Positions 1-64,000 of a DNA stretch of 64,000 nt are shown here, piece after piece; the stretch's first letter is position 1, and each line of letters opens with the position of its first letter. Origin of the DNA: an uncultured Clostridia bacterium (lineage in GTDB: Bacteria; Bacillota; Clostridia; Oscillospirales; Ruminococcaceae); assembly GCA_947628655.1 (NCBI GenBank), contig CANRAS010000002.1:1-64000 (forward strand). The letters run 5' to 3'. The notes beneath the pieces were generated by a model. It was not told the DNA's origin and did no database searches. It was given only the letters and a program-made list of their open reading frames with translations. The position numbers and the translations under genes were made by a program.

Positions 1-402
1 AATAGGGTGGCGTGTTCATCGTTAATAGGGTATCTGGGTGCATCGTTGCATTGTATCAACGATGGAGTGGCAACGGATGAAGCCGTTGCGTGATTGATAC
101 AAGGATTTCTGCCCGTTTTCGTTAGGGCGTTTTACGATACATAGGAATTACCGCCTTTCTCACACCGAGGGGTGTGCAGAGGGCTTATTTTTTTGTCTCT
201 CGGCAGCGAAGTCATCTCTCGTTTAGCGGTGCGGGGTGTGCAGACTGGATGGGCTTGCACACGCACATAACGAAAAGCCTTGTCCCGTAACGATTTGCAG
301 GAGTATCGTTACGAGGGTGTGCAATAACGATAAATGATATGAAACGACAACAAATTGCAGGAAACCTATTGAAAAACGCATCAAAATCTGCTATAATACA
401 GA
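1..402. other. non-coding left end rich in short inverted repeats
   Basis: No gene was recognised here. Perfect inverted repeats are CATCGTTG/CAACGATG (41-48, 57-64), GCAACGG/CCGTTGC (70-76, 83-89), CACACC/GGTGTG (161-166, 171-176), GTGTGCA/TGCACAC (236-242, 256-262) and TATCGTTA/TAACGATA (304-311, 325-332); the last two both have 13-base spacers. The same words occur near the right end (53420-53520). Binding sites for the recombinases, a directionality factor or a repressor are possible roles; this is inference. Confidence 0.6.
369..397 (+). promoter_or_regulatory. sigma-A type promoter of the defence operon
   Basis: TTGAAA (369-374) and TATAAT (392-397) are separated by 17 bp, a near-consensus housekeeping promoter. 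Transcription would begin near 404, about 35 bases before the preferred start of the HTH gene. The TATCGTTA/TAACGATA inverted repeat at 304-332 lies just upstream. Confidence 0.85.
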
Positions 403-438
403 ATGGATTATTTTAAGAGTTCAGTTGGAGGTGCAGAG

Positions 439-633
439 ATGGCAGATGTCGCAAATGATAACTGGATAAATATAGATGAAGCCGCGGAATATCTCGGCGT
501 TAAACCAGGAACCATTCGAGATTGGATTAGGAAAGACAAAGGCGTTCCTGCGCATAAAGTGGGCAAGTTATGGAAATTCAAGCGTTCAGAATTAGATGCT
601 TGGATACAAAGTGGAAAAAGCGCCGAAAACTAA
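439..633 (+). CDS. small helix-turn-helix (excisionase/MerR-like HTH_17) protein
   Basis: 64-residue protein whose body is one winged-helix unit: an N-terminal DEAAEYLGVKPGTIRDWI helix-turn-helix and the VGKLWKFKRSELDAWI wing and helix typical of HTH_17/excisionase-family proteins. An upstream in-frame ATG at 403 exists, but GGAGG at 427-431 sits seven bases before the ATG at 439, so 439 is preferred. It is first in the operon and 24 bases before the methyltransferase. Such proteins often precede restriction-modification genes and may control them; a role in recombination is the alternative. Confidence 0.75.
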   Translation: MADVANDNWINIDEAAEYLGVKPGTIRDWIRKDKGVPAHKVGKLWKFKRSELDAWIQSGKSAEN

Positions 634-657
634 TAACACACGGAAGGTAAACATAGT

Positions 658-2418
658 ATGAGCAAAACGGTAAAATGCCTAAGCCTGTTTGCGGGCATAG
701 GTGGTTTCGAAGTTGGAATGTCCCCTTGTGGTTTCAGGTTTACGAACACATTAGAGTGGGACGAGAATTGTTGCATTACATTGAATGCAAATAAGGAATT
801 GACAGGGGCTTTGGAAGATGAGATTAAGCCCATTGATATTATGAAAATGGAGCCTGCAGATTTTTCAAGCGAGCAGGTGGATTATATTGTTGGCGGTCCC
901 CCTTGCCAGAGCTTTTCTGCTGCAGGAAGACGAGCAGGAGGAGTTGCTGGAACGAGCGATACCCGTGGTACTCTCTTTTGGTATTACTGTCAATATGTAA
1001 AACATTTTCAACCGAAGGCGTTTGTCTTTGAGAACGTCAGAGGTATTCTCTCTTCCAAAAAAGGGGAAGATTTTAAAATAATCTGTGCTTCATTTGAAGA
1101 AGTCGGATATCGACTATATTGGAGAATTTTGAATGCAGCGGACTTTGGTGTTCCACAGCAACGTGAGAGGGTGTTTTTAGTAGGTATAAGGAACGACTTG
1201 AATGTTGCGTTTAAGTTCCCTCGTCCTACGCACGGCCCCGATTCCCCTAACAAGACTCCGTATGTCACTGTAAGGGAATCCATCGCAGACATTACCGATG
1301 AGAACGAGGTCGTTCCTCCGTACGGAGGTAAATATGGGGATCTACTCCCCGATATTCCGGTAGGAGAAAACTATAGATTTTATACGGAAGAAATGGGGCA
1401 TCCAAATCCTCTGTTTGCTTGGCGTTCGAAGTTCTCTAATTTTTTATATAAGGTCGATCCAGATGATATTTGCAAAACGATCATCGCCTATCAGGGAAGA
1501 TATGATGGTCCCTTCCATTGGCATAATAGAAAGTGTACTGTTGAGGAACTAAAAAGGATGCAGGGCTTCCCTGCAGAATACAATATTCCACAGAAATATG
1601 CGGAAGGTGTCAAGCAAGTTGGGAATTCGGTTTGTCCTCCCGTTGCCAAGCAAATCGGCATGGCCTTGCGATACCAAGTTGAAGGTCTGAGCGAATATGA
1701 GGTTCCTTTGCTGGAGCCTGACGAAGTATTGAGCTTCGACAAGATGAAGGGAAAACGTGCGAAAAAAACTCATGAAAAAAAGGTTACAAAGGTTGTAAAT
1801 GATGCCCAGATGAGTATTTTTGACTATATGCAAGAAAAGCCAGAATATGTTGACGAAAAGAAACATCGCACATTTAATGGGCATAAAATTGTGTGGAAAT
1901 TTGTCGATGGTGAACTTTTTGTGAGTATCGACAAATCGAAAGCTGCACCTGTGGCTACTATCGACCTAAACTTCTTTGGCGGAGTTACAACAAACTTGAA
2001 AAGGATAAAAGTGGATGCTTATCGTTCTGATGTACATGATGAGGATTTAACTCTTATGTGGAATGAGATACACAGGGCGATTAGCGAATATACGACTTAT
2101 GATTCACTCATGCCCTTGTATGGACATTTTACAGAGCCATATCCTAAGTTTGTTATTAAGTTTTCATCCGATAGTTCGTGTGAAGCTATACAGTTTCAAA
2201 AAGTAGCTTTGGATGAAAAATACCGTACAAAGATTTTGGCGTTTTCAAAGTTTCCGATTGATGTTGAAGATTATGAAGAATACTTTGCAAGAATGCGCTC
2301 GATTGGTTTCGATGTACGAACGAATCAAACAAACAGAACGGTTCCGTTAGAGCATTTTAGAATTTGCTATCCTTTCACTTTACCGAGTGACTGGAAAGAT
2401 AAAACGGAATGGGAATGA
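658..2418 (+). CDS. DNA (cytosine-5) methyltransferase of a type II R-M system
   Basis: 586 residues. Conserved C5-methyltransferase motifs are in order: motif I LSLFAGIGGFEVG (about 8-20), motif IV GGPPCQSFS with the catalytic Cys at 83, ENV of motif VI near 125, QQRERVFLVG (motif VIII, near 167-176), RMQGFP near 300 and VGNSVCPP of motif X near 320. About 240 residues follow motif X and match nothing I recognise; family members usually end near motif X, so this extension is unusual. It transfers a methyl group from SAM to cytosine and should protect DNA from the nuclease encoded 18 bases downstream. The coding sequence looks more AT-rich than the phage genes, suggesting separate acquisition. 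Confidence 0.93.
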   Translation: MSKTVKCLSLFAGIGGFEVGMSPCGFRFTNTLEWDENCCITLNANKELTGALEDEIKPIDIMKMEPADFSSEQVDYIVGGPPCQSFSAAGRRAGGVAGTSDTRGTLFWYYCQYVKHFQPKAFVFENVRGILSSKKGEDFKIICASFEEVGYRLYWRILNAADFGVPQQRERVFLVGIRNDLNVAFKFPRPTHGPDSPNKTPYVTVRESIADITDENEVVPPYGGKYGDLLPDIPVGENYRFYTEEMGHPNPLFAWRSKFSNFLYKVDPDDICKTIIAYQGRYDGPFHWHNRKCTVEELKRMQGFPAEYNIPQKYAEGVKQVGNSVCPPVAKQIGMALRYQVEGLSEYEVPLLEPDEVLSFDKMKGKRAKKTHEKKVTKVVNDAQMSIFDYMQEKPEYVDEKKHRTFNGHKIVWKFVDGELFVSIDKSKAAPVATIDLNFFGGVTTNLKRIKVDAYRSDVHDEDLTLMWNEIHRAISEYTTYDSLMPLYGHFTEPYPKFVIKFSSDSSCEAIQFQKVALDEKYRTKILAFSKFPIDVEDYEEYFARMRSIGFDVRTNQTNRTVPLEHFRICYPFTLPSDWKDKTEWE

Positions 2419-2436
2419 CGCTTTTGGAGGTATAGT

Positions 2437-3555
2437 ATGGATTCTAATCAGATAAGAAAAGAACTGGATGAGTTGATAGTGGGAACCGTGTCGTATGACC
2501 AGGATGCATTGCCAAAGCGTTTGTTATCATACTTGTCCATGTGGAAGTGGGGAAAGTATGGTTGGGTTTCTCCTGCAAGTTTGATGTATACAGCAGCATG
2601 GCGAAAGTATTATTACCCAGATATTGACTGTTGCAAAATATGGGCATCGGATGAGAATAATAAGCCGATTCCTGGTGGGTACAGTATTCGTTCCGAAGAT
2701 GAGAGCATTAGTATACCTCTTTTAGCAAAGCACGATCTTTGCGAGGGTTTCTGCTCTCCCAATTCGGGAATGCAAGGTAGCCGTGCCATTGAGAAGATGC
2801 GTACACTCAAACGCTTAGACACTGATTTTGATTCCGCACAGAGGACACTTTTTGACCTTAAGCTATTTGCAAATATCATGAATGAAATCAACGATTTGCA
2901 GAGTCCAGAGCTACTGGAGTTGCTGAAGTATTTCATATGCACGGCGAAAGAAATCAAAGCACATAGGGATGAGGTAAATCTTACCCTTAACCAAGAAAGT
3001 GCAGCCTCGTTCGGGGTGTTGGATTTTTTGGCAGAGGTTCACGATCCTGAATTGACGAAGTGTGTTGTTGCGGCTTGTATGCAGGTCATTTTTGATAAGC
3101 ATGGTATATCTATTTCGGGAGTCGATGATTACAAAACCGCCGCTGATGCACGGGCGGGGAAACCTGGGGATTTGACTGTTGAAAAAGACGGGAATCCATT
3201 ACTGGCAATAGAGGTCAAAGATAAGACACAAAAAATTGACTGGAATAATATTGAAAGAGCCAAGAGGATAATCACAGCACATCCTGAGTTGAAGGGCTTT
3301 GTCTTCGTTCTTGAGAGCAGGGATGCCGCTACCAACCATTTGATTAATGAGATGGTCACATCTTCCCAATTAGCCACAGGCGAAGGAAAGATAATATCAA
3401 TCATGTCGCTATTCTCTTTGTATCAGTTGGTTTTACCAATTGAATCAGAGAATGCAATTATTAACATTACAAGTAAGTTCATTACAATGGCTCCGGCGAT
3501 TAAGCCAGAAACGAAGGAGAAATGGTTGGAAAAAATCGTTAATCAACCGCAGTAA
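2437..3555 (+). CDS. type II restriction endonuclease, SacI-like PD-(D/E)XK fold
   Basis: 372 residues. The likely nuclease core is GKPGDLTVE followed by LLAIEVKDKTQ: Asp245, Glu259 and Lys261 fit the D...E-x-K pattern of PD-(D/E)XK enzymes. The AGKPGDL...EVKDK arrangement resembles my recollection of the SacI endonuclease family; the family name is less certain than the fold. It lies 18 bases after the methyltransferase, and its stop TAA overlaps an ATG of the next frame, indicating translational coupling. Cognate cutting enzyme to the methylase is the simplest role; it may also serve as the nuclease of a larger complex with the next two genes. Confidence 0.75.
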   Translation: MDSNQIRKELDELIVGTVSYDQDALPKRLLSYLSMWKWGKYGWVSPASLMYTAAWRKYYYPDIDCCKIWASDENNKPIPGGYSIRSEDESISIPLLAKHDLCEGFCSPNSGMQGSRAIEKMRTLKRLDTDFDSAQRTLFDLKLFANIMNEINDLQSPELLELLKYFICTAKEIKAHRDEVNLTLNQESAASFGVLDFLAEVHDPELTKCVVAACMQVIFDKHGISISGVDDYKTAADARAGKPGDLTVEKDGNPLLAIEVKDKTQKIDWNNIERAKRIITAHPELKGFVFVLESRDAATNHLINEMVTSSQLATGEGKIISIMSLFSLYQLVLPIESENAIINITSKFITMAPAIKPETKEKWLEKIVNQPQ

Positions 3556-3572
3556 TGAGAGGAGGTCGCAGG

Positions 3573-5048
3573 ATGAAGCGTATTTGCTTGGGAACAATGA
3601 TTACGCTTTTATATCAGAGCCGTATGCGCAGTGCTGATAAAATCAAAACTGTATGCGGCGGAATTTTTGCGGCCTTCGGTCTTGACATTGATAATTTCAA
3701 CAAGGAACTACCGAGCCATCTCAAGAGCGGACACGATCCGGCTCCCGGAGACTTAATTGATGCTGCGAGAAATCTGTCCATTGAGGATATTGACAGAGGT
3801 TTCGAGAAGTATGTCCTTCCTCTGATCCACAATGAGAAGCACGAGGCGGTCTTCCGCGCAATCAAGGATATCCTGCGTGATGATACAACTATTTTAGGCA
3901 CAACTGTTGTCGGGAAAATGGCTGGCTTTGAGAAGGATAACATTCTGAACTATGAGTCCTTTGATGAGTCGGCGCTTCTCGCTAATGTCGTTACCTACGC
4001 AATCATAAGCACCGAGAACGATAAACTCGGCGCAAACATCAGAGAAATCGGAACGGGATACATAGACGGATTTGTGGGGACCGGCGAAAACATTTATTTT
4101 ATCAGTCCTCTTGTCGACCAGGACCAGGTTTCCCCGTTAAAGCGGACTCTGAAGGACCCGATGTTCGACCGCATCTTTAAGAAGGCAACGGATATGACGA
4201 TATCCGGCATGAGCAATCCGTCCAAGGCCTGCGTTTTCTACATTGATCCGAACAACTGCAAATTCAGATTCCGTGATTTGAAAGACTTTATCATAAACAA
4301 CATCGGCAGCTATGTTTTTTCACGGGCGCAGATAAAGCGAATAACCGAGATGACAAAAAACAATACCGCTGTGGGATCAAGGGCGATGTTAAAGTTCATG
4401 CAGAAATACGGAGCGGATGCCGGGAATGTTCTCGGTGAAATCCTGCTGTTCATTTTTATGGAGCAGGAACTTGACGCGCCTAAAATCATGAGCAAAATCG
4501 AGCTTGACGAATATAATCGAGGCATTGTCAGCAAGAGCGATGGCATCCATCTCTTGTCGCTTGACCGTTCCGGCCAGCCTTTCCATCAGCTTGTTTTCGG
4601 CGCATCGGATATTGTGGGAGACCTGTCGGCTGCTGTTGACCGGGCTTTCGATAAAATCATAAAGATCGAAGCTCATGGGGATGACGAATTGCGGATGGTG
4701 GAAAGCACTACACAGTGGACGATTTACGATCCTGATGCAACGCAGTATATGGTTGAACTGATGCGTCCTCAAAAGGGCGGCACTTACAAGCCGGACATGG
4801 CATTCGGCGCATTTCTCGGTTATACAATTCAACTTGACAAGCCGGAAGCGGATAGCCAGAAATACAGAACCGCTGTCAAGAATCAGCTTATAAAGGATAT
4901 CGCCGCAGTTCAGTCTCACATCACAGACCTTATTGTGCAAAACGGTTTAAGCGGGTACAGTTTCTATTTCTATGTACTGCCGTTCAATGATGCCCCTAAT
5001 GAAAAAGTCAGTATCGTTAACGAGCTATTGACAGGGGGTGTTGTCTAA
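3573..5048 (+). CDS. hamA: HamA-like protein (DUF1837), Hachiman system
   Basis: 491 residues. An ATG at 3555 overlaps the previous stop, but AGGAGG at 3560-3565 points to the ATG at 3573. The C-terminal half has the HamA/DUF1837 layout: GEILLFIFMEQ (Gly288-Glu289), KSDGIH (Asp323, His326), the hydrophobic strand QLVFGASDIVGDL and helix AAVDRAFDKI. In HamA proteins the strand normally carries Glu-x-Lys of a PD-(D/E)XK nuclease; here Ala344-Ser345-Asp346 occupies that place. The ~250-residue N-terminal region is unrecognised. It directly abuts the helicase gene. The family call is from memory of motifs and neighbour identity. Confidence 0.68.
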   Translation: MKRICLGTMITLLYQSRMRSADKIKTVCGGIFAAFGLDIDNFNKELPSHLKSGHDPAPGDLIDAARNLSIEDIDRGFEKYVLPLIHNEKHEAVFRAIKDILRDDTTILGTTVVGKMAGFEKDNILNYESFDESALLANVVTYAIISTENDKLGANIREIGTGYIDGFVGTGENIYFISPLVDQDQVSPLKRTLKDPMFDRIFKKATDMTISGMSNPSKACVFYIDPNNCKFRFRDLKDFIINNIGSYVFSRAQIKRITEMTKNNTAVGSRAMLKFMQKYGADAGNVLGEILLFIFMEQELDAPKIMSKIELDEYNRGIVSKSDGIHLLSLDRSGQPFHQLVFGASDIVGDLSAAVDRAFDKIIKIEAHGDDELRMVESTTQWTIYDPDATQYMVELMRPQKGGTYKPDMAFGAFLGYTIQLDKPEADSQKYRTAVKNQLIKDIAAVQSHITDLIVQNGLSGYSFYFYVLPFNDAPNEKVSIVNELLTGGVV

Positions 5049-7667
5049 TTGATTCAGATTCCAAGAAACGCCACTCTTGCGGAAGCGTTATATCGTGATA
5101 TAGACAAGGACGCATATCTTCAGGAAATTTACGGGGATTTGCTTTATAACTATTCCATTAAACTATTCGGTTCAGGGCGTAAACCGAGAGAAATTAACAT
5201 CAAGGATGCATTGCGGTTTTCTGACCTGCTGTCTAAATCGGCATATATTCCGACCGCTGATAGGGACAGGCTGTGGGGACAGGAAATAGCTATATTACTG
5301 CGCCTTTTATACCCGCAGAACGAGACAGTGAGATATTATCTTGGTTCATCACTTTCCGCTGTCGGTAATTTTCGCGGGCTTTACTCAAAGGCAGTAGGCG
5401 AATATATCAGTACCGACCTGCTCGATCAGATTTTTTATGAATACGATAAGGACGAACACAAGATTCCTGGGAAGGATGAAGAATACTTTTTTCACGATCA
5501 GATGATTGTCTATCGCGGGATGGATAAGAAGTTCTTCAGCTATTCCGGTCCCACTTCGATGGGAAAATCGTTTGTGGTGCAGACCTATGTGCAGGAGCAG
5601 GTAAAGAACGGCTCTACAGAAAATTACGCAATCCTTGTGCCTACAAAGGCTTTGATAAACGAGGTCAAGAGCAACCTGATAGGCGCATTGCAGGAGGTCT
5701 TGAAAGAGAAAAATTACCGTGTCGTAACCGCCGCCGGGGATTTGGTTTTACAGCAGGATCATCATTTCATTTTTGTGATGACGCCTGAACGCCTGCACCA
5801 TATGATGATTGAACGGGAAAACATCCACATCGATTTTCTCTTTATTGATGAGGCACATAAAATCTCCGCTCGCGGCGGCAGAAGCACATACTATTTCAAG
5901 GTAATGACTCAACTGCGAAAAATGCAGCAGCTTCCTACGATTGTACTGGCTTCTCCAAATATTCCGAATCCGGAAGTATATCTGAGAATTATACCGGGCG
6001 GCGAGTTTGGCGAGATGAACAGGTTGGCATCTCGGTTCGCTCCTGTTTGCCAGTTCAAGTATTACTTGGATATCCCTTCCCGGAAAGGTTACTTCTTTAA
6101 TGACTATACAAAAGAGCGTGAACTGTGCTATACAATCCCAGAGGGAAGCAAGCTAAGTGATATTGTCAGAATCGTTGGAAAGGACGGACAGAGCCTTGTA
6201 TATTGCAGTTCGAGAAGGTCTGTCCTGGAAAACGCAGTAAGATATGCCAGCAACTTCGATCCTAAAAATGACGATAAGCTGAATGCATTGGCCGCGGAAA
6301 TAAAATCGGAAGTGCATGACGATTGCTATCTTGCCGATCTTATTGTGCGTGGCGTTGCTTATCATGTGGGATACCTTCCTGCGAATATCAGACTGCGTAT
6401 AGAGCGCAGCTTTGAAAATGGTGATTTGAGAACCATCTTTTGCACGAGTACATTGATTGAAGGAGTTAATCTTCCTGCGGACAATCTTTTTATTACAAGC
6501 TACAGAAACGGTCCCAGCAATATGGATGAGGTTGAATTCAAGAACCTCATCGGTCGTGTTGGACGTATAAAATATAACCTTTATGGAAATGTAGTCCTCG
6601 TGCGAGAGGATGATAAGCTGAAGGAAGATCAGTATACAAAGCTGTTGAAGTCGGACGTCCCACCACAGGAATTGTCCATAGATATAAAATCCAATGCGAA
6701 ATATATGGATGCGCTTGTCCGCGACCTTGCTGACGGCGATATTGAAATGAGTTCCTGCCATGACGCTGCTACTGAAACCGACTTTGAAGCCTTGCGAAAA
6801 TTCGGCCTTATTTATACGCGAGACTTGGCAACGGGAGATGTTACTCCTGTGACGGAGACTTTTGAAAGATATGTCGATGACAAGCAGAAGAAACGCATCC
6901 TGGACAACTTCCCTGTTGATCGGACAAGCGATGATATTACGCTTTCATATGACCAAGCGGAGAGTCTGCGTGAAGCAATCGCTAACGGACTCGCTTACCC
7001 GGAATTGACTGGCGAGGACGATGAGGTAGACTTTGAAAAACTCGTTGCATTCATGATGGAATTGCGAAGGCTGTTCAAATGGGACATCTACGAGAAACAA
7101 ACCATAGGAAAACCTGGAACGCAGAGACTTGATTCGGTTATCAGATGGTACTCGACCATTCTTCTCCGTTGGATTCGCGGCAACGGTCTGCGTACCCTTG
7201 TGGGGAGTGCCGTGAGATATAAGGAGAACAATCCCGAAACGGGTGTCTGGTCAGGACAGTTTAAGGTAGCGGAACGCTACAATCCGAAGTCAAAATACCA
7301 TAAAAACCTCGTGATTGCTGAATCATTGAGCGTCATTGAAAATGTACTGTTATTCAGCATTTCAAACTATTTCAGAAAGGTCTCTATGGAGTATAAGGCA
7401 TTCCATCAGGTTGACCATTTTGACAATGACTGGTATGAATATGTTGAATACGGAACAACAAACCCGGATACGATATTCCTCCAACAGAACGGCTTTTCAA
7501 GAGAAGCGTCAATATTCATACAAACGCCATCAAACTATAACAAATATGTGACCGAGGTTGATGGCGAGAAGAAAATCAGACGCAGTATTCTCGAATGCGG
7601 TAATATCGGAGTAGAAACCGAAGCACAAGACATACAATTTAACATTCCTGAACTATTCGTGGATTAA
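5049..7667 (+). CDS. hamB: HamB-like superfamily 2 helicase, Hachiman system
   Basis: 872 residues, starting at TTG 5049 right after the HamA-like stop, with an AGGGGGTG ribosome site upstream. Helicase motifs: Walker A GPTSMGKS (167-174), TPER, DEAH (267-270), LASPNIPNP, STLIEGVNLPADN (motif V) and LIGRVGR (motif VI, about 500-506). The long C-terminal part, about 370 residues, is unrecognised. In known Hachiman systems HamB is an ATP-dependent helicase that senses abnormal DNA and controls the HamA nuclease; here it could also work with the restriction enzyme two genes upstream. It is the last gene before a strong terminator. Confidence 0.75.
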   Translation: MIQIPRNATLAEALYRDIDKDAYLQEIYGDLLYNYSIKLFGSGRKPREINIKDALRFSDLLSKSAYIPTADRDRLWGQEIAILLRLLYPQNETVRYYLGSSLSAVGNFRGLYSKAVGEYISTDLLDQIFYEYDKDEHKIPGKDEEYFFHDQMIVYRGMDKKFFSYSGPTSMGKSFVVQTYVQEQVKNGSTENYAILVPTKALINEVKSNLIGALQEVLKEKNYRVVTAAGDLVLQQDHHFIFVMTPERLHHMMIERENIHIDFLFIDEAHKISARGGRSTYYFKVMTQLRKMQQLPTIVLASPNIPNPEVYLRIIPGGEFGEMNRLASRFAPVCQFKYYLDIPSRKGYFFNDYTKERELCYTIPEGSKLSDIVRIVGKDGQSLVYCSSRRSVLENAVRYASNFDPKNDDKLNALAAEIKSEVHDDCYLADLIVRGVAYHVGYLPANIRLRIERSFENGDLRTIFCTSTLIEGVNLPADNLFITSYRNGPSNMDEVEFKNLIGRVGRIKYNLYGNVVLVREDDKLKEDQYTKLLKSDVPPQELSIDIKSNAKYMDALVRDLADGDIEMSSCHDAATETDFEALRKFGLIYTRDLATGDVTPVTETFERYVDDKQKKRILDNFPVDRTSDDITLSYDQAESLREAIANGLAYPELTGEDDEVDFEKLVAFMMELRRLFKWDIYEKQTIGKPGTQRLDSVIRWYSTILLRWIRGNGLRTLVGSAVRYKENNPETGVWSGQFKVAERYNPKSKYHKNLVIAESLSVIENVLLFSISNYFRKVSMEYKAFHQVDHFDNDWYEYVEYGTTNPDTIFLQQNGFSREASIFIQTPSNYNKYVTEVDGEKKIRRSILECGNIGVETEAQDIQFNIPELFVD

Positions 7668-7678
7668 ATCCACCTGAC

Positions 7679-7711
7679 GGCCTCCTGCCATGTGCGGGAG
7701 GTCTTTTTTTA
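7679..7711 (+). terminator. intrinsic terminator of the defence operon
   Basis: CCTCCTGC (7681-7688) pairs with GCGGGAGG (7694-7701) with a five-base loop, followed by a run of T (7704-7710). Located a few bases after the HamB-like stop. Confidence 0.9.
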
Positions 7712-7864
7712 TGCCTTTTTTCAGAAAAAAGCATTTTCCCAATCCTCTCCCAAATCCTCCCCAACTCCCTCCCAAGTGAGCTTATTTAAGTCGCCATCGC
7801 CTTTGAATAAAATGAAATTAGCCTTAGAAACAAGGCAATTTCAAAGGAAAGCGAGGTGACATAA

Positions 7865-8005
7865 ATGGCGAAAAACGGCAAGCAAACTTCAAAGGCTGTT
7901 GCTTCTAAAGCAAGCAAAATTTTGAAGGATGGACGCTACGGTAAAGACTCAAAGTCCGTTGCCGGAAGTGCCTTGGCTCAGACCAAGCCGGGGAAGAAAA
8001 AGTAA
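7865..8005 (+). CDS. 46-residue basic hypothetical protein
   Basis: Short ORF with GAGGTGA eight to nine bases before ATG 7865. The product is Lys/Ser/Ala-rich, begins MAKNGKQTSKAVASKAS and contains SVAGSALAQT near the C-terminus before a basic tail. I recall small proteins of this MAKNGKQTSK...AGSALSQ type on other mobile elements, without known function. It stands alone between the defence terminator and a structured leader, and shows no transmembrane segment. Codon pattern, ribosome site and family resemblance make it a real gene. Confidence 0.7.
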   Translation: MAKNGKQTSKAVASKASKILKDGRYGKDSKSVAGSALAQTKPGKKK

Positions 8006-8016
8006 GGTCACTCTTT

Positions 8017-8127
8017 GATGGGCGGTGACAGATTAACCAATCAGCCCGCCCATCCCCTTCGGGGGAAAACTCCAAATCAAATCTCTTAGTCCGAATAGCG
8101 CTATAAGGACGGAGGGATGCATAAGAG
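8017..8127 (+). promoter_or_regulatory. candidate structured RNA leader
   Basis: Non-coding stretch with nested complementarity: GATGGGCGG (8017-8025) with CCGCCCATC (8046-8054), a CCCC-TTCG-GGGG hairpin (8054-8065), and CTCTTA-GTCC (8083-8092) with GGAC (8107-8110) and TAAGAG (8122-8127). A terminator follows at 8207. The architecture suggests a cis-regulatory leader or small RNA ahead of the early phage genes; no known family was recognised. Confidence 0.4.
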
Positions 8128-8206
8128 TTCGGAACGCAGCGATAACGGCTGTGTTTGGAACGAAGATGCTCCCACCGTAGTTTCGTGCGCCTTTTTTCGG
8201 CTATCG

Positions 8207-8240
8207 GAGCCTGTGGTCATCTTCAACCGCAGGCTCTTTT
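8207..8240 (+). terminator. intrinsic terminator or attenuator before the early phage genes
   Basis: GAGCCTGTGGT (8207-8217) pairs with ACCGCAGGCTC (8226-8236) with one G-U pair, followed by TTTT. It ends about 40 bases before the ATG at 8279, so it either ends an upstream small RNA or attenuates the following operon. Confidence 0.7.
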
Positions 8241-8278
8241 GTGTCCCTCCGTACCGCTCGGACGGAAAGGACACTGCA

Positions 8279-8893
8279 ATGAAGAACAACGATTCAAAGA
8301 AACGCAAGAGCGGGTTTAATCCCAACCGTACCTGTTATCTCACGGCGGACGGCAAGTATTACTGCTACGAACGCTGGGATGATGACGCAAAGTGTGTGGT
8401 TACGCAGAGACTTGAGGTCGGCAAAGACCTGTCGCTCGAACTGACCATCATGCTTGATGAGTCCGATCACGACATGGATCTGCAGGACCGCTATGAGAAC
8501 GAACTGCGCGATCCTCTGTTTGATGCCAAGGTCAACAGCTACAAGGCCGATCCCGACAACGAGGATGCGGTCGATCCCTGGGACACGCTTGCCGACAAGA
8601 GTGGCAGCCCGGAAGATGCGATGTTTGCCGAGCCGGAGCCGGAGAATCCCCAGGTAGCGCAGGTGCGTCGCGTTATTGATGAGGAATGCACCGAGTCACA
8701 GCAGGACTTCTTCTTCGAGCATTTCGGCGAGGGTACGCAGCTTGAGGAGATGCGCCAGGCTGAAGCCGAGCAGACGGGCAAGCTGCCTTCCTCCGCAGCG
8801 ATGACGAACCGCAAGAACAAGATTATCGACAAGGTGGCTAAGTCTTTCGGGGTCGAGCGTGTGAAACGCCACAAGTACCCGAAGAAGGACTGA
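8279..8893 (+). CDS. phage sigma-70-like / HTH protein
   Basis: 204 residues from ATG 8279, chosen because a GGAAAGG site lies eight bases upstream and longer in-frame starts would be read through the terminator hairpin. The N-terminal half is acidic and includes a YLTADGKYYCYERWDDD segment. The C-terminal ~70 residues (ECTESQQDFFFEHFGEG... to SFGVERVKRHK) resemble a degenerate sigma region 4 helix-turn-helix, as in phage proteins annotated sigma-like. A role in early phage transcription is inferred from position at the head of the replication module. Confidence 0.6.
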   Translation: MKNNDSKKRKSGFNPNRTCYLTADGKYYCYERWDDDAKCVVTQRLEVGKDLSLELTIMLDESDHDMDLQDRYENELRDPLFDAKVNSYKADPDNEDAVDPWDTLADKSGSPEDAMFAEPEPENPQVAQVRRVIDEECTESQQDFFFEHFGEGTQLEEMRQAEAEQTGKLPSSAAMTNRKNKIIDKVAKSFGVERVKRHKYPKKD

Positions 8894-8950
8894 GCCGTGA
8901 GCGGCTGCAGATACGGCGGTCGGAGTCCTCCCTGGCCGCACCTCTTCGGA

Positions 8951-8977
8951 GGGTTGAATTTCCCGGTAGTGAGTGAG
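8951..8977 (+). promoter_or_regulatory. repeated leader motif, copy 1
   Basis: GGGTTGAATT followed by TCC, then CGGTAGTGAGTGAGG. Near-identical motifs stand at 10684 and 45027, each shortly before a small phage gene. This copy ends 57 bases before the ATG at 9035. Such constancy in non-coding leaders suggests an RNA- or DNA-binding site. Confidence 0.5.
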
Positions 8978-9034
8978 GAAGGAAATACATCCATCCTCCG
9001 CAGCAATGCAGATCAGGAACAGGAGGACGAACCT

Positions 9035-9238
9035 ATGAGATTAAAACACAAAGTACGAATCAATATCGCCGACAAAAGCGGCAAAAAGCAGGAAGTCCTG
9101 CAGAGCGAACACAGGAGCATTCCGAAAAGGCTGCTCACCTTTCTCTTCGGAGAATTTTGCGAGGTTCTCGTGCTGACGCCGGGTGAAACCGTGCAGGGAA
9201 TCGAGATCAAGGAAATGCGGGGTGACGGCAATGAGTGA
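9035..9238 (+). CDS. 67-residue phage hypothetical protein
   Basis: Starts at ATG 9035 with AGGAGG upstream. The sequence has a basic N-terminus (MRLKHKVRINIADKSGKK), a central SIPKRLLTFLFGEFCEVLVLTPGE segment and an acidic-basic C-terminus. It overlaps the helicase gene by eight bases, so the two are translationally coupled. No family recognised; a small accessory to the helicase or a regulator is possible. Confidence 0.7.
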   Translation: MRLKHKVRINIADKSGKKQEVLQSEHRSIPKRLLTFLFGEFCEVLVLTPGETVQGIEIKEMRGDGNE

Positions 9239-10670
9239 AAACATCGAACTGATGATGCCTATCAAGGCTGCTCCGTATGACCACCAGAAAAAGGCGTTTG
9301 CCTTTGCCTGCGACAAGTTCGGCGTATTTGACGAGCGCCTTAAAAGTCGAGGCACGGCTCTTCTGATGGAAATGGGTACCGGCAAAACAATCGTGAGCAT
9401 TGCCGTGGCGGGATGTATGTACCAATACGGCAAGGTCAACCGTGTGCTGGTGGTCGCGCCGCTTTCCATCCTTGGCGTCTGGCAGGAGGAATTCGAGAAG
9501 TTCGCTGACTTCCCATATTCGCTGACCATCCTTAAAGGTACATCGGCAAAGAAAAAAGAGCAGCTGACCAAGCTGCCGGACGAGGGTTTGCAGGTCGTGG
9601 TCGTGAATTACGAATCGGCGTGGCGGCTCGAAAAGGAACTGCTGGCTTACAACGCCGACCTGGTGATTGCGGACGAGGCGCACAAGCTGAAGGAGAACCG
9701 TACCTCCCAGAGCAAGGGGATGCACCACATCGGAGATAAGGCAAAATACAAGCTACTCCTCACGGGTACGGTCATCACGAATCGCGAACTGGATGTGTTC
9801 TCGCAGTACCGATTCCTTAATCCGCAGATATTCGGAACATCGTTCTATGCCTTCCGCAACCAGTATTTTGACATGGGCGGCTATGGCAACCACACGCCGA
9901 TTTTCCGTAAATGGATGACCGATGATTTTCTGCGGAAGCTCCACTCCGTGGCGTTCCGCGTGACAAAAGCGGAGTGCCTTGACCTTCCGGCGATCACTGA
10001 GGAAGTCCGTACCGTGGACTTGGAGAAGGACGCCATAAAACTGTATGACAGCATCGAGGACGAAAGCTACGCCGAACTGGACGAGTCGGAAGTCACCACG
10101 GCAAACATCCTCACAAGGCTCCTGCGCCTTTCGCAGATCACGGGCGGTCATCTTACCGATGACGATGGTGTGGTCAATACCGTGAGCCGTGCCAAGTTGG
10201 ATGCGCTTTCCGACATTATTGACTCAGCTATGGCCGAGGATAAGAAGCTCGTCATCATGGCTCGTTTCGTGCCCGAACTGGACGATATCCAGGAGCTTCT
10301 TGAAAAGAAAAAAATCGGCTATGCCGTGGTTCGCGGCGGCGTGAAGGACCGAGACAATGAAATCCACCGTTTTCAGTATGACGATAAGTGCCGTGTCTTT
10401 GTGGGACAGATTGCGGCTGCCGGACTCGGCATCACGCTCACGGCGGCATCCACAATGGTCTTTTATTCCCTCGACTATAGCATGAGCAATTTCGAGCAGG
10501 CGAAGGCTCGTATCCACAGAGCGGGACAGAAAGAGAACTGCCATTACATCTACCTCGTGTGCAGGGGTACGGTCGACCGCAAGGTCTTATACGCGCTCCG
10601 GCAGAAAATGAACCTCGCAAAAATACTCGTGGATGATTACCGCAAGGGCAGGAATCCCTTTAAGAACTGA
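9231..10670 (+). CDS. SNF2/DEAD-family phage helicase
   Basis: 479 residues from ATG 9231; the open frame extends further upstream but no ribosome site supports that. Motifs: Walker A MEMGTGKT (about 47-54), VVAPLSILGVW (Ia), ADEAHKLK (147-154), LLTGT (III), then the C-terminal helicase lobe with AAGLGITLTAAS and QAKARIHRAGQ (motif VI). The RIHRAGQ signature is typical of SNF2-type translocases in siphophage replication modules. It likely remodels DNA during phage replication or recombination. It overlaps the previous gene. Confidence 0.9.
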   Translation: MSENIELMMPIKAAPYDHQKKAFAFACDKFGVFDERLKSRGTALLMEMGTGKTIVSIAVAGCMYQYGKVNRVLVVAPLSILGVWQEEFEKFADFPYSLTILKGTSAKKKEQLTKLPDEGLQVVVVNYESAWRLEKELLAYNADLVIADEAHKLKENRTSQSKGMHHIGDKAKYKLLLTGTVITNRELDVFSQYRFLNPQIFGTSFYAFRNQYFDMGGYGNHTPIFRKWMTDDFLRKLHSVAFRVTKAECLDLPAITEEVRTVDLEKDAIKLYDSIEDESYAELDESEVTTANILTRLLRLSQITGGHLTDDDGVVNTVSRAKLDALSDIIDSAMAEDKKLVIMARFVPELDDIQELLEKKKIGYAVVRGGVKDRDNEIHRFQYDDKCRVFVGQIAAAGLGITLTAASTMVFYSLDYSMSNFEQAKARIHRAGQKENCHYIYLVCRGTVDRKVLYALRQKMNLAKILVDDYRKGRNPFKN

Positions 10671-10683
10671 CCTTTCACACAGG

Positions 10684-10709
10684 GGGTTGAATTCCTCGGT
10701 AGTAAGTGA
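10684..10709 (+). promoter_or_regulatory. repeated leader motif, copy 2, inside a hairpin covering the ribosome site
   Basis: GGGTTGAATTCCTCGGTAGT and AAGTGA here match the motifs at 8951 and 45027. Flanking CCTTTCAC and GTGAAAGG form a perfect 8-bp stem whose 3' arm overlaps the AAAGGAGG ribosome site of the gene at 10726, so this copy could control translation. Confidence 0.5.
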
Positions 10710-10725
10710 AAGGAGGTAGTCACCG

Positions 10726-11136
10726 ATGGAGAACACAAAAATCTTTGAAATGGCTGACAGGCTCAAGACTCTGCAGGAACAGAAGAAAGACCTCGAAGCG
10801 CAGACCAAGGCTCTGGGTGCGGAGATAGCCGAATTGGACGAGCAGCTCTCTGATGCCATGTCAGAAGCCGAACTTGACCGCTTCTCCCGTAACGGCAGCA
10901 CGTTCTATCTGAAGAGCAGATTGTTCGCGTCTCCGGCATCCGGCCGCAAGGACGAGATGATGCAGGCTCTGAAAGAAAACGGATACGGCAGCCTGGTCGT
11001 GGAGACGGTCAACGCAAACACACTCGCATCCTTCATCAAGGAGCAGCGGGAAGCCACGGGCGAGGACGTCCCGACATGGCTCGGCGATACCGTCAGTACT
11101 TACGAAAAAGTGTCGGTCGGCATCCGCAAGTCGTAG
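10726..11136 (+). CDS. phage hypothetical protein with N-terminal coiled coil
   Basis: 136 residues, AAAGGAGG upstream of ATG 10726. Residues about 5-48 (MADRLKTLQEQKKDLEAQTK and on to LDEQLSDAMSE) form an uninterrupted heptad-like coiled coil. The rest contains STFYLKSRLFASP, KDEMMQALKENGYGSLV and a FIKEQ segment that could be a small DNA- or protein-binding domain. It lies between the helicase and a Cys-containing protein in the replication module. Comparable proteins accompany polymerase genes in related prophages, but the function is unknown to me. Confidence 0.75.
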   Translation: MENTKIFEMADRLKTLQEQKKDLEAQTKALGAEIAELDEQLSDAMSEAELDRFSRNGSTFYLKSRLFASPASGRKDEMMQALKENGYGSLVVETVNANTLASFIKEQREATGEDVPTWLGDTVSTYEKVSVGIRKS

Positions 11137-11202
11137 GAACACCGATTCACTGCACCAATGCAAAAACCACAACTTATTTCATTTCATAGGAGGACATTGA
11201 TC

Positions 11203-11952
11203 ATGTCAGATAAGAAGAACACCGAAATCGCAGTGAACGAGGGTTTCGCTGCTCTTGCAAACAGAGACGTACTGAACGAGGCAATGGCGGACGATTGCCA
11301 GGGGCTTGAGTTTTCCTTTGACCGCGTGAAGCTGCCAGCAGGCGGCGGCACGGCTTTCGAGATTCCCTCCGCTGAGAGCGATGAGTCCGAGATGGCGAAG
11401 GACATCACCGGCGTTATCGTCTACAACCATCCGGCTTATGCCTACTACCACGACAAGTACACGGGCGGGAACAATCCTCCCGACTGCGGCAGCTTTGACG
11501 GCGTGACGGGCATCGGCACTCCCGGCGGGAACTGCCAGAACTGCCCGTATAACAAGTTCGGCAGCGGCGAGGGTCAGAGCAAACTGTGCAAAAACAAGCG
11601 TATGCTTTACATCCTGCGCGAGGGAGAACTGTTCCCCATCACGCTTTCCCTGCCGACCGGGTCGCTCAAGTCCTTCACGAACTATGTGAAGAGCCAGCTT
11701 TCCCGCGGGCGCAAGCTGAACCAGGTGGTAACGAAGATCACGCTGAAGAAGGCCACCAACGCATCCGGCATCGCATTCTCCCAGGCGGTATTTTCGTTTG
11801 AGCGTATGCTGACCGCCGATGAGCGCAGCGCCGTGGCGGGCGTGTCGGAAACGGTCAAGGTATATGCCGCGAACCTGACTCCGGCATCTCTCATTGACGA
11901 TGAGCCGCTGGTCGATCCTGAAACGGGAGAAATCATCGAACCTTTGAAGTAA
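11203..11952 (+). CDS. phage protein with Cys cluster, possible ssDNA-binding or replication accessory
   Basis: 249 residues from ATG 11203 (TAGGAGG nine bases upstream; the longer frame from 11158 lacks a site). A central GNCQNCPYNKFGSGEG segment and a further LCKNK provide three Cys that may bind a metal, followed by LREGELFPITLSLPTGSL and a basic VKSQLSRGRKLNQ stretch. The C-terminus is acidic (PLVDPETGEIIEPL), as in many single-stranded DNA-binding proteins. Its place immediately before the DNA polymerase supports a replication role; the exact function is not established. Confidence 0.65.
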   Translation: MSDKKNTEIAVNEGFAALANRDVLNEAMADDCQGLEFSFDRVKLPAGGGTAFEIPSAESDESEMAKDITGVIVYNHPAYAYYHDKYTGGNNPPDCGSFDGVTGIGTPGGNCQNCPYNKFGSGEGQSKLCKNKRMLYILREGELFPITLSLPTGSLKSFTNYVKSQLSRGRKLNQVVTKITLKKATNASGIAFSQAVFSFERMLTADERSAVAGVSETVKVYAANLTPASLIDDEPLVDPETGEIIEPLK

Positions 11953-12015
11953 AGCACACGAAAGCCCGGAGGGGTACAACGCTCCTTCGGGTATTTCCCA
12001 TAGGAGTGATTACGC

Positions 12016-13941
12016 ATGATTACAGAATATAACTGTGTGACCACGGTGGACGGGATAAAGGATTACATCGGCGGCAGCGGTATTGTCGCTTTTGACTTTG
12101 AGACTGCTCCCGATGATCCGTACCGCGAGGAGGACAAGGCGGCTCTCGATCCCGCGAGGGCGCATATTGTCGGATGCTCCTTCTCTGTCAAGGAAGGTAC
12201 GGGCATATATGTTCCGATTGCCCACCGTGTCGGCACCAACATAGACAAGGACGCCTTTTTTGCATTTCTGACGGCGTTCCTCATGGATAAAAGCACCATA
12301 AAGATTGCCCACAACATCGCCTTTGAATCCTCAATGGCGTATGCAAGGGGCATCGTGATACAGGCTCCCGTGTACGACACGATCTGTGCGTCACAGATGA
12401 GCCTTAAAAGCATATACGAATTCCGCAAGCTGAACGAGAGCGGGTTGAAAAGGCTGGCGGAGGAACTGTTCGGAGAACCGCTCCCTTCATTTTCAAACGT
12501 TACGGACGGAAAGCACTTTGATGAACTGGACGCGCAGGATGAGGAAACCGTCCGCTACGGTTCCGCTGACTCCGATTTTGCCCTTCGGCTCTATCACAAG
12601 TTCAATGACTGGTTCGACCGCTACCTTCCGAAACACAGGTACATCGTGGAGGAGATTGAAAGTCCGACCGCCGTGTACCTCGGCATCATGAAAACAAACG
12701 GCATCCCGGTCAACCTTCCGCTCATGCAGGAACGAAAGGCAGAAGCGGAAAACGAGATGGAGCGCATTCGCAGGGAGATAGAGTTCATCATCGGCGATGT
12801 GAACATCGGCGCGAACTGCTCTACGCAGGCGTTCAAGAATTATCTGTATAAAGACCTGGGGCTGCCCATTTTGAAGACCACGGAAACCAACCGCGAGGCG
12901 GCTGACGATATGACCATGACGCTCCTCAAGGAGTGGTGCGATGAGAACCGTCCGGAACTGTCGGAGCTTTTTACGCTCGTGCAGGAGTACCGCAAGTGGG
13001 GCAAGATCAAGTCCACCTATATCGATGGGTACTTGAAATACTTAAATCCCGTGACGGGCTGCATCCATCCGGAACTGTTCGCCCTTTCAACGGATACGGG
13101 CAGGATGAACTGCCGTAATCCGAACGCACAGAATATGCCGAGAAAGACCAACGATCCCATCGGCGTCCGGAACTTCATCAAAGCGCCGGAGGGATGCCTT
13201 ATCCTCTCGCTTGACTTTTCGCAGATAGAACTGCGCGTGGGCGCATTCTACTGCCGCGATGAGAGGATGCTCGACACCTACCGCAAAAACGGCGATATCC
13301 ACGCCGCCACGACCAGCGTCATTTTCGGCGTGAGCTACGAGGAAGCCCAGGACAAGCATTCGGAAAATTACAAGGAACACAGGACGATTGCCAAAAATGT
13401 GAACTTTGGCACTTTCTATGGGCTGTTCCCGCGAGGGCTACAGAAGACGCTGAAGTTCAAGGCGGGGGTTGAAAAATCCGTGAGTGAGTGTGAGGAGATA
13501 CTTTTCAACCTCAAGCACGGATACAAGGGTCTGACCGCGTGGCAGGAAGAGACGAAGGCAGAAGCCGCAAGGCGTATGTATTCGGAAACCTGGCTCGGAC
13601 GGCGCAGGTACCTTCCCGGCATCACCTCGGATAATTGGGGGCAGAAGTCGTTTGCGGAGCGGTGTTCGCTGAACACACCTATCCAGGGGACGGCGGCGGA
13701 CATCCTGAAACTCGCTATTACGAGGATACTTGCCGGACTGCCGGAGCGGGAATGGCTCAAGCCCATCCTTCAGATACACGATGAACTGACTTTCATTATC
13801 CCGGAGGACAGGCTGTCGGAAGCGGTGGCTTTTATCCGTGCCTGCATGGAAGAAAAGCCCTTCCCGGAGTTTGACCTTCCGCTGATTGCGGAAGCGTCTG
13901 CGGGGCCGACCTTTGGAATGATGGAAGAACTGGAGGATTGA
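12016..13941 (+). CDS. family A DNA polymerase with 3'-5' exonuclease domain
   Basis: 641 residues, shorter than bacterial Pol I because the 5' nuclease domain is absent. The exonuclease begins with VAFDFETAPDD (about 24-34) and continues through IAHNIAFE and YGSADSDFALRLYH. Polymerase motifs: motif A LSLDFSQIELRVGAFY (about 394-409), motif B TIAKNVNFGTFYG and motif C QIHDELTF (about 587-594). ATG 12016 has TAGGAGTGA upstream. It is the phage replicative polymerase and sits beside the primase-helicase. Confidence 0.95.
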   Translation: MITEYNCVTTVDGIKDYIGGSGIVAFDFETAPDDPYREEDKAALDPARAHIVGCSFSVKEGTGIYVPIAHRVGTNIDKDAFFAFLTAFLMDKSTIKIAHNIAFESSMAYARGIVIQAPVYDTICASQMSLKSIYEFRKLNESGLKRLAEELFGEPLPSFSNVTDGKHFDELDAQDEETVRYGSADSDFALRLYHKFNDWFDRYLPKHRYIVEEIESPTAVYLGIMKTNGIPVNLPLMQERKAEAENEMERIRREIEFIIGDVNIGANCSTQAFKNYLYKDLGLPILKTTETNREAADDMTMTLLKEWCDENRPELSELFTLVQEYRKWGKIKSTYIDGYLKYLNPVTGCIHPELFALSTDTGRMNCRNPNAQNMPRKTNDPIGVRNFIKAPEGCLILSLDFSQIELRVGAFYCRDERMLDTYRKNGDIHAATTSVIFGVSYEEAQDKHSENYKEHRTIAKNVNFGTFYGLFPRGLQKTLKFKAGVEKSVSECEEILFNLKHGYKGLTAWQEETKAEAARRMYSETWLGRRRYLPGITSDNWGQKSFAERCSLNTPIQGTAADILKLAITRILAGLPEREWLKPILQIHDELTFIIPEDRLSEAVAFIRACMEEKPFPEFDLPLIAEASAGPTFGMMEELED

Positions 13942-13943
13942 CT

Positions 13944-14363
13944 ATGTACAAAAACAGCGAAGGCTACGCCGATCCGACCGCAGGGTCGGCGATGAGCCAA
14001 GTAATGAAGGAATACCGGCAGAAGCAGAAAAAACGCTATGCCGACAAGAACCGCAGGAAGATATATGTGGCTTCCAGATACGCGGGCGATGTGGATACGA
14101 ATGTCGCGGCGGCAATCACATACTGCCGCCGTGTGATAGACGAGGGCTATATGCCGGTGGCGAGCCATCTTCTGTATCCGCAGATACTTAACGATAACGA
14201 TCCCAATGAACGGGATCTTGGCCTTCTGTTCGGACTTGCGCTCCTTCGGATGTGCGATGAGGTGTGGGTGTTCGGCGCTATATCGCCGGGTGTCGCACAG
14301 GAGATCGAGGAGGCAAAACGGCTGAAGAAGCAGATCAGATATTTTGAGGAGGTGGGCGCATGA
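13944..14363 (+). CDS. DUF4406-like / nucleoside deoxyribosyltransferase-like phage protein
   Basis: 139 residues from ATG 13944 (GGAGG seven bases upstream). The N-terminal ~35 residues are basic; the remainder fits a small Rossmann-like fold: IYVASRYAGDVDTN, YMPVASHLLYPQIL, MCDEVWVFGAISPGVAQEIEEAK and QIRYF, as in DUF4406 and nucleoside 2-deoxyribosyltransferase-like proteins. It follows the polymerase by two bases and overlaps the next gene by four (ATGA). Nucleotide metabolism or signalling is plausible; substrate unknown. Confidence 0.75.
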   Translation: MYKNSEGYADPTAGSAMSQVMKEYRQKQKKRYADKNRRKIYVASRYAGDVDTNVAAAITYCRRVIDEGYMPVASHLLYPQILNDNDPNERDLGLLFGLALLRMCDEVWVFGAISPGVAQEIEEAKRLKKQIRYFEEVGA

Positions 14364-16849
14364 ACGTAACGGTGACCGATGTACTCGGTTCTCTCTTTAA
14401 TCCGACCGATACCGTCTGCTTCCGCGTTTTTGATGATAAGAAGGGCGGCGTGTTCCAGGGTTCGAAGCTTTCCTGCGAATGCGGGAAGTACAAAAGCATA
14501 GAAGAAACGCTCAAGAACCACAATGCCATGAACCGCGGCATCTTCTTTGTGGTCAACTACGGCGGGCAGGACGATGATTCCATTACGAGGATCAATGCGC
14601 AGTTCGTGGAAATGGACAACGACAGCTTTGACGAGCAGCAAAAAAAGATCGATGCGTTCCCGCTCCCTCCGTCCATGATTATGAAAACACAGAAATCCTA
14701 CCATGTGTACTGGTTCATGGATTCGACCGCCAAGGTGGAGCGCTTCCGCATGATACAGACGCAGCTTGTAAAGCATTTTGACGGTGATCCGATGTGCGTG
14801 AATGAGTCGAGGGTCATGCGCCTTCCCGGTTTCATGCACTGCAAGAAGGACACTCCCGTGGAGGTGACCTGCGTCAGTTTCCATCCCGAACGCAAATACA
14901 CGCAGGATCAGCTGTCGGACGTACTGCCGGAGGTCGACCTTGTACCCGTGGAGCGTAAGAGCGGCACGGAAAAAGGCATCGATCAGGTCATGCGTTCGTG
15001 TGTTTTCATGCAGCATTGCCGCGATGACGCGGCGTCCCTGTCGGAGCATGACTGGTACGCTATGATTACAAATCTCGCTCCCTTTGAGGGCGGCACGAAG
15101 ATGATACACGACCTGTCCGCTCCGTATCCCGGTTATAGCGAGGGCAACACACAGAAAAAAATCAATCACTTCCTGGAGAGCGGAACGAATCCCATCACCT
15201 GCAAGACTATCTGTGAAAAGGGCTTCAAGTGTCCGAAGTTCACTGCCGGAGAATGCCCGGTGAAGTCCCCTGCGGCGTGGTGCTATCAGCCGTTGTCTGC
15301 TGACGATCTTCTCGACATTCTGCACGGCATCCCCGTGACGGGCGAGGCAATCAAGGACTTACAGGCGGCCAAGCAGTTTGTGTCGGATTATCTGTATAAC
15401 CAGGATGTGGTAACGGCGGACGTCATCATCAATTCCGAAATCCGCGACCATTTCAAGCTGAAGGCATCGTTCCTTAAATCGCTGAATCAGGTGTTCAAGG
15501 ATGCCAGCAAAGCGTACCAGGCAAGTAAGAACGCAAAGAGAGCCAAGGCTGGGACGGCGATACCCGACTGGTACGAGCCGACCGACAAGGGGCTGCGTTT
15601 CCTTCCGGGTGTGCTTGCGAAGGATATGTCGGACGGGCAGCAGGTATTCTATGCGGCGGAGCAGCACTTCAGCTACCGCGGAGGCGTATATGTCGAGATG
15701 TCCGAGATGGAAGCGCAGAGGCTCGTGCAGGAGAAGATGCTGATCCGCGAGACTAAGATGTCGCAGATCGTTGACGCTGAGAAGCAGTGGCGTCTCCTGG
15801 TGCAGAGGGACATCCGCGAACTGAACGCAAATCCCTACATCATCAATGTCCGCAATGGCTTATACAACGTGCTGGAGGATACGCTGACAGAACACACGCC
15901 GGATTATTACTCTACGGTGCAGCTGAACGTGACCTACGACAAAAAAGCGGACTGTCCGCTGTTTAAGAAGTTCCTTGCGGAGTCGATGGGCGGCGATATG
16001 GAGCAGGTCGGACTGATACAGGAGATGCTCGGATATTTCCTTATACCGGTCAACTCGGCGCAGAAGTGCTTTGTTATCGTGGGCGTGGCGTCTGCCGGAA
16101 AGTCGGTGCTGCTGCGCGTGTTGAACGATGTGCTTCTCGGCAAGCAGAATGTGTCCAATGTATCCTGGCAGGCTCTGAACGAGCGGTTCAAGACGGCGGA
16201 GCTTTTCGGCAAGCTGGCTAACATCTTCGCCGACCTGCCTACGAAGAACATTGACGATAACGGCATATTCAAGGCTCTTGTAGGCGAGGACTATCTGACC
16301 GTGGAGAAAAAGAACAAGAATCCGTTCTCGTTCCAGTCGAGCGCAAGACTCCTGTTCTCCTGCAACAGTATCCCGAAGAACTACGGCGATAAGTCGGAGG
16401 GCTTTTACCGCAGGCTCATCATCATACGGTTCAATCATACCGTGCCGCAGGACAAGCGCGATCCTGAACTGCTGGAGAAGTTCCGCATGGAGGCAGACGG
16501 CATTTTCCTGTTTGCTTTGGAAGGGCTGCGCAGGCTGATGAACAATCACTATGTGTTCTCCGAAACGCAGGTCAATGCGGACGAGCTGCAGCAGTACCGC
16601 GAGGAGTCGGATTCCGTGCTGTCGTTTGTGAAGGACTACTGCGAACTGGACGCTGAATATAGCGCCGGGTCCACGGAACTGTTCAACGCATATAAAGGTT
16701 ACTGCGAGGAATGCGGCTTAAAACCGTACTCGCAGAAGAACTTCGTGCAGCAGATCACGGCGGCGTTCCCCGATGTGACAAGGGACATCGACCGCATGGC
16801 GAAAAGGCGCATTTTGACGGGGATAAGGCTCGGAGAGGTGCTGGGATGA
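14360..16849 (+). CDS. phage primase-helicase (AEP primase plus SF3 helicase)
   Basis: 829 residues. The N-terminal third resembles an archaeo-eukaryotic/RepB-type primase: FVEMDNDSFDEQ (acidic metal site), QKSYHVYWFMD (His) and SRVMRLPGFMHCKKD. A Cys cluster (CKTICEKGFKCPKFTAGECP, about 283-302) may bind zinc. The C-terminal part is a P4/D5-type SF3 helicase: Walker A VGVASAGKSVLLR (about 574-586), IFADLP, and LLFSCNSIPKNYGDKSEGFYRRLIII read in pieces as sensor and arginine-finger region. It primes and unwinds DNA at the phage origin. The duplicated palindromic element starts 33 bases after its stop. Confidence 0.9.
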   Translation: MNVTVTDVLGSLFNPTDTVCFRVFDDKKGGVFQGSKLSCECGKYKSIEETLKNHNAMNRGIFFVVNYGGQDDDSITRINAQFVEMDNDSFDEQQKKIDAFPLPPSMIMKTQKSYHVYWFMDSTAKVERFRMIQTQLVKHFDGDPMCVNESRVMRLPGFMHCKKDTPVEVTCVSFHPERKYTQDQLSDVLPEVDLVPVERKSGTEKGIDQVMRSCVFMQHCRDDAASLSEHDWYAMITNLAPFEGGTKMIHDLSAPYPGYSEGNTQKKINHFLESGTNPITCKTICEKGFKCPKFTAGECPVKSPAAWCYQPLSADDLLDILHGIPVTGEAIKDLQAAKQFVSDYLYNQDVVTADVIINSEIRDHFKLKASFLKSLNQVFKDASKAYQASKNAKRAKAGTAIPDWYEPTDKGLRFLPGVLAKDMSDGQQVFYAAEQHFSYRGGVYVEMSEMEAQRLVQEKMLIRETKMSQIVDAEKQWRLLVQRDIRELNANPYIINVRNGLYNVLEDTLTEHTPDYYSTVQLNVTYDKKADCPLFKKFLAESMGGDMEQVGLIQEMLGYFLIPVNSAQKCFVIVGVASAGKSVLLRVLNDVLLGKQNVSNVSWQALNERFKTAELFGKLANIFADLPTKNIDDNGIFKALVGEDYLTVEKKNKNPFSFQSSARLLFSCNSIPKNYGDKSEGFYRRLIIIRFNHTVPQDKRDPELLEKFRMEADGIFLFALEGLRRLMNNHYVFSETQVNADELQQYREESDSVLSFVKDYCELDAEYSAGSTELFNAYKGYCEECGLKPYSQKNFVQQITAAFPDVTRDIDRMAKRRILTGIRLGEVLG

Positions 16850-16881
16850 TGAATCCCGGCGGCCTTTCCACGAGCATCTTT

Positions 16882-17041
16882 GGAACACGAGAACACGTAG
16901 GAACACCAAAATCCTATCTCCCCATATATAATACACATATTTTTATATACCCTTAATTTTCACCACAAAAAATATATGAAAATAGGATTTCTCGTGTTCC
17001 ATGTGTTCCAAGCGTTGAAAATACGGAGGTTTTAGGAACAG
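16882..17041. repeat. ~160 bp palindromic element, copy 1 (candidate origin or control site)
   Basis: Begins GGAACACGAGAACAC, contains TATATAATACACAT in an AT-rich centre and ends with CGTGTTCC..GTGTTCC, then GGAACAG. The arms are inverted (GGAACAC versus GTGTTCC; ATCCTAT versus ATAGGAT). A second copy stands at 44806-44963 in the same orientation. Iteron-like GGAACAC boxes beside AT-rich DNA and directly after the primase-helicase gene fit a replication origin; this is inference. Confidence 0.7.
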
Positions 17042-17326
17042 ATGAAAGAAGCGGACATTGTAAAAGCGATCATGAAGTACCTTAAGACCGTGCCGGGGTG
17101 CTTCTGTTGGAAAGAACACGGCGGTATGTACGGGACGGCGGGCATTCCCGATATCATTGCCTGCATTGGAGGACACTTCTTCGGATTTGAGGTAAAGACC
17201 GATAGCGGCAAGCCTACGAAGCTCCAGGAAGCGACAATCCGTAAAATCCTCGCGGCCGGCGGCACTGCCTTGGTGGTGCGCTCGGTGGATGAGGTGCGAA
17301 CCGTGGTAAACGGCTCCCTGCACTGA
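17042..17326 (+). CDS. VRR-NUC domain nuclease
   Basis: 94 residues, the length of stand-alone phage VRR-NUC proteins. Motifs: MKEADIVKAIMKYL, GGMYGTAGIPDIIACIGG (metal-binding Asp) and FFGFEVKTDSGKPTKLQ (E-x-K), completing a PD-(D/E)XK-type site; VVRSVDEV closes the domain. Such enzymes are structure-specific DNA nucleases linked to phage replication and recombination. It begins exactly at the end of the palindromic element, with GGAGG about 14 bases upstream. Confidence 0.9.
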   Translation: MKEADIVKAIMKYLKTVPGCFCWKEHGGMYGTAGIPDIIACIGGHFFGFEVKTDSGKPTKLQEATIRKILAAGGTALVVRSVDEVRTVVNGSLH

Positions 17327-17386
17327 TACAAAGATACATCGCTCCATTGCAACGATGCCTGATTCCGACAAAGGGAGGTATCGCAT

Positions 17387-17614
17387 ATGAGCGACATCAC
17401 AAATTACGAGAATCTGGCGAACGCAATCATCCTGCAGGCTGTGAAGGATTACCGTATGGCTCTTAAAAGCCTTAAGGCGAATCCGAGGAACAGGACGGCG
17501 ATGGCGGACAAGGACGAAATCGAGAGATTCTTCCGTTCCGGGTGGTTCTCGGTACTTACGAGTGTTGATGGCGAGATGCTGATCCGCTCCCTGCAAATGG
17601 AGGTGGACGCATGA
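17387..17614 (+). CDS. 75-residue phage hypothetical protein
   Basis: Mostly helical: MSDITNYENLANAIILQAVK, YRMALKSLKANPRNR, DEIERFFRSGWFSVLTSVDG. A GGGAGGT site precedes ATG 17387 and the stop overlaps the start of the DUF1492 gene by four bases (ATGA). Proteins of this size and pattern commonly precede DUF1492 genes in Firmicute prophages, suggesting a joint regulatory role. No catalytic motif is visible. Confidence 0.75.
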   Translation: MSDITNYENLANAIILQAVKDYRMALKSLKANPRNRTAMADKDEIERFFRSGWFSVLTSVDGEMLIRSLQMEVDA

Positions 17615-18024
17615 CCGCAAAAGAATATCTGAACCAGGCGCGGCACCTGGACGCACTCATCAACTGCCGCCTGCGTGAGATTGACTACTGGAAGGATTTA
17701 TCGAGCGGCGTCTCAGGCATGAGGTTTGACGGAATGCCGCATAATCCCAACCGTCCGACAGAGGCTCCCTTCGTCAGGTGTCTTGAGAAGATAGACGAGA
17801 TTCAGCGGAGCGTGGAGGAAAAGATCACATACCTTGTACGGCTCAAGGAAGAAATCAACACTGCGATAGATAAGCTGGAAAACCGTGACGAACAGTTGGT
17901 ACTCCGTTACCGCTACCTTGACGACTGTACTTGGGAGGAAATCTCCCGGATGCTGAACGTGTCGCTGCGCACGGTGCATCGCATACATGGGTCGGCTCTT
18001 CAGAATTTTTCTGTCCCGGATTGA
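17611..18024 (+). CDS. DUF1492/ArpU-type sigma-like late transcription regulator
   Basis: 137 residues. N-terminal helices with TAKEYLNQARHLDALIN, then VEEKITYLVRLKEEI and LENRDEQLVLRYRYLDDCTW, followed by a C-terminal sigma region 4-like helix-turn-helix (EEISRMLNVSLRTVHRIHGSA). Proteins of this kind activate late operons in Gram-positive phages. Immediately downstream are three TGGCAC boxes spaced 10 bp in front of the HNH-terminase operon, a good candidate for its binding site. Confidence 0.85.
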   Translation: MTAKEYLNQARHLDALINCRLREIDYWKDLSSGVSGMRFDGMPHNPNRPTEAPFVRCLEKIDEIQRSVEEKITYLVRLKEEINTAIDKLENRDEQLVLRYRYLDDCTWEEISRMLNVSLRTVHRIHGSALQNFSVPD

Positions 18025-18028
18025 AAGT

Positions 18029-18079
18029 TGGCACGGTTTGGCACAGTATGGCACACTTGACCTATGGTATGATTACAAT
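18029..18079 (+). promoter_or_regulatory. candidate activated late promoter with three TGGCAC boxes
   Basis: TGGCAC occurs at 18029-18034, 18039-18044 and 18049-18054, exactly one helical turn apart. TATGAT at 18068-18073 can act as the -10 element; a normal -35 hexamer would then fall at 18045-18050, over the third box. This fits an activator or sigma-like protein replacing -35 recognition. Confidence 0.55.
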
Positions 18080-18098
18080 AGCAAAGTAGAGTAAGACG

Positions 18099-18130
18099 AG
18101 CCTCGGAGGAGCAATCCTTCCGGGGCTTTT
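18099..18130 (+). terminator. hairpin with T tract upstream of the HNH gene
   Basis: AGCCTCGGAGGA (18099-18110) pairs imperfectly with TCCTTCCGGGGCT (18115-18127), followed by TTTT. Lying between the candidate late promoter and the HNH gene, it may be a leaky or regulated terminator of the late transcript. Confidence 0.6.
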
Positions 18131-18158
18131 CTTATGTCCGGAAAGCGAGGTGATTTGT

Positions 18159-18524
18159 ATGCCGAGGAAACCAAGGCGCGGGTGCGCTGCAAGCGGATGT
18201 CCAAGGCTGGCTGTCGAGGGCGGTCAATATTGCGAAGAGCATCAGAGACTTGCCGCACAGCAGTACAACAAACACACGCGCAGTCCCGACACGAACAAGA
18301 AGTACGGCCGAGCCTGGAAGAGAATCCGTGACCGTTATGCTGCGGCGCATCCTCTGTGTGAGCGGTGCCTTAAGGAAGGACGGTTGACTCCCGTGGAAGA
18401 GGTACACCATATCCTCCCCATCTCCCAAGGCGGCGATCATCGTGAGAGCAACCTCATGTCGCTCTGTCAGTCCTGCCACACCAAGATTCATCTTGAAATG
18501 GGTGACAGACAGATTCGCAGCTGA
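18159..18524 (+). CDS. HNH endonuclease (packaging-associated)
   Basis: 121 residues from ATG 18159 (GCGAGGTGA upstream; GTG 18150 is an alternative). The N-terminal Cys/His residues CAASGCPRLAVEGGQYCEEH form a likely zinc site. The HNH core reads CERCLKEG, VEEVHHILPISQGGDH, ESNLMSLCQSCHTKIH. HNH proteins directly upstream of terminase genes assist terminase in cutting at cos sites in many phages. It is followed by a conserved non-coding segment and the small terminase. Confidence 0.92.
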   Translation: MPRKPRRGCAASGCPRLAVEGGQYCEEHQRLAAQQYNKHTRSPDTNKKYGRAWKRIRDRYAAAHPLCERCLKEGRLTPVEEVHHILPISQGGDHRESNLMSLCQSCHTKIHLEMGDRQIRS

Positions 18525-18534
18525 CCGGGAGGGG

Positions 18535-18618
18535 CGGTCAAAATCTCTACGGGTCCTTTATGCGGACAGCGGCCTGGGGCTTCGTGTGCAAATTTTCGTA
18601 TTCAAACGGGGTATTAAC
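18535..18618. other. probable cos region
   Basis: Non-coding stretch between the HNH and small terminase genes, containing GGTCAAAATCTCTACGGG, TGCGGACAGCGGCCTGGGGC, TTCGTGTGCAAATTTTCG and a TTCAAACGGGG tail. I recall very similar words at this exact place in other Firmicute cos phages with HNH and P27-type terminase genes. The cut position cannot be read from the sequence. Confidence 0.5.
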
Positions 18619-18646
18619 CCGGTGAATGCAGATCGGAGGTGAGAAT

Positions 18647-19198
18647 GTGGCAAAAGACGGTACCAACAGGGGCGGTCCCAGACCGGGAACAGGTCCGAAA
18701 AGGAAACCGCTCGTGGACAAGATACAAGACGGCACGGCAAAGGGAACGCTGGTGATGCCGGATGATCTGCCGGAGCCTGCGGATATCCAGGGCGAGGATG
18801 TTCCTCCCGTCAGGGATTACCTCAAGGCAAAGCAGAAAAACGGCAGCGACCTGTGTGCCGAGGAGATTTTCAGAGAGACTTGGCTTTGGCTCAAGGCGCG
18901 GGGCTGTGAAATGTTAGTAAACAACCAGCTTATAGAGCAGTATGCGATGAGCGTGGCGCGGTGGATTCAATGCGAGGAAGCAATATCCGAGTTCGGATAC
19001 CTTGCCAAGCATCCCACCACGGGGAACGCCATCGCATCGCCTTATGTGTCCATGAGCCGCGACTACAAGAAACAGGTCAATGCGGACTGGTTCCAAATCT
19101 ATCAAATCGTGCGTGAGAACTGCTCCGTGGAATATGACGGCGCAAGCCCGCAGGACGATCTGATGGAGCGGCTGCTCCGTGCAAGGAACAGAAAATAA
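18647..19198 (+). CDS. phage terminase small subunit, P27 family
   Basis: 183 residues from GTG 18647, preceded by GGAGGTGAG; the ATG at 18626 lacks a site. The start AKDGTNRGGPRPGTGPKRKP is typical of P27 terminases, followed by the KRKPLVDKIQ linker and a helical domain with WLKARG, ARWIQCEEAI and SMSRDYKKQVNADWFQI. It recognises the packaging site (probably the adjacent cos). Unusually, the large subunit is encoded about 6 kb further on, with methylation genes in between. Confidence 0.88.
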   Translation: MAKDGTNRGGPRPGTGPKRKPLVDKIQDGTAKGTLVMPDDLPEPADIQGEDVPPVRDYLKAKQKNGSDLCAEEIFRETWLWLKARGCEMLVNNQLIEQYAMSVARWIQCEEAISEFGYLAKHPTTGNAIASPYVSMSRDYKKQVNADWFQIYQIVRENCSVEYDGASPQDDLMERLLRARNRK

Positions 19199-19217
19199 AA
19201 GAAATGGAGATATGGAC

Positions 19218-20387
19218 ATGAAAACTTATAAGACAGCAGAAAGCGTATGCGCAGGACATCCCGACAAGCTGTGTGACTTCATCGCCGACAGCATCCTGGA
19301 CACCTGCCTTTACAAAGACAAGTCCTCCCGCGTAGCCTGCGAGGTCATGGCGGCGGGAAGGCGTATCATCGTTGCGGGTGAGATCACCTGCTCGAAGCCC
19401 GTGGATATCCGTTACATCGTTCGCAGGGCATTGGAGAAGGTCGGGTACAATCCTTACGGCTTTCTCATCTATGTGTTTATCCGAAAGCAGAGCTGCGATA
19501 TCGCTGGCAGTGTGGATATGAGTATCGAAGCAAGGAACGGCGATACCTCCTGCTATGCCAACCTGGGTGCGGGCGATCAGGGTACCGTTTACGGCTATGC
19601 CACGAATGAGACGAATGAGTATATTCCCCTGCCGCTCCTTCTTTCACACAAAATATGTAAAAGACTGGACACGGTAAGGCGCGACAACCTCATCCACGGC
19701 ATTAAGCCGGACGGCAAGGCGCAGGTCACGGTGGAGTATGAGGACGGAAAGCCGAAGCGCATAAAGACCATCGTGGTATCCGTTCAGCACGACAAGGATA
19801 AGGACTTGGATGTGTTAAAGAGCGAAATCATCGCCGAGGTGCTACATCCCGTATTTACCAAGTTCCCGTTTGATGCCGATACAGAAATTCTCGTCAATCC
19901 CTCCGGCAGATTTGTGGAGGGCGGTCCCAAGGCTGACACGGGACTGACGGGCAGGAAACTGATGGTGGATACCTACGGCGGACTCGGCGCTCATGGCGGC
20001 GGCGCGTTCTCCGGCAAGGACCCCACTAAGGTCGACCGCTCCGGCGCGTACATGGCAAGGTGTATCGCAAAGAACATTGTTTTCGCAGAACTGGCTGACG
20101 AGTGCCAGGTCGCTATCAGCTACGCCATCGGAAAAGCCAATCCCGTGGCTGTCCAGATCGATACGTTCGGTACGGGCAAGGTCAGCGATGAGGTACTTGC
20201 GAAAGCCGTGAACGATGTATTCAATATGCGTCCGGCGGCGATCATCAACGAGTTCTGCCTGCGGAACTGCTCCTTTGCGGACTACTCCGCATATGGGCAT
20301 TTCGGAAATGGCTATCCCACCTGGGAGCATACCGACAAATACAGAGAATTAAGGGAGGCGGTGAAGCGTTATGAAGACAACGAGTGA
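19218..20387 (+). CDS. metK: phage-encoded S-adenosylmethionine synthetase
   Basis: 389 residues, full length for MetK (about 380-400). Family motifs are present: TAESVCAGHPDKLCDFIADS (ATP/methionine site), GAGDQG with a following YGYATNE, IKPDGKAQVTVEY, FVEGGPKADTGLTGRK and GAFSGKDPTKVDRSGAYMAR. GGAGA is best spaced for ATG 19218. It makes SAM from methionine and ATP. It overlaps the next methyltransferase gene by 17 bases, so the phage appears to supply cofactor for its own DNA methylation. It is phage-located by context; host metK would be a separate gene. Confidence 0.96.
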   Translation: MKTYKTAESVCAGHPDKLCDFIADSILDTCLYKDKSSRVACEVMAAGRRIIVAGEITCSKPVDIRYIVRRALEKVGYNPYGFLIYVFIRKQSCDIAGSVDMSIEARNGDTSCYANLGAGDQGTVYGYATNETNEYIPLPLLLSHKICKRLDTVRRDNLIHGIKPDGKAQVTVEYEDGKPKRIKTIVVSVQHDKDKDLDVLKSEIIAEVLHPVFTKFPFDADTEILVNPSGRFVEGGPKADTGLTGRKLMVDTYGGLGAHGGGAFSGKDPTKVDRSGAYMARCIAKNIVFAELADECQVAISYAIGKANPVAVQIDTFGTGKVSDEVLAKAVNDVFNMRPAAIINEFCLRNCSFADYSAYGHFGNGYPTWEHTDKYRELREAVKRYEDNE

Positions 20388-21609
20388 AATGCAGCTTGTT
20401 CCGATTGGGAAACTCGTGCCGTATGTGAATAACGCGCGTACCCACTCCCCGGAACAGATAAATAAGCTCCGTTCCTCCCTCCGGGAGTTCGGCTTCATCA
20501 ATCCCGTGATCATCGACCGTGACTTTGGCGTTATCGCAGGCCACGGTCGCATTCTTGCGGCGAAAGAGGAAGGCATCGCGGAGGTTCCGTGTGTCTTTGC
20601 CGACCATCTGACGGAAGCGCAGAAGAAAGCGTACATCATTGCCGACAACCGCATGGCAATGGATGCCGGATGGGACGAGGAGCTTCTGCGCGTGGAGATC
20701 GAAGCACTGCAGGCAGAGGCTTTCGACCTTTCCCTCACGGGTTTTGACGAGAAGGAACTGTCCGACCTGTTCAAGGACGATACCGATGTGCAGGAGGACG
20801 ATTTCGATGTGGAAGCGGAACTGGAAAAGCCAACCTTCTCCAAGAGCGGAGACGTGTGGACGCTCGGACGGCACAGGCTTGTCTGCGGCGATTCCACGAA
20901 AGCGGAAACCTTCGACACGCTCATGCAGGGACGGAAGGCAAACCTTGTGGTGACCGATCCTCCGTACAACGTGAACTACGAAGGTACCGCCGGGAAGATC
21001 AAGAACGACAACCTTGCAGATGAGAAGTTCTATCAGTTCCTTTTCGATGCCTTTTCAAACATCGAAAAGGTTATGGCAGACGATGCGTCCATCTATGTGT
21101 TCCATGCGGACACCGAGGGGCTGAACTTCCGCAAAGCATTCTCGGACGCGGGATTCTATCTCTCCGGCTGCTGTATCTGGAAGAAACCGAGCCTGGTGCT
21201 TGGACGCTCACCGTATCAATGGCAGCATGAGCCTTGTCTCTACGGATGGAAGAAAAGCGGAAAGCACCAGTGGTACGCCGACCGCAAGCAGACCACGATA
21301 TGGGAGTTCGAGAAAACCAAGAAGAACACGGATCATCCGACCATGAAGCCCATTCCGCTCCTGGCGTATCCGATACAGAATTCTTCCATGAGCAACACGC
21401 TCATCCTCGATCCGTTCGGCGGCAGCGGCAGTACGCTCATTGCTTGTGAGCAGACCGACAGGGATTGTTACACTATCGAACTGGATGAGAAATACTGCGA
21501 TGTCATCGTGAAGCGGTACATCGAGCAGGTCGGCTCTGCGGACAGCGTTTCCGTGGAGAGGGACGGCAAGACATACACCTTCGCAGAACTGGAGGTGTCC
21601 GATGAATAA
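20371..21609 (+). CDS. ParB-domain / N4-N6 DNA methyltransferase fusion
   Basis: 412 residues. The N-terminal ParB-like domain (PYVNNARTHSPEQINKLRSS; GVIAGHGRILAAKEEG) is fused through an acidic linker to an amino-methyltransferase: TDPPYNVNYEG (motif IV, DPPY) followed later by LDPFGGSGSTLIACEQT (motif I) and ELDEKYCDVIVKRY. Motif order IV then I places it in the beta class. It methylates adenine or cytosine amino groups in phage DNA. The start overlaps metK and the end overlaps the C5 methyltransferase by eight bases. Confidence 0.93.
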   Translation: MKTTSEMQLVPIGKLVPYVNNARTHSPEQINKLRSSLREFGFINPVIIDRDFGVIAGHGRILAAKEEGIAEVPCVFADHLTEAQKKAYIIADNRMAMDAGWDEELLRVEIEALQAEAFDLSLTGFDEKELSDLFKDDTDVQEDDFDVEAELEKPTFSKSGDVWTLGRHRLVCGDSTKAETFDTLMQGRKANLVVTDPPYNVNYEGTAGKIKNDNLADEKFYQFLFDAFSNIEKVMADDASIYVFHADTEGLNFRKAFSDAGFYLSGCCIWKKPSLVLGRSPYQWQHEPCLYGWKKSGKHQWYADRKQTTIWEFEKTKKNTDHPTMKPIPLLAYPIQNSSMSNTLILDPFGGSGSTLIACEQTDRDCYTIELDEKYCDVIVKRYIEQVGSADSVSVERDGKTYTFAELEVSDE

Positions 21610-23413
21610 ACTGACGCTCGGCAGCCTGTTTGACGGCTCCGGCGGTTTTCCTTTGGGCGGCTTGATTTCCGGCATTGCTCCCGTGTGGGCATCGGAGATC
21701 GAGCCGTTTCCTATTAGGGTGACCACCAAGCGGCTGCCTTTTATGAAACACTACGGCGATGTTTCCAAGATGGACGGCGGGAGCATCGAGCCTGTGGATA
21801 TCATCACGTTCGGTTCGCCTTGTCAGGACATGAGCATTGCGGGCAAGCGTGAGGGGCTGGACGGCAATCGCTCCGGGCTTTTCTATGAAGCCGTCCGAAT
21901 CATCAAGGAAATGAGGTGTGCCACCAATGGCAAATATCCAAGATACATCGTGTGGGAGAACGTCCCTGGGGCATTCTCCTCAAACAAGGGAGAGGACTTC
22001 CGGTGCGTCCTCGAAAGCGTCTGCCGCATCGCAGACGAAACCGTATCTGTTCCTTCAGTTAAGAAGTGGCAGTCCGCAGGAAGCATCGTGGGAGACGGTT
22101 ACTCCGTTGCCTGGAGAGTCCTTGACGCTCAGTATTGGGGAGTTCCCCAGAGAAGAAAACGCATCTACCTTGTCGCAGATTTTGCAGGCGGGAGTGCCGG
22201 AAAAATACTATTTGAGTCAGAAGGCGTGTCTGGGTATTCTGCGGAGGGCTTCCGCGCGTGGCAAGGAGCTGCCGCTGATGCTGGCGAGGGCTTTGGAGAG
22301 GCAGGCACTTTCTGCCTGAACGACCAGGGCGGACAGCGGATGGACTTGACCGAGGATGTGACGAACACGCTCCGTGCGGAAAGCCATCATCCTCCACTGG
22401 TGTTCGAGAACCACTCGCAGGATTCCAGATACACGGGACCGCTCGATGTGGCGCAGACCGTTCTTTCCACCTTCGGCACGGGCGGCAATAACCAGCCCTT
22501 CGTGGTGGAGACACCGAAAACGCTGAAGATACGCTCCGGTTGCGAGGGTGGCGGCAAGGGCGCACTGATACAAGACGATAAGTCAGCCACGCTCGGCTGC
22601 AACAATGACCAGACGCTGTTCGTTCCGACAGCCTTCGGCATCTGCTCCAAGGAGAGCAATTCCATGAAGTCGGACAATCCGCACAGCGGTTTTTATAAAG
22701 CCGATACTTCGCGGACACTTGACGGGAACGGCGGTAATCCCTCCTGCAACCAGGGCGGCATGGCTGTGGTGGCTCTTGAGGGCAACGGCGCAAGACCATC
22801 CCATAAGGGCAGCGGTTTCTCCGAAGATAATGTCAGCTTCACGCTGAACGCTACGGAGCAACACGGCGTGGCATACGGCATCGACCGAGCTACCTATAAC
22901 ATGGGGCAGAACGCACAGTTCGGAATTGCGGTCGAGGAAGAAGTCGAGCCTACGATGGTAGCGAAGGGACCGGGTGCGGTGGCGCATCCCGTCTATACCA
23001 CGAGCAAGAATTCCTATCATACGGAAGCCGAGGAGGATGTGGCGAACACGCTGGTCGCTACGGACTACAAGGACCCGCCTACCATCTCCGAAGAACCGTA
23101 CTACATCGTCCGCAGGCTCACGCCGACCGAGTGCGCAAGACTGCAGGGCTTCCCGGACTGGTGGTGCGATGATCTCGGCACGGAAAAGCCTTCCGATGAA
23201 GAAATGTACTATTGGTACAAGGTGTTCGAGACATGGCGGCTGGCTACCGCTCCCGAAAGCAAGCCCAAGACCTCGAAGCAGATAAAGAAGTGGCTTGCCG
23301 ATCCGTATTCCGATTCTGCGGAGTATAAGATGTGGGGCAATGGCGTGGCTCTGCCGTGTGTGGTTTTCGTGCTTTCGGGCATTGTGTATTACTCACAGTT
23401 TCCGACCGCATAA
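21602..23413 (+). CDS. phage DNA cytosine-5 methyltransferase with repetitive variable region
   Basis: 603 residues, much longer than usual C5 enzymes. Motif I LGSLFDGSGGFPLGG, motif IV FGSPCQDMSIAG, motif VI WENVPGAF, VPQRRKRIYLV (motif VIII), then a ~260-residue insert (about 235-495), then LTPTECARLQGFPDWW (motif IX) and WGNGVALP (motif X). The insert consists of divergent units with T-L/V followed by a Gly/Asn-rich turn and a hydrophobic strand, for example DVTNTLRAESHHPPLVFE, DVAQTVLSTFGTGGNNQPFV and SRTLDGNGGNPSCNQGGMAV. This replaces a standard target-recognition domain. It is coupled to the ParB methyltransferase and metK. Confidence 0.92.
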   Translation: MNKLTLGSLFDGSGGFPLGGLISGIAPVWASEIEPFPIRVTTKRLPFMKHYGDVSKMDGGSIEPVDIITFGSPCQDMSIAGKREGLDGNRSGLFYEAVRIIKEMRCATNGKYPRYIVWENVPGAFSSNKGEDFRCVLESVCRIADETVSVPSVKKWQSAGSIVGDGYSVAWRVLDAQYWGVPQRRKRIYLVADFAGGSAGKILFESEGVSGYSAEGFRAWQGAAADAGEGFGEAGTFCLNDQGGQRMDLTEDVTNTLRAESHHPPLVFENHSQDSRYTGPLDVAQTVLSTFGTGGNNQPFVVETPKTLKIRSGCEGGGKGALIQDDKSATLGCNNDQTLFVPTAFGICSKESNSMKSDNPHSGFYKADTSRTLDGNGGNPSCNQGGMAVVALEGNGARPSHKGSGFSEDNVSFTLNATEQHGVAYGIDRATYNMGQNAQFGIAVEEEVEPTMVAKGPGAVAHPVYTTSKNSYHTEAEEDVANTLVATDYKDPPTISEEPYYIVRRLTPTECARLQGFPDWWCDDLGTEKPSDEEMYYWYKVFETWRLATAPESKPKTSKQIKKWLADPYSDSAEYKMWGNGVALPCVVFVLSGIVYYSQFPTA

Positions 23414-23451
23414 TCGGGCGGTTATTCTACGGTGGAAAATCTTTTATTTGC

Positions 23452-23484
23452 TTGCTATTTCCGGGCTTTAGAGTGATGTATATA
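23452..23484 (+). promoter_or_regulatory. phage promoter-like element, copy A
   Basis: TTGCTA (23452-23457), 17 bp, then GATGTA inside AGAGTGATGTATA (23470-23482). The AGAGTGATRTATA word and spacing recur at 24841-24871 and 45683-45713, each before a phage gene, so this is likely a phage promoter class with a non-consensus -10. Confidence 0.5.
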
Positions 23485-23529
23485 CATGCCGAAAGGCACA
23501 GAAAACAAGCAAAAACGGAGGTAAACGCA

Positions 23530-24246
23530 ATGCAAGTAAAGTACAACGTAACAGGCGCAAGGCGCAAGGAACTGGTCAAGGTCATCGCCGACACCACGGG
23601 AGCAAAGGCAGAATACAAATTCATGCCGACCTGCAACTACGAGATCAACTACTTCACGGTCACCAAGGACGGGACGCTCCTCTTCGATGACCGCGCCGAC
23701 AGCGAGGAGGTCGAGCGGGTGCTTGAAGCCATCGCCGCCGCAGGCTTTGAATGTGAGCCGCAGGACGGCGCGGATTCGGAGGTCGAGGAAGAATCCGAAA
23801 CCGAGGACAGCGCGGCACAAGCCGCCGCAGAGGGGCTTACGGTGGCGGTTCCGAGGGACAGCCTTTCGGACGCAGCCCTTGAGAACCTTCAGCGGATCGT
23901 AGATTCCAAGGCGGCACTTATGAAAAAGGCGCTTGGCGCGGACAGCCTTCCGATTGAGGTGACGGACGAGAAGGTATCCTTCCCTTGGTTCACGGAGATG
24001 GACGGCGATTCCGCAAAGGCATATATGCACCTTGTTTCCGCACTCTGCGAGATGGCGAGAAACGCCAAGCGCGTGACCGCCACGGAAAAGGAAGTGGACA
24101 ACGAGAAGTACGCATTCCGCTGTTTCCTCCTGCGGCTGGGCTTCATCGGCGCGGAGTACAAGGTCGAGCGGAAAATCCTGCTGAAGAACCTCACAGGCTC
24201 CTCGGCTTTCAAGAATGGAGGTGTCGACCATGAGATTTCCGAATAA
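23530..24246 (+). CDS. phage accessory protein of the so-called virulence-related family
   Basis: 238 residues from ATG 23530, preceded by ACGGAGG. The N-terminal domain (MQVKYNVTGARRKELVKVIA, FMPTCNYEINYFTVTKDGTL) matches Firmicute prophage proteins often labelled virulence-related, though no virulence function is shown. A long acidic, low-complexity linker (EEESETEDSAAQAAAEG) leads to a C-terminal domain with FPWFTEMDGDSAKAYMHLV and FRCFLLRLGFIGAEYK. It overlaps the DUF4314 gene by 17 bases. Confidence 0.75.
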   Translation: MQVKYNVTGARRKELVKVIADTTGAKAEYKFMPTCNYEINYFTVTKDGTLLFDDRADSEEVERVLEAIAAAGFECEPQDGADSEVEEESETEDSAAQAAAEGLTVAVPRDSLSDAALENLQRIVDSKAALMKKALGADSLPIEVTDEKVSFPWFTEMDGDSAKAYMHLVSALCEMARNAKRVTATEKEVDNEKYAFRCFLLRLGFIGAEYKVERKILLKNLTGSSAFKNGGVDHEISE

Positions 24247-24625
24247 AGAAACGGTAGAGCGTATCCGCAGGGAGTACTCTGCGGGCGCACGGGTGGAACT
24301 GGTACGGATGGAGGACGTGCAGGCTCCGCCTGTCGGAACGAAAGGCACCGTCCTCGGCGTGGACGATACCGGCTCCCTCCTCATGCGGTGGGACACGGGC
24401 AGCGGACTGAACGTGGTTTACGGCGAGGATATCGTAAAGAAGCTCGCAACGGTCACGACCATCTGCTATGGAGAGAAAAAGGTGTGGGATTCCCGCAAGG
24501 AAGCCGCCGACTTCTTCCTGCAGGCTATCGCAGGTTCGGAAGGAGCAGAGTGCGAACGCTATACCACGATCTACGCAAAGCTGGTATCGGGATTGGAGGT
24601 GTGCAGCGATGACGCAGAAGATTAA
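24230..24625 (+). CDS. DUF4314-domain phage protein
   Basis: 131 residues from ATG 24230 (GGAGGTG upstream). The N-terminal ~75 residues, MRFPNKETVERIRREYSAG to DIVKKL, match the DUF4314 pattern with VGTKGTVLGVDDTGSLLMRW and SGLNVVYGED, a small beta-barrel-like fold. A C-terminal helical extension (KKVWDSRKEAADFFLQAIAG, ERYTTIYAKLVSG) follows. It is frequent in Clostridia prophages next to virulence-related and DUF5049-like genes; function unknown. Confidence 0.8.
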   Translation: MRFPNKETVERIRREYSAGARVELVRMEDVQAPPVGTKGTVLGVDDTGSLLMRWDTGSGLNVVYGEDIVKKLATVTTICYGEKKVWDSRKEAADFFLQAIAGSEGAECERYTTIYAKLVSGLEVCSDDAED

Positions 24626-24788
24626 GGAACAGATTCTCGCAATCCGCGAGACAGGGCTTACTAATATGTTCGATGTGAACATGGTGCAGCGCCTTGCTTA
24701 TGCGCGGGACTTCTACGAACTGGTCAATTATCTGGAGGAGCATAGGAAGGAATACGTCCGCTTCATTTTGACTGGCGAAGAGGAATAA
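24609..24788 (+). CDS. DUF5049-like small phage protein
   Basis: 59 residues, from ATG 24609 overlapping the DUF4314 gene by 17 bases with GGAGGTG upstream. It is helical: KIKEQILAIRETGLTNMFDV, VQRLAYARDFYELVNYL, EHRKEYVRFILTGEEE. The pattern IREtGltNMFD...V...A...fyeLV is the DUF5049 type found in the same gene cluster of related prophages. No enzymatic motif is visible. Confidence 0.75.
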   Translation: MTQKIKEQILAIRETGLTNMFDVNMVQRLAYARDFYELVNYLEEHRKEYVRFILTGEEE

Positions 24789-24840
24789 ATTACACAGTTT
24801 CCGGGGAGGATATCTGGTACATATATTTCTCGGAATTGAC

Positions 24841-24871
24841 TTGATATTATGTGCTTTTAGAGTGATATATG
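24841..24871 (+). promoter_or_regulatory. phage promoter-like element, copy B
   Basis: TTGATA (24841-24846), 17 bp, then GATATA within AGAGTGATATATG. The following leader (TACATACCGAAAGGCAAAG, then AAAACGGAGG) is almost the same as that after copy A, up to the ribosome site of the gene at 24918. Confidence 0.5.
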
Positions 24872-24917
24872 TACATACCGAAAGGCAAAGAAAACACCGA
24901 AAACGGAGGACACGAAC

Positions 24918-25193
24918 ATGACGATCAACGACGCAACGAGAAAATACAGACTGCCGAATCCTACCACGCCGGAGGATTTGGAATGCAGATGGAGCAAGCT
25001 GCTGACCTTTGGAGACAAGGTGGTCATCGCGGGATACTACTACAACGGGCAGAACAAGCCCTGCTACTTCGGAGCAACCTACGAGTTCCTTGACGATGAC
25101 CATACCTGCGAAGGAGCCATCGGACTGCGGGCGGCAAGCGAGGTCGAGTTTGAGGATGACGGCCACGCAATCGCCTGGGCGATGCAGCAGTAA
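24918..25193 (+). CDS. 91-residue phage hypothetical protein
   Basis: ATG 24918 preceded by CGGAGG. Sequence features: YRLPNPTTPEDLECRWSKLL, FGDKVVIAGYYYNGQNKPCY, FGATYEFLDDDHTCEGAIGL and a C-terminal EDDGHAIAWAMQQ. It appears as a small mixed alpha/beta protein; no family was recognised. It has its own promoter-like leader shared with the gene at 23530, suggesting common timing of expression. Confidence 0.7.
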   Translation: MTINDATRKYRLPNPTTPEDLECRWSKLLTFGDKVVIAGYYYNGQNKPCYFGATYEFLDDDHTCEGAIGLRAASEVEFEDDGHAIAWAMQQ

Positions 25194-25264
25194 AACACAG
25201 CAATCCGAATAACCAAGGAGACGGGCCGGAAGGCTCTGTCTCTCGTACAGATACATTTTGGAAG

Positions 25265-25288
25265 GTCGCAGAAATGCGGCTATTTTTT
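25265..25288 (+). terminator. intrinsic terminator before the large terminase
   Basis: GTCGCA (25265-25270), loop GAAA, TGCGGC (25275-25280), then TATTTTTT. It separates the accessory block from the head operon and ends 24 bases before the terminase start. Confidence 0.7.
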
Positions 25289-25311
25289 ATGCCATTTGGG
25301 AGGTGGTGCAA

Positions 25312-26913
25312 TTGCGAAAACTGAAGAAATACAAGCCCACCAAGTTCATGGCGAAAACATCCCACTACGATAAGGACGCCGCGGATTACGCCGTCATGTT
25401 CATCGAGTCGCTCTGCCATACAAAAGGGACATGGGCGGGTAAGCCTTTTGAACTGATCGACTGGCAGGAGCAGATCATCCGCGACCTGTTCGGCGTTCTG
25501 AAGCCCAACGGCTACCGCCAGTTCAACACGGCATACATCGAGATACCGAAGAAACAGGGCAAAAGCGAACTTGCGGCGGCTGTGGCGCTGCTTCTACTCT
25601 GTGGTGACGGTGAGGAACGCGCCGAAGTGTACGGATGCGCTGCAGATCGCAACCAGGCAAAAATCGTGTTCGATGTTGCCGTGGACATGGTGCGTTTCTG
25701 CCCGGCTCTCGCCAAGCGCGTGAAGATACTGGAGTCGCAGAAGAAGCTCGTGTATAAGCCGACCAATTCATCCTACCAGGTGCTTTCAGCGGACGTAGCG
25801 AACAAGCACGGCTTTAATACGCACGGCGTTATCTTTGATGAGCTGCATACGCAGCCGAACAGAAAGCTGTTTGACGTCATGCTGCAAGGTTCCGGCGATG
25901 CGAGGATGCAGCCGCTTTACTTCCTGATCACCACGGCGGGAAACGATACAAATTCCATCTGCTACGAGGTACATCAGAAAGCCCTGGACATCCAGGCGGG
26001 ACGGAAGGTCGATCCGACATTCTATTCCGTTATCTATGGTGCGGCAGAGGACGAGGACTGGACGGATCCGGAGGTCTGGAAGAAAGCCAATCCATCCCTC
26101 GGTATCACGGTCGGTATCGACAAGGTGAAAGCAGCGTGTGATTCAGCACAGCAGAATCCCGGCGAGGAGAACGCTTTCCGGCAGTTAAGGCTCAATCAAT
26201 GGGTGAAGCAGTCGGTGCGCTGGATGCCAATGGATAAATGGGATGCCTGCGCATTTGCTGTATCCGAGGACGATCTGGAAGGACGAATCTGCTACGGCGG
26301 TCTTGACCTTTCAAGCACCACGGACATCACGGCGTTCGTGTTGGTGTTCCCTCCGCAGGACGAAGAGGACAAATACAGTATCCTGCCGTACTTCTGGGTG
26401 CCGGAGGACACGCTTGACCTTCGTGTGAAGCGCGACCATGTTCCCTATGACCTTTGGGAGCGTCAGGGCTTGCTCATGACCACGGAGGGCAATGTGGTTC
26501 ATTACGGATACATCGAGAAATACATCGAACGGCTCGGAGAGCGGTTCAATATCCGTGAGATTGCTTTCGACCGATGGGGAGCCGTGCAGATGGTGCAGAA
26601 CCTTGAGGGCATGGGCTTCACGGTCGTGCCGTTCGGACAAGGCTTCAAGGATATGAGTCCGCCTACCAAGGAACTGATGAAGCTGACCTTGGAGGAGAAG
26701 ATCGCTCACGGCGGACATCCCATTTTGAGATGGATGATGGACAACATTTATATCCGCACCGATCCCGCCGGGAACATTAAGGCGGACAAGGAAAAATCGA
26801 CAGAAAAGATCGATGGCGCGATAGCGACCATCATGGGACTTGACCGTGCCATCCGCTGTGGGAACGACACGGGCGAAAGCGTATATGACACCAGGGGACT
26901 CCTGGTGTTTTAG
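25312..26913 (+). CDS. phage terminase large subunit
   Basis: 533 residues from TTG 25312 (GGGAGGTGG upstream; GTG 25303 is an alternative). The ATPase part has IEIPKKQGKSELAAAVAL (Walker A-like) and GVIFDELHTQ (Walker B and catalytic Glu), then TTAGNDTNS (coupling motif). The nuclease part has GLDLSSTTDITAFVL, FDRWGAVQMVQNLE and KEKSTEKIDGAIATIMGLDR, with acidic metal ligands. This is the HK97-like Terminase_1 family. It drives DNA packaging through the portal encoded next. Confidence 0.95.
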   Translation: MRKLKKYKPTKFMAKTSHYDKDAADYAVMFIESLCHTKGTWAGKPFELIDWQEQIIRDLFGVLKPNGYRQFNTAYIEIPKKQGKSELAAAVALLLLCGDGEERAEVYGCAADRNQAKIVFDVAVDMVRFCPALAKRVKILESQKKLVYKPTNSSYQVLSADVANKHGFNTHGVIFDELHTQPNRKLFDVMLQGSGDARMQPLYFLITTAGNDTNSICYEVHQKALDIQAGRKVDPTFYSVIYGAAEDEDWTDPEVWKKANPSLGITVGIDKVKAACDSAQQNPGEENAFRQLRLNQWVKQSVRWMPMDKWDACAFAVSEDDLEGRICYGGLDLSSTTDITAFVLVFPPQDEEDKYSILPYFWVPEDTLDLRVKRDHVPYDLWERQGLLMTTEGNVVHYGYIEKYIERLGERFNIREIAFDRWGAVQMVQNLEGMGFTVVPFGQGFKDMSPPTKELMKLTLEEKIAHGGHPILRWMMDNIYIRTDPAGNIKADKEKSTEKIDGAIATIMGLDRAIRCGNDTGESVYDTRGLLVF

Positions 26914-26931
26914 GAAGGAGCGTGATGTGAA

Positions 26932-28260
26932 ATGAGTATATTTTCGGGGCTTTTTAAGTCAAGGGACAAGCCTGTGAACAGGACTCCCGGCAGCAGCTAC
27001 ACTTTTTACCTCGGCGGTACTTCTTCCGGCAAGATCGTGAACGAGCGGAGTGCTATGCAGATGACGGCGGTGTATGCCTGTGTGCGTATCCTGTCTGAAG
27101 CCATCGCAGGGCTGCCGCTCCATATGTACCGATACCGGGAGGACGGTGGCAAGGAAAAAGCCATCGACCATCCGTTATACCTTCTGCTCCATGACGAGCC
27201 GAATCCTGAGATGAGTTCATTTGTGTTCCGAGAAACGCTGATGACTCATCTTTTGCTTTACGGAAACGCCTATGCGCAGATCATCCGCAACGGCAAGGAC
27301 GAGATCATCGGGCTATATCCGCTGATGGCGAACAAGATGACTGTCAACCGAGACACGGACGGCAGGCTCTACTACCAGTACCAGCGGTCATCCGATGAAG
27401 CGCAGACCATGAAGGGCGATACGGTCATATTAAGCCCGTCCGATGTGCTGCACATCCCCGGACTCGGCTTTGACGGGCTGGTCGGCTACTCGCCGATTGC
27501 GATGGCAAAGAACGCCATAGGGCTTGCGATTGCGACAGAGGAATACGGCAGCAAGTTCTTCGCAAACGGCGCGGCTCCCTCCGGCGTGTTGGAGCATCCC
27601 GGCACAATCAAGGACCCCAGCAAGGTGCGTGAAAGCTGGCAGCAGACCTTTGGAGGTTCGGCGAACAGCAACAAGATAGCCGTGCTGGAGGAAGGCATGA
27701 AATACACGCCAATCTCCATATCGCCGGAACAGGCGCAGTTCCTCGAAACACGCAAGTTCCAGATAAACGAGATAGCGAGGATTTTCCGTGTACCTCCCCA
27801 TATGGTAGGCGATCTGGAAAAAAGCAGTTTCTCCAACATAGAACAGCAGAGCCTTGAGTTCGTGAAGTACACGCTCGATCCCTGGGTGGTCAGATGGGAG
27901 CAGTCGATACAACGGTCGCTCCTGACCGCCGATGAGAAAAAGACATACTTCGTGAAGTTCAATGTGGAAGGACTGCTCCGCGGCGATTATCAAAGCCGCA
28001 TGAACGGCTATGCCACGGCAAGGCAGAACGGCTGGATGTCGGCAAACGATATCCGGGAACTGGAGAACCTCGACCGAATCCCCAAGGAGGACGGCGGCGA
28101 TCTCTACCTCGTAAACGGCAATATGCTCCCGCTGTCACAGGCGGGCGCTTTTGCAGATACAGAAAACAACGGAAAGGAGGACGAATCCGATGAAGAACAG
28201 GAAGTTCTGGAATTGGAAAAATCAGACGGACGAAGAACCATCCGAAGAGAGAGTTCTTGA
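26932..28260 (+). CDS. phage portal protein, HK97 family
   Basis: 442 residues. The sequence RSAMQMTAVYACVRILSEAI near the N-terminus, LLLYGNAYAQIIRNGKDEI, VLHIPGLGFDGLVGYSPIAM and KSSFSNIEQQSLEFVKYTL are typical of HK97-type portals, which form the dodecameric ring at the capsid vertex. GGAAGGAG precedes the ATG. Its 3' end overlaps the ClpP-type protease gene by 71 bases, an unusually long overlap but consistent with that gene's own ribosome site. Confidence 0.95.
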   Translation: MSIFSGLFKSRDKPVNRTPGSSYTFYLGGTSSGKIVNERSAMQMTAVYACVRILSEAIAGLPLHMYRYREDGGKEKAIDHPLYLLLHDEPNPEMSSFVFRETLMTHLLLYGNAYAQIIRNGKDEIIGLYPLMANKMTVNRDTDGRLYYQYQRSSDEAQTMKGDTVILSPSDVLHIPGLGFDGLVGYSPIAMAKNAIGLAIATEEYGSKFFANGAAPSGVLEHPGTIKDPSKVRESWQQTFGGSANSNKIAVLEEGMKYTPISISPEQAQFLETRKFQINEIARIFRVPPHMVGDLEKSSFSNIEQQSLEFVKYTLDPWVVRWEQSIQRSLLTADEKKTYFVKFNVEGLLRGDYQSRMNGYATARQNGWMSANDIRELENLDRIPKEDGGDLYLVNGNMLPLSQAGAFADTENNGKEDESDEEQEVLELEKSDGRRTIRRESS

Positions 28261-28915
28261 ACTGTACGGCACGATTGCCGAAGAAAGCTGGTTCGATGAC
28301 GATATCACGCCGGCAATGTTCAAGGAGGAGCTTTTCGCGGGCAGCGGTCCCATTACCATCTGGATCAACTCGCCCGGCGGCGATTGCATCGCGGCCAGTC
28401 AGATTTACACCATGCTGATGGACTATAAGGGCGATGTGACCGTCAAGGTGGACGGTATCGCGGCGTCTGCGGCATCGGTGGTCGCTATGGCGGGAACGAA
28501 GGTGCTGATGGCTCCTACCGCTCTGATGATGATCCATAACCCGGCAACGATGGCGTTCGGCGATCATGTGGACATGGAAAAGGCAATCGATATGCTTTCC
28601 GAGGTCAAGGAAAGCATCATCAATGCCTACGAGATCAAGACGGGGCTGCCGCATAAGCAGCTTGCCCGCATGATGGACGATACCACCTGGATGAACGCCA
28701 GGAAAGCCATCGAACTTGGATTTGCGGACGATATCCTGACGGATGCCAAGCGCGAATCCGCAGCGGACACAGAGGGCTACGAGTTCTCCGCATCAGCGGT
28801 GGAACGCTCCCTCATCAACAAGATTTCCGGCAAGGCGAATGCAAAGCCGGAAAGGAAACCCGAAGGACGCCCGGTCGATGAACTGAGGGCGTCTCTTTAC
28901 AAAAAACTGCTTTAA
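28190..28915 (+). CDS. ClpP-like capsid maturation protease
   Basis: 241 residues from ATG 28190, with AAAGGAGG ten or so bases upstream. ClpP-fold features: ITIWINSPGGDCIAASQIY, the nucleophile segment VDGIAASAASVVAMAG, the His segment ALMMIHNPATMAFGDH, and DDTTWMNARKAIELGFADDI. It cleaves the capsid scaffold or N-terminal part during procapsid maturation. The position between portal and capsid genes is standard. Confidence 0.93.
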   Translation: MKNRKFWNWKNQTDEEPSEERVLELYGTIAEESWFDDDITPAMFKEELFAGSGPITIWINSPGGDCIAASQIYTMLMDYKGDVTVKVDGIAASAASVVAMAGTKVLMAPTALMMIHNPATMAFGDHVDMEKAIDMLSEVKESIINAYEIKTGLPHKQLARMMDDTTWMNARKAIELGFADDILTDAKRESAADTEGYEFSASAVERSLINKISGKANAKPERKPEGRPVDELRASLYKKLL

Positions 28916-28933
28916 GCAAGGAGGATTTTTACC

Positions 28934-30121
28934 ATGACTATTACAGAGATGAGAAACAAGAGAGCCAAGCTGTGGAACACGATGGAGGGATTCCTCGATA
29001 CCCACAGGAACGAAATGGGAGTGCTGTCCGCCGAGGACGATGCCACCTACTCCAAGATGGAGCATGACCTGGACAGCCTCACCAACGAGATCAAGCGCAT
29101 GGAGCGCAGGGACGCCATCGAAGCGGAGCTTTCCAAGCCCGTGAACCAGCCTCTCATCGGGACTCCCGAAAAGGCCGCATCCCTCAAGCCCGAAAAGACC
29201 AGGCGCGCGTCCGATGCGTACAAGGAGGACTTCGACCGCCATCTTCGCGGCAAGATTCTCGTCCACAATGTGCTGTCCGAAGGCACCGATGCTGACGGCG
29301 GTTACCTCGTGCCGGAGGATTTCGAGCGCGATATCGTGTCTGCGCTTGAGCAGGAGAATGTGATCCGTTCCCTCGCCAAGATCATCACCACACAGCACGA
29401 GCGCAAGATTCCCGTTGCGACCGGGCATTCCGTTGCACAGTGGACTGCGGAGAACGCTGCCTACACCGAGAGCAATCCGACCTTCGGTCAGAAGCAGATT
29501 GATGCGTTCAAGCTGACCGACCTCTGCCGCGTGAGCGTGGAGCTTCTCCAGGATGCCGCTTTCGACATTGAGGACTATCTCATGAAGGAGTTTGCGAGGG
29601 CGTTCGGAATTGCCGAGGAGGAAGCCTTCTGCGTGGGTACCGGCACCAATCAGCCTACGGGTATCTTTACCGCAAGCGGCGGTACTGTCGGAGTTACGGC
29701 GGCTGCAAACAACGCCATCACTGCGGACGAGCTTATCAGCCTTGTCTATGCGCTCAAGGCTCCGTACCGCAGGAACGCAAAGTTCCTCATGAACGATGCG
29801 ACCATCTCCGCCATCCGCAAGCTGAAGGACGGCAACGGCGTGTACCTGTGGCAGCCTTCCCTCCAGGCGGGTGAGCCTGACAAGCTGCTCGGCTACGACC
29901 TCTATACCTCTCCGTATGTTCCTACGATGGCATCTTCGGCGTACACCGTGGCGTTCGGCGATTTCAAGAACTACTGGATCGGCGACCGCGCAGGCAGAAC
30001 CGTGCAGCGTCTGAACGAACTGTACGCCACCAACGGCCAGATCGGCTATGTGGCTACGGAGCGTGTGGACGGCAAGGTCATCCTCGCAGAGGGCATCCAG
30101 CTCCTGCAGATGAAGTCTTAA
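28934..30121 (+). CDS. HK97-fold major capsid protein
   Basis: 395 residues. The N-terminal ~110 residues are a helical, charged delta/scaffold domain (TITEMRNKRAKLWNTMEGFL; LDSLTNEIKRMERR). The fold domain begins near GTDADGGYLVPEDFERDIV and continues through RKIPVATGHSVAQW, VGTGTNQPTGIF, AKFLMNDATISAIRKLKD and LLGYDLYTSPYVP. The scaffold part is probably removed by the adjacent protease. AAGGAGG precedes the ATG. Confidence 0.95.
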   Translation: MTITEMRNKRAKLWNTMEGFLDTHRNEMGVLSAEDDATYSKMEHDLDSLTNEIKRMERRDAIEAELSKPVNQPLIGTPEKAASLKPEKTRRASDAYKEDFDRHLRGKILVHNVLSEGTDADGGYLVPEDFERDIVSALEQENVIRSLAKIITTQHERKIPVATGHSVAQWTAENAAYTESNPTFGQKQIDAFKLTDLCRVSVELLQDAAFDIEDYLMKEFARAFGIAEEEAFCVGTGTNQPTGIFTASGGTVGVTAAANNAITADELISLVYALKAPYRRNAKFLMNDATISAIRKLKDGNGVYLWQPSLQAGEPDKLLGYDLYTSPYVPTMASSAYTVAFGDFKNYWIGDRAGRTVQRLNELYATNGQIGYVATERVDGKVILAEGIQLLQMKS

Positions 30122-30134
30122 GGAGGGCAAGGCC

Positions 30135-30797
30135 ATGAGTGAGTACAACGCAAAGAACTATACCGAACAGGGCGGCGAAGTTACCCACATCGGCGGCGTG
30201 TTGGAGTTCGGGGAGGGCGCGTCCCTCTCCGGCTTCCCCGGTGCGGAAAACATCAAGCCCAAGACAACCAATACTGCGGCGGATATACGTGCAGACCTTA
30301 ACGCTCTTATCGCCAAGCTGAAGAACGCAGGTCTTGTAATTCCCGATGCGTGGAGCGTATCCGTGCTTGCCTGCCCGACTCCGGCATTCATGCCGACTTC
30401 GGAAACGGCTGCAAACAGCGGTCACGCTACTGTTGCCATTGACGGGACGGCGATCACCATCACGCTTGACTGCGAGGTAAAAGACCTGGCTGTTGCGGAT
30501 CACGGCTCGACCTGGGGCAAGCATAAGTGGCTGGGCTTTGGAGTCCGCACGGGGCTTGGTAGCATCGAGGGCGTGAAGTTCACGGACGATACCGGCGCAG
30601 AAGCCACGCTTGCATCTGATGACGCAACCGAGGCAACCGCACTCGGCCTTTCCGCAGGCGATTTCGTCCTTTATATCAAGGCGGAGGATGCAAAGTACCT
30701 GGCCGGGGAGAAATCGTTCACGCTGTGGGCTGACAGCTACGCGAAAACGGAGTTCACGATGCAGATCGTGGAAACAAAGCCTGCGGCATCGGCTTAA
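30135..30797 (+). CDS. phage head fibre / decoration protein
   Basis: 220 residues. The start (YNAKNYTEQGGEVTHIGGVL, then EFGEGASLSGFPG) matches head fibre proteins encoded right after the capsid gene in Firmicute phages. A helical segment (ADIRADLNALIAKLKNAGLV) leads to a beta-rich C-terminal domain (SGHATVAIDGTAITITLD; GDFVLYIKAEDAKYLAGEK). It probably decorates the capsid surface. Confidence 0.8.
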   Translation: MSEYNAKNYTEQGGEVTHIGGVLEFGEGASLSGFPGAENIKPKTTNTAADIRADLNALIAKLKNAGLVIPDAWSVSVLACPTPAFMPTSETAANSGHATVAIDGTAITITLDCEVKDLAVADHGSTWGKHKWLGFGVRTGLGSIEGVKFTDDTGAEATLASDDATEATALGLSAGDFVLYIKAEDAKYLAGEKSFTLWADSYAKTEFTMQIVETKPAASA

Positions 30798-30815
30798 GGA
30801 AAGGAGGCGGCGGTG

Positions 30816-31127
30816 ATGGATACTCTGCTCGAAAAGGTAAAAGCCAATCTGATACTGGAGCATTCGGCGGATGATGAGCTGCTTTCGCAGTACATTACCG
30901 CCGCCGTTTCCTACGCGGAGAGCTACCAGCATATCGCGGAGGGCTATTATTCCGAGAACGCCATGCCCGCGACTACGGAGCAGGCTGTCATCATGCTGGC
31001 AAGCCACTTCTATGAATCAAGGGACGGCTCCACGGGCGGCTTCTTCGCCGACAACACGAATGCGGCGCAGCAGGTTTGGAACACGGTCAACCTCCTCCTT
31101 CGGCTCGACCGGGATTGGAAGGTGTGA
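30816..31127 (+). CDS. head-tail connector (gp6-like adaptor)
   Basis: 103 residues, all-helical: LLEKVKANLILEHSADDELL, YITAAVSYAESYQHIAEGYY, TEQAVIMLASHFYESRDGS. This is the gp6/YqbG-like adaptor pattern. ATG 30816 is preferred over GTG 30813 by spacing from AAAGGAGG. It binds the portal ring and starts the head-tail joining cluster. Confidence 0.88.
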   Translation: MDTLLEKVKANLILEHSADDELLSQYITAAVSYAESYQHIAEGYYSENAMPATTEQAVIMLASHFYESRDGSTGGFFADNTNAAQQVWNTVNLLLRLDRDWKV

Positions 31128-31129
31128 CT

Positions 31130-31462
31130 ATGAGTTTCGGAAAGATGAACAGCTTCATCACCATCGTGGAGAAACAGCATACCACGGACGATGAGGGCTT
31201 TAAGACGGAAACGGATGTGACCGTTGCCGAGGTACGCGCCTACAGGGAAGGTCGGCACGGCAGCGAGAAATGGGCGAACATGGCTCAGTTCTCGACCGCC
31301 ACCGACCTTTTTCGTTTCCGCGTGATACCGAATGTCACGGTCACTACGGAAATGAAGATACTCTGCGACGGGCATACATTCGAGATTTTCTCGGTGGAGG
31401 ATGTCAAAGGACGCGGTATGTATCTGGAGGCGTTGGTGCAGGAGGTGAAACAGAGTGGCTAA
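31130..31462 (+). CDS. phage head closure / head-tail adaptor protein
   Basis: 110 residues from ATG 31130, two bases after the connector stop. Beta-rich sequence (FITIVEKQHTTDDEGFKTET, RVIPNVTVTTEMKILCDGHT, FEIFSVEDVKGRGMYLEALV) is characteristic of SPP1 gp16/HK97 head-closure proteins. Position between connector and gp10-like gene agrees. Confidence 0.88.
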   Translation: MSFGKMNSFITIVEKQHTTDDEGFKTETDVTVAEVRAYREGRHGSEKWANMAQFSTATDLFRFRVIPNVTVTTEMKILCDGHTFEIFSVEDVKGRGMYLEALVQEVKQSG

Positions 31463-31886
31463 AGCGACATTCAAGATGCCGGAGGAGTTCCTCATGAAGG
31501 TATCCAAACTGGCGGACAGGACGGACGAGATACTTCCGAAGGTGCTGGAAGCGGGTGCGGAGGTCGTTGAGGGCAAGGTGCGCTCCAACCTGGCGTCCGT
31601 TATCGGCAAAGGCACGAAAGAGCCGTCACGCTCCACGGGACAGCTTTTGTCCGCTCTCGGCACTTCGCCTGCCCTGCAGGATGGGAACGGCGATTTCAAT
31701 GTGAAGGTCGGCTTTGCCGAACCGAGGTCTGACGGCGAGAGCAATGCCAAGATAGCGACCATACTCGAATACGGTAAAAGCGGACAGCCTGCAAGGCCGT
31801 TCCTAAAGCCTGCGAAGTCGGCATCGAAGAACGCCTGCATCGAAGCGATGAAGGCAAAACTGGAATCGGAGGTGAACGGCATATGA
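31455..31886 (+). CDS. HK97 gp10-like tail/neck protein
   Basis: 143 residues from GTG 31455 with AGGAGGTG upstream, overlapping the head-closure gene by eight bases. EEFLMKVSKLADRTDEILPK, VLEAGAEVVEGKVRSNL, ATILEYGKSGQPARPFLKPA match the gp10 family, which joins head and tail. The stop overlaps the next start (ATGA). Confidence 0.88.
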   Translation: MAKATFKMPEEFLMKVSKLADRTDEILPKVLEAGAEVVEGKVRSNLASVIGKGTKEPSRSTGQLLSALGTSPALQDGNGDFNVKVGFAEPRSDGESNAKIATILEYGKSGQPARPFLKPAKSASKNACIEAMKAKLESEVNGI

Positions 31887-32224
31887 GCCTGTTATCGGAA
31901 ATAAAGACCGTGGTCACGGACTGCGACCTGCCTGTGGAGACGGGCGTGTTTTCGGACGAGCCGCCGGATGAATATGTGGTGGTGACTCCGCTTGCGGACA
32001 CCTACGGACTTCATGCGGACGATGCTCCCGGATACGAGACGCAGGAGGCAAGGCTCTCCCTGTTCTCCAAGGGCAATTATATGCAGCGGAAGAAGCGGCT
32101 CTGCAAGGCTCTTCTTACCGCTGATTTTGTTATCACGGAAAGGCGGTACATCGGACACGAGGACGATACCGGCTACCATCACTACGCCATTGACGTGGCG
32201 AAACTTTATGAAACGGAGGATTGA
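31883..32224 (+). CDS. phage tail terminator / minor tail protein
   Basis: 113 residues. SLLSEIKTVVTDCDLPVETG, EYVVVTPLADTYGLHADD, YETQEARLSLFSKGNYMQRK and HYAIDVAKLYE give a small alpha/beta protein, in the slot of the tail terminator between gp10-like and major tail genes. It likely caps the tail tube; assignment rests mainly on gene order. Confidence 0.8.
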   Translation: MSLLSEIKTVVTDCDLPVETGVFSDEPPDEYVVVTPLADTYGLHADDAPGYETQEARLSLFSKGNYMQRKKRLCKALLTADFVITERRYIGHEDDTGYHHYAIDVAKLYETED

Positions 32225-32229
32225 ACATT

Positions 32230-33084
32230 ATGGCAACAATCGGTCTTGATAAACTTTTCTATTCCAAGATCACGGAGGACGCAAGCGGCAACGAGACCTA
32301 CGGCGCTCCCGTGTCCCTTGCCAAGGCAATGACAGCGGAACTGTCCGTGGAGCTTGCCGAGGCTACGCTCTACGCCGATGACGGCGCGGCGGAGGTCGTG
32401 AAGGAGTTTCAGAGCGGGACGCTCTCCCTCGGCGTGGACAATATCGGCCTTGCGGTGGCTGCCGACCTTACGGGCGCGACCATCGACAACAATAACGTGC
32501 TGGTATCCGCATCCGAGGACGGCGGCGATCCCGTGGCTATCGGTTTCCGTGCGAAGAAGGCGAACGGCAAGTACCGCTACTTCTGGCTCTACCGCGTGAA
32601 GTTCGGCATCCCTTCCACCAACCTTACCACCAAGGGCGAGAGCATCGAGTTCTCCACGCCTACCATCGAGGGTACGGTCTACCGCAGGAACAAGGTGGAC
32701 GGGCTTGGCAACCATCCCTGGAAAGCGGAGGTGTCCGAGGACGATTCCGGCGTTCCGGCAACGACCATCAGCAACTGGTATTCGAGCGTCTATGAGCCTG
32801 TGTATCCCACGCCGACTTTGACGGCTCTGACCATCGGTTCGCTGTCCCTCTCGCCGTCCTTTAACTCCGCCGTGACGGAATACACGGCTACGACCAATAA
32901 CGCCACGAACGCGGTATCCGCTACGGCGTCTACGGGAGCGACCGCGACCATCACGGCGAACGGCACGGCTATCGACAGCGGGGACTCCGTCACCTGGCAC
33001 ACGGGTACGAACACCGTGGTCATCGTAGTCGTTGAAGGTTCCGTATCCAAGACCTATACGGTCACAGTAACGAAGGGGGCGTAA
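32230..33084 (+). CDS. major tail protein with C-terminal Ig-like domain
   Basis: 284 residues from ATG 32230. The N-terminal ~190 residues (MATIGLDKLFYSKITEDASG; SVELAEATLYADDGAAEVVK; SLGVDNIGLAVAADLTGATI; RRNKVDGLGNHPWKAEV) form the tail-tube domain. The C-terminal ~90 residues, starting at TPTLTALTIGSLSLSPSFNS and ending SKTYTVTVTKGA, are a cadherin-like/Big beta-sandwich that would project from the tail surface, possibly for weak carbohydrate binding. Confidence 0.92.
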   Translation: MATIGLDKLFYSKITEDASGNETYGAPVSLAKAMTAELSVELAEATLYADDGAAEVVKEFQSGTLSLGVDNIGLAVAADLTGATIDNNNVLVSASEDGGDPVAIGFRAKKANGKYRYFWLYRVKFGIPSTNLTTKGESIEFSTPTIEGTVYRRNKVDGLGNHPWKAEVSEDDSGVPATTISNWYSSVYEPVYPTPTLTALTIGSLSLSPSFNSAVTEYTATTNNATNAVSATASTGATATITANGTAIDSGDSVTWHTGTNTVVIVVVEGSVSKTYTVTVTKGA

Positions 33085-33087
33085 GAC

Positions 33088-33468
33088 ATGGATGAAAGAA
33101 GCGCAATCGTAAAAATCGGCGGCCAGGAGTACGAGATGCTCCTCACCACCAAAGCAACAAAGGAGATCGCCGGACGCTACGGCGGCCTTGAGAACCTGGG
33201 CGATAAGCTGATGAAGTCGGAGAACTTCGAGATGGCTCTCGATGAGATCGTGTGGCTCATCACGCTGCTCTGCAACCAAACAATCCTTGTGCATAACCTC
33301 AAGCATCCCGATGAGAAAAAGCCGGAACTGACCACGGAGGAGGTCGAGCTACTCACCTCGCCGATGGAACTGACGGATTACAAGGACGCCATCATGGAGG
33401 CTATGTACAGAGGAACGAAACGCAATATCGAAAGCGAGACAGACTCAAAAAACGCACAGGTCGGGTAA
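33088..33468 (+). CDS. tail assembly chaperone, unshifted product (G-like)
   Basis: 126 residues. KIGGQEYEMLLTTKATKEIA, RYGGLENLGDKLMKSENFEM and LITLLCNQTILVHNLKHPDE are typical of the first tail assembly chaperone of siphophages. It ends 15 bases after an A_AAA_AAC slip site from which ribosomes can move to the -1 frame and make a longer product. It helps polymerise the tail on the tape measure. Confidence 0.9.
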   Translation: MDERSAIVKIGGQEYEMLLTTKATKEIAGRYGGLENLGDKLMKSENFEMALDEIVWLITLLCNQTILVHNLKHPDEKKPELTTEEVELLTSPMELTDYKDAIMEAMYRGTKRNIESETDSKNAQVG

Positions 33469-33656
33469 GTGACGAAGAGTTATTTACCCGGCTGTTATAT
33501 TACGGCATCGGTCAGCTTCATCTTACGCAGGATGAGTTCTGGCTGATGCCGTTCGGTCTGTTTATGGATTTATGGGAATGCCATAAGCAGTTTAGCGGCA
33601 TATCGAAGCCGAAACAGAATCTCACGATTGACGATGTTATTCCCTACGGAATCTGA
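33088..33656 (+). CDS. tail assembly chaperone, -1 frameshift product (GT-like)
   Basis: About 189 residues if ribosomes slip at 33447-33453. The -1 frame after the slip is open for 67 codons (RTGRVSDEELFTRLLYYG; QLHLTQDEFWLMPFGLFMDL; ISKPKQNLTIDDVIPYGI) and stops at 33654-33656, 20 bases before the tape measure start. There is no ribosome site for this segment alone, so frameshifting is the natural way to express it, as in lambda G/GT. Confidence 0.85.
33447..33453 (+). promoter_or_regulatory. programmed -1 ribosomal frameshift site
   Basis: The heptamer A_AAA_AAC lies in the correct phase (tcA AAA AAC) fifteen bases before the zero-frame stop (33466-33468) and at the very start of overlap use of the -1 frame. 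X_XXY_YYZ heptamers of this kind are the known slip sites in siphophage tail chaperone genes. Confidence 0.85.
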
Positions 33657-33676
33657 CGGGAAGGAGGTAAAGACGC

Positions 33677-36226
33677 ATGGCTGACAATTTCGGTCTGAAG
33701 ATCGGTGTCGAGGGAGAGAAGGAATTCAAGAAAGCCCTGTCCGATATCAACCAGTCGTTCAAGGTACTCGGCTCGGAAATGAAGCTGGTATCCTCGCAGT
33801 TTGACAAAAACGATAAATCCGTGCAGGCTCTCTCTTCCCGCAATCAGGTGCTGAACAAGGAAATCGAGACACAGAAACAGAAGATCGAGACGTTAAAGGC
33901 GGCTCTCGACAACGCCGCCACCTCCTTTGGAGAGAACGACAAGCGCACACAGAACTGGCAGATTCAGCTGAACAACGCAGAAGCCGCTCTGAACGACATG
34001 GAGCGCGAGCTGGAGGACAACAACAAGGCTCTCCAAGACGCCGAGAACGGTTTTGACGAGGCAGGCGATGAAGCGGGCGAGTTTGCCAAGGAAGTAGACG
34101 ATGCCGGAGATCAGACCGAGGATGCCGGGAGCAAGTTCCAGAAGCTCGGTGAGATCGCAAAGACAGTCGGCAAGGCTATGGCCGCCGCTGTTGCCGCCAT
34201 TGGTGCGGCTGCTGTCGCTGCAGGGAAAGCCCTGTGGAACATGGCGAACGATGTGGCTGAAGCCGGGGACGAGATCGACAAGATGTCGCAGAAAATCGGT
34301 ATCAGCGCGGAGTCCTACCAGGAATGGGACTATGTGTTCCAGAGATGCGGCACGGACGTCAACAACCTGCAGGCAGGCATGAAAACGCTCTCCGGCGTTA
34401 TTGCTGACGCGGGAAACGGCTCGTCCTCTGCTGCGGAAAAACTGGCGGCGGTCGGTCTTTCTATTGATGATCTGAACGGCAAGAGCCAGGATGAGCAGCT
34501 TTCCATTGTAATTTCCGCTCTGCAGGACATGGAGGCTGGCGCGGAAAGGACGTCTGCGGCTACCGACCTTCTTGGGCGCTCCGCTACAGATATGGCGGCA
34601 GTCCTCAATATGACCGCAGAGGAGACGGAAGCCTTAAAGCAGGAGGCACAGGACTACGGCATGGTCATGAGCAACGAAGCCGTGGCAGCCTCCGCCGCTT
34701 TCGAGGACAGTCTCACAAAACTGCAAGGGACGCTGGGCGGATTGAAGAACCGCATGGTCGGAGAACTGCTCCCCGGCATCACGCAGATCATGGACGGTCT
34801 GTCTGACCTTGTTGCCGGAAATGAGCAGGCCGGAGAAGAAATCAAAAACGGCGTCACAAGTGTGATTGAAACTGTCAGTAGTATGATACCGCAGGCGGTT
34901 TCCCTTATCTCCACCATCGCGGCGGCTGTACTTGAAAGCGCACCGTCCATAATATCCGCTCTTGCGGAGGGCATCATCGGAGCGATACCTACGCTCGTGC
35001 CTGTCGTATTGCAGGTCATTACGGAACTGGTCGGCGCACTCGTGACGCTCCTTCCGCAGATCGTGGACGCGGGTATGCAGATTATCGTGTCCCTCATCCA
35101 GGGCATTGCCCAGGCTGTTCCGACACTCATTCCGCAGATGGTGCTTGTGGTGACGCAGATCGTACAGACGCTTATTGAAAATCTGCCGATGGTACTGGAC
35201 GCAGCCCTTCAGCTGATAACGGGACTGGCGCAGGGTATCCTTGACGCTATCCCTGTCCTAATCGAAGCCCTGCCCGCCATCATCACGGCTATCGTTGAGT
35301 TCATCGTGGGAGCTATCCCTCAGATCATCGATGCCGGAATACAGCTTCTGACTTCGCTGATTACGGCTCTGCCGCAGATCATTTCCGCAATCGTGGCTGC
35401 AATACCGCAGATCATTGACGGGATATTGAACGCCATACTCAGCGCTATTCCGCAGATTATCGAAGCGGGAATAAAGCTGCTGGTGGCTCTCATAGAGAAC
35501 CTTCCGACCATCATAACCACAATTGTGAATGCGATACCGCAGATTATAACGAGCATCGTGAACGCACTGATCGGAAACATCGACAAGATTATCATGGCAG
35601 GCGTTCAGCTGTTCGTGGCTCTTATAAAGAACCTACCGCAGATTATTGTGGCGATTGTGAAAGCCGTACCGCAAATCATTACTTCCATTGTGAAGGGCTT
35701 TGCTGGCGGCGTATCGCAGATGGCACAGGTCGGTCTCAATCTTATCAAGGGCATTTGGAACGGCATCGGGGACGCCGCATCCTGGCTATGGAGCAAGGTC
35801 AGCGGTTTCTGCTCGAACCTGCTCAGTAAGATCAAGGGCTTCTTCGGAATATCCTCACCGTCCAAGGAGATGGCGTGGGTCGGCGATATGCTCACGGCGG
35901 GTCTTGCCGGAGGTATTGATGATTCGGCAAAGGTCGCTATCAATGCCGCGCAGGATTTGAACAAGGGCATCATGGATGTAATGGGCGGTCTTGCAGACGA
36001 TATGCAGTCTGCCGTGCCGAGCAATTTCAAACTGGATGCGGATGCTACGGTGCGCTCTGCCGTAAGCGGTGCAACAGGCATGAACGGCGGCAGTTCTTAC
36101 GGCGCGCTCGTTTCAGTCGGTCAGATGATCGTCCGCAGCGAGGACGATATCCGCAGGATTTCACAGGAACTTTATAACCTGATACAGACGGGCTCCCGTG
36201 CACAGGGACGCTTTTCAACGGCTTAA
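33677..36226 (+). CDS. tail tape measure protein
   Basis: 849 residues. The N-terminal third is coiled coil (LNKEIETQKQKIETLKAALD; NNAEAALNDMERELEDNNKA), followed by a Gly/Ala-rich membrane-like segment (AAAVAAIGAAAVAAGKALW) and SAESYQEWDYVFQRCG. From about 400 to 680 it carries repeated hydrophobic units of the type IPQII..I....L...LI, and near the C-terminus GISSPSKEMAWVGDM. It sets tail length and takes part in DNA injection. AAGGAGG precedes the ATG. Confidence 0.95.
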   Translation: MADNFGLKIGVEGEKEFKKALSDINQSFKVLGSEMKLVSSQFDKNDKSVQALSSRNQVLNKEIETQKQKIETLKAALDNAATSFGENDKRTQNWQIQLNNAEAALNDMERELEDNNKALQDAENGFDEAGDEAGEFAKEVDDAGDQTEDAGSKFQKLGEIAKTVGKAMAAAVAAIGAAAVAAGKALWNMANDVAEAGDEIDKMSQKIGISAESYQEWDYVFQRCGTDVNNLQAGMKTLSGVIADAGNGSSSAAEKLAAVGLSIDDLNGKSQDEQLSIVISALQDMEAGAERTSAATDLLGRSATDMAAVLNMTAEETEALKQEAQDYGMVMSNEAVAASAAFEDSLTKLQGTLGGLKNRMVGELLPGITQIMDGLSDLVAGNEQAGEEIKNGVTSVIETVSSMIPQAVSLISTIAAAVLESAPSIISALAEGIIGAIPTLVPVVLQVITELVGALVTLLPQIVDAGMQIIVSLIQGIAQAVPTLIPQMVLVVTQIVQTLIENLPMVLDAALQLITGLAQGILDAIPVLIEALPAIITAIVEFIVGAIPQIIDAGIQLLTSLITALPQIISAIVAAIPQIIDGILNAILSAIPQIIEAGIKLLVALIENLPTIITTIVNAIPQIITSIVNALIGNIDKIIMAGVQLFVALIKNLPQIIVAIVKAVPQIITSIVKGFAGGVSQMAQVGLNLIKGIWNGIGDAASWLWSKVSGFCSNLLSKIKGFFGISSPSKEMAWVGDMLTAGLAGGIDDSAKVAINAAQDLNKGIMDVMGGLADDMQSAVPSNFKLDADATVRSAVSGATGMNGGSSYGALVSVGQMIVRSEDDIRRISQELYNLIQTGSRAQGRFSTA

Positions 36227-36239
36227 GGAGGTGTGCTGA

Positions 36240-37019
36240 ATGGGCTTTACATACAACGATACGGCGTCTGCCGATATGTGTCTGAAAGCACGGCTCACCT
36301 CCTGGCAGGTGTGCGGAGGGCTGCGCAACTATACGGCATCCATTCCGGGCAAGAGCGGCGTGGCAGACTTCGGAGCGGATTTTGACTACAGAGAAATTAA
36401 TGTCTCCTGCAGCATTGCTCCGAAGAGGAACTTTGCATCTCTTGTTTCGGTACTGGACGATATTTCACTCTGGCTCGATCCCACGGACGGGCTGAAACAG
36501 CTTGTGTTCGATGATGTGCCGGACAGGTACTTCATGGCACGGCTTTACGAAAAGGTGGACTGCGAAAGGCTGCTCGTCCGCTCGGCGGGCAGCTTCGATT
36601 TGAAGTTTTTCTGTCCCGATCCCTTTGCCTACGCTGTGGAGGATGAGGAGTTTTCCATTACTTCCACCGGAACGCATACGGTCAGAAGGACGAAAGGCAA
36701 TGTGGCGTCCAATCCTGTGTACCGCATCAAGGGCGTGATCTCCTCCGGTGTAAGTAACTACATCACCATTACCACGAACGGCTCACAGCTTAAAGTGGTG
36801 AACGCTGCTCTTGCGGCAGCGGAAACGTTGGTGGTCGATACGGATATGATGACCGCCTGGGTGGAGGACGCAAACGGGAATGTCCTGCGGAACGGACTGC
36901 CGTATCTTTCGGAACTGAACTTCCCAACGCTTTCTGTCGGGAACAATACAATCGCTGTGGCGGCGAACAACGCCACATTTACAAGGCTTGAAATCGAAGC
37001 CAAGAGCAGATGGAGGTGA
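36240..37019 (+). CDS. distal tail protein (Dit)
   Basis: 259 residues. DYREINVSCSIAPKRNFASL, LDDISLWLDPTDGLKQLVFD, YFMARLYEKVDCERLL and FDLKFFCPDPFAYAVEDEEF are characteristic of the Dit N-terminal ring domain; the C-terminal galectin-like part contains GNVASNPVYRIKG and LSVGNNTIAV. It forms the hexameric hub at the tail tip between tape measure and tail endopeptidase. AAGGAGG precedes ATG 36240. Confidence 0.92.
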   Translation: MGFTYNDTASADMCLKARLTSWQVCGGLRNYTASIPGKSGVADFGADFDYREINVSCSIAPKRNFASLVSVLDDISLWLDPTDGLKQLVFDDVPDRYFMARLYEKVDCERLLVRSAGSFDLKFFCPDPFAYAVEDEEFSITSTGTHTVRRTKGNVASNPVYRIKGVISSGVSNYITITTNGSQLKVVNAALAAAETLVVDTDMMTAWVEDANGNVLRNGLPYLSELNFPTLSVGNNTIAVAANNATFTRLEIEAKSRWR

Positions 37020-37025
37020 CGGCGG

Positions 37026-39551
37026 ATGTCCTTAAAAACGATACTGAATAAACAGACGGACTTCACGGGTGAGTTCCCGGCGGAGTACGCAAAGGGCGGT
37101 CTGTGGCGTTTCAACGAGGATGCTCCCGATGCCGACACCTGCCTTACTGATTCCTCCGGGAACGGCAGGAAGGCGTATATCAACAAATGGAGTGGAACGA
37201 CCGCGTCTCTGATTGACGGTGTGTTCGACTCCTATTTTCGCATGAACATCAACAATCCATCCTCGGAGCAGACCTATCTGAAGGTCACGAATGACGGCAC
37301 GATATTCTCCGATCTTGGGGAACGGATCATCGTGGGCGGCTGGATGCGACCGACCACCTATTCCGTGGGAAACACATACACGCCGATTCTCTCTACCCGA
37401 GGTGGTACGGGACAGCCGATTTTTTATCTGTCCCTCATCCGCGGAAAGCCGAGATTGATGCTCTACAATTCCTCCGGCTCCCTGATATTGGATACCTCGG
37501 TCACGCCGTCCTTCAATCTTGAAAATGCCAAGTGGTACTTCATCGCGGCGGTGATCGAGCCGGACAATAAAAAAGCCTGGTACGTGGTCGGCGATAAGGA
37601 CAGCGGTACGGTGTGGAAATCCTCCGCACTGACCTTCACGGGTGAACTGAACCGCTCCTGCACGGCAGACCTAATCTGGGGAATGCTGAACAGTTCCTAC
37701 TGGTACGCAGGCGGCTTTGACGACTGGTTTCTGGACTGCGATTCGGAACTTACCGCCGATGATCTTATGGATTATTTCCGCTCCGCTGTCATGGCGAACG
37801 CCGGAGATACCACGGGAACTGTTGACGGCATCACCGAGCCTGGAACGGTCACGCTCCGCGAATCGAGCGGCGTTTATCCCACAGAAGGTATCCTTACCAC
37901 GGCGGCTGCAGAGTGCAACCTGTCCGGCACGGGTCGTGTGTCTGTGACGAGCGAGTATGTCTCAGGCACGACCGCTGTTTCCCTGGTGGAGACTTCCACA
38001 AGTGATGATCTTATCACATGGAGCGATTGGGTGGTGGTCCCTTCGGACGGCAAGCTGCAATCTCCCAACAGGGAATATATCCGTTTTCGTGTGACGCTTA
38101 CCACGACCGAAACGAGCCTGACGCCGAAGGTCGTGGATATACGGCTTTACGATATCCCTCGCTCTCCCTATGAGAAGATCGGCTATGCCCGTCCCGTTGT
38201 CCTTGACAGCAACGGTGCATGGGAGGCGGTGCTTGAAAATGCCTACGACATCATCGTAACGGGCGAGATCAACGGCGAGGATACGCTTTCATTCAAGATT
38301 CCTTACCGGGACAGCAAGCGGTCATATATCGACAGCGAAAAAAAGATACAGATCGTGGACGATATCTACAAGGTTCGCACGGTCACGGACAGCAAGGACA
38401 CGGATGGCAGTTCCGTCACGGAGGTGTATGCCGAGGCGGAGTTCTACGATCTTACTTTCTCTGTCAGAAAAGAGGATCGAACCTTTGAAGCGGAGTACCC
38501 GGAAACCGCTATGGCTTACGCTCTTTCCGGCACTGAATGGGCGGTCGGCACGGTCAATGTGCGCACCAAGAGGACGTGGACGAGCAGCGAGAAAAACGCT
38601 CTGTCCATCCTCCGAAATGTGGCTGACCTGCACGGCGGCGATCTGGTCTTTGACTGCGCCAACAGGCTTGTGCATCTGCTGACAGTGAACGGCAAGGACA
38701 GCGGTGCGCTGTTCGCCTACAGAAAGAACATGAAGTCCATACAGAGGGTGGTCGATACCCGCAGTCTTGTGACACGGCTCTATGCTGTGGGCGCGGACGG
38801 GCTGACATTCGCCGACATCAACGGCGGCAAGCCCTATGTGGAGGACTTTTCCTATACGAACGAGATACGCATTTCCACGTTGGACTGCTCGTCCTTCACA
38901 AATCCATATCAGATGAAGGAGTATGCCGAGATGCGCCTTGCACAGTACGCCAAGCCGACTATTTCCTATGTGCTGAACGCTATGGATTTGTCGGTGCTGA
39001 CGGGCTACGAGCATGAAGCATGGGAACTTGGGGACTATGTGCGTGTAGAGGACAAGGAACTGGGTATTTCGGTCACAACGAGAATCGTTCGCCGGGAATA
39101 CAACCTGCAGGAGCCTTGGAACACGGTGCTTGAACTATCCACCACGCTGAAGAACCTCGGCAGTTCCGCAAGTCAATGGGACAACGCTGCCGATACGCTG
39201 GAAGGCACAAGCATGGTATCCAACGATGATATCCGTGAAATGGTACCGTTCAACCTGCTGCGAAACTCCCGTGCTGACGATGGGCTTGCTTACTGGACGA
39301 GTTCCGGCTTTGTGGCCGATGGTGAAAACGGCGCGTCCGGCACGGCGTCCTTCAAAGCGGAGGGTACATCGGGTATGACAAAGAGTCTCTCGCAGACCGT
39401 GTATCCCGCCAACCGCGACAGCTATACCATCTCGGCACAGATCGGCTCGGAGGATTTGGAGAAGATGTCTGATTCCTCCCAGGTCGGCATTGAGGTCATT
39501 ATCGAATACGAGGACGGCACGACAGAGAGCCGATTCATCGATCTGTACTGA
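37026..39551 (+). CDS. tail tip protein: LamG-like domain plus prophage endopeptidase tail domain
   Basis: 841 residues. The N-terminal ~230 residues resemble a concanavalin/LamG jelly roll (GGLWRFNEDAPDADTCLTDS; RIIVGGWMRPTTYSVGN; YWYAGGFDDWFLD). From about 375 the Prophage_tail endopeptidase-like (Tal) domain begins: DIIVTGEINGEDTLSFKIPY, KIQIVDDIYKVRTVTDSKD, SILRNVADLHGGDLVFDC, YRKNMKSIQRVVDTRSLVTR, EAWELGDYVRVEDKELG. A carbohydrate-binding-like C-terminal domain may follow. It forms the tail tip with Dit and likely binds or degrades cell wall. Having the LamG domain before the Tal domain is unusual. Confidence 0.85.
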   Translation: MSLKTILNKQTDFTGEFPAEYAKGGLWRFNEDAPDADTCLTDSSGNGRKAYINKWSGTTASLIDGVFDSYFRMNINNPSSEQTYLKVTNDGTIFSDLGERIIVGGWMRPTTYSVGNTYTPILSTRGGTGQPIFYLSLIRGKPRLMLYNSSGSLILDTSVTPSFNLENAKWYFIAAVIEPDNKKAWYVVGDKDSGTVWKSSALTFTGELNRSCTADLIWGMLNSSYWYAGGFDDWFLDCDSELTADDLMDYFRSAVMANAGDTTGTVDGITEPGTVTLRESSGVYPTEGILTTAAAECNLSGTGRVSVTSEYVSGTTAVSLVETSTSDDLITWSDWVVVPSDGKLQSPNREYIRFRVTLTTTETSLTPKVVDIRLYDIPRSPYEKIGYARPVVLDSNGAWEAVLENAYDIIVTGEINGEDTLSFKIPYRDSKRSYIDSEKKIQIVDDIYKVRTVTDSKDTDGSSVTEVYAEAEFYDLTFSVRKEDRTFEAEYPETAMAYALSGTEWAVGTVNVRTKRTWTSSEKNALSILRNVADLHGGDLVFDCANRLVHLLTVNGKDSGALFAYRKNMKSIQRVVDTRSLVTRLYAVGADGLTFADINGGKPYVEDFSYTNEIRISTLDCSSFTNPYQMKEYAEMRLAQYAKPTISYVLNAMDLSVLTGYEHEAWELGDYVRVEDKELGISVTTRIVRREYNLQEPWNTVLELSTTLKNLGSSASQWDNAADTLEGTSMVSNDDIREMVPFNLLRNSRADDGLAYWTSSGFVADGENGASGTASFKAEGTSGMTKSLSQTVYPANRDSYTISAQIGSEDLEKMSDSSQVGIEVIIEYEDGTTESRFIDLY

Positions 39552-39563
39552 CGGAGGTGGGCT

Positions 39564-39761
39564 ATGGTTTATTTTTCAAAAACGCAGGCGAAAGTATCGC
39601 CGGAGCATTACGGGGACAGGATCAAGTCCATCACCGTCCGTATCTGCGTCACGAACTGCACGGGAAAACTGTATGTGACGGACATACTCCTCCAGGCGGG
39701 AGCGGTCGCTACGGGATGGGTAGGACATCCCTGCGAAATTAAGTGGACGCTCGATGGGTAA
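39564..39761 (+). CDS. 65-residue tail-associated protein
   Basis: Starts at ATG 39564 after CGGAGG. Its segment CTGKLYVTDILLQAGAVATG resembles CSGTIYFTDLQLQEGPALTG in the next gene, so the two share a short structural motif, a strand-turn-strand ending in T-G-W/Y. It overlaps the next gene by eight bases. It may be a tail tip accessory; no catalytic feature seen. Confidence 0.7.
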   Translation: MVYFSKTQAKVSPEHYGDRIKSITVRICVTNCTGKLYVTDILLQAGAVATGWVGHPCEIKWTLDG

Positions 39762-40323
39762 CGTCAGATTCATCCGCCTTGCGGAGGTCGTGAACAAGAA
39801 GCAGGATAAGCGAGTCGTGAGCGTTACGGTCATTCCTACCATCACCGATTGCTCCGGCACGATTTATTTTACCGACCTTCAGCTGCAGGAAGGTCCCGCT
39901 CTGACGGGCTATGCTCCGCACACCGAGATCTGTCTGAAGGAGTCGGAGAACGCTCCCGTGTGGTTCAACGGCATCGTCCGCTCGGAAGAAACGGTGATCC
40001 TTTTGAACCTCGGCGGCACATCGGCGGGGCTTGATATCCACCTCTATCCGAAACAGTACATGGATGGCGGCTCTGTCACGCTGGCACAGGGAGTCGGAGG
40101 TCAGAAAGCGACCTTCCCGAATGCCATGAACGCCGGAGACGATGTGGCTCTTTTGGCTTCTACGAGGGAATGCACGAGGAACGGAGCGAAGGAAACGAAG
40201 GACGGATTTTATCAGTACAGCGCGGCATGGGATTCCAAGCATATCGTGTCTCTTCCGCAGGGAAAATCTGCGCAGCTTTTATATTCGATGCAGGAAATGG
40301 ACGATGGAGGTGAATTGCTCTGA
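39754..40323 (+). CDS. tail tip accessory protein
   Basis: 189 residues. The N-terminal ~60 residues repeat the motif of the previous small protein; the remainder (GTSAGLDIHLYPKQYMDGGS; PNAMNAGDDVALLASTRECT; HIVSLPQGKSAQLLYSMQ) looks beta-rich. It precedes and overlaps by one base the GH18-domain protein. A structural role at the tail tip is inferred from position. Confidence 0.7.
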   Translation: MGNVRFIRLAEVVNKKQDKRVVSVTVIPTITDCSGTIYFTDLQLQEGPALTGYAPHTEICLKESENAPVWFNGIVRSEETVILLNLGGTSAGLDIHLYPKQYMDGGSVTLAQGVGGQKATFPNAMNAGDDVALLASTRECTRNGAKETKDGFYQYSAAWDSKHIVSLPQGKSAQLLYSMQEMDDGGELL

Positions 40324-42794
40324 TGGATGTACTTAAAGGAAAGAAAATCATGGTATGGACATTCATGGGCAATGCCAGGATGTATACGGCTCTTCGGAAC
40401 TACGGTGACCGCATCAGCCAGATCGGGCTGTTCTCATTTAAGGTCAGGGCAACCGGCGAGATTTACGAAACGGGCGTGGCCATATCGGATATGCTCACCT
40501 ACATCAATATGTACCCGCACATCAAGTGGCTCTTGACCGTTGCGAATGACGGCACGAACAGCATCTTCCGAGCCTTAAGGGACAATACGAATGGTGCGCA
40601 GGATATGTTCCTTTCGGAACTTGTCCGCATCATGCAGAAATATCCGTGGTGTGACGGCATCGACATCGACCTTGAGAAAGGCGATGGCTATTCCACGCAC
40701 GAGACGTCCACAGCAATGTTCCGCAATATCTACAACACGGTCAAAGGCTATGACTCATCCAAGCTGATGAACATCTGTCTGCCTGGTATGACAAGCGTCA
40801 ACGGCTCAGTCGGCGGTGAGAACTGGTGCGTGTATGCCGACCTCAACAATTACTGCGATACCGCATCCATCATGAGCTATGGCATGGCATGGGCAGGCTC
40901 CGCGCCGGGACCGGTATCCCCGCGCTCCTGGCTTGAGGGAATCTACGACTATGCATCCCAGGTCATGGATACGGAGAAGGTGTTTCTCGGAATGCCCGCC
41001 TACGGCTGGAACTGGCAGATATACGACAAGCCCGCAAATATCGGCAAGACCTATCGCGGCACTTCGCAGACCTACTATGCTGCGCAGAACTGGCTCAAGG
41101 GCGTGTATAACTTCACGGACGATGAGCCGCCGCAGCCGTTTATCCCATTCGTGGGATATTGGGATGATAACAATAAAGTGCCGTGGGCGCTCCCTCATGT
41201 GTACGACTACATGGAAGGGCGGGATGCCGACAGCTATTCCTATCCGCAGATGAGCGGGACATATAACGGCAGGCACTATCTGACGGCGTATAGCAAGCAG
41301 CAGAAAACCGAATTTGAGAACATCATCGTTGACCATGACGGCGGCAATTACGCCAGCGCATCCGGCATTGTGTCTATTGAGAACGGCATCGCCACGCTTG
41401 GTGACGAAGGCACGGTCACATATCAGTTTACCGTCAGCACAGCGGGAACTTATGATGTGGCGGTGCGGCTATGCTATCCCTTCTGGGACAAGAACGGCAT
41501 CTATGTGTCGCTGGACGGAGCGACCACGCACTATACGGAAAGCCGCCTGTGGTGGCCGTATTGGAGAAGCACCTTCTGGACTTCGCTTGCAAGCGGCGTG
41601 AGCCTTTCGGCGGGAACGCATACGATAAAGATTTCTGTCGATGTGAAAGGCGTCCAGTTTTACGGCTTCCGCGTCTGTTCGTCCTTTTCAGAAGAGCCGT
41701 CTGCCGGTGATGCGACCTATACCTTCTCCCCACGGCAGTTCAAGGACGTGGATGGCAACATGGTCGGGCCCGACCGTGGTTTCAGGCTGACTTTGGAAAT
41801 GCTCCGCAGAAAGCCCGACTCTGCACTCGTGTGGTACGAGGACTTCCGGGACTACGGAGTATTGGAAACGAACTACTGGACGGTGCTGTCAGGCTCCTTT
41901 GAGGTGTGGCGGTCGGAGGAATACTCAATGGAGCGAGTTTACTCCCAGCTTGACGGCAGTGGTCAGCTTGCGTGGCGATATGACGGTTTTTCAGATATTC
42001 ATCTCCGTGCAAGGCTGGCGTTCCCGGTAAATGGCAGCGGACGGGCTGGCGTTTTCTGTGGGAATCTTTTCTGCTGTCTGAACTACGATAACCAGGCGGT
42101 GGAGCTATGGGACGACTCCACGCTTCTCGGCAGCTACAGCCAGGAGATCACGAGAACGCCGAACGCGGACCTTCGGACTGATCCGAATATGTACACGGTG
42201 GAGATGCGTATCCGTGGGAACAGAGTGCGCGTCTATTCCGGCTCTTCCTATACGCTGCGTTTCACGGCAACGGTCAGCGGTTTCTCCGGCGGCTATGCGG
42301 GGTACCGCTCCGACAACCGCACGGTCTGCGAACTGATGCGTTTGGGAGACGCCTGGACATACGAGCCGTATGAGCGGTTCGATGTGGTCATGCCGGACGG
42401 GACGCAGAAATCCTTCGGTCGTATCAGCAGGAGCAACTGCACATGGGACAGCGAGTTCCAGGTGTTCACGCTGACCGCAGACGTGGAGGAATCATCCACG
42501 AGGAGCGAGGACATTTCGATGGATTATGACTTTTTCCATTCGGACGATATGCTCTCGCTTTCTTGCGGCAACGACTATCAGGCAACGGTCATACCCGTGG
42601 ATATCAACATCTGGGTATCGCGGCTGTTCCTCGGAGACGCGGACGGATTCTCCATCCTCTATTACCAGGACGTGGACTCCCTCGTCTATTGGGCGAACGA
42701 GGCCGCTTATCGGTGGAAGCTCCGAGGAATGTGTATGTGGTCCCTTGGGCAGGAGGATTTGCGGCTATGGGAATGGCTGCCGAAACAGGTCTGA
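40323..42794 (+). CDS. tail protein with glycoside hydrolase 18 domain
   Basis: 823 residues. The N-terminal ~330 residues form a GH18 barrel with the catalytic signature CDGIDIDLEKGD: Asp111, Asp114, Asp116 and Glu118 fit DxxDxDxE. Further GH18-like segments are NICLPGMTSVNGSVG, TASIMSYGMAWAG and VFLGMPAYGWNW. Then come beta-sandwich modules (STAGTYDVAVRLCYPFWD; SLSAGTHTIKISVDVKGVQF; RLAFPVNGSGRAGVFCG) that probably bind carbohydrate. The position in the tail tip cluster suggests virion-borne degradation of host glycan during entry. Confidence 0.85.
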   Translation: MDVLKGKKIMVWTFMGNARMYTALRNYGDRISQIGLFSFKVRATGEIYETGVAISDMLTYINMYPHIKWLLTVANDGTNSIFRALRDNTNGAQDMFLSELVRIMQKYPWCDGIDIDLEKGDGYSTHETSTAMFRNIYNTVKGYDSSKLMNICLPGMTSVNGSVGGENWCVYADLNNYCDTASIMSYGMAWAGSAPGPVSPRSWLEGIYDYASQVMDTEKVFLGMPAYGWNWQIYDKPANIGKTYRGTSQTYYAAQNWLKGVYNFTDDEPPQPFIPFVGYWDDNNKVPWALPHVYDYMEGRDADSYSYPQMSGTYNGRHYLTAYSKQQKTEFENIIVDHDGGNYASASGIVSIENGIATLGDEGTVTYQFTVSTAGTYDVAVRLCYPFWDKNGIYVSLDGATTHYTESRLWWPYWRSTFWTSLASGVSLSAGTHTIKISVDVKGVQFYGFRVCSSFSEEPSAGDATYTFSPRQFKDVDGNMVGPDRGFRLTLEMLRRKPDSALVWYEDFRDYGVLETNYWTVLSGSFEVWRSEEYSMERVYSQLDGSGQLAWRYDGFSDIHLRARLAFPVNGSGRAGVFCGNLFCCLNYDNQAVELWDDSTLLGSYSQEITRTPNADLRTDPNMYTVEMRIRGNRVRVYSGSSYTLRFTATVSGFSGGYAGYRSDNRTVCELMRLGDAWTYEPYERFDVVMPDGTQKSFGRISRSNCTWDSEFQVFTLTADVEESSTRSEDISMDYDFFHSDDMLSLSCGNDYQATVIPVDINIWVSRLFLGDADGFSILYYQDVDSLVYWANEAAYRWKLRGMCMWSLGQEDLRLWEWLPKQV

Positions 42795-42832
42795 CAATAT
42801 AACACAATACGACACACTATCTTTCGGGAATC

Positions 42833-42861
42833 AGCGATTGCTTACGGGCAGTCGCTTTTTT
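42833..42861 (+). terminator. intrinsic terminator after the tail genes
   Basis: AGCGATTG (42833-42840) pairs with CAGTCGCT (42849-42856) with one G-U pair, followed by a T run. It separates tail from lysis genes and ends 31 bases before the holin start. Confidence 0.8.
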
Positions 42862-42891
42862 CATACCAAAACGCAAAGGAGGACATATCTC

Positions 42892-43305
42892 ATGAAAGAA
42901 TTCTGGAACACCATTCAGGTAATCTTCGCGGCAATCGGAGGGTGGCTCGGTTACTTCCTCGGAGGCTGTGACGGTCTGCTCATCGCTCTTGTGGCGTTCG
43001 TGGCAATCGACTACATCACGGGCGTCATGTGCGCCATCGCCGACAAGAAGCTCTCCAGCGAGGTGGGATTCAAGGGTATCTGCCGCAAGGTACTAATTTT
43101 CCTGCTCGTGGGGATCGCCAACATCCTCGATGTGCAGGTCATCGGCACGGGCAGCGTCCTGCGCACAGCGGTCATTTTCTTTTACATCTCCAACGAGGGC
43201 GTGAGCCTTACGGAGAATGCCGCACATCTTGGACTGCCTATCCCGGAAAAGCTGAAAGCGGTGCTGGAGCAGCTCCATGACAGATCGGGAAAGGAGGACG
43301 AGTGA
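42892..43305 (+). CDS. phage holin (Bacteriophage_holin_4 / Cph1 family)
   Basis: 137 residues from ATG 42892 (AAAGGAGG upstream). Hydrophobic segments: IQVIFAAIGGWLGYFLGG, LLIALVAFVAIDYITGVM, VLIFLLVGIANILDVQVI and TAVIFFYISNEGVSLTENA, with the DYITGV and ISNEG words typical of this holin family. It forms the membrane lesion that releases the lysin encoded next. Its stop lies just before the lysin start. Confidence 0.93.
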   Translation: MKEFWNTIQVIFAAIGGWLGYFLGGCDGLLIALVAFVAIDYITGVMCAIADKKLSSEVGFKGICRKVLIFLLVGIANILDVQVIGTGSVLRTAVIFFYISNEGVSLTENAAHLGLPIPEKLKAVLEQLHDRSGKEDE

Positions 43306-43306
43306 C

Positions 43307-44803
43307 ATGGCTTATACAAACAGTTCTATGGTGGCATACACCAAACTCAGCCCGAACCATTCCGGGCAGCGGACGCATTCTATTGACCGCATCACTCCCC
43401 ACTGCGTGGTCGGTCAGTGTACGGCGGAGGGGCTTGGGGAGTGGTTTGAAAAAACCTCCACAAAGGCATCCAGCAATTACGGCATCGATAAGGACGGCCG
43501 TGTCGGGATGTATGTGGAGGAGAAGAACCGCTCATGGTGTTCCTCGTCCAATGCCAACGACCAGCGGGCGATTACCATCGAGTGCGCATCCGATACCACG
43601 GAGCCATATGCGTTCCGTGACATTGTATATCAGACGCTTATCAAGCTGTGCGCGGATATTTGCAAGAGAAACGGCAAGACGAAGCTCCTGTGGCTCGGCG
43701 ATAAGGATAAGACGCTCGCCTATGAACCGAAGTCCGGCGAGATGATCCTGACCGTCCACCGGTGGTTCGCAAACAAAAGCTGTCCCGGCAACTGGATGTA
43801 TGCCAGGATGGGCGATCTTGCGGAAAAGGTCACGGCGGTTCTCGGCAGTGGTACCGGGGGTACCGATGGTTTCACTACTACACAGGGAACACAGGCTTCT
43901 GCCTTTTCTTCTCTTTCAGAGTCGGATGTCGTAAAGAGTGTGGGAGCATTGTTTACGGCAGACCAGAAAAAAACGGGCATCCTCGCATCGGTTTCGATGG
44001 CGCAGTTCGTCCTCGAATCCGGCTACGGCAAGTCGGAACTGGCGCAGAACGCCAATAACGTGTTCGGCATGAAATGCTCACTCTCCGGCAACACCTGGAG
44101 CGGTTCGACCTGGGACGGCAAAAGCAAGTACACCAAGCAGACGAAGGAGCAGCATACGGACGGCAGCTACGAGACAATTACGGCGGACTTCCGCAAGTAT
44201 CCGTGTGTGGAGGACTCCATCGCCGACCACAGCGCGTATCTCCTCGGAGCGAAGAACGGCAGTAAACTCCGCTATGACGGTTTGAAAGGTTGCACCGACT
44301 ATAAGAAAGCCGTGCAGATCATCAAGGACGGCGGCTATGCCACGAGTCTTACCTATGTACAGAACCTCTGCTCGATCATCGAGCGGTGGAACCTTACGCA
44401 GTTCGATGTAAAAGAGAGCGAGACGGCTATTGCCTGGTACCGCGTCCGTAAGACCTGGGCTGATTCCAAGACGCAGAAAGGCGCGTACAAGATTTTGGAG
44501 AATGCCAAAAAGTGCGCTGATGCCAATCCGGGATATAGTGTGTTTGATGTAAATGGTGTAAACATCTACACACCGAAAACAACTACTCCCGTCACGCCGG
44601 ATGTTCCGTTCCTCGTGCGGATCACCATCACCGACCTTAATATCCGCAAAGGGCCTGGAACGGATTATGACAGGACGCAGTTCATCCCCGTGGGCGTTTA
44701 CACCATCGTGGAGGTCAAGTCCGGCAAAGGCTCGACCGCAGGATGGGGACGATTGAAGAGCGGCGCGGGATGGATCAGTCTCGACTTCGCCACGAGGATT
44801 TAA
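43307..44803 (+). CDS. endolysin: amidase + glucosaminidase + SH3 domain
   Basis: 498 residues from ATG 43307 (AAAGGAGG upstream). The N-terminal amidase_2 domain has RITPHCVVGQ (metal His), NYGIDKDGRVGMYVEEKNRS and VHRWFANKSCPGNWMY. A central glucosaminidase domain contains ILASVSMAQFVLESGYGKSE, ANNVFGMKCS and SIADHSAYLLG. The C-terminus has a bacterial SH3-type wall-binding domain (ITITDLNIRKGPGTDYDRTQ to GAGWISLDF). It has no signal peptide, as expected for holin-dependent release. The second palindromic element begins three bases after its stop. Confidence 0.95.
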   Translation: MAYTNSSMVAYTKLSPNHSGQRTHSIDRITPHCVVGQCTAEGLGEWFEKTSTKASSNYGIDKDGRVGMYVEEKNRSWCSSSNANDQRAITIECASDTTEPYAFRDIVYQTLIKLCADICKRNGKTKLLWLGDKDKTLAYEPKSGEMILTVHRWFANKSCPGNWMYARMGDLAEKVTAVLGSGTGGTDGFTTTQGTQASAFSSLSESDVVKSVGALFTADQKKTGILASVSMAQFVLESGYGKSELAQNANNVFGMKCSLSGNTWSGSTWDGKSKYTKQTKEQHTDGSYETITADFRKYPCVEDSIADHSAYLLGAKNGSKLRYDGLKGCTDYKKAVQIIKDGGYATSLTYVQNLCSIIERWNLTQFDVKESETAIAWYRVRKTWADSKTQKGAYKILENAKKCADANPGYSVFDVNGVNIYTPKTTTPVTPDVPFLVRITITDLNIRKGPGTDYDRTQFIPVGVYTIVEVKSGKGSTAGWGRLKSGAGWISLDFATRI

Positions 44804-44805
44804 TC

Positions 44806-44963
44806 GGAACACGAGAACACATAGGAACAGCAAATTTCTATCTCTCCGTATATAATACACATTTTTTATATACCCTATTTTCGTTCACGAAATTTATGTT
44901 GTAATAGGATTTTTCGTGTTCCTCGTGTTCCAACCGTTGAAAATAAAGGATTATTCGGAACAG
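44806..44963. repeat. ~160 bp palindromic element, copy 2
   Basis: Second copy of the element at 16882, same orientation: GGAACACGAGAACAC at the left, TATATAATACACAT in the centre, TCGTGTTCCTCGTGTTCC and GGAACAG at the right. The centre has diverged, but arms and boxes are kept. Together the copies bracket the late region and lie after the last gene of their operons. Confidence 0.7.
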
Positions 44964-45026
44964 GTATGGCCTGTGGGTGTCTCTTCGGAGAGCCTGCAGG
45001 CCGCTTTTTTTATGCCGTAACGGTGG

Positions 45027-45053
45027 GGGTTGAATTTTTCGGTAGTGAGTGAG
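45027..45053 (+). promoter_or_regulatory. repeated leader motif, copy 3
   Basis: GGGTTGAATTTTTCGGTAGT followed by GAGTGAGG, as at 8951 and 10684. It lies 43 bases before the ATG at 45097. Confidence 0.5.
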
Positions 45054-45096
45054 GGAGATACCACAAGACGCATCCCTCGGAAGGAGCCGAAGGATT

Positions 45097-45522
45097 ATGA
45101 CTGACAATCAAAAATCGCAGATCATCAAACTCCGCGCCGCAGGCAACGGCTACGGCAAGATTGCCCAGACGCTTGGCATATCTCTGAACACAGTAAAGTC
45201 TTTCTGCCGCAGGAACGATATCAACGGGAACGCTGCAATCGAGCCTTCCGTTACACTCACCGGCGAAACAACAGCCTGCGAGAACTGCGGTCGGGAGATT
45301 CAACAGATCGCCAAGCAGAAGAAAAAGCGCTTCTGCTGCGACAAGTGCCGTAACGAGTGGTGGAACAGCCATCTCGACCAAGTGAAGCGTAAGGCGGTCT
45401 ACGATTTCAGATGCCCGCACTGCGGTAAGGAGTTCCACATTTACGGGGACAGGCGCAGGAAGTATTGCAGCCATGAATGCTACATCGCCGACCGTTTCAA
45501 AGGTGGTGACGGCGATGAGTAA
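45097..45522 (+). CDS. HTH and zinc-ribbon small protein of the recombinase cluster
   Basis: 141 residues from ATG 45097, with AAGGAG upstream. An N-terminal resolvase-like helix-turn-helix (QIIKLRAAGNGYGKIAQTLG, SLNTVKSFCRR) is followed by two Cys clusters: CENCGREIQQIAKQKKKRFC..C and CPHCGKEF...YCSHEC, likely zinc ribbons. Such proteins regularly precede serine recombinases in Firmicute elements and may direct or regulate recombination. It overlaps the next gene by eight bases. Confidence 0.78.
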   Translation: MTDNQKSQIIKLRAAGNGYGKIAQTLGISLNTVKSFCRRNDINGNAAIEPSVTLTGETTACENCGREIQQIAKQKKKRFCCDKCRNEWWNSHLDQVKRKAVYDFRCPHCGKEFHIYGDRRRKYCSHECYIADRFKGGDGDE

Positions 45523-45700
45523 AGAAGACTTCCGCAACGAAAAGCTCTATCAGACCACCATGCACCTTGCCAGGAAGATGCTCGAAGAAGGCATTATTTC
45601 CGATGAGGAGTATCGTCAGATTGATACAATTTTCCTTGAGAAATATAAGCCTGTTTTCGGCACATTATTTTCGGATATATCGTTGACTTCCGGGGCGTAA
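45515..45700 (+). CDS. SHOCT-like small protein of the recombinase cluster
   Basis: 61 residues. KLYQTTMHLARKMLEEGIIS, DEEYRQIDTIFLEKYKP is a SHOCT-like pattern (M...G.IseeEy...), common just before large serine recombinase genes. It starts within the previous gene with GGTGGTGA upstream. Its role is unknown; a recombinase partner is plausible. Confidence 0.75.
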   Translation: MSKEDFRNEKLYQTTMHLARKMLEEGIISDEEYRQIDTIFLEKYKPVFGTLFSDISLTSGA

Positions 45701-45713
45701 AGAGTGATGTATA
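45683..45713 (+). promoter_or_regulatory. phage promoter-like element, copy C
   Basis: TTGACT (45683-45688), 17 bp, then GATGTA inside AGAGTGATGTATA (45701-45713), an exact 13-base match to copy A. It overlaps the end of the SHOCT-like gene and would drive the recombinases starting at 45735. Confidence 0.55.
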
Positions 45714-45734
45714 GTGTCGGAAAGGAGTGATTTC

Positions 45735-47510
45735 ATGGCAAAAATCACAAGGGTCGAACAGGCAGTGCCGACCATAAAAGCGAAGAAAAAAGTCGCTGCC
45801 TATGCCCGCATCTCGATGGAATCGGAACGCATGAACCATTCCCTCTCCGCACAGATCAGCTACTACAGTTCCCTGATACAAAAGAATCCTGACTGGCAGT
45901 ACGCAGGCGTGTTCGCGGACGATGGGATCAGCGGCACTGGCATAGCCAAGCGCGATGAATTCAAGCGTATGATTGAAGCCGCCGACAACGGCGAGATCGA
46001 CATCATCCTTACGAAATCAATCCAACGGTTCGCCAGGAACACGGTGGACCTGCTGGAGACGGTGCGGCACTTGAAGGATATCGGCGTGGAGGTGCGGTTC
46101 GAGAAAGAACACATCAATTCCATGAGCGGTGACGGCGAGTTGATGCTGACCATCCTCGCATCCTTCGCACAGGAAGAAAGCCGGAGCCTTTCAGAGAACT
46201 GCAAATGGGGTATCAGAAAGCGGTTCGAGAAAGGGATACCGAACGGACACTTCCGGGTATACGGCTATCGCTGGGAAGGCGATGAACTGGTCATCGTGCC
46301 GGAGGAAGCGGAAGTCGTGAGACGCATTTTTCAGAACTTCCTGGACGGAAAATCAAGGCTGGAAACGGAGCGGGAGTTCGCCACCGAGGGCATCACAACA
46401 AGAGAAGGATGCCGTTGGGTGGATTCCAATATCAAGGTGGTTCTCACAAACGTGACCTACACGGGAAACCTTCTCCTGCAGAAAGAGTTCATTTCCGATC
46501 CCATTTCAAAGCAGCGGAAAAAGAACAAGGGACAGCTACCGCAGTACTATGTGGAGGACACACATCCCACCATCATCGACAAAGCGACCTTCGATTATGT
46601 GCAGGAGGAGATCGCACGGCGCAAGGAACTGGGACCGAGGGCGAACAAAAGCCTGAACCTTACCTGCTTTTCGGGAATGCTGAAATGCCCGCACTGCGGT
46701 CAAAGCTATATGCACAACAAGCGTACTGACCGGGGCTTCATGGAGTTTTGGGTCTGCGGTTCGAGGAAGAAAAAAGGCGGTCGGTGTCCCGTCGGCGGCA
46801 GCATAAACCACGAGAACCTCAAGAAAGCCTGCGCCGCCGTCCTCGGCCTGGATGAGTTCGATGAGGATGCATTCCATGATAGAGTGGATTTCATCAACGT
46901 GCCGGAACGCGGGATGCTTGAGTTCCATCTGAAGAACGGCGAGGTCATTACTAAGGACTGCCCGAACACAGGACACAAGGACTGCTGGACTGCGGAGTAC
47001 AGAGCGAAAACATCAGAGAAACGCAGGAAAAGACCGAACTGCAAAGGCTCCTCCGTCATGACGGGCAAGATAAAGTGCGTGGGGTGCGGGTGCAATTTCC
47101 GCAGAGCCACGCAGCCGTCTTCTACATCGGAAAGCGGCAAAGCCTACTACTGGCGGTGCGCTGAGCGGGACGGATGCGAAACGGTCGGTCTGCGAGAGGA
47201 TGTGTTGAAACCATTCATAGCGGAGACGCTCGGCATTGCTGAATATGACGATGGTGAGTTTGAAAAGCGGATAGACCACATTGATGTGCTTTCCGCTACG
47301 GAGATGGTTTTCCATTTCAAGGACGGCAGGACGGTCAGCCGCACATGGGAGCAGCCGAAACGGGTCGGCAGACCTTGGACGGATGAGCAGAGAGCCAAGT
47401 TTAAGGAATCCATCAAGGGTAGGTATACGCCGGAGGTACGGCAGCAGATGAGCGAACACATGAAACAATTACGGAAGGAGCGTGGTAAAGCATGGCGCAA
47501 AGAAAAGTAA
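45735..47510 (+). CDS. large serine recombinase 1
   Basis: 591 residues from ATG 45735 (AAAGGAG upstream). The catalytic domain has VAAYARISMESERMNHSLSA (nucleophile Ser in YARIS), GVFADDGISGTGIAKRDEFK, LTKSIQRFARNTVDLLETV and ILASFAQEESRSLSENCKWG. The recombinase domain follows, then two Cys clusters (LKCPHCGQSYMHN; IKCVGCGCNFRRA). The C-terminus has RVGRPWTDEQRAKFKESIKG. It likely catalyses prophage integration and excision with recombinase 2, whose gene overlaps its 3' end by 19 bases. Confidence 0.95.
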   Translation: MAKITRVEQAVPTIKAKKKVAAYARISMESERMNHSLSAQISYYSSLIQKNPDWQYAGVFADDGISGTGIAKRDEFKRMIEAADNGEIDIILTKSIQRFARNTVDLLETVRHLKDIGVEVRFEKEHINSMSGDGELMLTILASFAQEESRSLSENCKWGIRKRFEKGIPNGHFRVYGYRWEGDELVIVPEEAEVVRRIFQNFLDGKSRLETEREFATEGITTREGCRWVDSNIKVVLTNVTYTGNLLLQKEFISDPISKQRKKNKGQLPQYYVEDTHPTIIDKATFDYVQEEIARRKELGPRANKSLNLTCFSGMLKCPHCGQSYMHNKRTDRGFMEFWVCGSRKKKGGRCPVGGSINHENLKKACAAVLGLDEFDEDAFHDRVDFINVPERGMLEFHLKNGEVITKDCPNTGHKDCWTAEYRAKTSEKRRKRPNCKGSSVMTGKIKCVGCGCNFRRATQPSSTSESGKAYYWRCAERDGCETVGLREDVLKPFIAETLGIAEYDDGEFEKRIDHIDVLSATEMVFHFKDGRTVSRTWEQPKRVGRPWTDEQRAKFKESIKGRYTPEVRQQMSEHMKQLRKERGKAWRKEK

Positions 47511-49072
47511 CGGCAATTCCAGCTACCATCAGCCGGTACACGGCCACGCCGATCAACAGTACGAAGAAGCGCCGCGTTGCCGGATATGCCCGCGTTTCGA
47601 CCGACCACGAAGACCAGACCACGAGCTACGAGGCACAGGTCGATTACTACACCAACTACATTAAGAGCCGGGACGATTGGGAGTTCGTTGCCATATACAC
47701 GGACGAAGGAATCTCGGCAACGAACACCAAAAAGCGCGAGGGCTTCAAAACAATGATTGCCGATGCCCTTGCAGGGAAAATCGATCTCATTGTTACCAAG
47801 AGCGTGAGCCGTTTCGCAAGGAATACGGTAGACAGCCTTACCACGGTGCGGAAGCTGAAGGATGAGGGCATTGAGATTTATTTCGAGAAAGAAAACATAT
47901 GGACGCTGGATTCCAAGGGCGAACTGCTCATCACCATTATGTCGAGCCTTGCGCAGGAAGAAAGCCGCTCCATTTCCGAAAACGTCACCTGGGGGCAGCG
48001 CAAGCGCATGGCAGACGGAAAGGTCAGCTTTGCCTACAGTCGCTTTCTTGGGCTGGAGAAGGATAAAGAAACCGGCAAGATTGTGGTCAATCCCGAGCAG
48101 GCAGAAACCGTGCGTCTGATCTTCCACCTGTTCCTTGAGGGCATGACGCCGCACTCCATCGCCACGGAACTTACGAGCCGGGGCATCAAGACACCTGCAG
48201 GCAAGGACGTGTGGAACCAACAGACGGTGCGCCGGATGCTCTCGAACGAGAAATACAAGGGCGATGCCCTTTTGCAGAAGGAGTTCACGGTGGACTTCCT
48301 TCAGAAAAAGATGAAGAAGAACGAGGGTGAAGTTCCGCAATACTATGTGGAGGGCAACCACGAGGCAATCATCAGCCCGGCGGTGTTCGACTTGGTGCAA
48401 GCGGAGCTTGCCAAGCGCACGAAGGGCGGTTCACGATACAGCGGCGTGAGCATTTTCTCAAACAAGATCAAATGTGCCGACTGCGGCGGATGGTTCGGCT
48501 CGAAGGTCTGGCATTCCACAGACCGCTACCGCAAGGTCATCTACCGCTGCAACCGCAAGTACAACGGTGAGAAGTGCCAGACTCCCCATGTTACGGAGGA
48601 CGAGGTTAAGGAGGCGTTTGTGTCGGCATACAACCAACTCGTGACGGAGAAAAAAGAGATCATTGCCAATGCAGAGATCATCCGCAAAACACTCTGTGTC
48701 ACCGATTCCCTGCAGGAAGAAAAGGGCAGGCTGGAGGAAGAGATGGTGGTGCTGGTGGAAATGACGCAGAACATCGTGGCGGAGAATGCCCGTGTCGCAC
48801 AGGATCAGGATGAGTACCAGAAACGCTACGATGGACTTGTCCAGCGGTACGATACGGCGAAGGCTCGGTACGATAAGGTGGTAGCCGCCATCTCCGCCAA
48901 AGAAACGCAGAGCGAACGGTTGGCAAACTTCATCAAGGTGCTGAAAGCCCAAGACGGCACCATCAGCGAGTTTGACGGCAGCCTTTGGAGCAGCATGGTC
49001 GAGTTCGTCACGGTGGGCAGGGGCAAGGAGATCACGGTCACCTTCCGGGACGGTACGGAGATACAGGCATAA
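47492..49072 (+). CDS. large serine recombinase 2
   Basis: 526 residues. RRVAGYARVSTDHEDQTTSY holds the catalytic Ser; IYTDEGISATNTKKREGFKT, TKSVSRFARNTVDSLTTVRK and IMSSLAQEESRSISENVTWG complete the resolvase domain. A recombinase domain, a zinc ribbon (IKCADCGGWFGSK...CNRKYNGEKC) and a long coiled coil (about 400-480) follow, the last typical of large serine integrases. The start overlaps recombinase 1 with AAGGAGCG upstream. The two proteins differ enough to be old paralogues rather than a recent duplication. Confidence 0.95.
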   Translation: MAQRKVTAIPATISRYTATPINSTKKRRVAGYARVSTDHEDQTTSYEAQVDYYTNYIKSRDDWEFVAIYTDEGISATNTKKREGFKTMIADALAGKIDLIVTKSVSRFARNTVDSLTTVRKLKDEGIEIYFEKENIWTLDSKGELLITIMSSLAQEESRSISENVTWGQRKRMADGKVSFAYSRFLGLEKDKETGKIVVNPEQAETVRLIFHLFLEGMTPHSIATELTSRGIKTPAGKDVWNQQTVRRMLSNEKYKGDALLQKEFTVDFLQKKMKKNEGEVPQYYVEGNHEAIISPAVFDLVQAELAKRTKGGSRYSGVSIFSNKIKCADCGGWFGSKVWHSTDRYRKVIYRCNRKYNGEKCQTPHVTEDEVKEAFVSAYNQLVTEKKEIIANAEIIRKTLCVTDSLQEEKGRLEEEMVVLVEMTQNIVAENARVAQDQDEYQKRYDGLVQRYDTAKARYDKVVAAISAKETQSERLANFIKVLKAQDGTISEFDGSLWSSMVEFVTVGRGKEITVTFRDGTEIQA

Positions 49073-49093
49073 CAGATACACAGGCAGGAACGG

Positions 49094-49121
49094 CACTCGG
49101 CTACGGTCGGGTGTCTTTTTT
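49094..49121 (+). terminator. intrinsic terminator of the recombinase operon
   Basis: CACTCG (49094-49099) pairs with CGGGTG (49108-49113), followed by TCTTTTTT. It separates the recombinases from the cargo island. Confidence 0.75.
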
Positions 49122-49151
49122 CGTTATGGGGTAGAAATGTTCATAAATATG

Positions 49152-49160
49152 TGGTATAAT
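49152..49160 (+). promoter_or_regulatory. extended -10 promoter of the cargo island
   Basis: TGGTATAAT (49152-49160) is a TGn extended -10 element. No clear -35 is seen, which an extended -10 can tolerate. It lies 65 bases before the HTH gene. Confidence 0.55.
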
Positions 49161-49224
49161 AAATAACACTTTGAGTGCAATAAACCAACAAAATTATCGT
49201 TAGAAACAACAGAGGGATTGAAAT

Positions 49225-49440
49225 ATGGTCAAGAACAATTTTGAAGTCGATGTCAAAGTAAAGTGCATCGAAGCTGATATGACACAGGCGAAACTCGGAG
49301 AGGAAGTCGGTACAACGGGTCAGTATGTGAATCGGCTCATCAAGAAAGGCGATTCCATCGTGAATAAAACCTTTGTTCAGATGCTCGAAGTTCTGGGCTA
49401 TGATATTCAGCTTACCTATGTAAAGCGCGAGGAGGAGTAA
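49225..49440 (+). CDS. small XRE-like HTH regulator
   Basis: 71 residues. FEVDVKVKCIEADMTQAKLG, EEVGTTGQYVNRLIKKGDSI forms an XRE-type helix-turn-helix. VQMLEVLGYDIQLTYVKREE completes a compact helical domain. GAGGGATTG precedes ATG 49225, and the DUF4268 gene follows after four bases. It could autoregulate that pair or be a prophage regulator; it is the only XRE-like protein seen in the prophage, yet it lacks a CI-type C-terminal domain. Confidence 0.75.
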   Translation: MVKNNFEVDVKVKCIEADMTQAKLGEEVGTTGQYVNRLIKKGDSIVNKTFVQMLEVLGYDIQLTYVKREEE

Positions 49441-49444
49441 GACA

Positions 49445-50371
49445 ATGGTGAACTTGAGCAGACTTGAAGAAATAAAAGATCTGCGGACGGTGTGGCCGCA
49501 TGAAGCCTTGGACTTTACTCCGTGGCTTTCACAGGACGATAACATCGCTCTCCTTGCAGATGCAGTGGGGCTTGATATTACCGTTGATGAGACAGAGTCT
49601 TCCGTGGGAGATTTCAATGTCGATATCTTTGCGTCTGAGACGGGGACGGATCGGAAAATCATCATAGAGAATCAACTGGAGGATACCAACCACGACCACC
49701 TCGGCAAGCTGATAACCTATGCGTCTGGTAAATCTGCGGATGTGATTATATGGGTCGTGAAACACGCTCGTGAGGAACACAAGGCGGCTATCGAATGGCT
49801 GAACAACCATACCGATGAGAAAATCGGATTCTTCCTCTGTGAGATAAAACTGTATCGCATCGGTACTTCCGAGCCTGCCGTGAAGTTTGAGGTCATTGAA
49901 AAACCTAACGACTGGACAAAGGAAGTAAAAAAGAGCGAGTCTGCAAATGGGACTCAGCAGCAGAGATACGATTATTGGGTGGCGTTCCAGGACTACGCTT
50001 TCCAAAACGCACAGTTTGCAAAGAACTTCAATCGCAGGAAGCCGTCTATGGATCATTGGATGAACTTCAGCGTGGGTTCTTCTGCCTGCCACATCGCCGT
50101 GTCGCAGATTCAGAAGCGGAACGAACTGGACGTGGAACTGTATATCAGCGAGGATAAAGACCTGTTCCACTCACTCTTTGATAATAAAGACGATATCGAA
50201 TCCGACGCTGAATTAACCTTTGACTGGCGAGAACTGCCGGAGCGTAAGGCAAGCCGTATCGTTATCGAGAAGAGCGTAACTTTCGGTGACAAGAATCAAT
50301 GGAACGCACAGTTTGACTGGATAATCGATGTCATGCTCAAGATGAAGAAAGCGTTCAAGAAATACTTATAA
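49445..50371 (+). CDS. DUF4268 protein with nuclease-like N-terminal domain
   Basis: 308 residues. The N-terminal half resembles a PD-(D/E)XK core: VGDFNVDIFASETGTDRKII, IENQLEDTNHDHLGKLITYA with Asp and Glu in place but Gln instead of the usual Lys (E-x-Q). The C-terminal half matches the DUF4268 pattern (YDYWVAFQDYAFQNAQFAKN; DVELYISEDKDLFHSLFDN; IDVMLKMKKAFKKYL). Proteins of this type occur in variable regions and are suspected of defence roles. It is coupled to the small HTH gene. Confidence 0.8.
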   Translation: MVNLSRLEEIKDLRTVWPHEALDFTPWLSQDDNIALLADAVGLDITVDETESSVGDFNVDIFASETGTDRKIIIENQLEDTNHDHLGKLITYASGKSADVIIWVVKHAREEHKAAIEWLNNHTDEKIGFFLCEIKLYRIGTSEPAVKFEVIEKPNDWTKEVKKSESANGTQQQRYDYWVAFQDYAFQNAQFAKNFNRRKPSMDHWMNFSVGSSACHIAVSQIQKRNELDVELYISEDKDLFHSLFDNKDDIESDAELTFDWRELPERKASRIVIEKSVTFGDKNQWNAQFDWIIDVMLKMKKAFKKYL

Positions 50372-50400
50372 TTTGTCTTGTTTGAGGGAGAAGATACAGA

Positions 50401-51240
50401 ATGGGTGAGAAAGTATATAAGCCAATTGTAAAAGATGGAGATCATCTCATTCGTTCCAAGGATAATCCAGACCGCGTGAGAGGATTGACGCGGGACGAGA
50501 ACAATCAGAATCCCGACATCATCGAGTGGGAAGAGTACGATGTTGACGATTTACGGAGCGATGATTATGATCCGTACCCTTATGAAGAACGGCGCGTTCA
50601 ATTAACACCGGAGCAGGAAGAGTTTGCACAGCAAGTCGGAGAAGCTCTGGGTGCGGCCATCGTAGCAGGAGGCATCTTGCTGTTTCGGGAGGTTATATCT
50701 CCTTGGTGGAAAAACACCGCATGGCCTTGGGTTAAGGAAAAGGGTCGCGGAATAAAAAATGCTGTCAGTGGGAAAAAGGAGCAAAAGACCACAACAACAG
50801 CAAAAACAGCTGTTAAAAAACAAGCTGAGCCAGATAGACGGCTTGCAGATGTTTCTTCGCAGATTGATAAGGTGTTTGAACAATTTTACTTCGAGATGGA
50901 TGAAGAGGAAGCCAAAGCCCATATGATGAGACTGGTCTATCATATGCTTGGCGTGGTAAATGAAATCCGGATAATCAGCAACGCTCGAATCAGGAAAGAC
51001 TGTGAATCGGAAGAACTGTGTATTGAACGGCAGAAGGAAGCTGAGAAGTTTCTTTCGGAGAAGGTGGCTGCTGGTTTGGATCAGTTACTTTCAAACGAAA
51101 ATTTACGACTTGACCTGAACACGTCAAGGGAATTGTTCTCATTGACTGGCGGGGGCGTTCGGCTCAATGGTGAATATGTTCCTGTGCAGGCGATAAAAAT
51201 TGATGAGGCATTAAAGGCAATTCAAATGCCGGAGTCATAA
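50401..51240 (+). CDS. membrane-anchored hypothetical protein
   Basis: 279 residues. A charged N-terminus (VKDGDHLIRSKDNPDRVRGL) leads to a hydrophobic segment near residues 77-97 (EALGAAIVAGGILLFREVIS), a basic linker (KEKGRGIKNAVSGKKEQKTT) and a helical C-terminal domain with MDEEEAKAHMMRLVYHMLG and LCIERQKEAEKFLSEK. One membrane pass is likely. No family recognised. GGGAGAAG precedes the ATG. A sensor or effector in the island is only a guess. Confidence 0.6.
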   Translation: MGEKVYKPIVKDGDHLIRSKDNPDRVRGLTRDENNQNPDIIEWEEYDVDDLRSDDYDPYPYEERRVQLTPEQEEFAQQVGEALGAAIVAGGILLFREVISPWWKNTAWPWVKEKGRGIKNAVSGKKEQKTTTTAKTAVKKQAEPDRRLADVSSQIDKVFEQFYFEMDEEEAKAHMMRLVYHMLGVVNEIRIISNARIRKDCESEELCIERQKEAEKFLSEKVAAGLDQLLSNENLRLDLNTSRELFSLTGGGVRLNGEYVPVQAIKIDEALKAIQMPES

Positions 51241-51251
51241 AGGATGTATAT

Positions 51252-51929
51252 ATGAAGCAACTGAAAGAAAAAGAATACGAGGAAATCCAGCAGTACCTCT
51301 ATAACAAGGCGCACGGGTACATTTGGACGCCGGACACGCTGGAACTTATATGCGGCAGCAATGATAACGAGCCGGAGCCGATTGGCAGACAGATCCTTGA
51401 AATGCTGGGCAGGGTGCGTAACGAGCATATCTCCCACATGACGAGCGACAAGCACAAAAAATATGTGATCCGCAGCCTTCGTAAAGGTGAAACCGATCTG
51501 CTGAAGGACTTCTTGTATGAAGCTATCTTCATACCGAAGGGTGCGGAGCCGCCAGCGCGGGACATCATCGAGAAACCGGAACTTCGTGTGTACACGGATG
51601 ATTTCGGTACCCAGAAAGGCGATAACTGCTTGGTCGCTGATTTCGGCGGCAAAGTGGTCGGAGCGGTCTGGACGAGAATCATGGACGATTATGGTCATGT
51701 AGATGATGAGACTCCGTCCTTCGCCATTTCGCTTTTTAAGGAATATCGCGGTCAGGGCATCGGCTCACAGCTTATGGTGAAGATGCTCGAACTACTGAAA
51801 TGGCAGGGCTATGAACGGGCATCCCTGGCGGTGCAGAAATCAAACTACGCCGTGAAGATGTATAAGAATGTCGGGTTCAAGACGGTCGATGAAAATGCCG
51901 AAGAATATATCATGGTGTGCGAGTTATAA
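51252..51929 (+). CDS. GNAT-family acetyltransferase
   Basis: 225 residues. The first ~65 residues (YEEIQQYLYNKAHGYIWTPD; ISHMTSDKHKKYVIRSLRKG) form an extra domain. The GNAT fold follows, with GDNCLVADFGGKVVGAVWTR, the acetyl-CoA motif EYRGQGIGSQLMVKMLELLK (R/Q-x-x-G-x-G) and ASLAVQKSNYAVKMYKNVGF. The acceptor substrate is unknown; the N-terminal extension is not typical of simple GNATs. Confidence 0.88.
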   Translation: MKQLKEKEYEEIQQYLYNKAHGYIWTPDTLELICGSNDNEPEPIGRQILEMLGRVRNEHISHMTSDKHKKYVIRSLRKGETDLLKDFLYEAIFIPKGAEPPARDIIEKPELRVYTDDFGTQKGDNCLVADFGGKVVGAVWTRIMDDYGHVDDETPSFAISLFKEYRGQGIGSQLMVKMLELLKWQGYERASLAVQKSNYAVKMYKNVGFKTVDENAEEYIMVCEL

Positions 51930-51944
51930 GGAGAGATTTGATAG

Positions 51945-52256
51945 ATGGCATCAAGCAAAGAATACCTGGATTTTATATTGGAGCAGCTTTCGGAACTGGA
52001 TGATGTGACCTATCGGGCGATGATGGGAGAATACATCATTTACTATCGCGGCAAGATTGTCGGCGGCATTTACGATGATCGCTTCCTCGTGAAGCCTACA
52101 AAGTCTGCTGTGGAGATGATGTCAAATGCGGATACAGAACTTCCGTATGATGGCGCAAAAGAGATGTTGCTTGTGGACGATGTGGATAATAAAGATTTTC
52201 TGCGGGAGCTTTTGGAAGCAATGTATGAGGAACTTCCTGCTCCGAAGAAGAGGTGA
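51945..52256 (+). CDS. TfoX/Sxy N-terminal domain protein
   Basis: 103 residues. SKEYLDFILEQLSELDDVTY, RAMMGEYIIYYRGKIVGGIY, DDRFLVKPTKSAVEMM is the TfoX N-terminal pattern. The C-terminal regulatory half of full TfoX is absent, as in many Firmicute members of unknown role. AAGGAGAG precedes ATG 51945. Confidence 0.88.
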   Translation: MASSKEYLDFILEQLSELDDVTYRAMMGEYIIYYRGKIVGGIYDDRFLVKPTKSAVEMMSNADTELPYDGAKEMLLVDDVDNKDFLRELLEAMYEELPAPKKR

Positions 52257-52263
52257 GAACAAT

Positions 52264-52713
52264 ATGAGCAGAACAGAAAATGTCGAACTGACGGTATTGT
52301 GTCTCATCACGGATGGAGACAGAATGCTCCTTCAGAACAGAATAAAGAATGACTGGCAGGGATATACGCTTCCGGGCGGTCACTTGGAACGGGGGGAATC
52401 TTTCGTTGACGCGGTGATTCGTGAGATGAAAGAAGAAACGGGACTGGACATAAAGAATCCTCAGCTTGTAGGCGTGAAGCAATTTCCAATTAAGGACGGA
52501 CGGTATGTTGTTCTTCTGTTTAAGGCTACCGAATATAGCGGGACGGTCGTGTCTTCCGATGAGGGGCAGATGGAATGGGTAGAAAGCAATCGCCTGTCGG
52601 AGATAAACACGGTCGATGATTTTGAGGACTTGATGCGTGTAATAAACGATCCGGCGCTGACGGAATTTCAGTACCTGGTCGATGGGGATACGTGGACAGT
52701 TTCAATAAAATAG
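52264..52713 (+). CDS. NUDIX hydrolase
   Basis: 149 residues from ATG 52264 (AGAGGTGAG upstream). The Nudix box GGHLERGESFVDAVIREMKE followed by ETGLD is complete, with catalytic Glu residues present. ELTVLCLITDGDRMLLQNR and WQGYTLPGG resemble 8-oxo-dGTP diphosphatase-like enzymes. It probably hydrolyses an oxidised or modified nucleoside triphosphate; substrate not determinable. Confidence 0.92.
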   Translation: MSRTENVELTVLCLITDGDRMLLQNRIKNDWQGYTLPGGHLERGESFVDAVIREMKEETGLDIKNPQLVGVKQFPIKDGRYVVLLFKATEYSGTVVSSDEGQMEWVESNRLSEINTVDDFEDLMRVINDPALTEFQYLVDGDTWTVSIK

Positions 52714-52730
52714 CCAGAGGAGATGATTGA

Positions 52731-53333
52731 TTGAGCGAATCGGAACTTTACAAAGAACTTGGAATACTGACGAAGAACAGGGACAAGTGGGCAGAGAGCA
52801 TACCGTATGTTTCTTCTCTCCTTGCACATGAATCCGTAAAGATACAGGCGAAGGCATTATGGCTGCTTGGTGAGATGGGGATGGAATATCCTCTGAAAGT
52901 GCAGGATGCAGTTCCGGAGATTGTTTCCTTCTGCGATAGCACAGAGCCTCTTTTAAGGGAAAGAGCGGTTAATGCTCTCGGAAGAATCGGTCGCGGCAAA
53001 TACAGTGTGATAGAGCCGTATTGGATGGACTTGTTCCGTTTTGCATCCGATGAGGAAGCCAAGGTACGCTTGAGTTTTATTTGGGCATCGGAAAATATCG
53101 CCACAAACACTCCCGACATTTATGAGAATCATATGTCGGTGTTTGAGGAATTGCTACATGATACGGATGACAAAGTGCGAATGGAAGCACCGGAAATATT
53201 CCGGGTTCTCGGAAAACGTAGACCGGAGTTTGTTAGACCGTTTGTGGAGCAACTCAAGCACATATCAGAAACTGATGATAATCGTGTTGTGAGAATCCAC
53301 AGCGCAGGCGCTATTAAGGCAACGATGTCATAG
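52731..53333 (+). CDS. HEAT-repeat protein
   Basis: 200 residues from TTG 52731 with AGAGGAGATGA upstream. Helical repeats: VSSLLAHESVKIQAKALWLL, CDSTEPLLRERAVNALGRIG, ASDEEAKVRLSFIWASENIA, HDTDDKVRMEAPEIFRVLGK and HISETDDNRVVRIHSAGAIK read as HEAT/ARM units. Such solenoids bind proteins or nucleic acids; no catalytic domain is attached. It is the last intact gene before the prophage right end. Confidence 0.8.
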   Translation: MSESELYKELGILTKNRDKWAESIPYVSSLLAHESVKIQAKALWLLGEMGMEYPLKVQDAVPEIVSFCDSTEPLLRERAVNALGRIGRGKYSVIEPYWMDLFRFASDEEAKVRLSFIWASENIATNTPDIYENHMSVFEELLHDTDDKVRMEAPEIFRVLGKRRPEFVRPFVEQLKHISETDDNRVVRIHSAGAIKATMS

Positions 53334-53366
53334 CAGGCAGATTTGTAGTTTCACGAGGAGAACGCA

Positions 53367-55121
53367 ATGTACGCACAGGCAGCGATAAAATCAAATACCT
53401 TACTCCGTAACGGTGCATACGGCATCGTTATGAGGGGTGTGCAAAAATGCACACGGGGGTGTTCATCGTTAAGGGGTAGAAAAAGGCTGCCGTTATGTTG
53501 TATCAAATTAGACACGGCAACAGACCCCGCCTGCGGTTCAGGCAACTTCCTGACTGAAACCTACCTGTCGCTAAGACGGCTTGAAAACGAGGTTTTGGAG
53601 ATTTTAACGAAAGATAACATTTCGTTCGACAGCGATATTATCAAAGTTTCGATAAAGCAGTTTTACGGCATTGAAATAAACGATTTTGCGGTAGCTGTCG
53701 CGAAAACCGCGCTTTGGATTGCGGAGTCGCAGATGATAGAACAAACGAAAAGTATTGTCAACGATAAGACATTGGAATTTCTCCCGCTGAAAACGAACCC
53801 GAATATAGTCGAGGGCAACGCCCTGCGCCTTGATTGGGAAAGCGTAGTGCCGAAGTCGGAACTGAATTATATCATCGGAAATCCGCCGTTTATCGGTGCG
53901 AGAAATGTTTCAAAAGAGCAAAAGCAAGAACTCTTTGACCTCTTCGGCGCAGACAGTAACGCTGGCTTGTTGGATTATGTTTCGGGTTGGTATATCAAAG
54001 CGACAAACTACATAGAGAATACCGATATAACCGCTGCTTTTGTGTCAACTAATTCTATTACACAAGGTGAACAAGTTGCAATATTGTGGAAACCGTTATT
54101 TGAGAAGAACATTTCTATAAATTTTGCATATAGAACCTTTGTCTGGGATAGCGAGTCAATAAAAAAAGCTCACGTTCATTGTGTAATTATTGGATTTTCA
54201 AATTGCCCGCCAACTAAGAAAATAATTTTTGATGACAAATTGCCTGTCGAAGTCGACAATATTAACGGATATTTGGTCAATGCTACAAATGTATTTATTG
54301 AAAGGCGAACAAATCCGATTTGTAATGTTCCAAAGATGTCAAAAGGCAATTACTATGCTAAGAGTAAGGGGTTGATTATCGAAAAAGAAGTTTACGATGA
54401 TTTCATAAAAAAAGAGCCCAAGGCTCAAAAGTATATCAAAAAACTTGTAGGCTCTAAGGAATATATAAATAGCCTTGATAGATACTGCTTGTGGTTGGTA
54501 GATGTTCCTCCCAACGAAATTCGCTCTATGCCTTTGGTAATGGAAAGAATAAAACAAGTTCAAGAAGAACGTCTTAAAAGCACCGATAAAGCAATGCAAA
54601 ACGTTCCTCCAACAAGGTTCAGAGAAACATACAATCCAGATAGATATATTATAGTTCCTGTTGTATCATCAGAACAACGGCAGTATATTCCTATGGGATT
54701 TTTAGATGGTAATACAATTTCAACTAATGGTAACTTAATTATCCCCGACGCCACATTATACCACTTCGGCGTATTAACTTCAAGCGTTCATATGGCGTGG
54801 GTGCGTACTGTATGTGGTAGACTTAAAAGCGATTATCGTTACTCCAAGGATATTGTCTACAACAACTTCCCATGGTGTACCCCGACCGCCGAACAGAAAG
54901 CCAAAATCGAGCAGACTGCGCAGGGTATTCTTGACGCGCGGGCGCAGTTCCCCGACAGTTCACTCGCCGATTTGTACGATGAACTCACGATGCCCCCTGC
55001 ACTCCGCACCGCCCACCGCGACAACGACAAAGCGGTCATGCAGGCATACGGCTTTAAGCCCACGATGACCGAACAGGAAATAGTCGCGGAGTTGATGAAG
55101 ATGTATCAGGAGATGACATAG
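53367..55121 (+). pseudogene. 5'-truncated MmeI-family type IIL restriction-modification gene
   Basis: The recognisable part starts at TDPACGSGNFLTETYLSLRR (methyltransferase motif I) and continues with IIGNPPFIGARNVSKEQKQE (motif IV, NPPF), the MmeI-type target-recognition region (LYHFGVLTSSVHMAWVRTVC; GRLKSDYRYSKDIVYNNFPW) and C-terminal LDARAQFPDSSLADLYDELT. The nuclease and helical spacer domains that normally precede motif I, about 300 residues, are absent; the 50 or so codons before it are prophage-end sequence. GAGGAG before ATG 53367 could allow a hybrid protein. Truncation by prophage insertion is the likely cause. Confidence 0.85.
53397..53521. other. prophage right end with motifs shared with the left end
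   Basis: Contains CATCGTTA (53423-53430), the perfect inverted repeat GTGTGCA-AAAA-TGCACAC (53437-53454), and three words shared with the left end at equal spacing: GTGTTCATCGTTAA (53459-53472 versus 12-25), TTGTATCAA (53498-53506 versus 51-59) and GGCAAC (53516-53521 versus 69-74). These are probably attachment-site or recombinase-binding sequences. The host MmeI coding frame is recognisable directly after. Confidence 0.6.
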
Positions 55122-55203
55122 GGCGATTTTGCGCAACATCGCCAATATCGCTTTTCAGTCACCGCCACACTTCGGGCAAATCCCCTCTTTCGCGCATAAA
55201 ATA

Positions 55204-56971
55204 CCGCCCCGCATATGCGGGGCGACACAATTAGAATTATACGCGAATAGCGGAAAAAAATTTCAATCCACGCCCCGCAAGCGCGGGGCGACTTGTGGTA
55301 GTCGGCATAACCCCGCCGACCAAAGGATTTCAATCCACGCCCCGCAAGCGCGGGGCGGCCGCGGCGTTTGTTGTGACAATCCAAATGACGATATTTCAAT
55401 CCACGCCCCGCAAGCGCGGGGCGACGGACGACGAAGAGGAGGCAGAAGACAATGGAAATATTTCAATCCACGCCCCGCAAGCGCGGGGCGACCAAGGCGC
55501 GGAAAGAGTTTGCAAACTATATCCGCAATTTCAATCCACGCCCCGCAAGCGCGGGGCGACTTTAAAAAATGATATTCCGCGCCTGCTTGCCGTATTTCAA
55601 TCCACGCCCCGCAAGCGCGGGGCGACGTGTCGGCGGGTACGCGGGCAGACACTGCGACGGATTTCAATCCACGCCCCGCAAGCGCGGGGCGACCCGTGCG
55701 CCGACCTGCCTGTCCGTTTTCAAACCATTTCAATCCACGCCCCGCAAGCGCGGGGCGACGAGCGGTCACCCGCTCTTTTTTTATCCCCAAACAGCCATTT
55801 CAATCCACGCCCCGCAAGCGCGGGGCGACCAACAAAATGACCCCAAAATCCAAGAACTAGCAATTTCAATCCACGCCCCGCAAGCGCGGGGCGACTTGTG
55901 TTAAAATTGTAATATAAATAAAAATGAAAGATTTCAATCCACGCCCCGCAAGCGCGGGGCGACCCTATAGTTATCATTACTCCTCTATCGTCCATAATTA
56001 TTTCAATCCACGCCCCGCAAGCGCGGGGCGACTTCTCTTTTTGTCAAGTGTTGAGGTGCTTTTTTATATTTCAATCCACGCCCCGCAAGCGCGGGGCGAC
56101 AAAGCGACAGCATTATAATTAACGATATTAAGATTATTTCAATCCACGCCCCGCAAGCGCGGGGCGACTCGGATACCCGTAGAAATCGTCAAGCCCTACG
56201 GGATTTCAATCCACGCCCCGCAAGCGCGGGGCGACTGATGCCGTCCTCGGAATTTCGCGCCAAAACGACATTTCAATCCATGCCCCGCAAGCGCGGGGCG
56301 ACAGGTAGACAAGAATTAAAAGATTTTTACCTCTGGAATTTCAATCCACGCCCCGCAAGCGCGGGGCGACCGCAAACAACAGGAGGTAAAAACAATGGAA
56401 AATATTTCAATCCACGCCCCGCAAGCGCGGGGCGACTCGGGAGAATTTCGTCGGTCTGATTTCCGAGTTTTATTTCAATCCACGCCCCGCAAGCGCGGGG
56501 CGACCCGCGCAGGAACGTAACCCACCAACGCTTAATAATTTCAATCCACGCCCCGCAAGCGCGGGGCGACTCATCACAACCGCCGTACTTGTTGTAGATA
56601 GGCTATTTCAATCCACGCCCCGCAAGCGCGGGGCGACGCGAGGTAACGGACGAAATAATCAAGTCCAGAGATTTCAATCCACGCCCCGCAAGCGCGGGGC
56701 GACGGTAGACGAGAATTAAAAGGTTTTTACCTCTGGAATTTCAATCCACGCCCCGCAAGCGCGGGGCGACTGCCGCCCTGCAGGGAATGGGTTCGGGTGC
56801 GGAGAATTTCAATCCACGCCCCGCAAGCGCGGGGCGACAGCCGACCGCGCGGGTAACTTGTGCGGGAGTTTAATTTCAATCCACGCCCCGCAAGCGCGGG
56901 GCGACGACGACAACGGTAATGTAATTCGCGGGAACAAGATTTCAATCCACGCCCCGCAAGCGCGGGGCGAC
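55204..56971 (-). CRISPR. type I-C CRISPR array, 26 repeats plus a degenerate end repeat
   Basis: Twenty-six 33-base repeats (plus strand ATTTCAATCCACGCCCCGCA, then AGCGCGGGGCGAC) run from 55260-55292 to 56939-56971, with 25 spacers of 33-37 bases. Transcription is expected on the minus strand, away from cas2, where the repeat starts GTCGCCCCGCGCTTGCGGGG and ends GTGGATTGAAAT, the I-C form. Variants: 55327-55359 ends GGC instead of GAC, and 56270-56302 has CCATGCC for CCACGCC. A degenerate stem (CGCCCCGC-ATAT-GCGGGGCG) at 55204-55226 marks the leader-distal end. Spacers at 56303-56337 and 56704-56737 are almost identical. Confidence 0.98.
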
Positions 56972-57139
56972 TGCAAATTTCACGGAAATTGACGGGCAAT
57001 AACCCGCAAAAACTGTGAAATTTGAACTAAAAATTTCGCGAAAGCTAAAATTATTCGCAAAAAAATAATTTTCGCGGCGATTTTTCGCCGAGAATTTGGT
57101 GCGAATGCCGCGCGGTTTTATGTGTGCTTGCGGTTCGCA
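56972..57139 (-). promoter_or_regulatory. CRISPR leader
   Basis: AT-rich non-coding stretch between cas2 and the first (leader-proximal) repeat, with poly-A/T runs, the small palindrome GGGCAATAACCC near 56995 and the GCGAAAATTATTTTTTTGCG-type palindrome near 57050. Its location and composition fit a leader with promoter and spacer-integration signals. Confidence 0.75.
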
Positions 57140-57430
57140 CTAGAGCAATAACGGCTTGTCCATTTCAGGAGCGGATTTCGCTCCGTAATGTTCCGTTTTC
57201 GCTTTTTGGGGATCTCCCAAGTAATATATTCTAAGTGAATCAACATCAGCGTCAATTTCACTTAAAAGCTTTTGTTTGAGAACTCTGCATTGCGCAGGGT
57301 CTACTATGCACTCGAACACGGAATTTTGTACTCTTACGCCGTAATTCACACAGCACTTTGCGACTTTCCTCAAACGCTTTTTGCCGTCGGCATTTTCCGT
57401 GTTCACATCGTAGGTTATTAAAATCAACAT
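57140..57430 (-). CDS. cas2: Cas2
   Basis: 96 residues. LILITYDVNTENADGKKRLR (metal-binding Asp after the first strand), CCVNYGVRVQNSVFECIVDP and SLRIYYLGDPQKAK are typical of Cas2 of I-C systems. It forms the integration complex with Cas1. It is separated from cas1 by 183 bases that contain their own promoter, unlike the usual tight coupling. Confidence 0.97.
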   Translation of the reverse strand: MLILITYDVNTENADGKKRLRKVAKCCVNYGVRVQNSVFECIVDPAQCRVLKQKLLSEIDADVDSLRIYYLGDPQKAKTEHYGAKSAPEMDKPLLL

Positions 57431-57575
57431 ATTGTTTTCCGTTCAAATCGTACTTTCAGCAAAACACATCGAAATCCATTTTCTTTATTATAACACAAAG
57501 AGACTTTGCCCCACACCAATATTATGTTTCTTTGAAGTATACCGTTTATCCTGTTAAAGATATTACGTTTACTTT

Positions 57576-57604
57576 ATTATAACACAATAAAAGTTATTTG
57601 TCAA
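57576..57604 (-). promoter_or_regulatory. minus-strand promoter upstream of cas2
   Basis: On the minus strand TTGACA (57604-57599) and TATAAT (57581-57576) are spaced by 17 bp, a full consensus promoter between cas1 and cas2. The -10 region word TTGTGTTATAATAAAG recurs exactly at 57498-57483, nearer cas2, without a good -35. Confidence 0.8.
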
Positions 57605-57613
57605 CGAATATTT

Positions 57614-58645
57614 TTACTTCCACAAAAACGGCGGGTACTCGTCCAAATCGCCGCGCAGATAGCGGGCAAGCAAGAGCGCCTGCGCATACGGCACTAATCC
57701 CCATTGAACCTTTTCTTTCAAGAACGGGTGAGTGATTTCATCGTCTTTGCGAAGTTGCCAGCTGCGTAAAAACTCCCGTCTCCCGTCGTCGGTCAACAGC
57801 ACAGCGCCGTCCTCTTGTTCTATAAAAGAATTTTTTGAAATTATTTTCTTGTTAATGCAGGTAAGCACAAACCTGTCGCACAACGGCGCACGAAATTCCT
57901 CAAGTAAATCAAGCGCCAGCGAGCGCCTGCCCGAACGGTCGCTATGCAGAAAGCCGACATACGGGTCAAGTCCGACGGATTCCAGCGCGGAACAGCACAT
58001 ACTCGTGCAGAGCGAATATGCGAACGAGAGCATTGCGTTTACTTTGTCAAGCGGAGGTCGGCGGCTCCTTACCGTGAACGCAAAATCTTCTTTCTGCTGT
58101 AAAATCATATCATCGAAAACCGAAAAATATACCGTCGCGCCCTCGCCCTCAATTCCTCGCAAAGCCCCCTCGTCGGCGGCTGTCAAAGCGCTTTCCGACG
58201 CTTTTTTCAAGCACAGGGACTTTTGCTCGAACACGTCCGTGTCAACTCTCGCGGCATGGTCGCGCAGGGTTCTTTCAAGCGTCCAACGGCTGTTGTATAA
58301 TTTCGCGGCGATCATATTTTTCGCTATTGATAAACTCTTCTCGGAATTGTCCGCTGTACGGTATTGTTCACGGCGAAGAAGAACATTACCCGTAAGTTCG
58401 CCCTCAACTCTCGCGAGAAATTTTCCCGAACGCGAAAAGAATATAAGTTCGCGATTTTCCGAGGCGCATTTGCCCATAAGCGCGGGCGACGCTCCCGCCG
58501 CGCCGAACGCCATTATTCTCTCCAGATTATGGAGCGGGAAACGCGCGATTTCATTGTAGTTTTCCGATACCACAACATTCTCGCCGTCCAGCGACAAATA
58601 GCGTTCGGACGTTGTGATATAGAGCGTATTTAACAGCTTTTTCAT
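57614..58645 (-). CDS. cas1: Cas1 integrase, type I-C
   Basis: 343 residues. The metal-binding residues can be placed: Glu166 in ALRGIEGEGATVYF, His234 in VGFLHSDRSGRRSL, and Asp246/Glu249 in ALDLLEEFR. The N-terminal beta domain starts LLNTLYITTSERYLSLDGEN. It catalyses spacer integration with Cas2, assisted by Cas4. The start overlaps the cas4 stop by four bases. Confidence 0.98.
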   Translation of the reverse strand: MKKLLNTLYITTSERYLSLDGENVVVSENYNEIARFPLHNLERIMAFGAAGASPALMGKCASENRELIFFSRSGKFLARVEGELTGNVLLRREQYRTADNSEKSLSIAKNMIAAKLYNSRWTLERTLRDHAARVDTDVFEQKSLCLKKASESALTAADEGALRGIEGEGATVYFSVFDDMILQQKEDFAFTVRSRRPPLDKVNAMLSFAYSLCTSMCCSALESVGLDPYVGFLHSDRSGRRSLALDLLEEFRAPLCDRFVLTCINKKIISKNSFIEQEDGAVLLTDDGRREFLRSWQLRKDDEITHPFLKEKVQWGLVPYAQALLLARYLRGDLDEYPPFLWK

Positions 58646-59307
58646 TCGTCCTCCTCAAACGCGCTTTTGATATATTCGGCGGCGGAACGCGCCTTTTCAA
58701 GCGACGGCAAACAGATGTTTTTCAGCGAACAGGCGTTGCAGGATTTTGTTCGTTTTACTTTCGGCGTATAACCGCGGTCATACAGTTCGCGCATTTCCGA
58801 GAGCATTTTCTTCGTTGAACTTCTAAGTTCGTCGTCAATAACCACTCGTTCTCGGCGGCGGGGTTCGCCGTAGAAAATATATCCCTCGCCGATAGAACAG
58901 CACAGCATTTCTTCAAGGCACAAAACCTGTGCGCACAGTTGGGCGCGGTCGCAGTCGTCGGGCTTTGGCTTGCCGCGCTTGTACTCAACGGGCGCGGCGC
59001 GGAATTTCCCTCCGAGTTTCGGAATGTAAACGCCGCCCGTTTCATCAAGCGTAAATTCCACAACGTCACATTCACCGCTTATCCCGAACTCCCGCGACAT
59101 TATTCTCATTCCGCGAACGGTGATAAAATCCCCGCGCTTTTCGCGAAATTCCGCGTCGTGAGCGTTCTCGTGCATAATTTTGCCGTCGGCTGTTCGGAAA
59201 TTTTCTTCCCACTGCCCCTCAATATGTATCAAAGCCCATTGTCTGCGGCAAAACGCAAAGTGCTGTATGCCCGAAAGCATTAAAAAATCGTCCTCCGAAT
59301 ACATCAT
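58642..59307 (-). CDS. cas4: Cas4 nuclease, type I-C
   Basis: 221 residues. The iron-sulfur ligands are Cys20 in IQHFAFCRRQWALIH and C-x2-C-x5-C in SCNACSLKNIC near residue 195. The RecB-type nuclease core shows SGECDVVEFTLDE and APVEYKRGKPK (E-x-K). It selects and trims prespacers with the correct PAM. It overlaps cas7 and cas1 by four bases each. Confidence 0.97.
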   Translation of the reverse strand: MMYSEDDFLMLSGIQHFAFCRRQWALIHIEGQWEENFRTADGKIMHENAHDAEFREKRGDFITVRGMRIMSREFGISGECDVVEFTLDETGGVYIPKLGGKFRAAPVEYKRGKPKPDDCDRAQLCAQVLCLEEMLCCSIGEGYIFYGEPRRRERVVIDDELRSSTKKMLSEMRELYDRGYTPKVKRTKSCNACSLKNICLPSLEKARSAAEYIKSAFEEDE

Positions 59308-60245
59308 ATCAAGTCAATGATTTCGGGTTTAACGCCCGTGTCCTCAACGGTTATTTCGTAATCGTCAAAGCAAGTCGGCTGTTTTATCCCGTCTTTCAGT
59401 CTGATTTTTACAGAACGATGTATTTTCGCGGAGCTTACGCTCGGTGTTCGGCAGTCGTGTTCCCACCAGTAAACCCGGCAGACCTCCATGCTCCCTTCGG
59501 GACGGGCAGACGACGCGTCGTTCTCGAAAAGCGTTGTCAGCGCGTCTTTGATTTTATCAGCGTCCTCTGCGGAAAATCCCGTTTTATCGGCAAGCTGGCA
59601 GTTGATACTTCCGTTTATAACATATAATCCGAACGCGACGCGGTGTTTTTCGCCCATTGTATCCGGACCCTTTTTGTCACCGCTTTCGTTGCTGGTGCTT
59701 TTCGTGATTTTGGTTGTTATTACGTCAACACTATTTACGCTGAAAACAGGCTGAATTGAAACAGGTCCGCGAACGCCTATAGATACAGAACCGCTGTCAT
59801 TGTCTTTGTTTTCAGTATTGCTGTTTTTGGTTTGACTTTTCTGTTTCAAAGCAAATACTTGCCCGAAACTGCGAACATCAATCCACTTTTCGCAAGCCGC
59901 TTTTTGAAACTCATCTTCTAGGTCAATTCTGGATTTTTTACTTTCTTCCTTTTTCTTCTTGTTATTCAGCAAGCTGTAAATATTTTTAAGTTCAGCTACG
60001 CTATCGACACGGGAATGAATACTGTCGAACTTATCATCAGGCTTGCGGTAATCATCAGACACAACTAAGATTTCCTCGCCCATATCCTGAAGTCTGTTGC
60101 GTATCTTGCGCTTAATGCAAACGTCGGAAATTTCTCCAAGTCCCGTTATGCTTTCGCGCGGGCGGTTTCCGTTCAGCGGGTCGCCGTTGGGGTTTGCGTT
60201 TGTCGCGGTGACAAGCACCGTAAAGTCAATTTTGTGTTCAAGCAT
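59304..60245 (-). CDS. cas7: Cas7 (Csd2) backbone subunit
   Basis: 313 residues. IDFTVLVTATNANPNGDPLN, ISDVCIKRKIRNRLQDMG, VRSFGQVFALK and GVRGPVSIQPVFSVNSVDVI are I-C Cas7 signatures. A low-complexity charged stretch (NNKKKKEESKKSRIDLEDEF) and a Ser/Asn-rich loop are inserted before and within the core. Several copies bind the crRNA along its length. AGGAGG precedes the start, three bases after the cas8c stop. Confidence 0.96.
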   Translation of the reverse strand: MLEHKIDFTVLVTATNANPNGDPLNGNRPRESITGLGEISDVCIKRKIRNRLQDMGEEILVVSDDYRKPDDKFDSIHSRVDSVAELKNIYSLLNNKKKKEESKKSRIDLEDEFQKAACEKWIDVRSFGQVFALKQKSQTKNSNTENKDNDSGSVSIGVRGPVSIQPVFSVNSVDVITTKITKSTSNESGDKKGPDTMGEKHRVAFGLYVINGSINCQLADKTGFSAEDADKIKDALTTLFENDASSARPEGSMEVCRVYWWEHDCRTPSVSSAKIHRSVKIRLKDGIKQPTCFDDYEITVEDTGVKPEIIDLI

Positions 60246-60248
60246 TTT

Positions 60249-60644
60249 TTATTCCTCCTCATTCTTGTTGTCGTTATTATTCGATTTGTAAATCTCAGCC
60301 GTAAAATGGTGATAGCCGAGCAAATAGTTCGGGTCAAGCGCGCTGTCGTTTGCGTATTTAGAAATCGTCAGTTTCCCCATGATTTCATTTAACATCTTCT
60401 CATAGCGCAAACCCGTGCGCCTGCCGTATTCGTTTGTTTTGTCAAGGTACGGGAGCAATTTTTCCGCGATGATTTTCCAAGTCGTCCACGGTCTTTGGGC
60501 GAACACGCTCCAATATCTGCGCGCGTTTGTTACACGGTTGTTTTTTTCGTCCTTTTCGTAAGTATTCCTTTCAGCCGCGTCCGCTATAGCAAGCAGACAG
60601 CCGAAAAGATAACTGCGGTCGGTTTCGTTTTTGTCGTAAGCCAT
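60249..60644 (-). CDS. cas11c: Cas11c small subunit from an internal start in cas8c
   Basis: 131 residues in frame with the 3' end of cas8c. On the minus strand AGGAAGGAG precedes ATG 60644 by eight bases, an unusually strong ribosome site inside a gene. The product (MAYDKNETDRSYLFGCLLAI; RRYWSVFAQRPWTTWKIIAE; LLPYLDKTNEYGRRTGLRYE) is helical. In known I-C systems the small subunit is made exactly this way. Confidence 0.85.
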   Translation of the reverse strand: MAYDKNETDRSYLFGCLLAIADAAERNTYEKDEKNNRVTNARRYWSVFAQRPWTTWKIIAEKLLPYLDKTNEYGRRTGLRYEKMLNEIMGKLTISKYANDSALDPNYLLGYHHFTAEIYKSNNNDNKNEEE

Positions 60645-62135
60645 AGTAGTAACTCCTTCCTTTCGGTCAATGTTGAATTTTCGTATCAGTCCGCAAGCGG
60701 TTTCGAGAACCTTGCGGTGATTGTTGTATTTCTCCTCATAAGCTAACGGATTAGACGCTTTCCTGCAAATTGCCCGCACAATATCCGCAGGCAGTTTTCG
60801 CCCTTGCGTAATGCACGGGAGCAGGCGGAGGATAAGGTCTTTTCGCACCTCTGCCTTGCAGTCGAACCCCTTTGATGTTTCCGTGCCGTATGCGTAATTT
60901 GTAATTTCATAAACGGAAAACGAATTGATTTTCGCGCGTTTGCCGTAACCTCTTACCGCCGCGATTTCCTCGTGCCATTTTACGAGATTATTGTAAAACG
61001 CCGAGCTTTGAAGTTCATCGTAAAACGACACCGAAAGCCGTCCCTGGGTCGCTGAATCTACGCACATTATCATTACTTTTGAGTTAAACGTAATTTCGGA
61101 TTTATTTCCGAAAATGCGCTTTTTAAGTAGTTCACTGTAGGATTTTTGTACATCGACTTCTGTTTCATCGGCGAACGGGTCATCGTCGTCATCGTCCTGT
61201 TCGGGCAATCCCTTGCAATAAACATCGGGGAGTTTTTCCATGGTACTCGCCCAAATTATTGACGTAAGCGAATTGTCAAAGCATATGCCCTGCCGTCTTA
61301 TCAGCCACTTTAGCGCGGCGTGCATTTTTTGACTAAATTCATAGCTTACCGAAAATGCCTCTTTATCGTTTGAAAATCTTCCGCGATAAACAAAATTCTG
61401 CTTGTTGTTCAGTTTGCTGTTTGTTGAAATCAACTTTGCCTTATCCCCGCTGTTTCGTATTTTCGACGGGTGTTTTTCAGCGGGCGGGAGAACTTTTCCG
61501 AGGGCGTAGCACAAAACAGGTTCGCCGAGCAATTGATTATAATAATCAATAAACTTTTCGGACAGCGCGTTATTTTTCCATGTTTCGGGTTCGTCAATGC
61601 CGTTTATTCTAAATCTAACAAAACTTTTTTGCTGTTGTTTCGTGTCTGTTTTTGAATTGTCCAGTTTCCCCGAAGTTTCATCAACCGACAGAACCCCGCA
61701 CCTTACTAAATCCGCAATAACTGTCCCTTTCTTGATATAACTGTAAAGCGCGTTTACGGCAGGGTGAGTGTATTCGCTTTCGCTCCAGTCTTTTAATTGC
61801 TCAATATAAAGGGAGAATTTTTTGGAGTTGTCGCCGTCTTTTCCGTCAACATATTTAGGATAGTCGGCGGCTATGTATTCCAGCGTGTCCGCAAACGGCA
61901 TTGCCGCGTCGCCGCTTGTCCTGCTCGCGGAATCCTCGGTCACTTGTATCGGGGTGTTTTGACCCTCTTCTTTTGAAAGTTTTCGCGCCTCAACAAAATC
62001 CCCGTTATTATTCAGCGTAATTTGTATCTGCGCGTTTGCGGTGGAGTGTGAAATTTTCGGCAGTCCGTCCTCTCCGTCAAACTCCCTCCCGCATTGCGTT
62101 TCGTAGACGCTGAAAAGTTCTTGTTCCCAGCTCAA
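60249..62135 (-). CDS. cas8c: Cas8c (Csd1) large subunit
   Basis: 628 residues. The N-terminal region up to about residue 500 is the PAM-recognising large subunit (FVRFRINGIDEPETWKNNAL; YRGRFSNDKEAFSVSYEFSQ; VMIMCVDSATQGRLSVSFY). The C-terminal ~130 residues also encode Cas11c from an internal start at 60644. The start overlaps the cas5 stop by four bases. An acidic loop (EQDDDDDDPFADETE) near residue 330 is notable. Confidence 0.95.
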   Translation of the reverse strand: MSWEQELFSVYETQCGREFDGEDGLPKISHSTANAQIQITLNNNGDFVEARKLSKEEGQNTPIQVTEDSASRTSGDAAMPFADTLEYIAADYPKYVDGKDGDNSKKFSLYIEQLKDWSESEYTHPAVNALYSYIKKGTVIADLVRCGVLSVDETSGKLDNSKTDTKQQQKSFVRFRINGIDEPETWKNNALSEKFIDYYNQLLGEPVLCYALGKVLPPAEKHPSKIRNSGDKAKLISTNSKLNNKQNFVYRGRFSNDKEAFSVSYEFSQKMHAALKWLIRRQGICFDNSLTSIIWASTMEKLPDVYCKGLPEQDDDDDDPFADETEVDVQKSYSELLKKRIFGNKSEITFNSKVMIMCVDSATQGRLSVSFYDELQSSAFYNNLVKWHEEIAAVRGYGKRAKINSFSVYEITNYAYGTETSKGFDCKAEVRKDLILRLLPCITQGRKLPADIVRAICRKASNPLAYEEKYNNHRKVLETACGLIRKFNIDRKEGVTTMAYDKNETDRSYLFGCLLAIADAAERNTYEKDEKNNRVTNARRYWSVFAQRPWTTWKIIAEKLLPYLDKTNEYGRRTGLRYEKMLNEIMGKLTISKYANDSALDPNYLLGYHHFTAEIYKSNNNDNKNEEE

Positions 62136-62887
62136 ATTTCATCGCCTCCGCATAAAGTTAATAAATCTTCTTCAAGCACGCCCGAAAAGTTTCCGAGTTC
62201 CCTGCCGAACGGTTTAATTGCCTGCGGTTTTATATGGCGCTTTATTGTACATTCCGTCGGGGGAATAAATTCGATAACGCCGTTTTTCATCACGGGGTTC
62301 CAGAAACGCACCGTAAGCAGTCCCTTGTCCTCCGGAAGTTCCGCCTCGTCCGCATACGTTATGCCGTGGTACATAAGGCTGTACGGGATTTCACCCGTGT
62401 TGTCATAATACCCCGCGCCCTCGCCGAATTTGCACGGCTCGACATAGCCTTGACATTCGCGTGTGCCGAGGAAAATATCGCGCCGCCCGCCGCGCTCTAT
62501 CATTCGTCTTGCTATTGACAAATGCTTTCCCTCGCTGCGGTCACATTCGAGTTCGGGACGGTTTTTGTTCCATTCAAAATGCGCCTTGACTTGATAACGC
62601 ACGTCGTCAAGATAAGTATAGTAAGCAAGGTCGTTACTGCCGCCGTTGTACTTTATCGGTCGTATTCCCCGGCGCACCGTTTTTATCTGATTTACTACGC
62701 GCACTTTGTCTATCACCCATATTATCGTCGGTTTCCAGTACACGCTCTGCATTATGCCTTTAAGAGCCTCGTATGTCGGTATCATATATGTACACCGCTC
62801 GCCGCCTACTTTTGTAAGAATATCGGTAAACAGCGCCGATGCTCCCGTCACCTGAAATTCAACACCCCGTTCTCCGTCATTGTTCAC
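62132..62887 (-). CDS. cas5c: Cas5c, crRNA-processing subunit
   Basis: 251 residues from GTG 62887, seven bases after AAAGGAG on the minus strand; the longer open frame lies inside cas3 and lacks a site. VEFQVTGASALFTDILTKVG, TYMIPTYEALKGIMQSVYWK, PTIIWVIDKVRVVNQIKT and IFLGTRECQGYVEPCKFG are typical. In I-C systems Cas5 cuts the precursor RNA in the repeat, taking the role of Cas6, which is absent here. Confidence 0.96.
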   Translation of the reverse strand: MNNDGERGVEFQVTGASALFTDILTKVGGERCTYMIPTYEALKGIMQSVYWKPTIIWVIDKVRVVNQIKTVRRGIRPIKYNGGSNDLAYYTYLDDVRYQVKAHFEWNKNRPELECDRSEGKHLSIARRMIERGGRRDIFLGTRECQGYVEPCKFGEGAGYYDNTGEIPYSLMYHGITYADEAELPEDKGLLTVRFWNPVMKNGVIEFIPPTECTIKRHIKPQAIKPFGRELGNFSGVLEEDLLTLCGGDEI

Positions 62888-62900
62888 AATATCACTCCTT

Positions 62901-64000
62901 TCATATTTCAAGAAACACCCTTTCCGACGGATTTTCGCAAACCCCGTATTCGGCGTTATAATACCTGTCATCAAGCGCCAACGCACCGCTTGAAAGCGTA
63001 TAAACCGCGCCTTTCCCGCAAAGTTTTTCGTAAAAATTCGGATAAACATTTACGGTAAATTTCTGCGCCGTACGAAGTAACCTCGCCTGCTCGGCAGGCG
63101 TAATATCGGAATTTAATTTCGCAATAATCTCGCGAGCGTCGTCATTGTACGGCACAATAATCCCGACCGTTCCATCGGAAATCACCTCAAACAAGCTCCC
63201 TGCCGTCTTAAATGCCTGAGCGCAGTATTGCAAGTCTTTATCGTTTTTATGTTCGCAAAGTTCAAACCAATCTTTGTTCAACGAAAGGAAATCCACAAGA
63301 TTTCCGCTCGTTTTTTCCGTTCTGTAAAACAATTCATTGTCATAATTTTTGTAAAGTTCAGAGAAATACGTTTCCATACATTCCACGCCCAAATAGTCGT
63401 TAAATACTTCGCTTTGAAGTATCTCAATCGAAATATCTTTTGCGGTGGATATTTCGGGCAAACCTTTAAGACTTTCATCTCGCATATTAAGCAAATAAAC
63501 GGGGCGAATTTCTCCGCACTCGCCGTTTCTGTTGCAGCGTCCCGCCGCCTGCGCGGCGTTGTCCATGCCCGCTATCAGCCTTACAACACAACCGAACGAA
63601 ACGTCAACTCCTGCCTCGATAAGCTGTGTAGTAACGCAAATCAGCCCCGAAACATTTTCACGGAGCATTTTAATTATTTCCCGCCTGTGCTGAGGACACA
63701 TATTTGTGCTCAAATGAATTATCTCCGTGTCGGATTTTTCTTTCAGCGAAACGAACAAATCCATTGCCTCTTTTTTCGTATTCACGACAAGCAAAAGACT
63801 GCCGTATTCCGCTTGACGTTCGGCGCAGAAGAGGGCGATTTCATCGGTACTGTAACCCTCGGTGCAAAACAGGTTTTCGATTTTTACGCGCTTAAAAATT
63901 TCAAAATCTTCCGCAGTATTTCCGCTGATATTCGGCGTGATTTCGTCAAGTATTATCGGAAATTCTTTCAGCTTGTCAAACGGCGGTTGAGTAGCTGTGC
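62901..64000 (-). CDS. cas3: Cas3 helicase-nuclease, C-terminal part (cut by window end)
   Basis: The frame is open from the stop at 62901 to the end of the window. Helicase lobe 2 motifs are visible: LLLVVNTKKEAMDLFVSLKE, LICVTTQLIEAGVDVSFGC (motif V) and GMDNAAQAAGRCNRNGECGE (motif VI), followed by the C-terminal accessory domain (ITPAEQARLLRTAQKFTVNV). Walker A, DEAH and the HD nuclease domain lie beyond the window. It degrades DNA recruited by the Cascade complex. Confidence 0.96.
   Translation of the reverse strand, partial: TATQPPFDKLKEFPIILDEITPNISGNTAEDFEIFKRVKIENLFCTEGYSTDEIALFCAERQAEYGSLLLVVNTKKEAMDLFVSLKEKSDTEIIHLSTNMCPQHRREIIKMLRENVSGLICVTTQLIEAGVDVSFGCVVRLIAGMDNAAQAAGRCNRNGECGEIRPVYLLNMRDESLKGLPEISTAKDISIEILQSEVFNDYLGVECMETYFSELYKNYDNELFYRTEKTSGNLVDFLSLNKDWFELCEHKNDKDLQYCAQAFKTAGSLFEVISDGTVGIIVPYNDDAREIIAKLNSDITPAEQARLLRTAQKFTVNVYPNFYEKLCGKGAVYTLSSGALALDDRYYNAEYGVCENPSERVFLEI

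What the first reader, a model, noticed from the sequence alone, without database searches (positions are those of the whole stretch)
403..7711. Composite defence operon: HTH, C5 methyltransferase, SacI-like endonuclease, HamA-like and HamB helicase in one transcription unit
The sequence shows one near-consensus promoter, five tightly packed genes (gaps of 24 and 18 bases, a TAATG overlap, and an abutting TTG start) and one terminator. A complete restriction-modification pair and a Hachiman-like pair are therefore coexpressed. Known Hachiman loci consist of hamA and hamB alone; known type II systems lack a helicase. The inference is that the four proteins may be one system, with methylation marking self and the helicase sensing or loading the nuclease.
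Basis: partly seen in the sequence, partly recalled or inferred. Interest (0 to 1): 0.8.

Follow-up and report, generated by a model that had tools for sequence, protein, structure and literature searches.

The report
Restriction system wired to nuclease-dead Hachiman
A prophage in a gut bacterium carries one operon that joins a DNA-cutting restriction system to a variant of the Hachiman anti-phage system whose own nuclease site is lost, and related phages keep the Hachiman part while swapping the restriction part, which suggests that the two layers of immunity work together.

Summary
The operon is real: promoter, HTH, C5 methyltransferase, weak SacI-family endonuclease, HamA, HamB, terminator, at the left end of a prophage. 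Two starts were misplaced (HTH probably 439, HamA 3573). It is not a one-off. In its HamB clade (53 loci after 95% de-replication), 43 of the 45 with visible flanks have R-M genes within about 8.5 kb, 42 of them on the same strand; of 12 loci from more distant Hachiman clades none has an adjoining same-strand R-M methyltransferase. R-M class changes at least 10 times on the HamB tree (types I, II including LlaJI, III). DNA homology to close relatives covers the HTH gene and restarts at the hamA ribosome-binding site: a swappable R-M slot. HamA has lost the described nuclease motif: 0 of 64 clade sequences keep ExK, 12 of 12 outside do. It carries instead an N-terminal domain shared with ABC-3C proteins; loci without it have a separate ~290-aa gene (31 and 20 of 51, never both). 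Best reading, untested: a DNA-damage-sensing guardian or second layer to R-M. Main evidence against: at the same phage site R-M also occurs with other partners, so adjacency is partly a property of the site.

The parts
369..397 (+). sigma-70-like promoter, TTGAAA-17-TATAAT, extended -10
   Evidence: 11 of 12 matches; a similar promoter is aligned at the same place in L011 and L010
439..633 (+). gene 1, small HTH_17 / excisionase-type DNA-binding protein (ORF listed from 403)
   Evidence: PF12728 60.1 bits; GGAGG at 427 before ATG 439; homologous DNA at the same place in L011, L010, L008
634..3550 (+). R-M cassette slot: the stretch replaced by unrelated R-M genes in close relatives
   Evidence: DNA homology of window 1-8500 to L010 covers 454-623, 3551-7788 and 8139-8274 only; to L011 300-623 and 3560-7667; to L008 457-627 and 3558-8055
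658..2418 (+). gene 2, C5-cytosine DNA methyltransferase (586 aa)
   Evidence: PF00145 250 bits; motifs FAGIGG, PPCQSFS, ENV, QQRER, GNS present (motif names recalled)
2437..3555 (+). gene 3, SacI-family-like restriction endonuclease (372 aa)
   Evidence: PF09566 21.3 bits, cut-off 19.3; a PD-(D/E)xK-like stretch ending in AIEVK, from residue 257 on (motif recalled)
3560..3565 (+). AGGAGG ribosome-binding site of hamA, right edge of the slot
   Evidence: sequence; homology to relatives restarts at 3551-3560
3573..5048 (+). gene 4, HamA long form (491 aa; ORF listed from 3555)
   Evidence: PF08878 130 bits; PDLC00164 714 bits from residue 7 of the listed ORF
3573..4112 (+). N-terminal helical domain of HamA (about 180 aa), shared with ABC-3C CTD11 proteins
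   Evidence: hhalign probability 99.9, E about 1e-32 to L003/L103/L118; AF2 pLDDT 95.1; no PDB fold match found
4539..4610 (+). degenerate nuclease site of HamA: D323 kept, E->A344 and K->D346
   Evidence: 0 of 64 clade sequences have E and K at these columns, 12 of 12 outside do
5049..7667 (+). gene 5, HamB, Ski2-like DEAH helicase (872 aa, TTG start)
   Evidence: PDLC00190 1059 bits; GPTSMGKS, DEAH, GRVGR present; PDB 9wh1_B E 4e-64
7679..7711 (+). intrinsic terminator
   Evidence: 10-pair stem 7679-7703 followed by a T run
8117..49072 (+). prophage body at whose left end the operon lies (replication, packaging, tail, lysis, two serine recombinases)
   Evidence: PHROGs on ten proteins, nine matched: helicase, DNA polymerase, primase, terminase, portal, tape measure, endolysin, two integrases; genes of other kinds upstream in L009

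Best explanation
A prophage-borne, two-layer anti-phage operon. Layer 1 is an ordinary R-M system in an exchangeable slot (here a C5 methyltransferase and a SacI-like endonuclease). Layer 2 is a variant Hachiman pair: HamB, expected to sense damaged or free-ended DNA as in canonical Hachiman, and a HamA that has lost its nuclease site and instead docks another module on HamB, the N-terminal domain (or, in sister loci, a separate ~290-aa protein). Proposed working, inferred: R-M cleavage of incoming DNA, or damage that follows when a phage blocks R-M, produces DNA states that HamB recognises; HamB then releases or clusters HamA, and the N-domain starts an abortive or dormancy response that limits phages which survive restriction. 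Coupling would run through DNA state and co-expression, not through a dedicated contact with the R-M enzymes. Shown: the operon, the recurrent linkage, the R-M exchange, the loss of ExK and the N-domain/p290 alternation. Not shown: any defence activity, what the N-domain does, or that the layers depend on each other.
For: Linkage: 43 of 45 informative clade clusters (2 without, 8 more not judged) vs 0 of 12 loci of more distant clades. The seven clade loci taken from the genome search alone: 6 of 7 vs 0 of 12, Fisher p 0.0003, kinship ignored. R-M lies upstream in 27 and downstream in 16, at least 4 changes of order on the tree, yet 42 of 43 are on the same strand; in 18 of 23 upstream loci measured the gap from the preceding ORF to hamA is under 60 nt. 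At least 10 changes of R-M class over 44 labelled rows; close pairs with unrelated R-M: window copy/L010 86.8%, L018/L019 87.5%, L048/L051 81.7% HamB identity. Sharp slot edges. ExK lost in 64 of 64. N-domain or p290, never both or neither: 31 and 20 of 51. The six genomic ABC-3C loci with the same N-domain that were examined also carry R-M-like genes (L144-L149). HamB damage sensing: PMC12278908 (passages and one section). Dead-HamA fusions acting through another effector: PMC12799240 (passages). R-M guardians such as PrrC and PARIS as a concept: PMC12707154 (passages).
Against: At the same phage site (anchor gene of L020), 15 of 15 HamAB-free loci with at least 5 kb upstream also carry R-M-type genes, with other partners: the site itself favours R-M, so adjacency to HamAB is partly a property of the phage lineage. 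Two clade loci lack R-M in view (L136; L024, where an IS element sits by a truncated HamA). Sister L143 keeps ExK and still has R-M genes 3-4 kb away, so loss of ExK and linkage are not strictly tied. Control L138 has a GmrSD-type (modification-dependent) restriction gene near HamB, so 'no restriction gene at all' would be wrong for it. L137 has both p290 and a TIR domain on HamA, and L067 lacks p290 as well as the N-domain, so these may not be the killing effector. The N-domain shows no catalytic motif that I recognise and no PDB fold match. Most loci are viral contigs found by short peptide patterns; the control set is small and comes from genomes.
Confidence: 0.45

Rival explanations
1. Two independent defence cargoes in one prophage cargo slot. 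They share promoter and terminator because the phage has a single place for cargo, and each works without the other.
For: R-M occurs at the same site with ABC-3C or a ~640-aa protein instead of HamAB. Prophage hotspots, many of them with more than one system, are known (PMC9122126, passages). Unrelated R-Ms are all accepted.
Against: 0 of 12 distant Hachiman loci are linked to an R-M methyltransferase on the same strand. Same-strand packing survives changes of order. Among 45 informative clade clusters only 2 lack R-M.
Confidence: 0.33
2. One physical machine: HamB and dead HamA recruit or load the R-M endonuclease, which serves as the missing nuclease.
For: HamA has lost its own nuclease site in 64 of 64 sequences while an R-M system is nearly always adjacent.
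Against: Partners are unrelated (SacI-like, LlaJI/McrC, MvaI/BcnI, DpnII, type I HsdR, type III Res), also beside HamAB pairs 80-88% identical, which a dedicated interface would hardly tolerate.
Confidence: 0.08
3. Prophage-stabilising or regulatory unit: hamAB responds to R-M-made breaks in cells that lose the prophage or in which methylation lags, acting as an addiction or damage checkpoint and not against phages.
For: Prophage location, a small HTH regulator at the head of many of these operons, and a DNA-damage trigger known for Hachiman.
Against: Broad anti-phage activity is documented for Hachiman (PMC12278908). Type I systems, which are frequent here, are not the typical addiction modules (recalled).
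Confidence: 0.14

Closest known systems
Hachiman (HamA-HamB), E. coli, PDB 8VX9/8VXY and 8ZUE
   Different: ExK (E138/K140 in ECOR31) lost; extra N-terminal domain of ~180 aa; R-M neighbours in nearly every informative locus
HamMAB, protease-HamA fusion Hachiman (PMC12799240, passages)
   Same: a HamA that has lost D-GEXK and carries an N-terminal fusion
   Different: no trypsin domain found in this HamA and no MBL nuclease among the five operon proteins; N-domain of ABC-3C type; R-M cassette instead
PDB 9WH1/9WHK/9WHU HamA-HamB
   Same: closest solved HamB by sequence (E 4e-64); its 528-aa HamA matches the profile over the C-terminal part and shows no ExK in the aligned stretch
   Different: its N-terminal part was not matched by the profile; what that part is was not looked up
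R-M guardians PrrC/EcoPrrI and PARIS (PMC12707154, passages)
   Same: a second, suicide-type layer that watches over R-M
   Different: those use an anticodon nuclease or an anti-restriction sensor; here a DNA-integrity helicase pair attached to many R-M types
ABC-3C systems (Pfam CTD6, CTD11, MC2)
   Same: CTD11 proteins share the N-domain with HamA, occur at the same phage site, and are R-M linked in L144-L149
   Different: SMC-like ATPase and CTD protein instead of HamA/HamB
P2/P4 prophage defence hotspots (PMC9122126, passages)
   Same: defence cargo between conserved phage genes
   Different: here one R-M slot plus one partner slot with defined edges, in another phage group

Membership tests
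Hachiman | HamA (DUF1837) and HamB (Ski2-like helicase) adjacent | tested here: met
   PF08878 130 bits; PDLC00164 714 bits; PDLC00190 1059 bits
Hachiman | HamA D-ExK nuclease motif | tested here: not met
   A344/D346 in the window; 0 of 64 clade sequences. So it is Hachiman-related, not a canonical nuclease Hachiman
Hachiman | HamB helicase motifs intact | tested here: met
   GPTSMGKS, DEAH and GRVGR present
Hachiman | defence activity triggered by DNA damage | not testable with these tools
   needs cells
Type II R-M | methyltransferase with catalytic motifs | tested here: met
   PF00145 250 bits, motifs
Type II R-M | cognate endonuclease | tested here: inconclusive
   RE_SacI 2 bits over cut-off, partial; PD-(D/E)xK-like stretch; no solved relative by sequence
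HamMAB (nuclease-protease Hachiman) | trypsin-like domain on HamA with an MBL nuclease gene | tested here: not met
   only HamA matched in the HamA protein, and none of the other four operon proteins matched an MBL family
R-M guardian (PrrC/PARIS-like) | activated when R-M is inhibited | not testable with these tools
   inference from linkage only
ABC-3C | ABC ATPase, middle component and CTD protein | tested here: not met
   none of the five operon proteins matched ABC-3C families; only the N-domain is shared

The most novel reading that the evidence does not exclude
Clostridia-type temperate phages carry a two-slot immune locus: any R-M system (I, II, LlaJI-type, III) in one slot and an interchangeable sensor-effector partner in the other (dead-HamA Hachiman, ABC-3C, or a ~640-aa M78/HTH-like protein), with one shared N-domain linking HamA and ABC-3C proteins to R-M. 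Partner and R-M would act as one coupled system in which restriction feeds a DNA-state sensor that triggers a non-nuclease abortive response.
Probability: 0.35. Interest if true: 0.85.

Novelty: new variant of a known kind. Interest (0 to 1): 0.68.

Why it matters
Hachiman has mostly been studied as a stand-alone, damage-activated nuclease. A clade that has lost that nuclease yet nearly always travels with restriction enzymes would make R-M part of a sensing-and-killing circuit, turn the idea of R-M guardians into a modular and portable design, and give a conserved N-terminal domain (shared by HamA and ABC-3C proteins) a testable role. It also predicts that annotators who list 'R-M' and 'Hachiman' separately in such prophages are splitting one locus.

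Tried and rejected

Rows dropped before counts: five loci (L033, L038, L068, L081, L082) were left out to meet the 50-record limit. From the HamB tree: near-identical copies (95%), L013/L017, L062 and L078 (no HamB of 600 aa or more), L014 (N-domain only), L081/L082 (no HamA in view), other fetches of the same contigs. The motif count of 64 includes near-identical copies and L013, L062 and L078. L155 is in the neighbour control but not in the motif count. L139 was not scored for p290 (contig edge). L067, a near-copy of L065, showed no p290 ORF and was removed by de-replication, so the 51-row count does not contain this exception. R-M labels were entered by hand; L054, L076, L135, L137 and L141 were confirmed by Pfam afterwards.

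Weaker positives among the 43: L027, L139, L063, L066 (R-M genes cut by the contig end), L036 (endonuclease only tested), L052 (about 2 kb away beyond other ORFs), L055 (convergent strand). Controls were scanned with local HMMs built from clade loci plus simple motifs, and Pfam on the doubtful ones, so an unusual methyltransferase could be missed. The HamB tree is a quick one with long outgroup branches that it flags itself.
Full report
WHAT IS THERE. The window is the first 64 kb of contig C2 of a 2.09 Mb draft genome in 34 contigs. One operon runs from a promoter at 369-397 to a terminator at 7679-7711: a small HTH_17 protein, a C5 methyltransferase, a weak SacI-family endonuclease, HamA and HamB. 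Two starts need correction: HamA at 3573 (behind AGGAGG, where the PADLOC model and the homology to relatives begin) and the HTH probably at 439. Downstream lies a prophage: of ten proteins tested, nine match phage families (helicase, polymerase, primase, terminase, portal, tape measure, endolysin, two integrases). A near-identical copy in another MAG, L009 (record title: uncultured Ruminiclostridium sp. isolate Lapin-002), shows genes of other kinds upstream, so the operon sits at the left edge of the prophage.

IT IS NOT UNIQUE. Searches with HamA, HamB and the HamA families gave 67 HamB proteins of 600 aa or more, 57 after removal of 95% copies. Apart from four outgroup rows (L138, L143, L150, L151) they form one group of 53 (SH-aLRT 96, quick tree). 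The neighbours were read ORF by ORF and typed with Pfam or local HMMs. Of the 53, 43 have R-M genes within about 8.5 kb, 2 do not (L136; L024, next to an IS element), and 8 cannot be judged because the contig ends. Seven of the 43 are weaker cases, listed under Tried and rejected; 42 of 43 are on the strand of hamAB. In 12 loci of more distant Hachiman clades (L138, L150-L160) none has an R-M methyltransferase next to it on the same strand; L151 has an HsdM 4.7 kb away on the other strand, the suspicious neighbours of L152 and L160 are a helicase and a hydrolase, and L138 has a GmrSD-type restriction gene. The sister locus L143, in neither count, has R-M genes 3-4 kb away. The seven clade loci from the genome search alone: 6 of 7 against 0 of 12 (relatedness ignored).

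THE R-M PART IS SWAPPED. Between the window and L010 (HamB about 87% identical) DNA homology covers the HTH gene (454-623) and 3551-7788, and nothing between; with L011 and L008 it is much the same. The stretch between holds a C5 MTase and a SacI-like gene here; in L010 two C5 MTases, an McrB-like and a LlaJI gene and Vsr; in L011 and L008 LlaJI-type cassettes of other sizes. L018 and L019 (87.5%) have type III and type I; L048 and L051 (81.7%) type I and type III. Over 44 labelled rows of the tree (L143 included) the R-M class changes at least 10 times and its side (27 up-, 16 downstream of hamAB) at least 4 times. In 18 of 23 upstream loci measured the gap from the preceding same-strand ORF to hamA is under 60 nt; in the other five it is 153-373 nt. 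Downstream gaps are more varied.

THE PHAGE SITE. With a phage gene next to hamAB of L020 as anchor, 34 loci were found. Leaving out those with HamAB, 15 have at least 5 kb upstream (13 if two near-identical pairs are counted once), and all 15 have at least one R-M-type gene by local HMM or motif (for L110 and L114/L115 the methyltransferase rests on a motif only; some are R subunits only, and strands vary). In HamAB-free loci with less room R-M was not seen. Six of the 15 have ABC-3C genes (Pfam for L114 and L118, the rest by likeness) and seven a ~640-aa protein (L113: weak Peptidase_M78 and HTH matches below cut-off; the others by size and likeness only); two have neither. The six genomic ABC-3C loci with the HamA-type N-domain that were examined also carry MTase-like and ResIII-like genes (L144-L149; Pfam for L144 only; the MTase of L145 is in pieces); six weaker or shorter loci of this kind (L003-L005, L093-L095) were not examined for R-M. 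This cuts both ways: it shows a wider two-slot pattern, and it shows that R-M at this site does not need HamAB.

HOW IT PROBABLY WORKS. HamB is expected to sense damaged DNA (PMC12278908). In protease-HamA fusions the dead HamA passes the signal to another effector (PMC12799240, passages). By analogy, HamB and dead HamA here would pass a DNA-damage signal, which R-M cleavage or R-M failure would supply, to the N-domain or p290. Because unrelated R-Ms are accepted, the coupling is more likely through DNA state and co-expression than through contact between the proteins. All of this last step is inference.

WHAT IS NEW. Ten full-text searches of the held open-access library listed no paper whose title or abstract start describes R-M linkage of a Hachiman clade; of the two Hachiman papers in which I looked up passages, one has no 'operon' or 'neighbor' and the other no 'restriction' in the main text. 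Supplements and papers not held were not seen. Degenerate HamA fusions, R-M guardians and prophage hotspots are each known; the combination, the slot and the N-domain/p290 alternation appear new.

Noticed in passing
window 55295-63794: Repeat-rich stretch and a minus-strand gene set that by eye look like a type I-C CRISPR-Cas locus (cas2, cas1, cas4, cas7-like and others) right of the prophage; not run through any family library.
   Followed up: no
window 19179-23413: Inside the prophage, an ORF that by eye looks like S-adenosylmethionine synthetase (MetK) directly before two methyltransferase-like ORFs; L056 19958-21130 has a similar MetK-like ORF. A phage supply of SAM for methylation would be worth a look.
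   Followed up: no
L137 8933-10417: HamA with a TIR_2 domain (44 bits) in place of the N-domain, ExK lost, in a type I R-M operon that also has p290.
   Followed up: partly
L144-L149: ABC-3C-like loci whose N-domain is the HamA type, each with methyltransferase-like and ResIII-like genes beside it, near phage replication genes.
   Followed up: partly
L113, L116, L124, L128-L130, L110: A ~640-aa protein (L113: weak Peptidase_M78 and HTH matches) between R-M genes and the anchor phage gene; a possible third kind of R-M partner.
   Followed up: partly
L010 9522-9980: A Vsr mismatch endonuclease gene (113 bits) between the LlaJI-type nuclease and hamA.
   Followed up: no
L060 14777-17316 and L076 16122-16964: DpnII endonuclease genes (365 and 372 bits) downstream of hamAB, in L060 with a D12 methyltransferase: a further R-M type in the series.
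   Followed up: partly
L138 13738-15552: A GmrSD-type restriction gene (94 bits) downstream of a canonical, ExK-bearing HamAB pair.
   Followed up: no
window 169-244: The 12-mer GGGGTGTGCAGA occurs twice, 64 bases apart, upstream of the operon promoter; meaning unknown.
   Followed up: no
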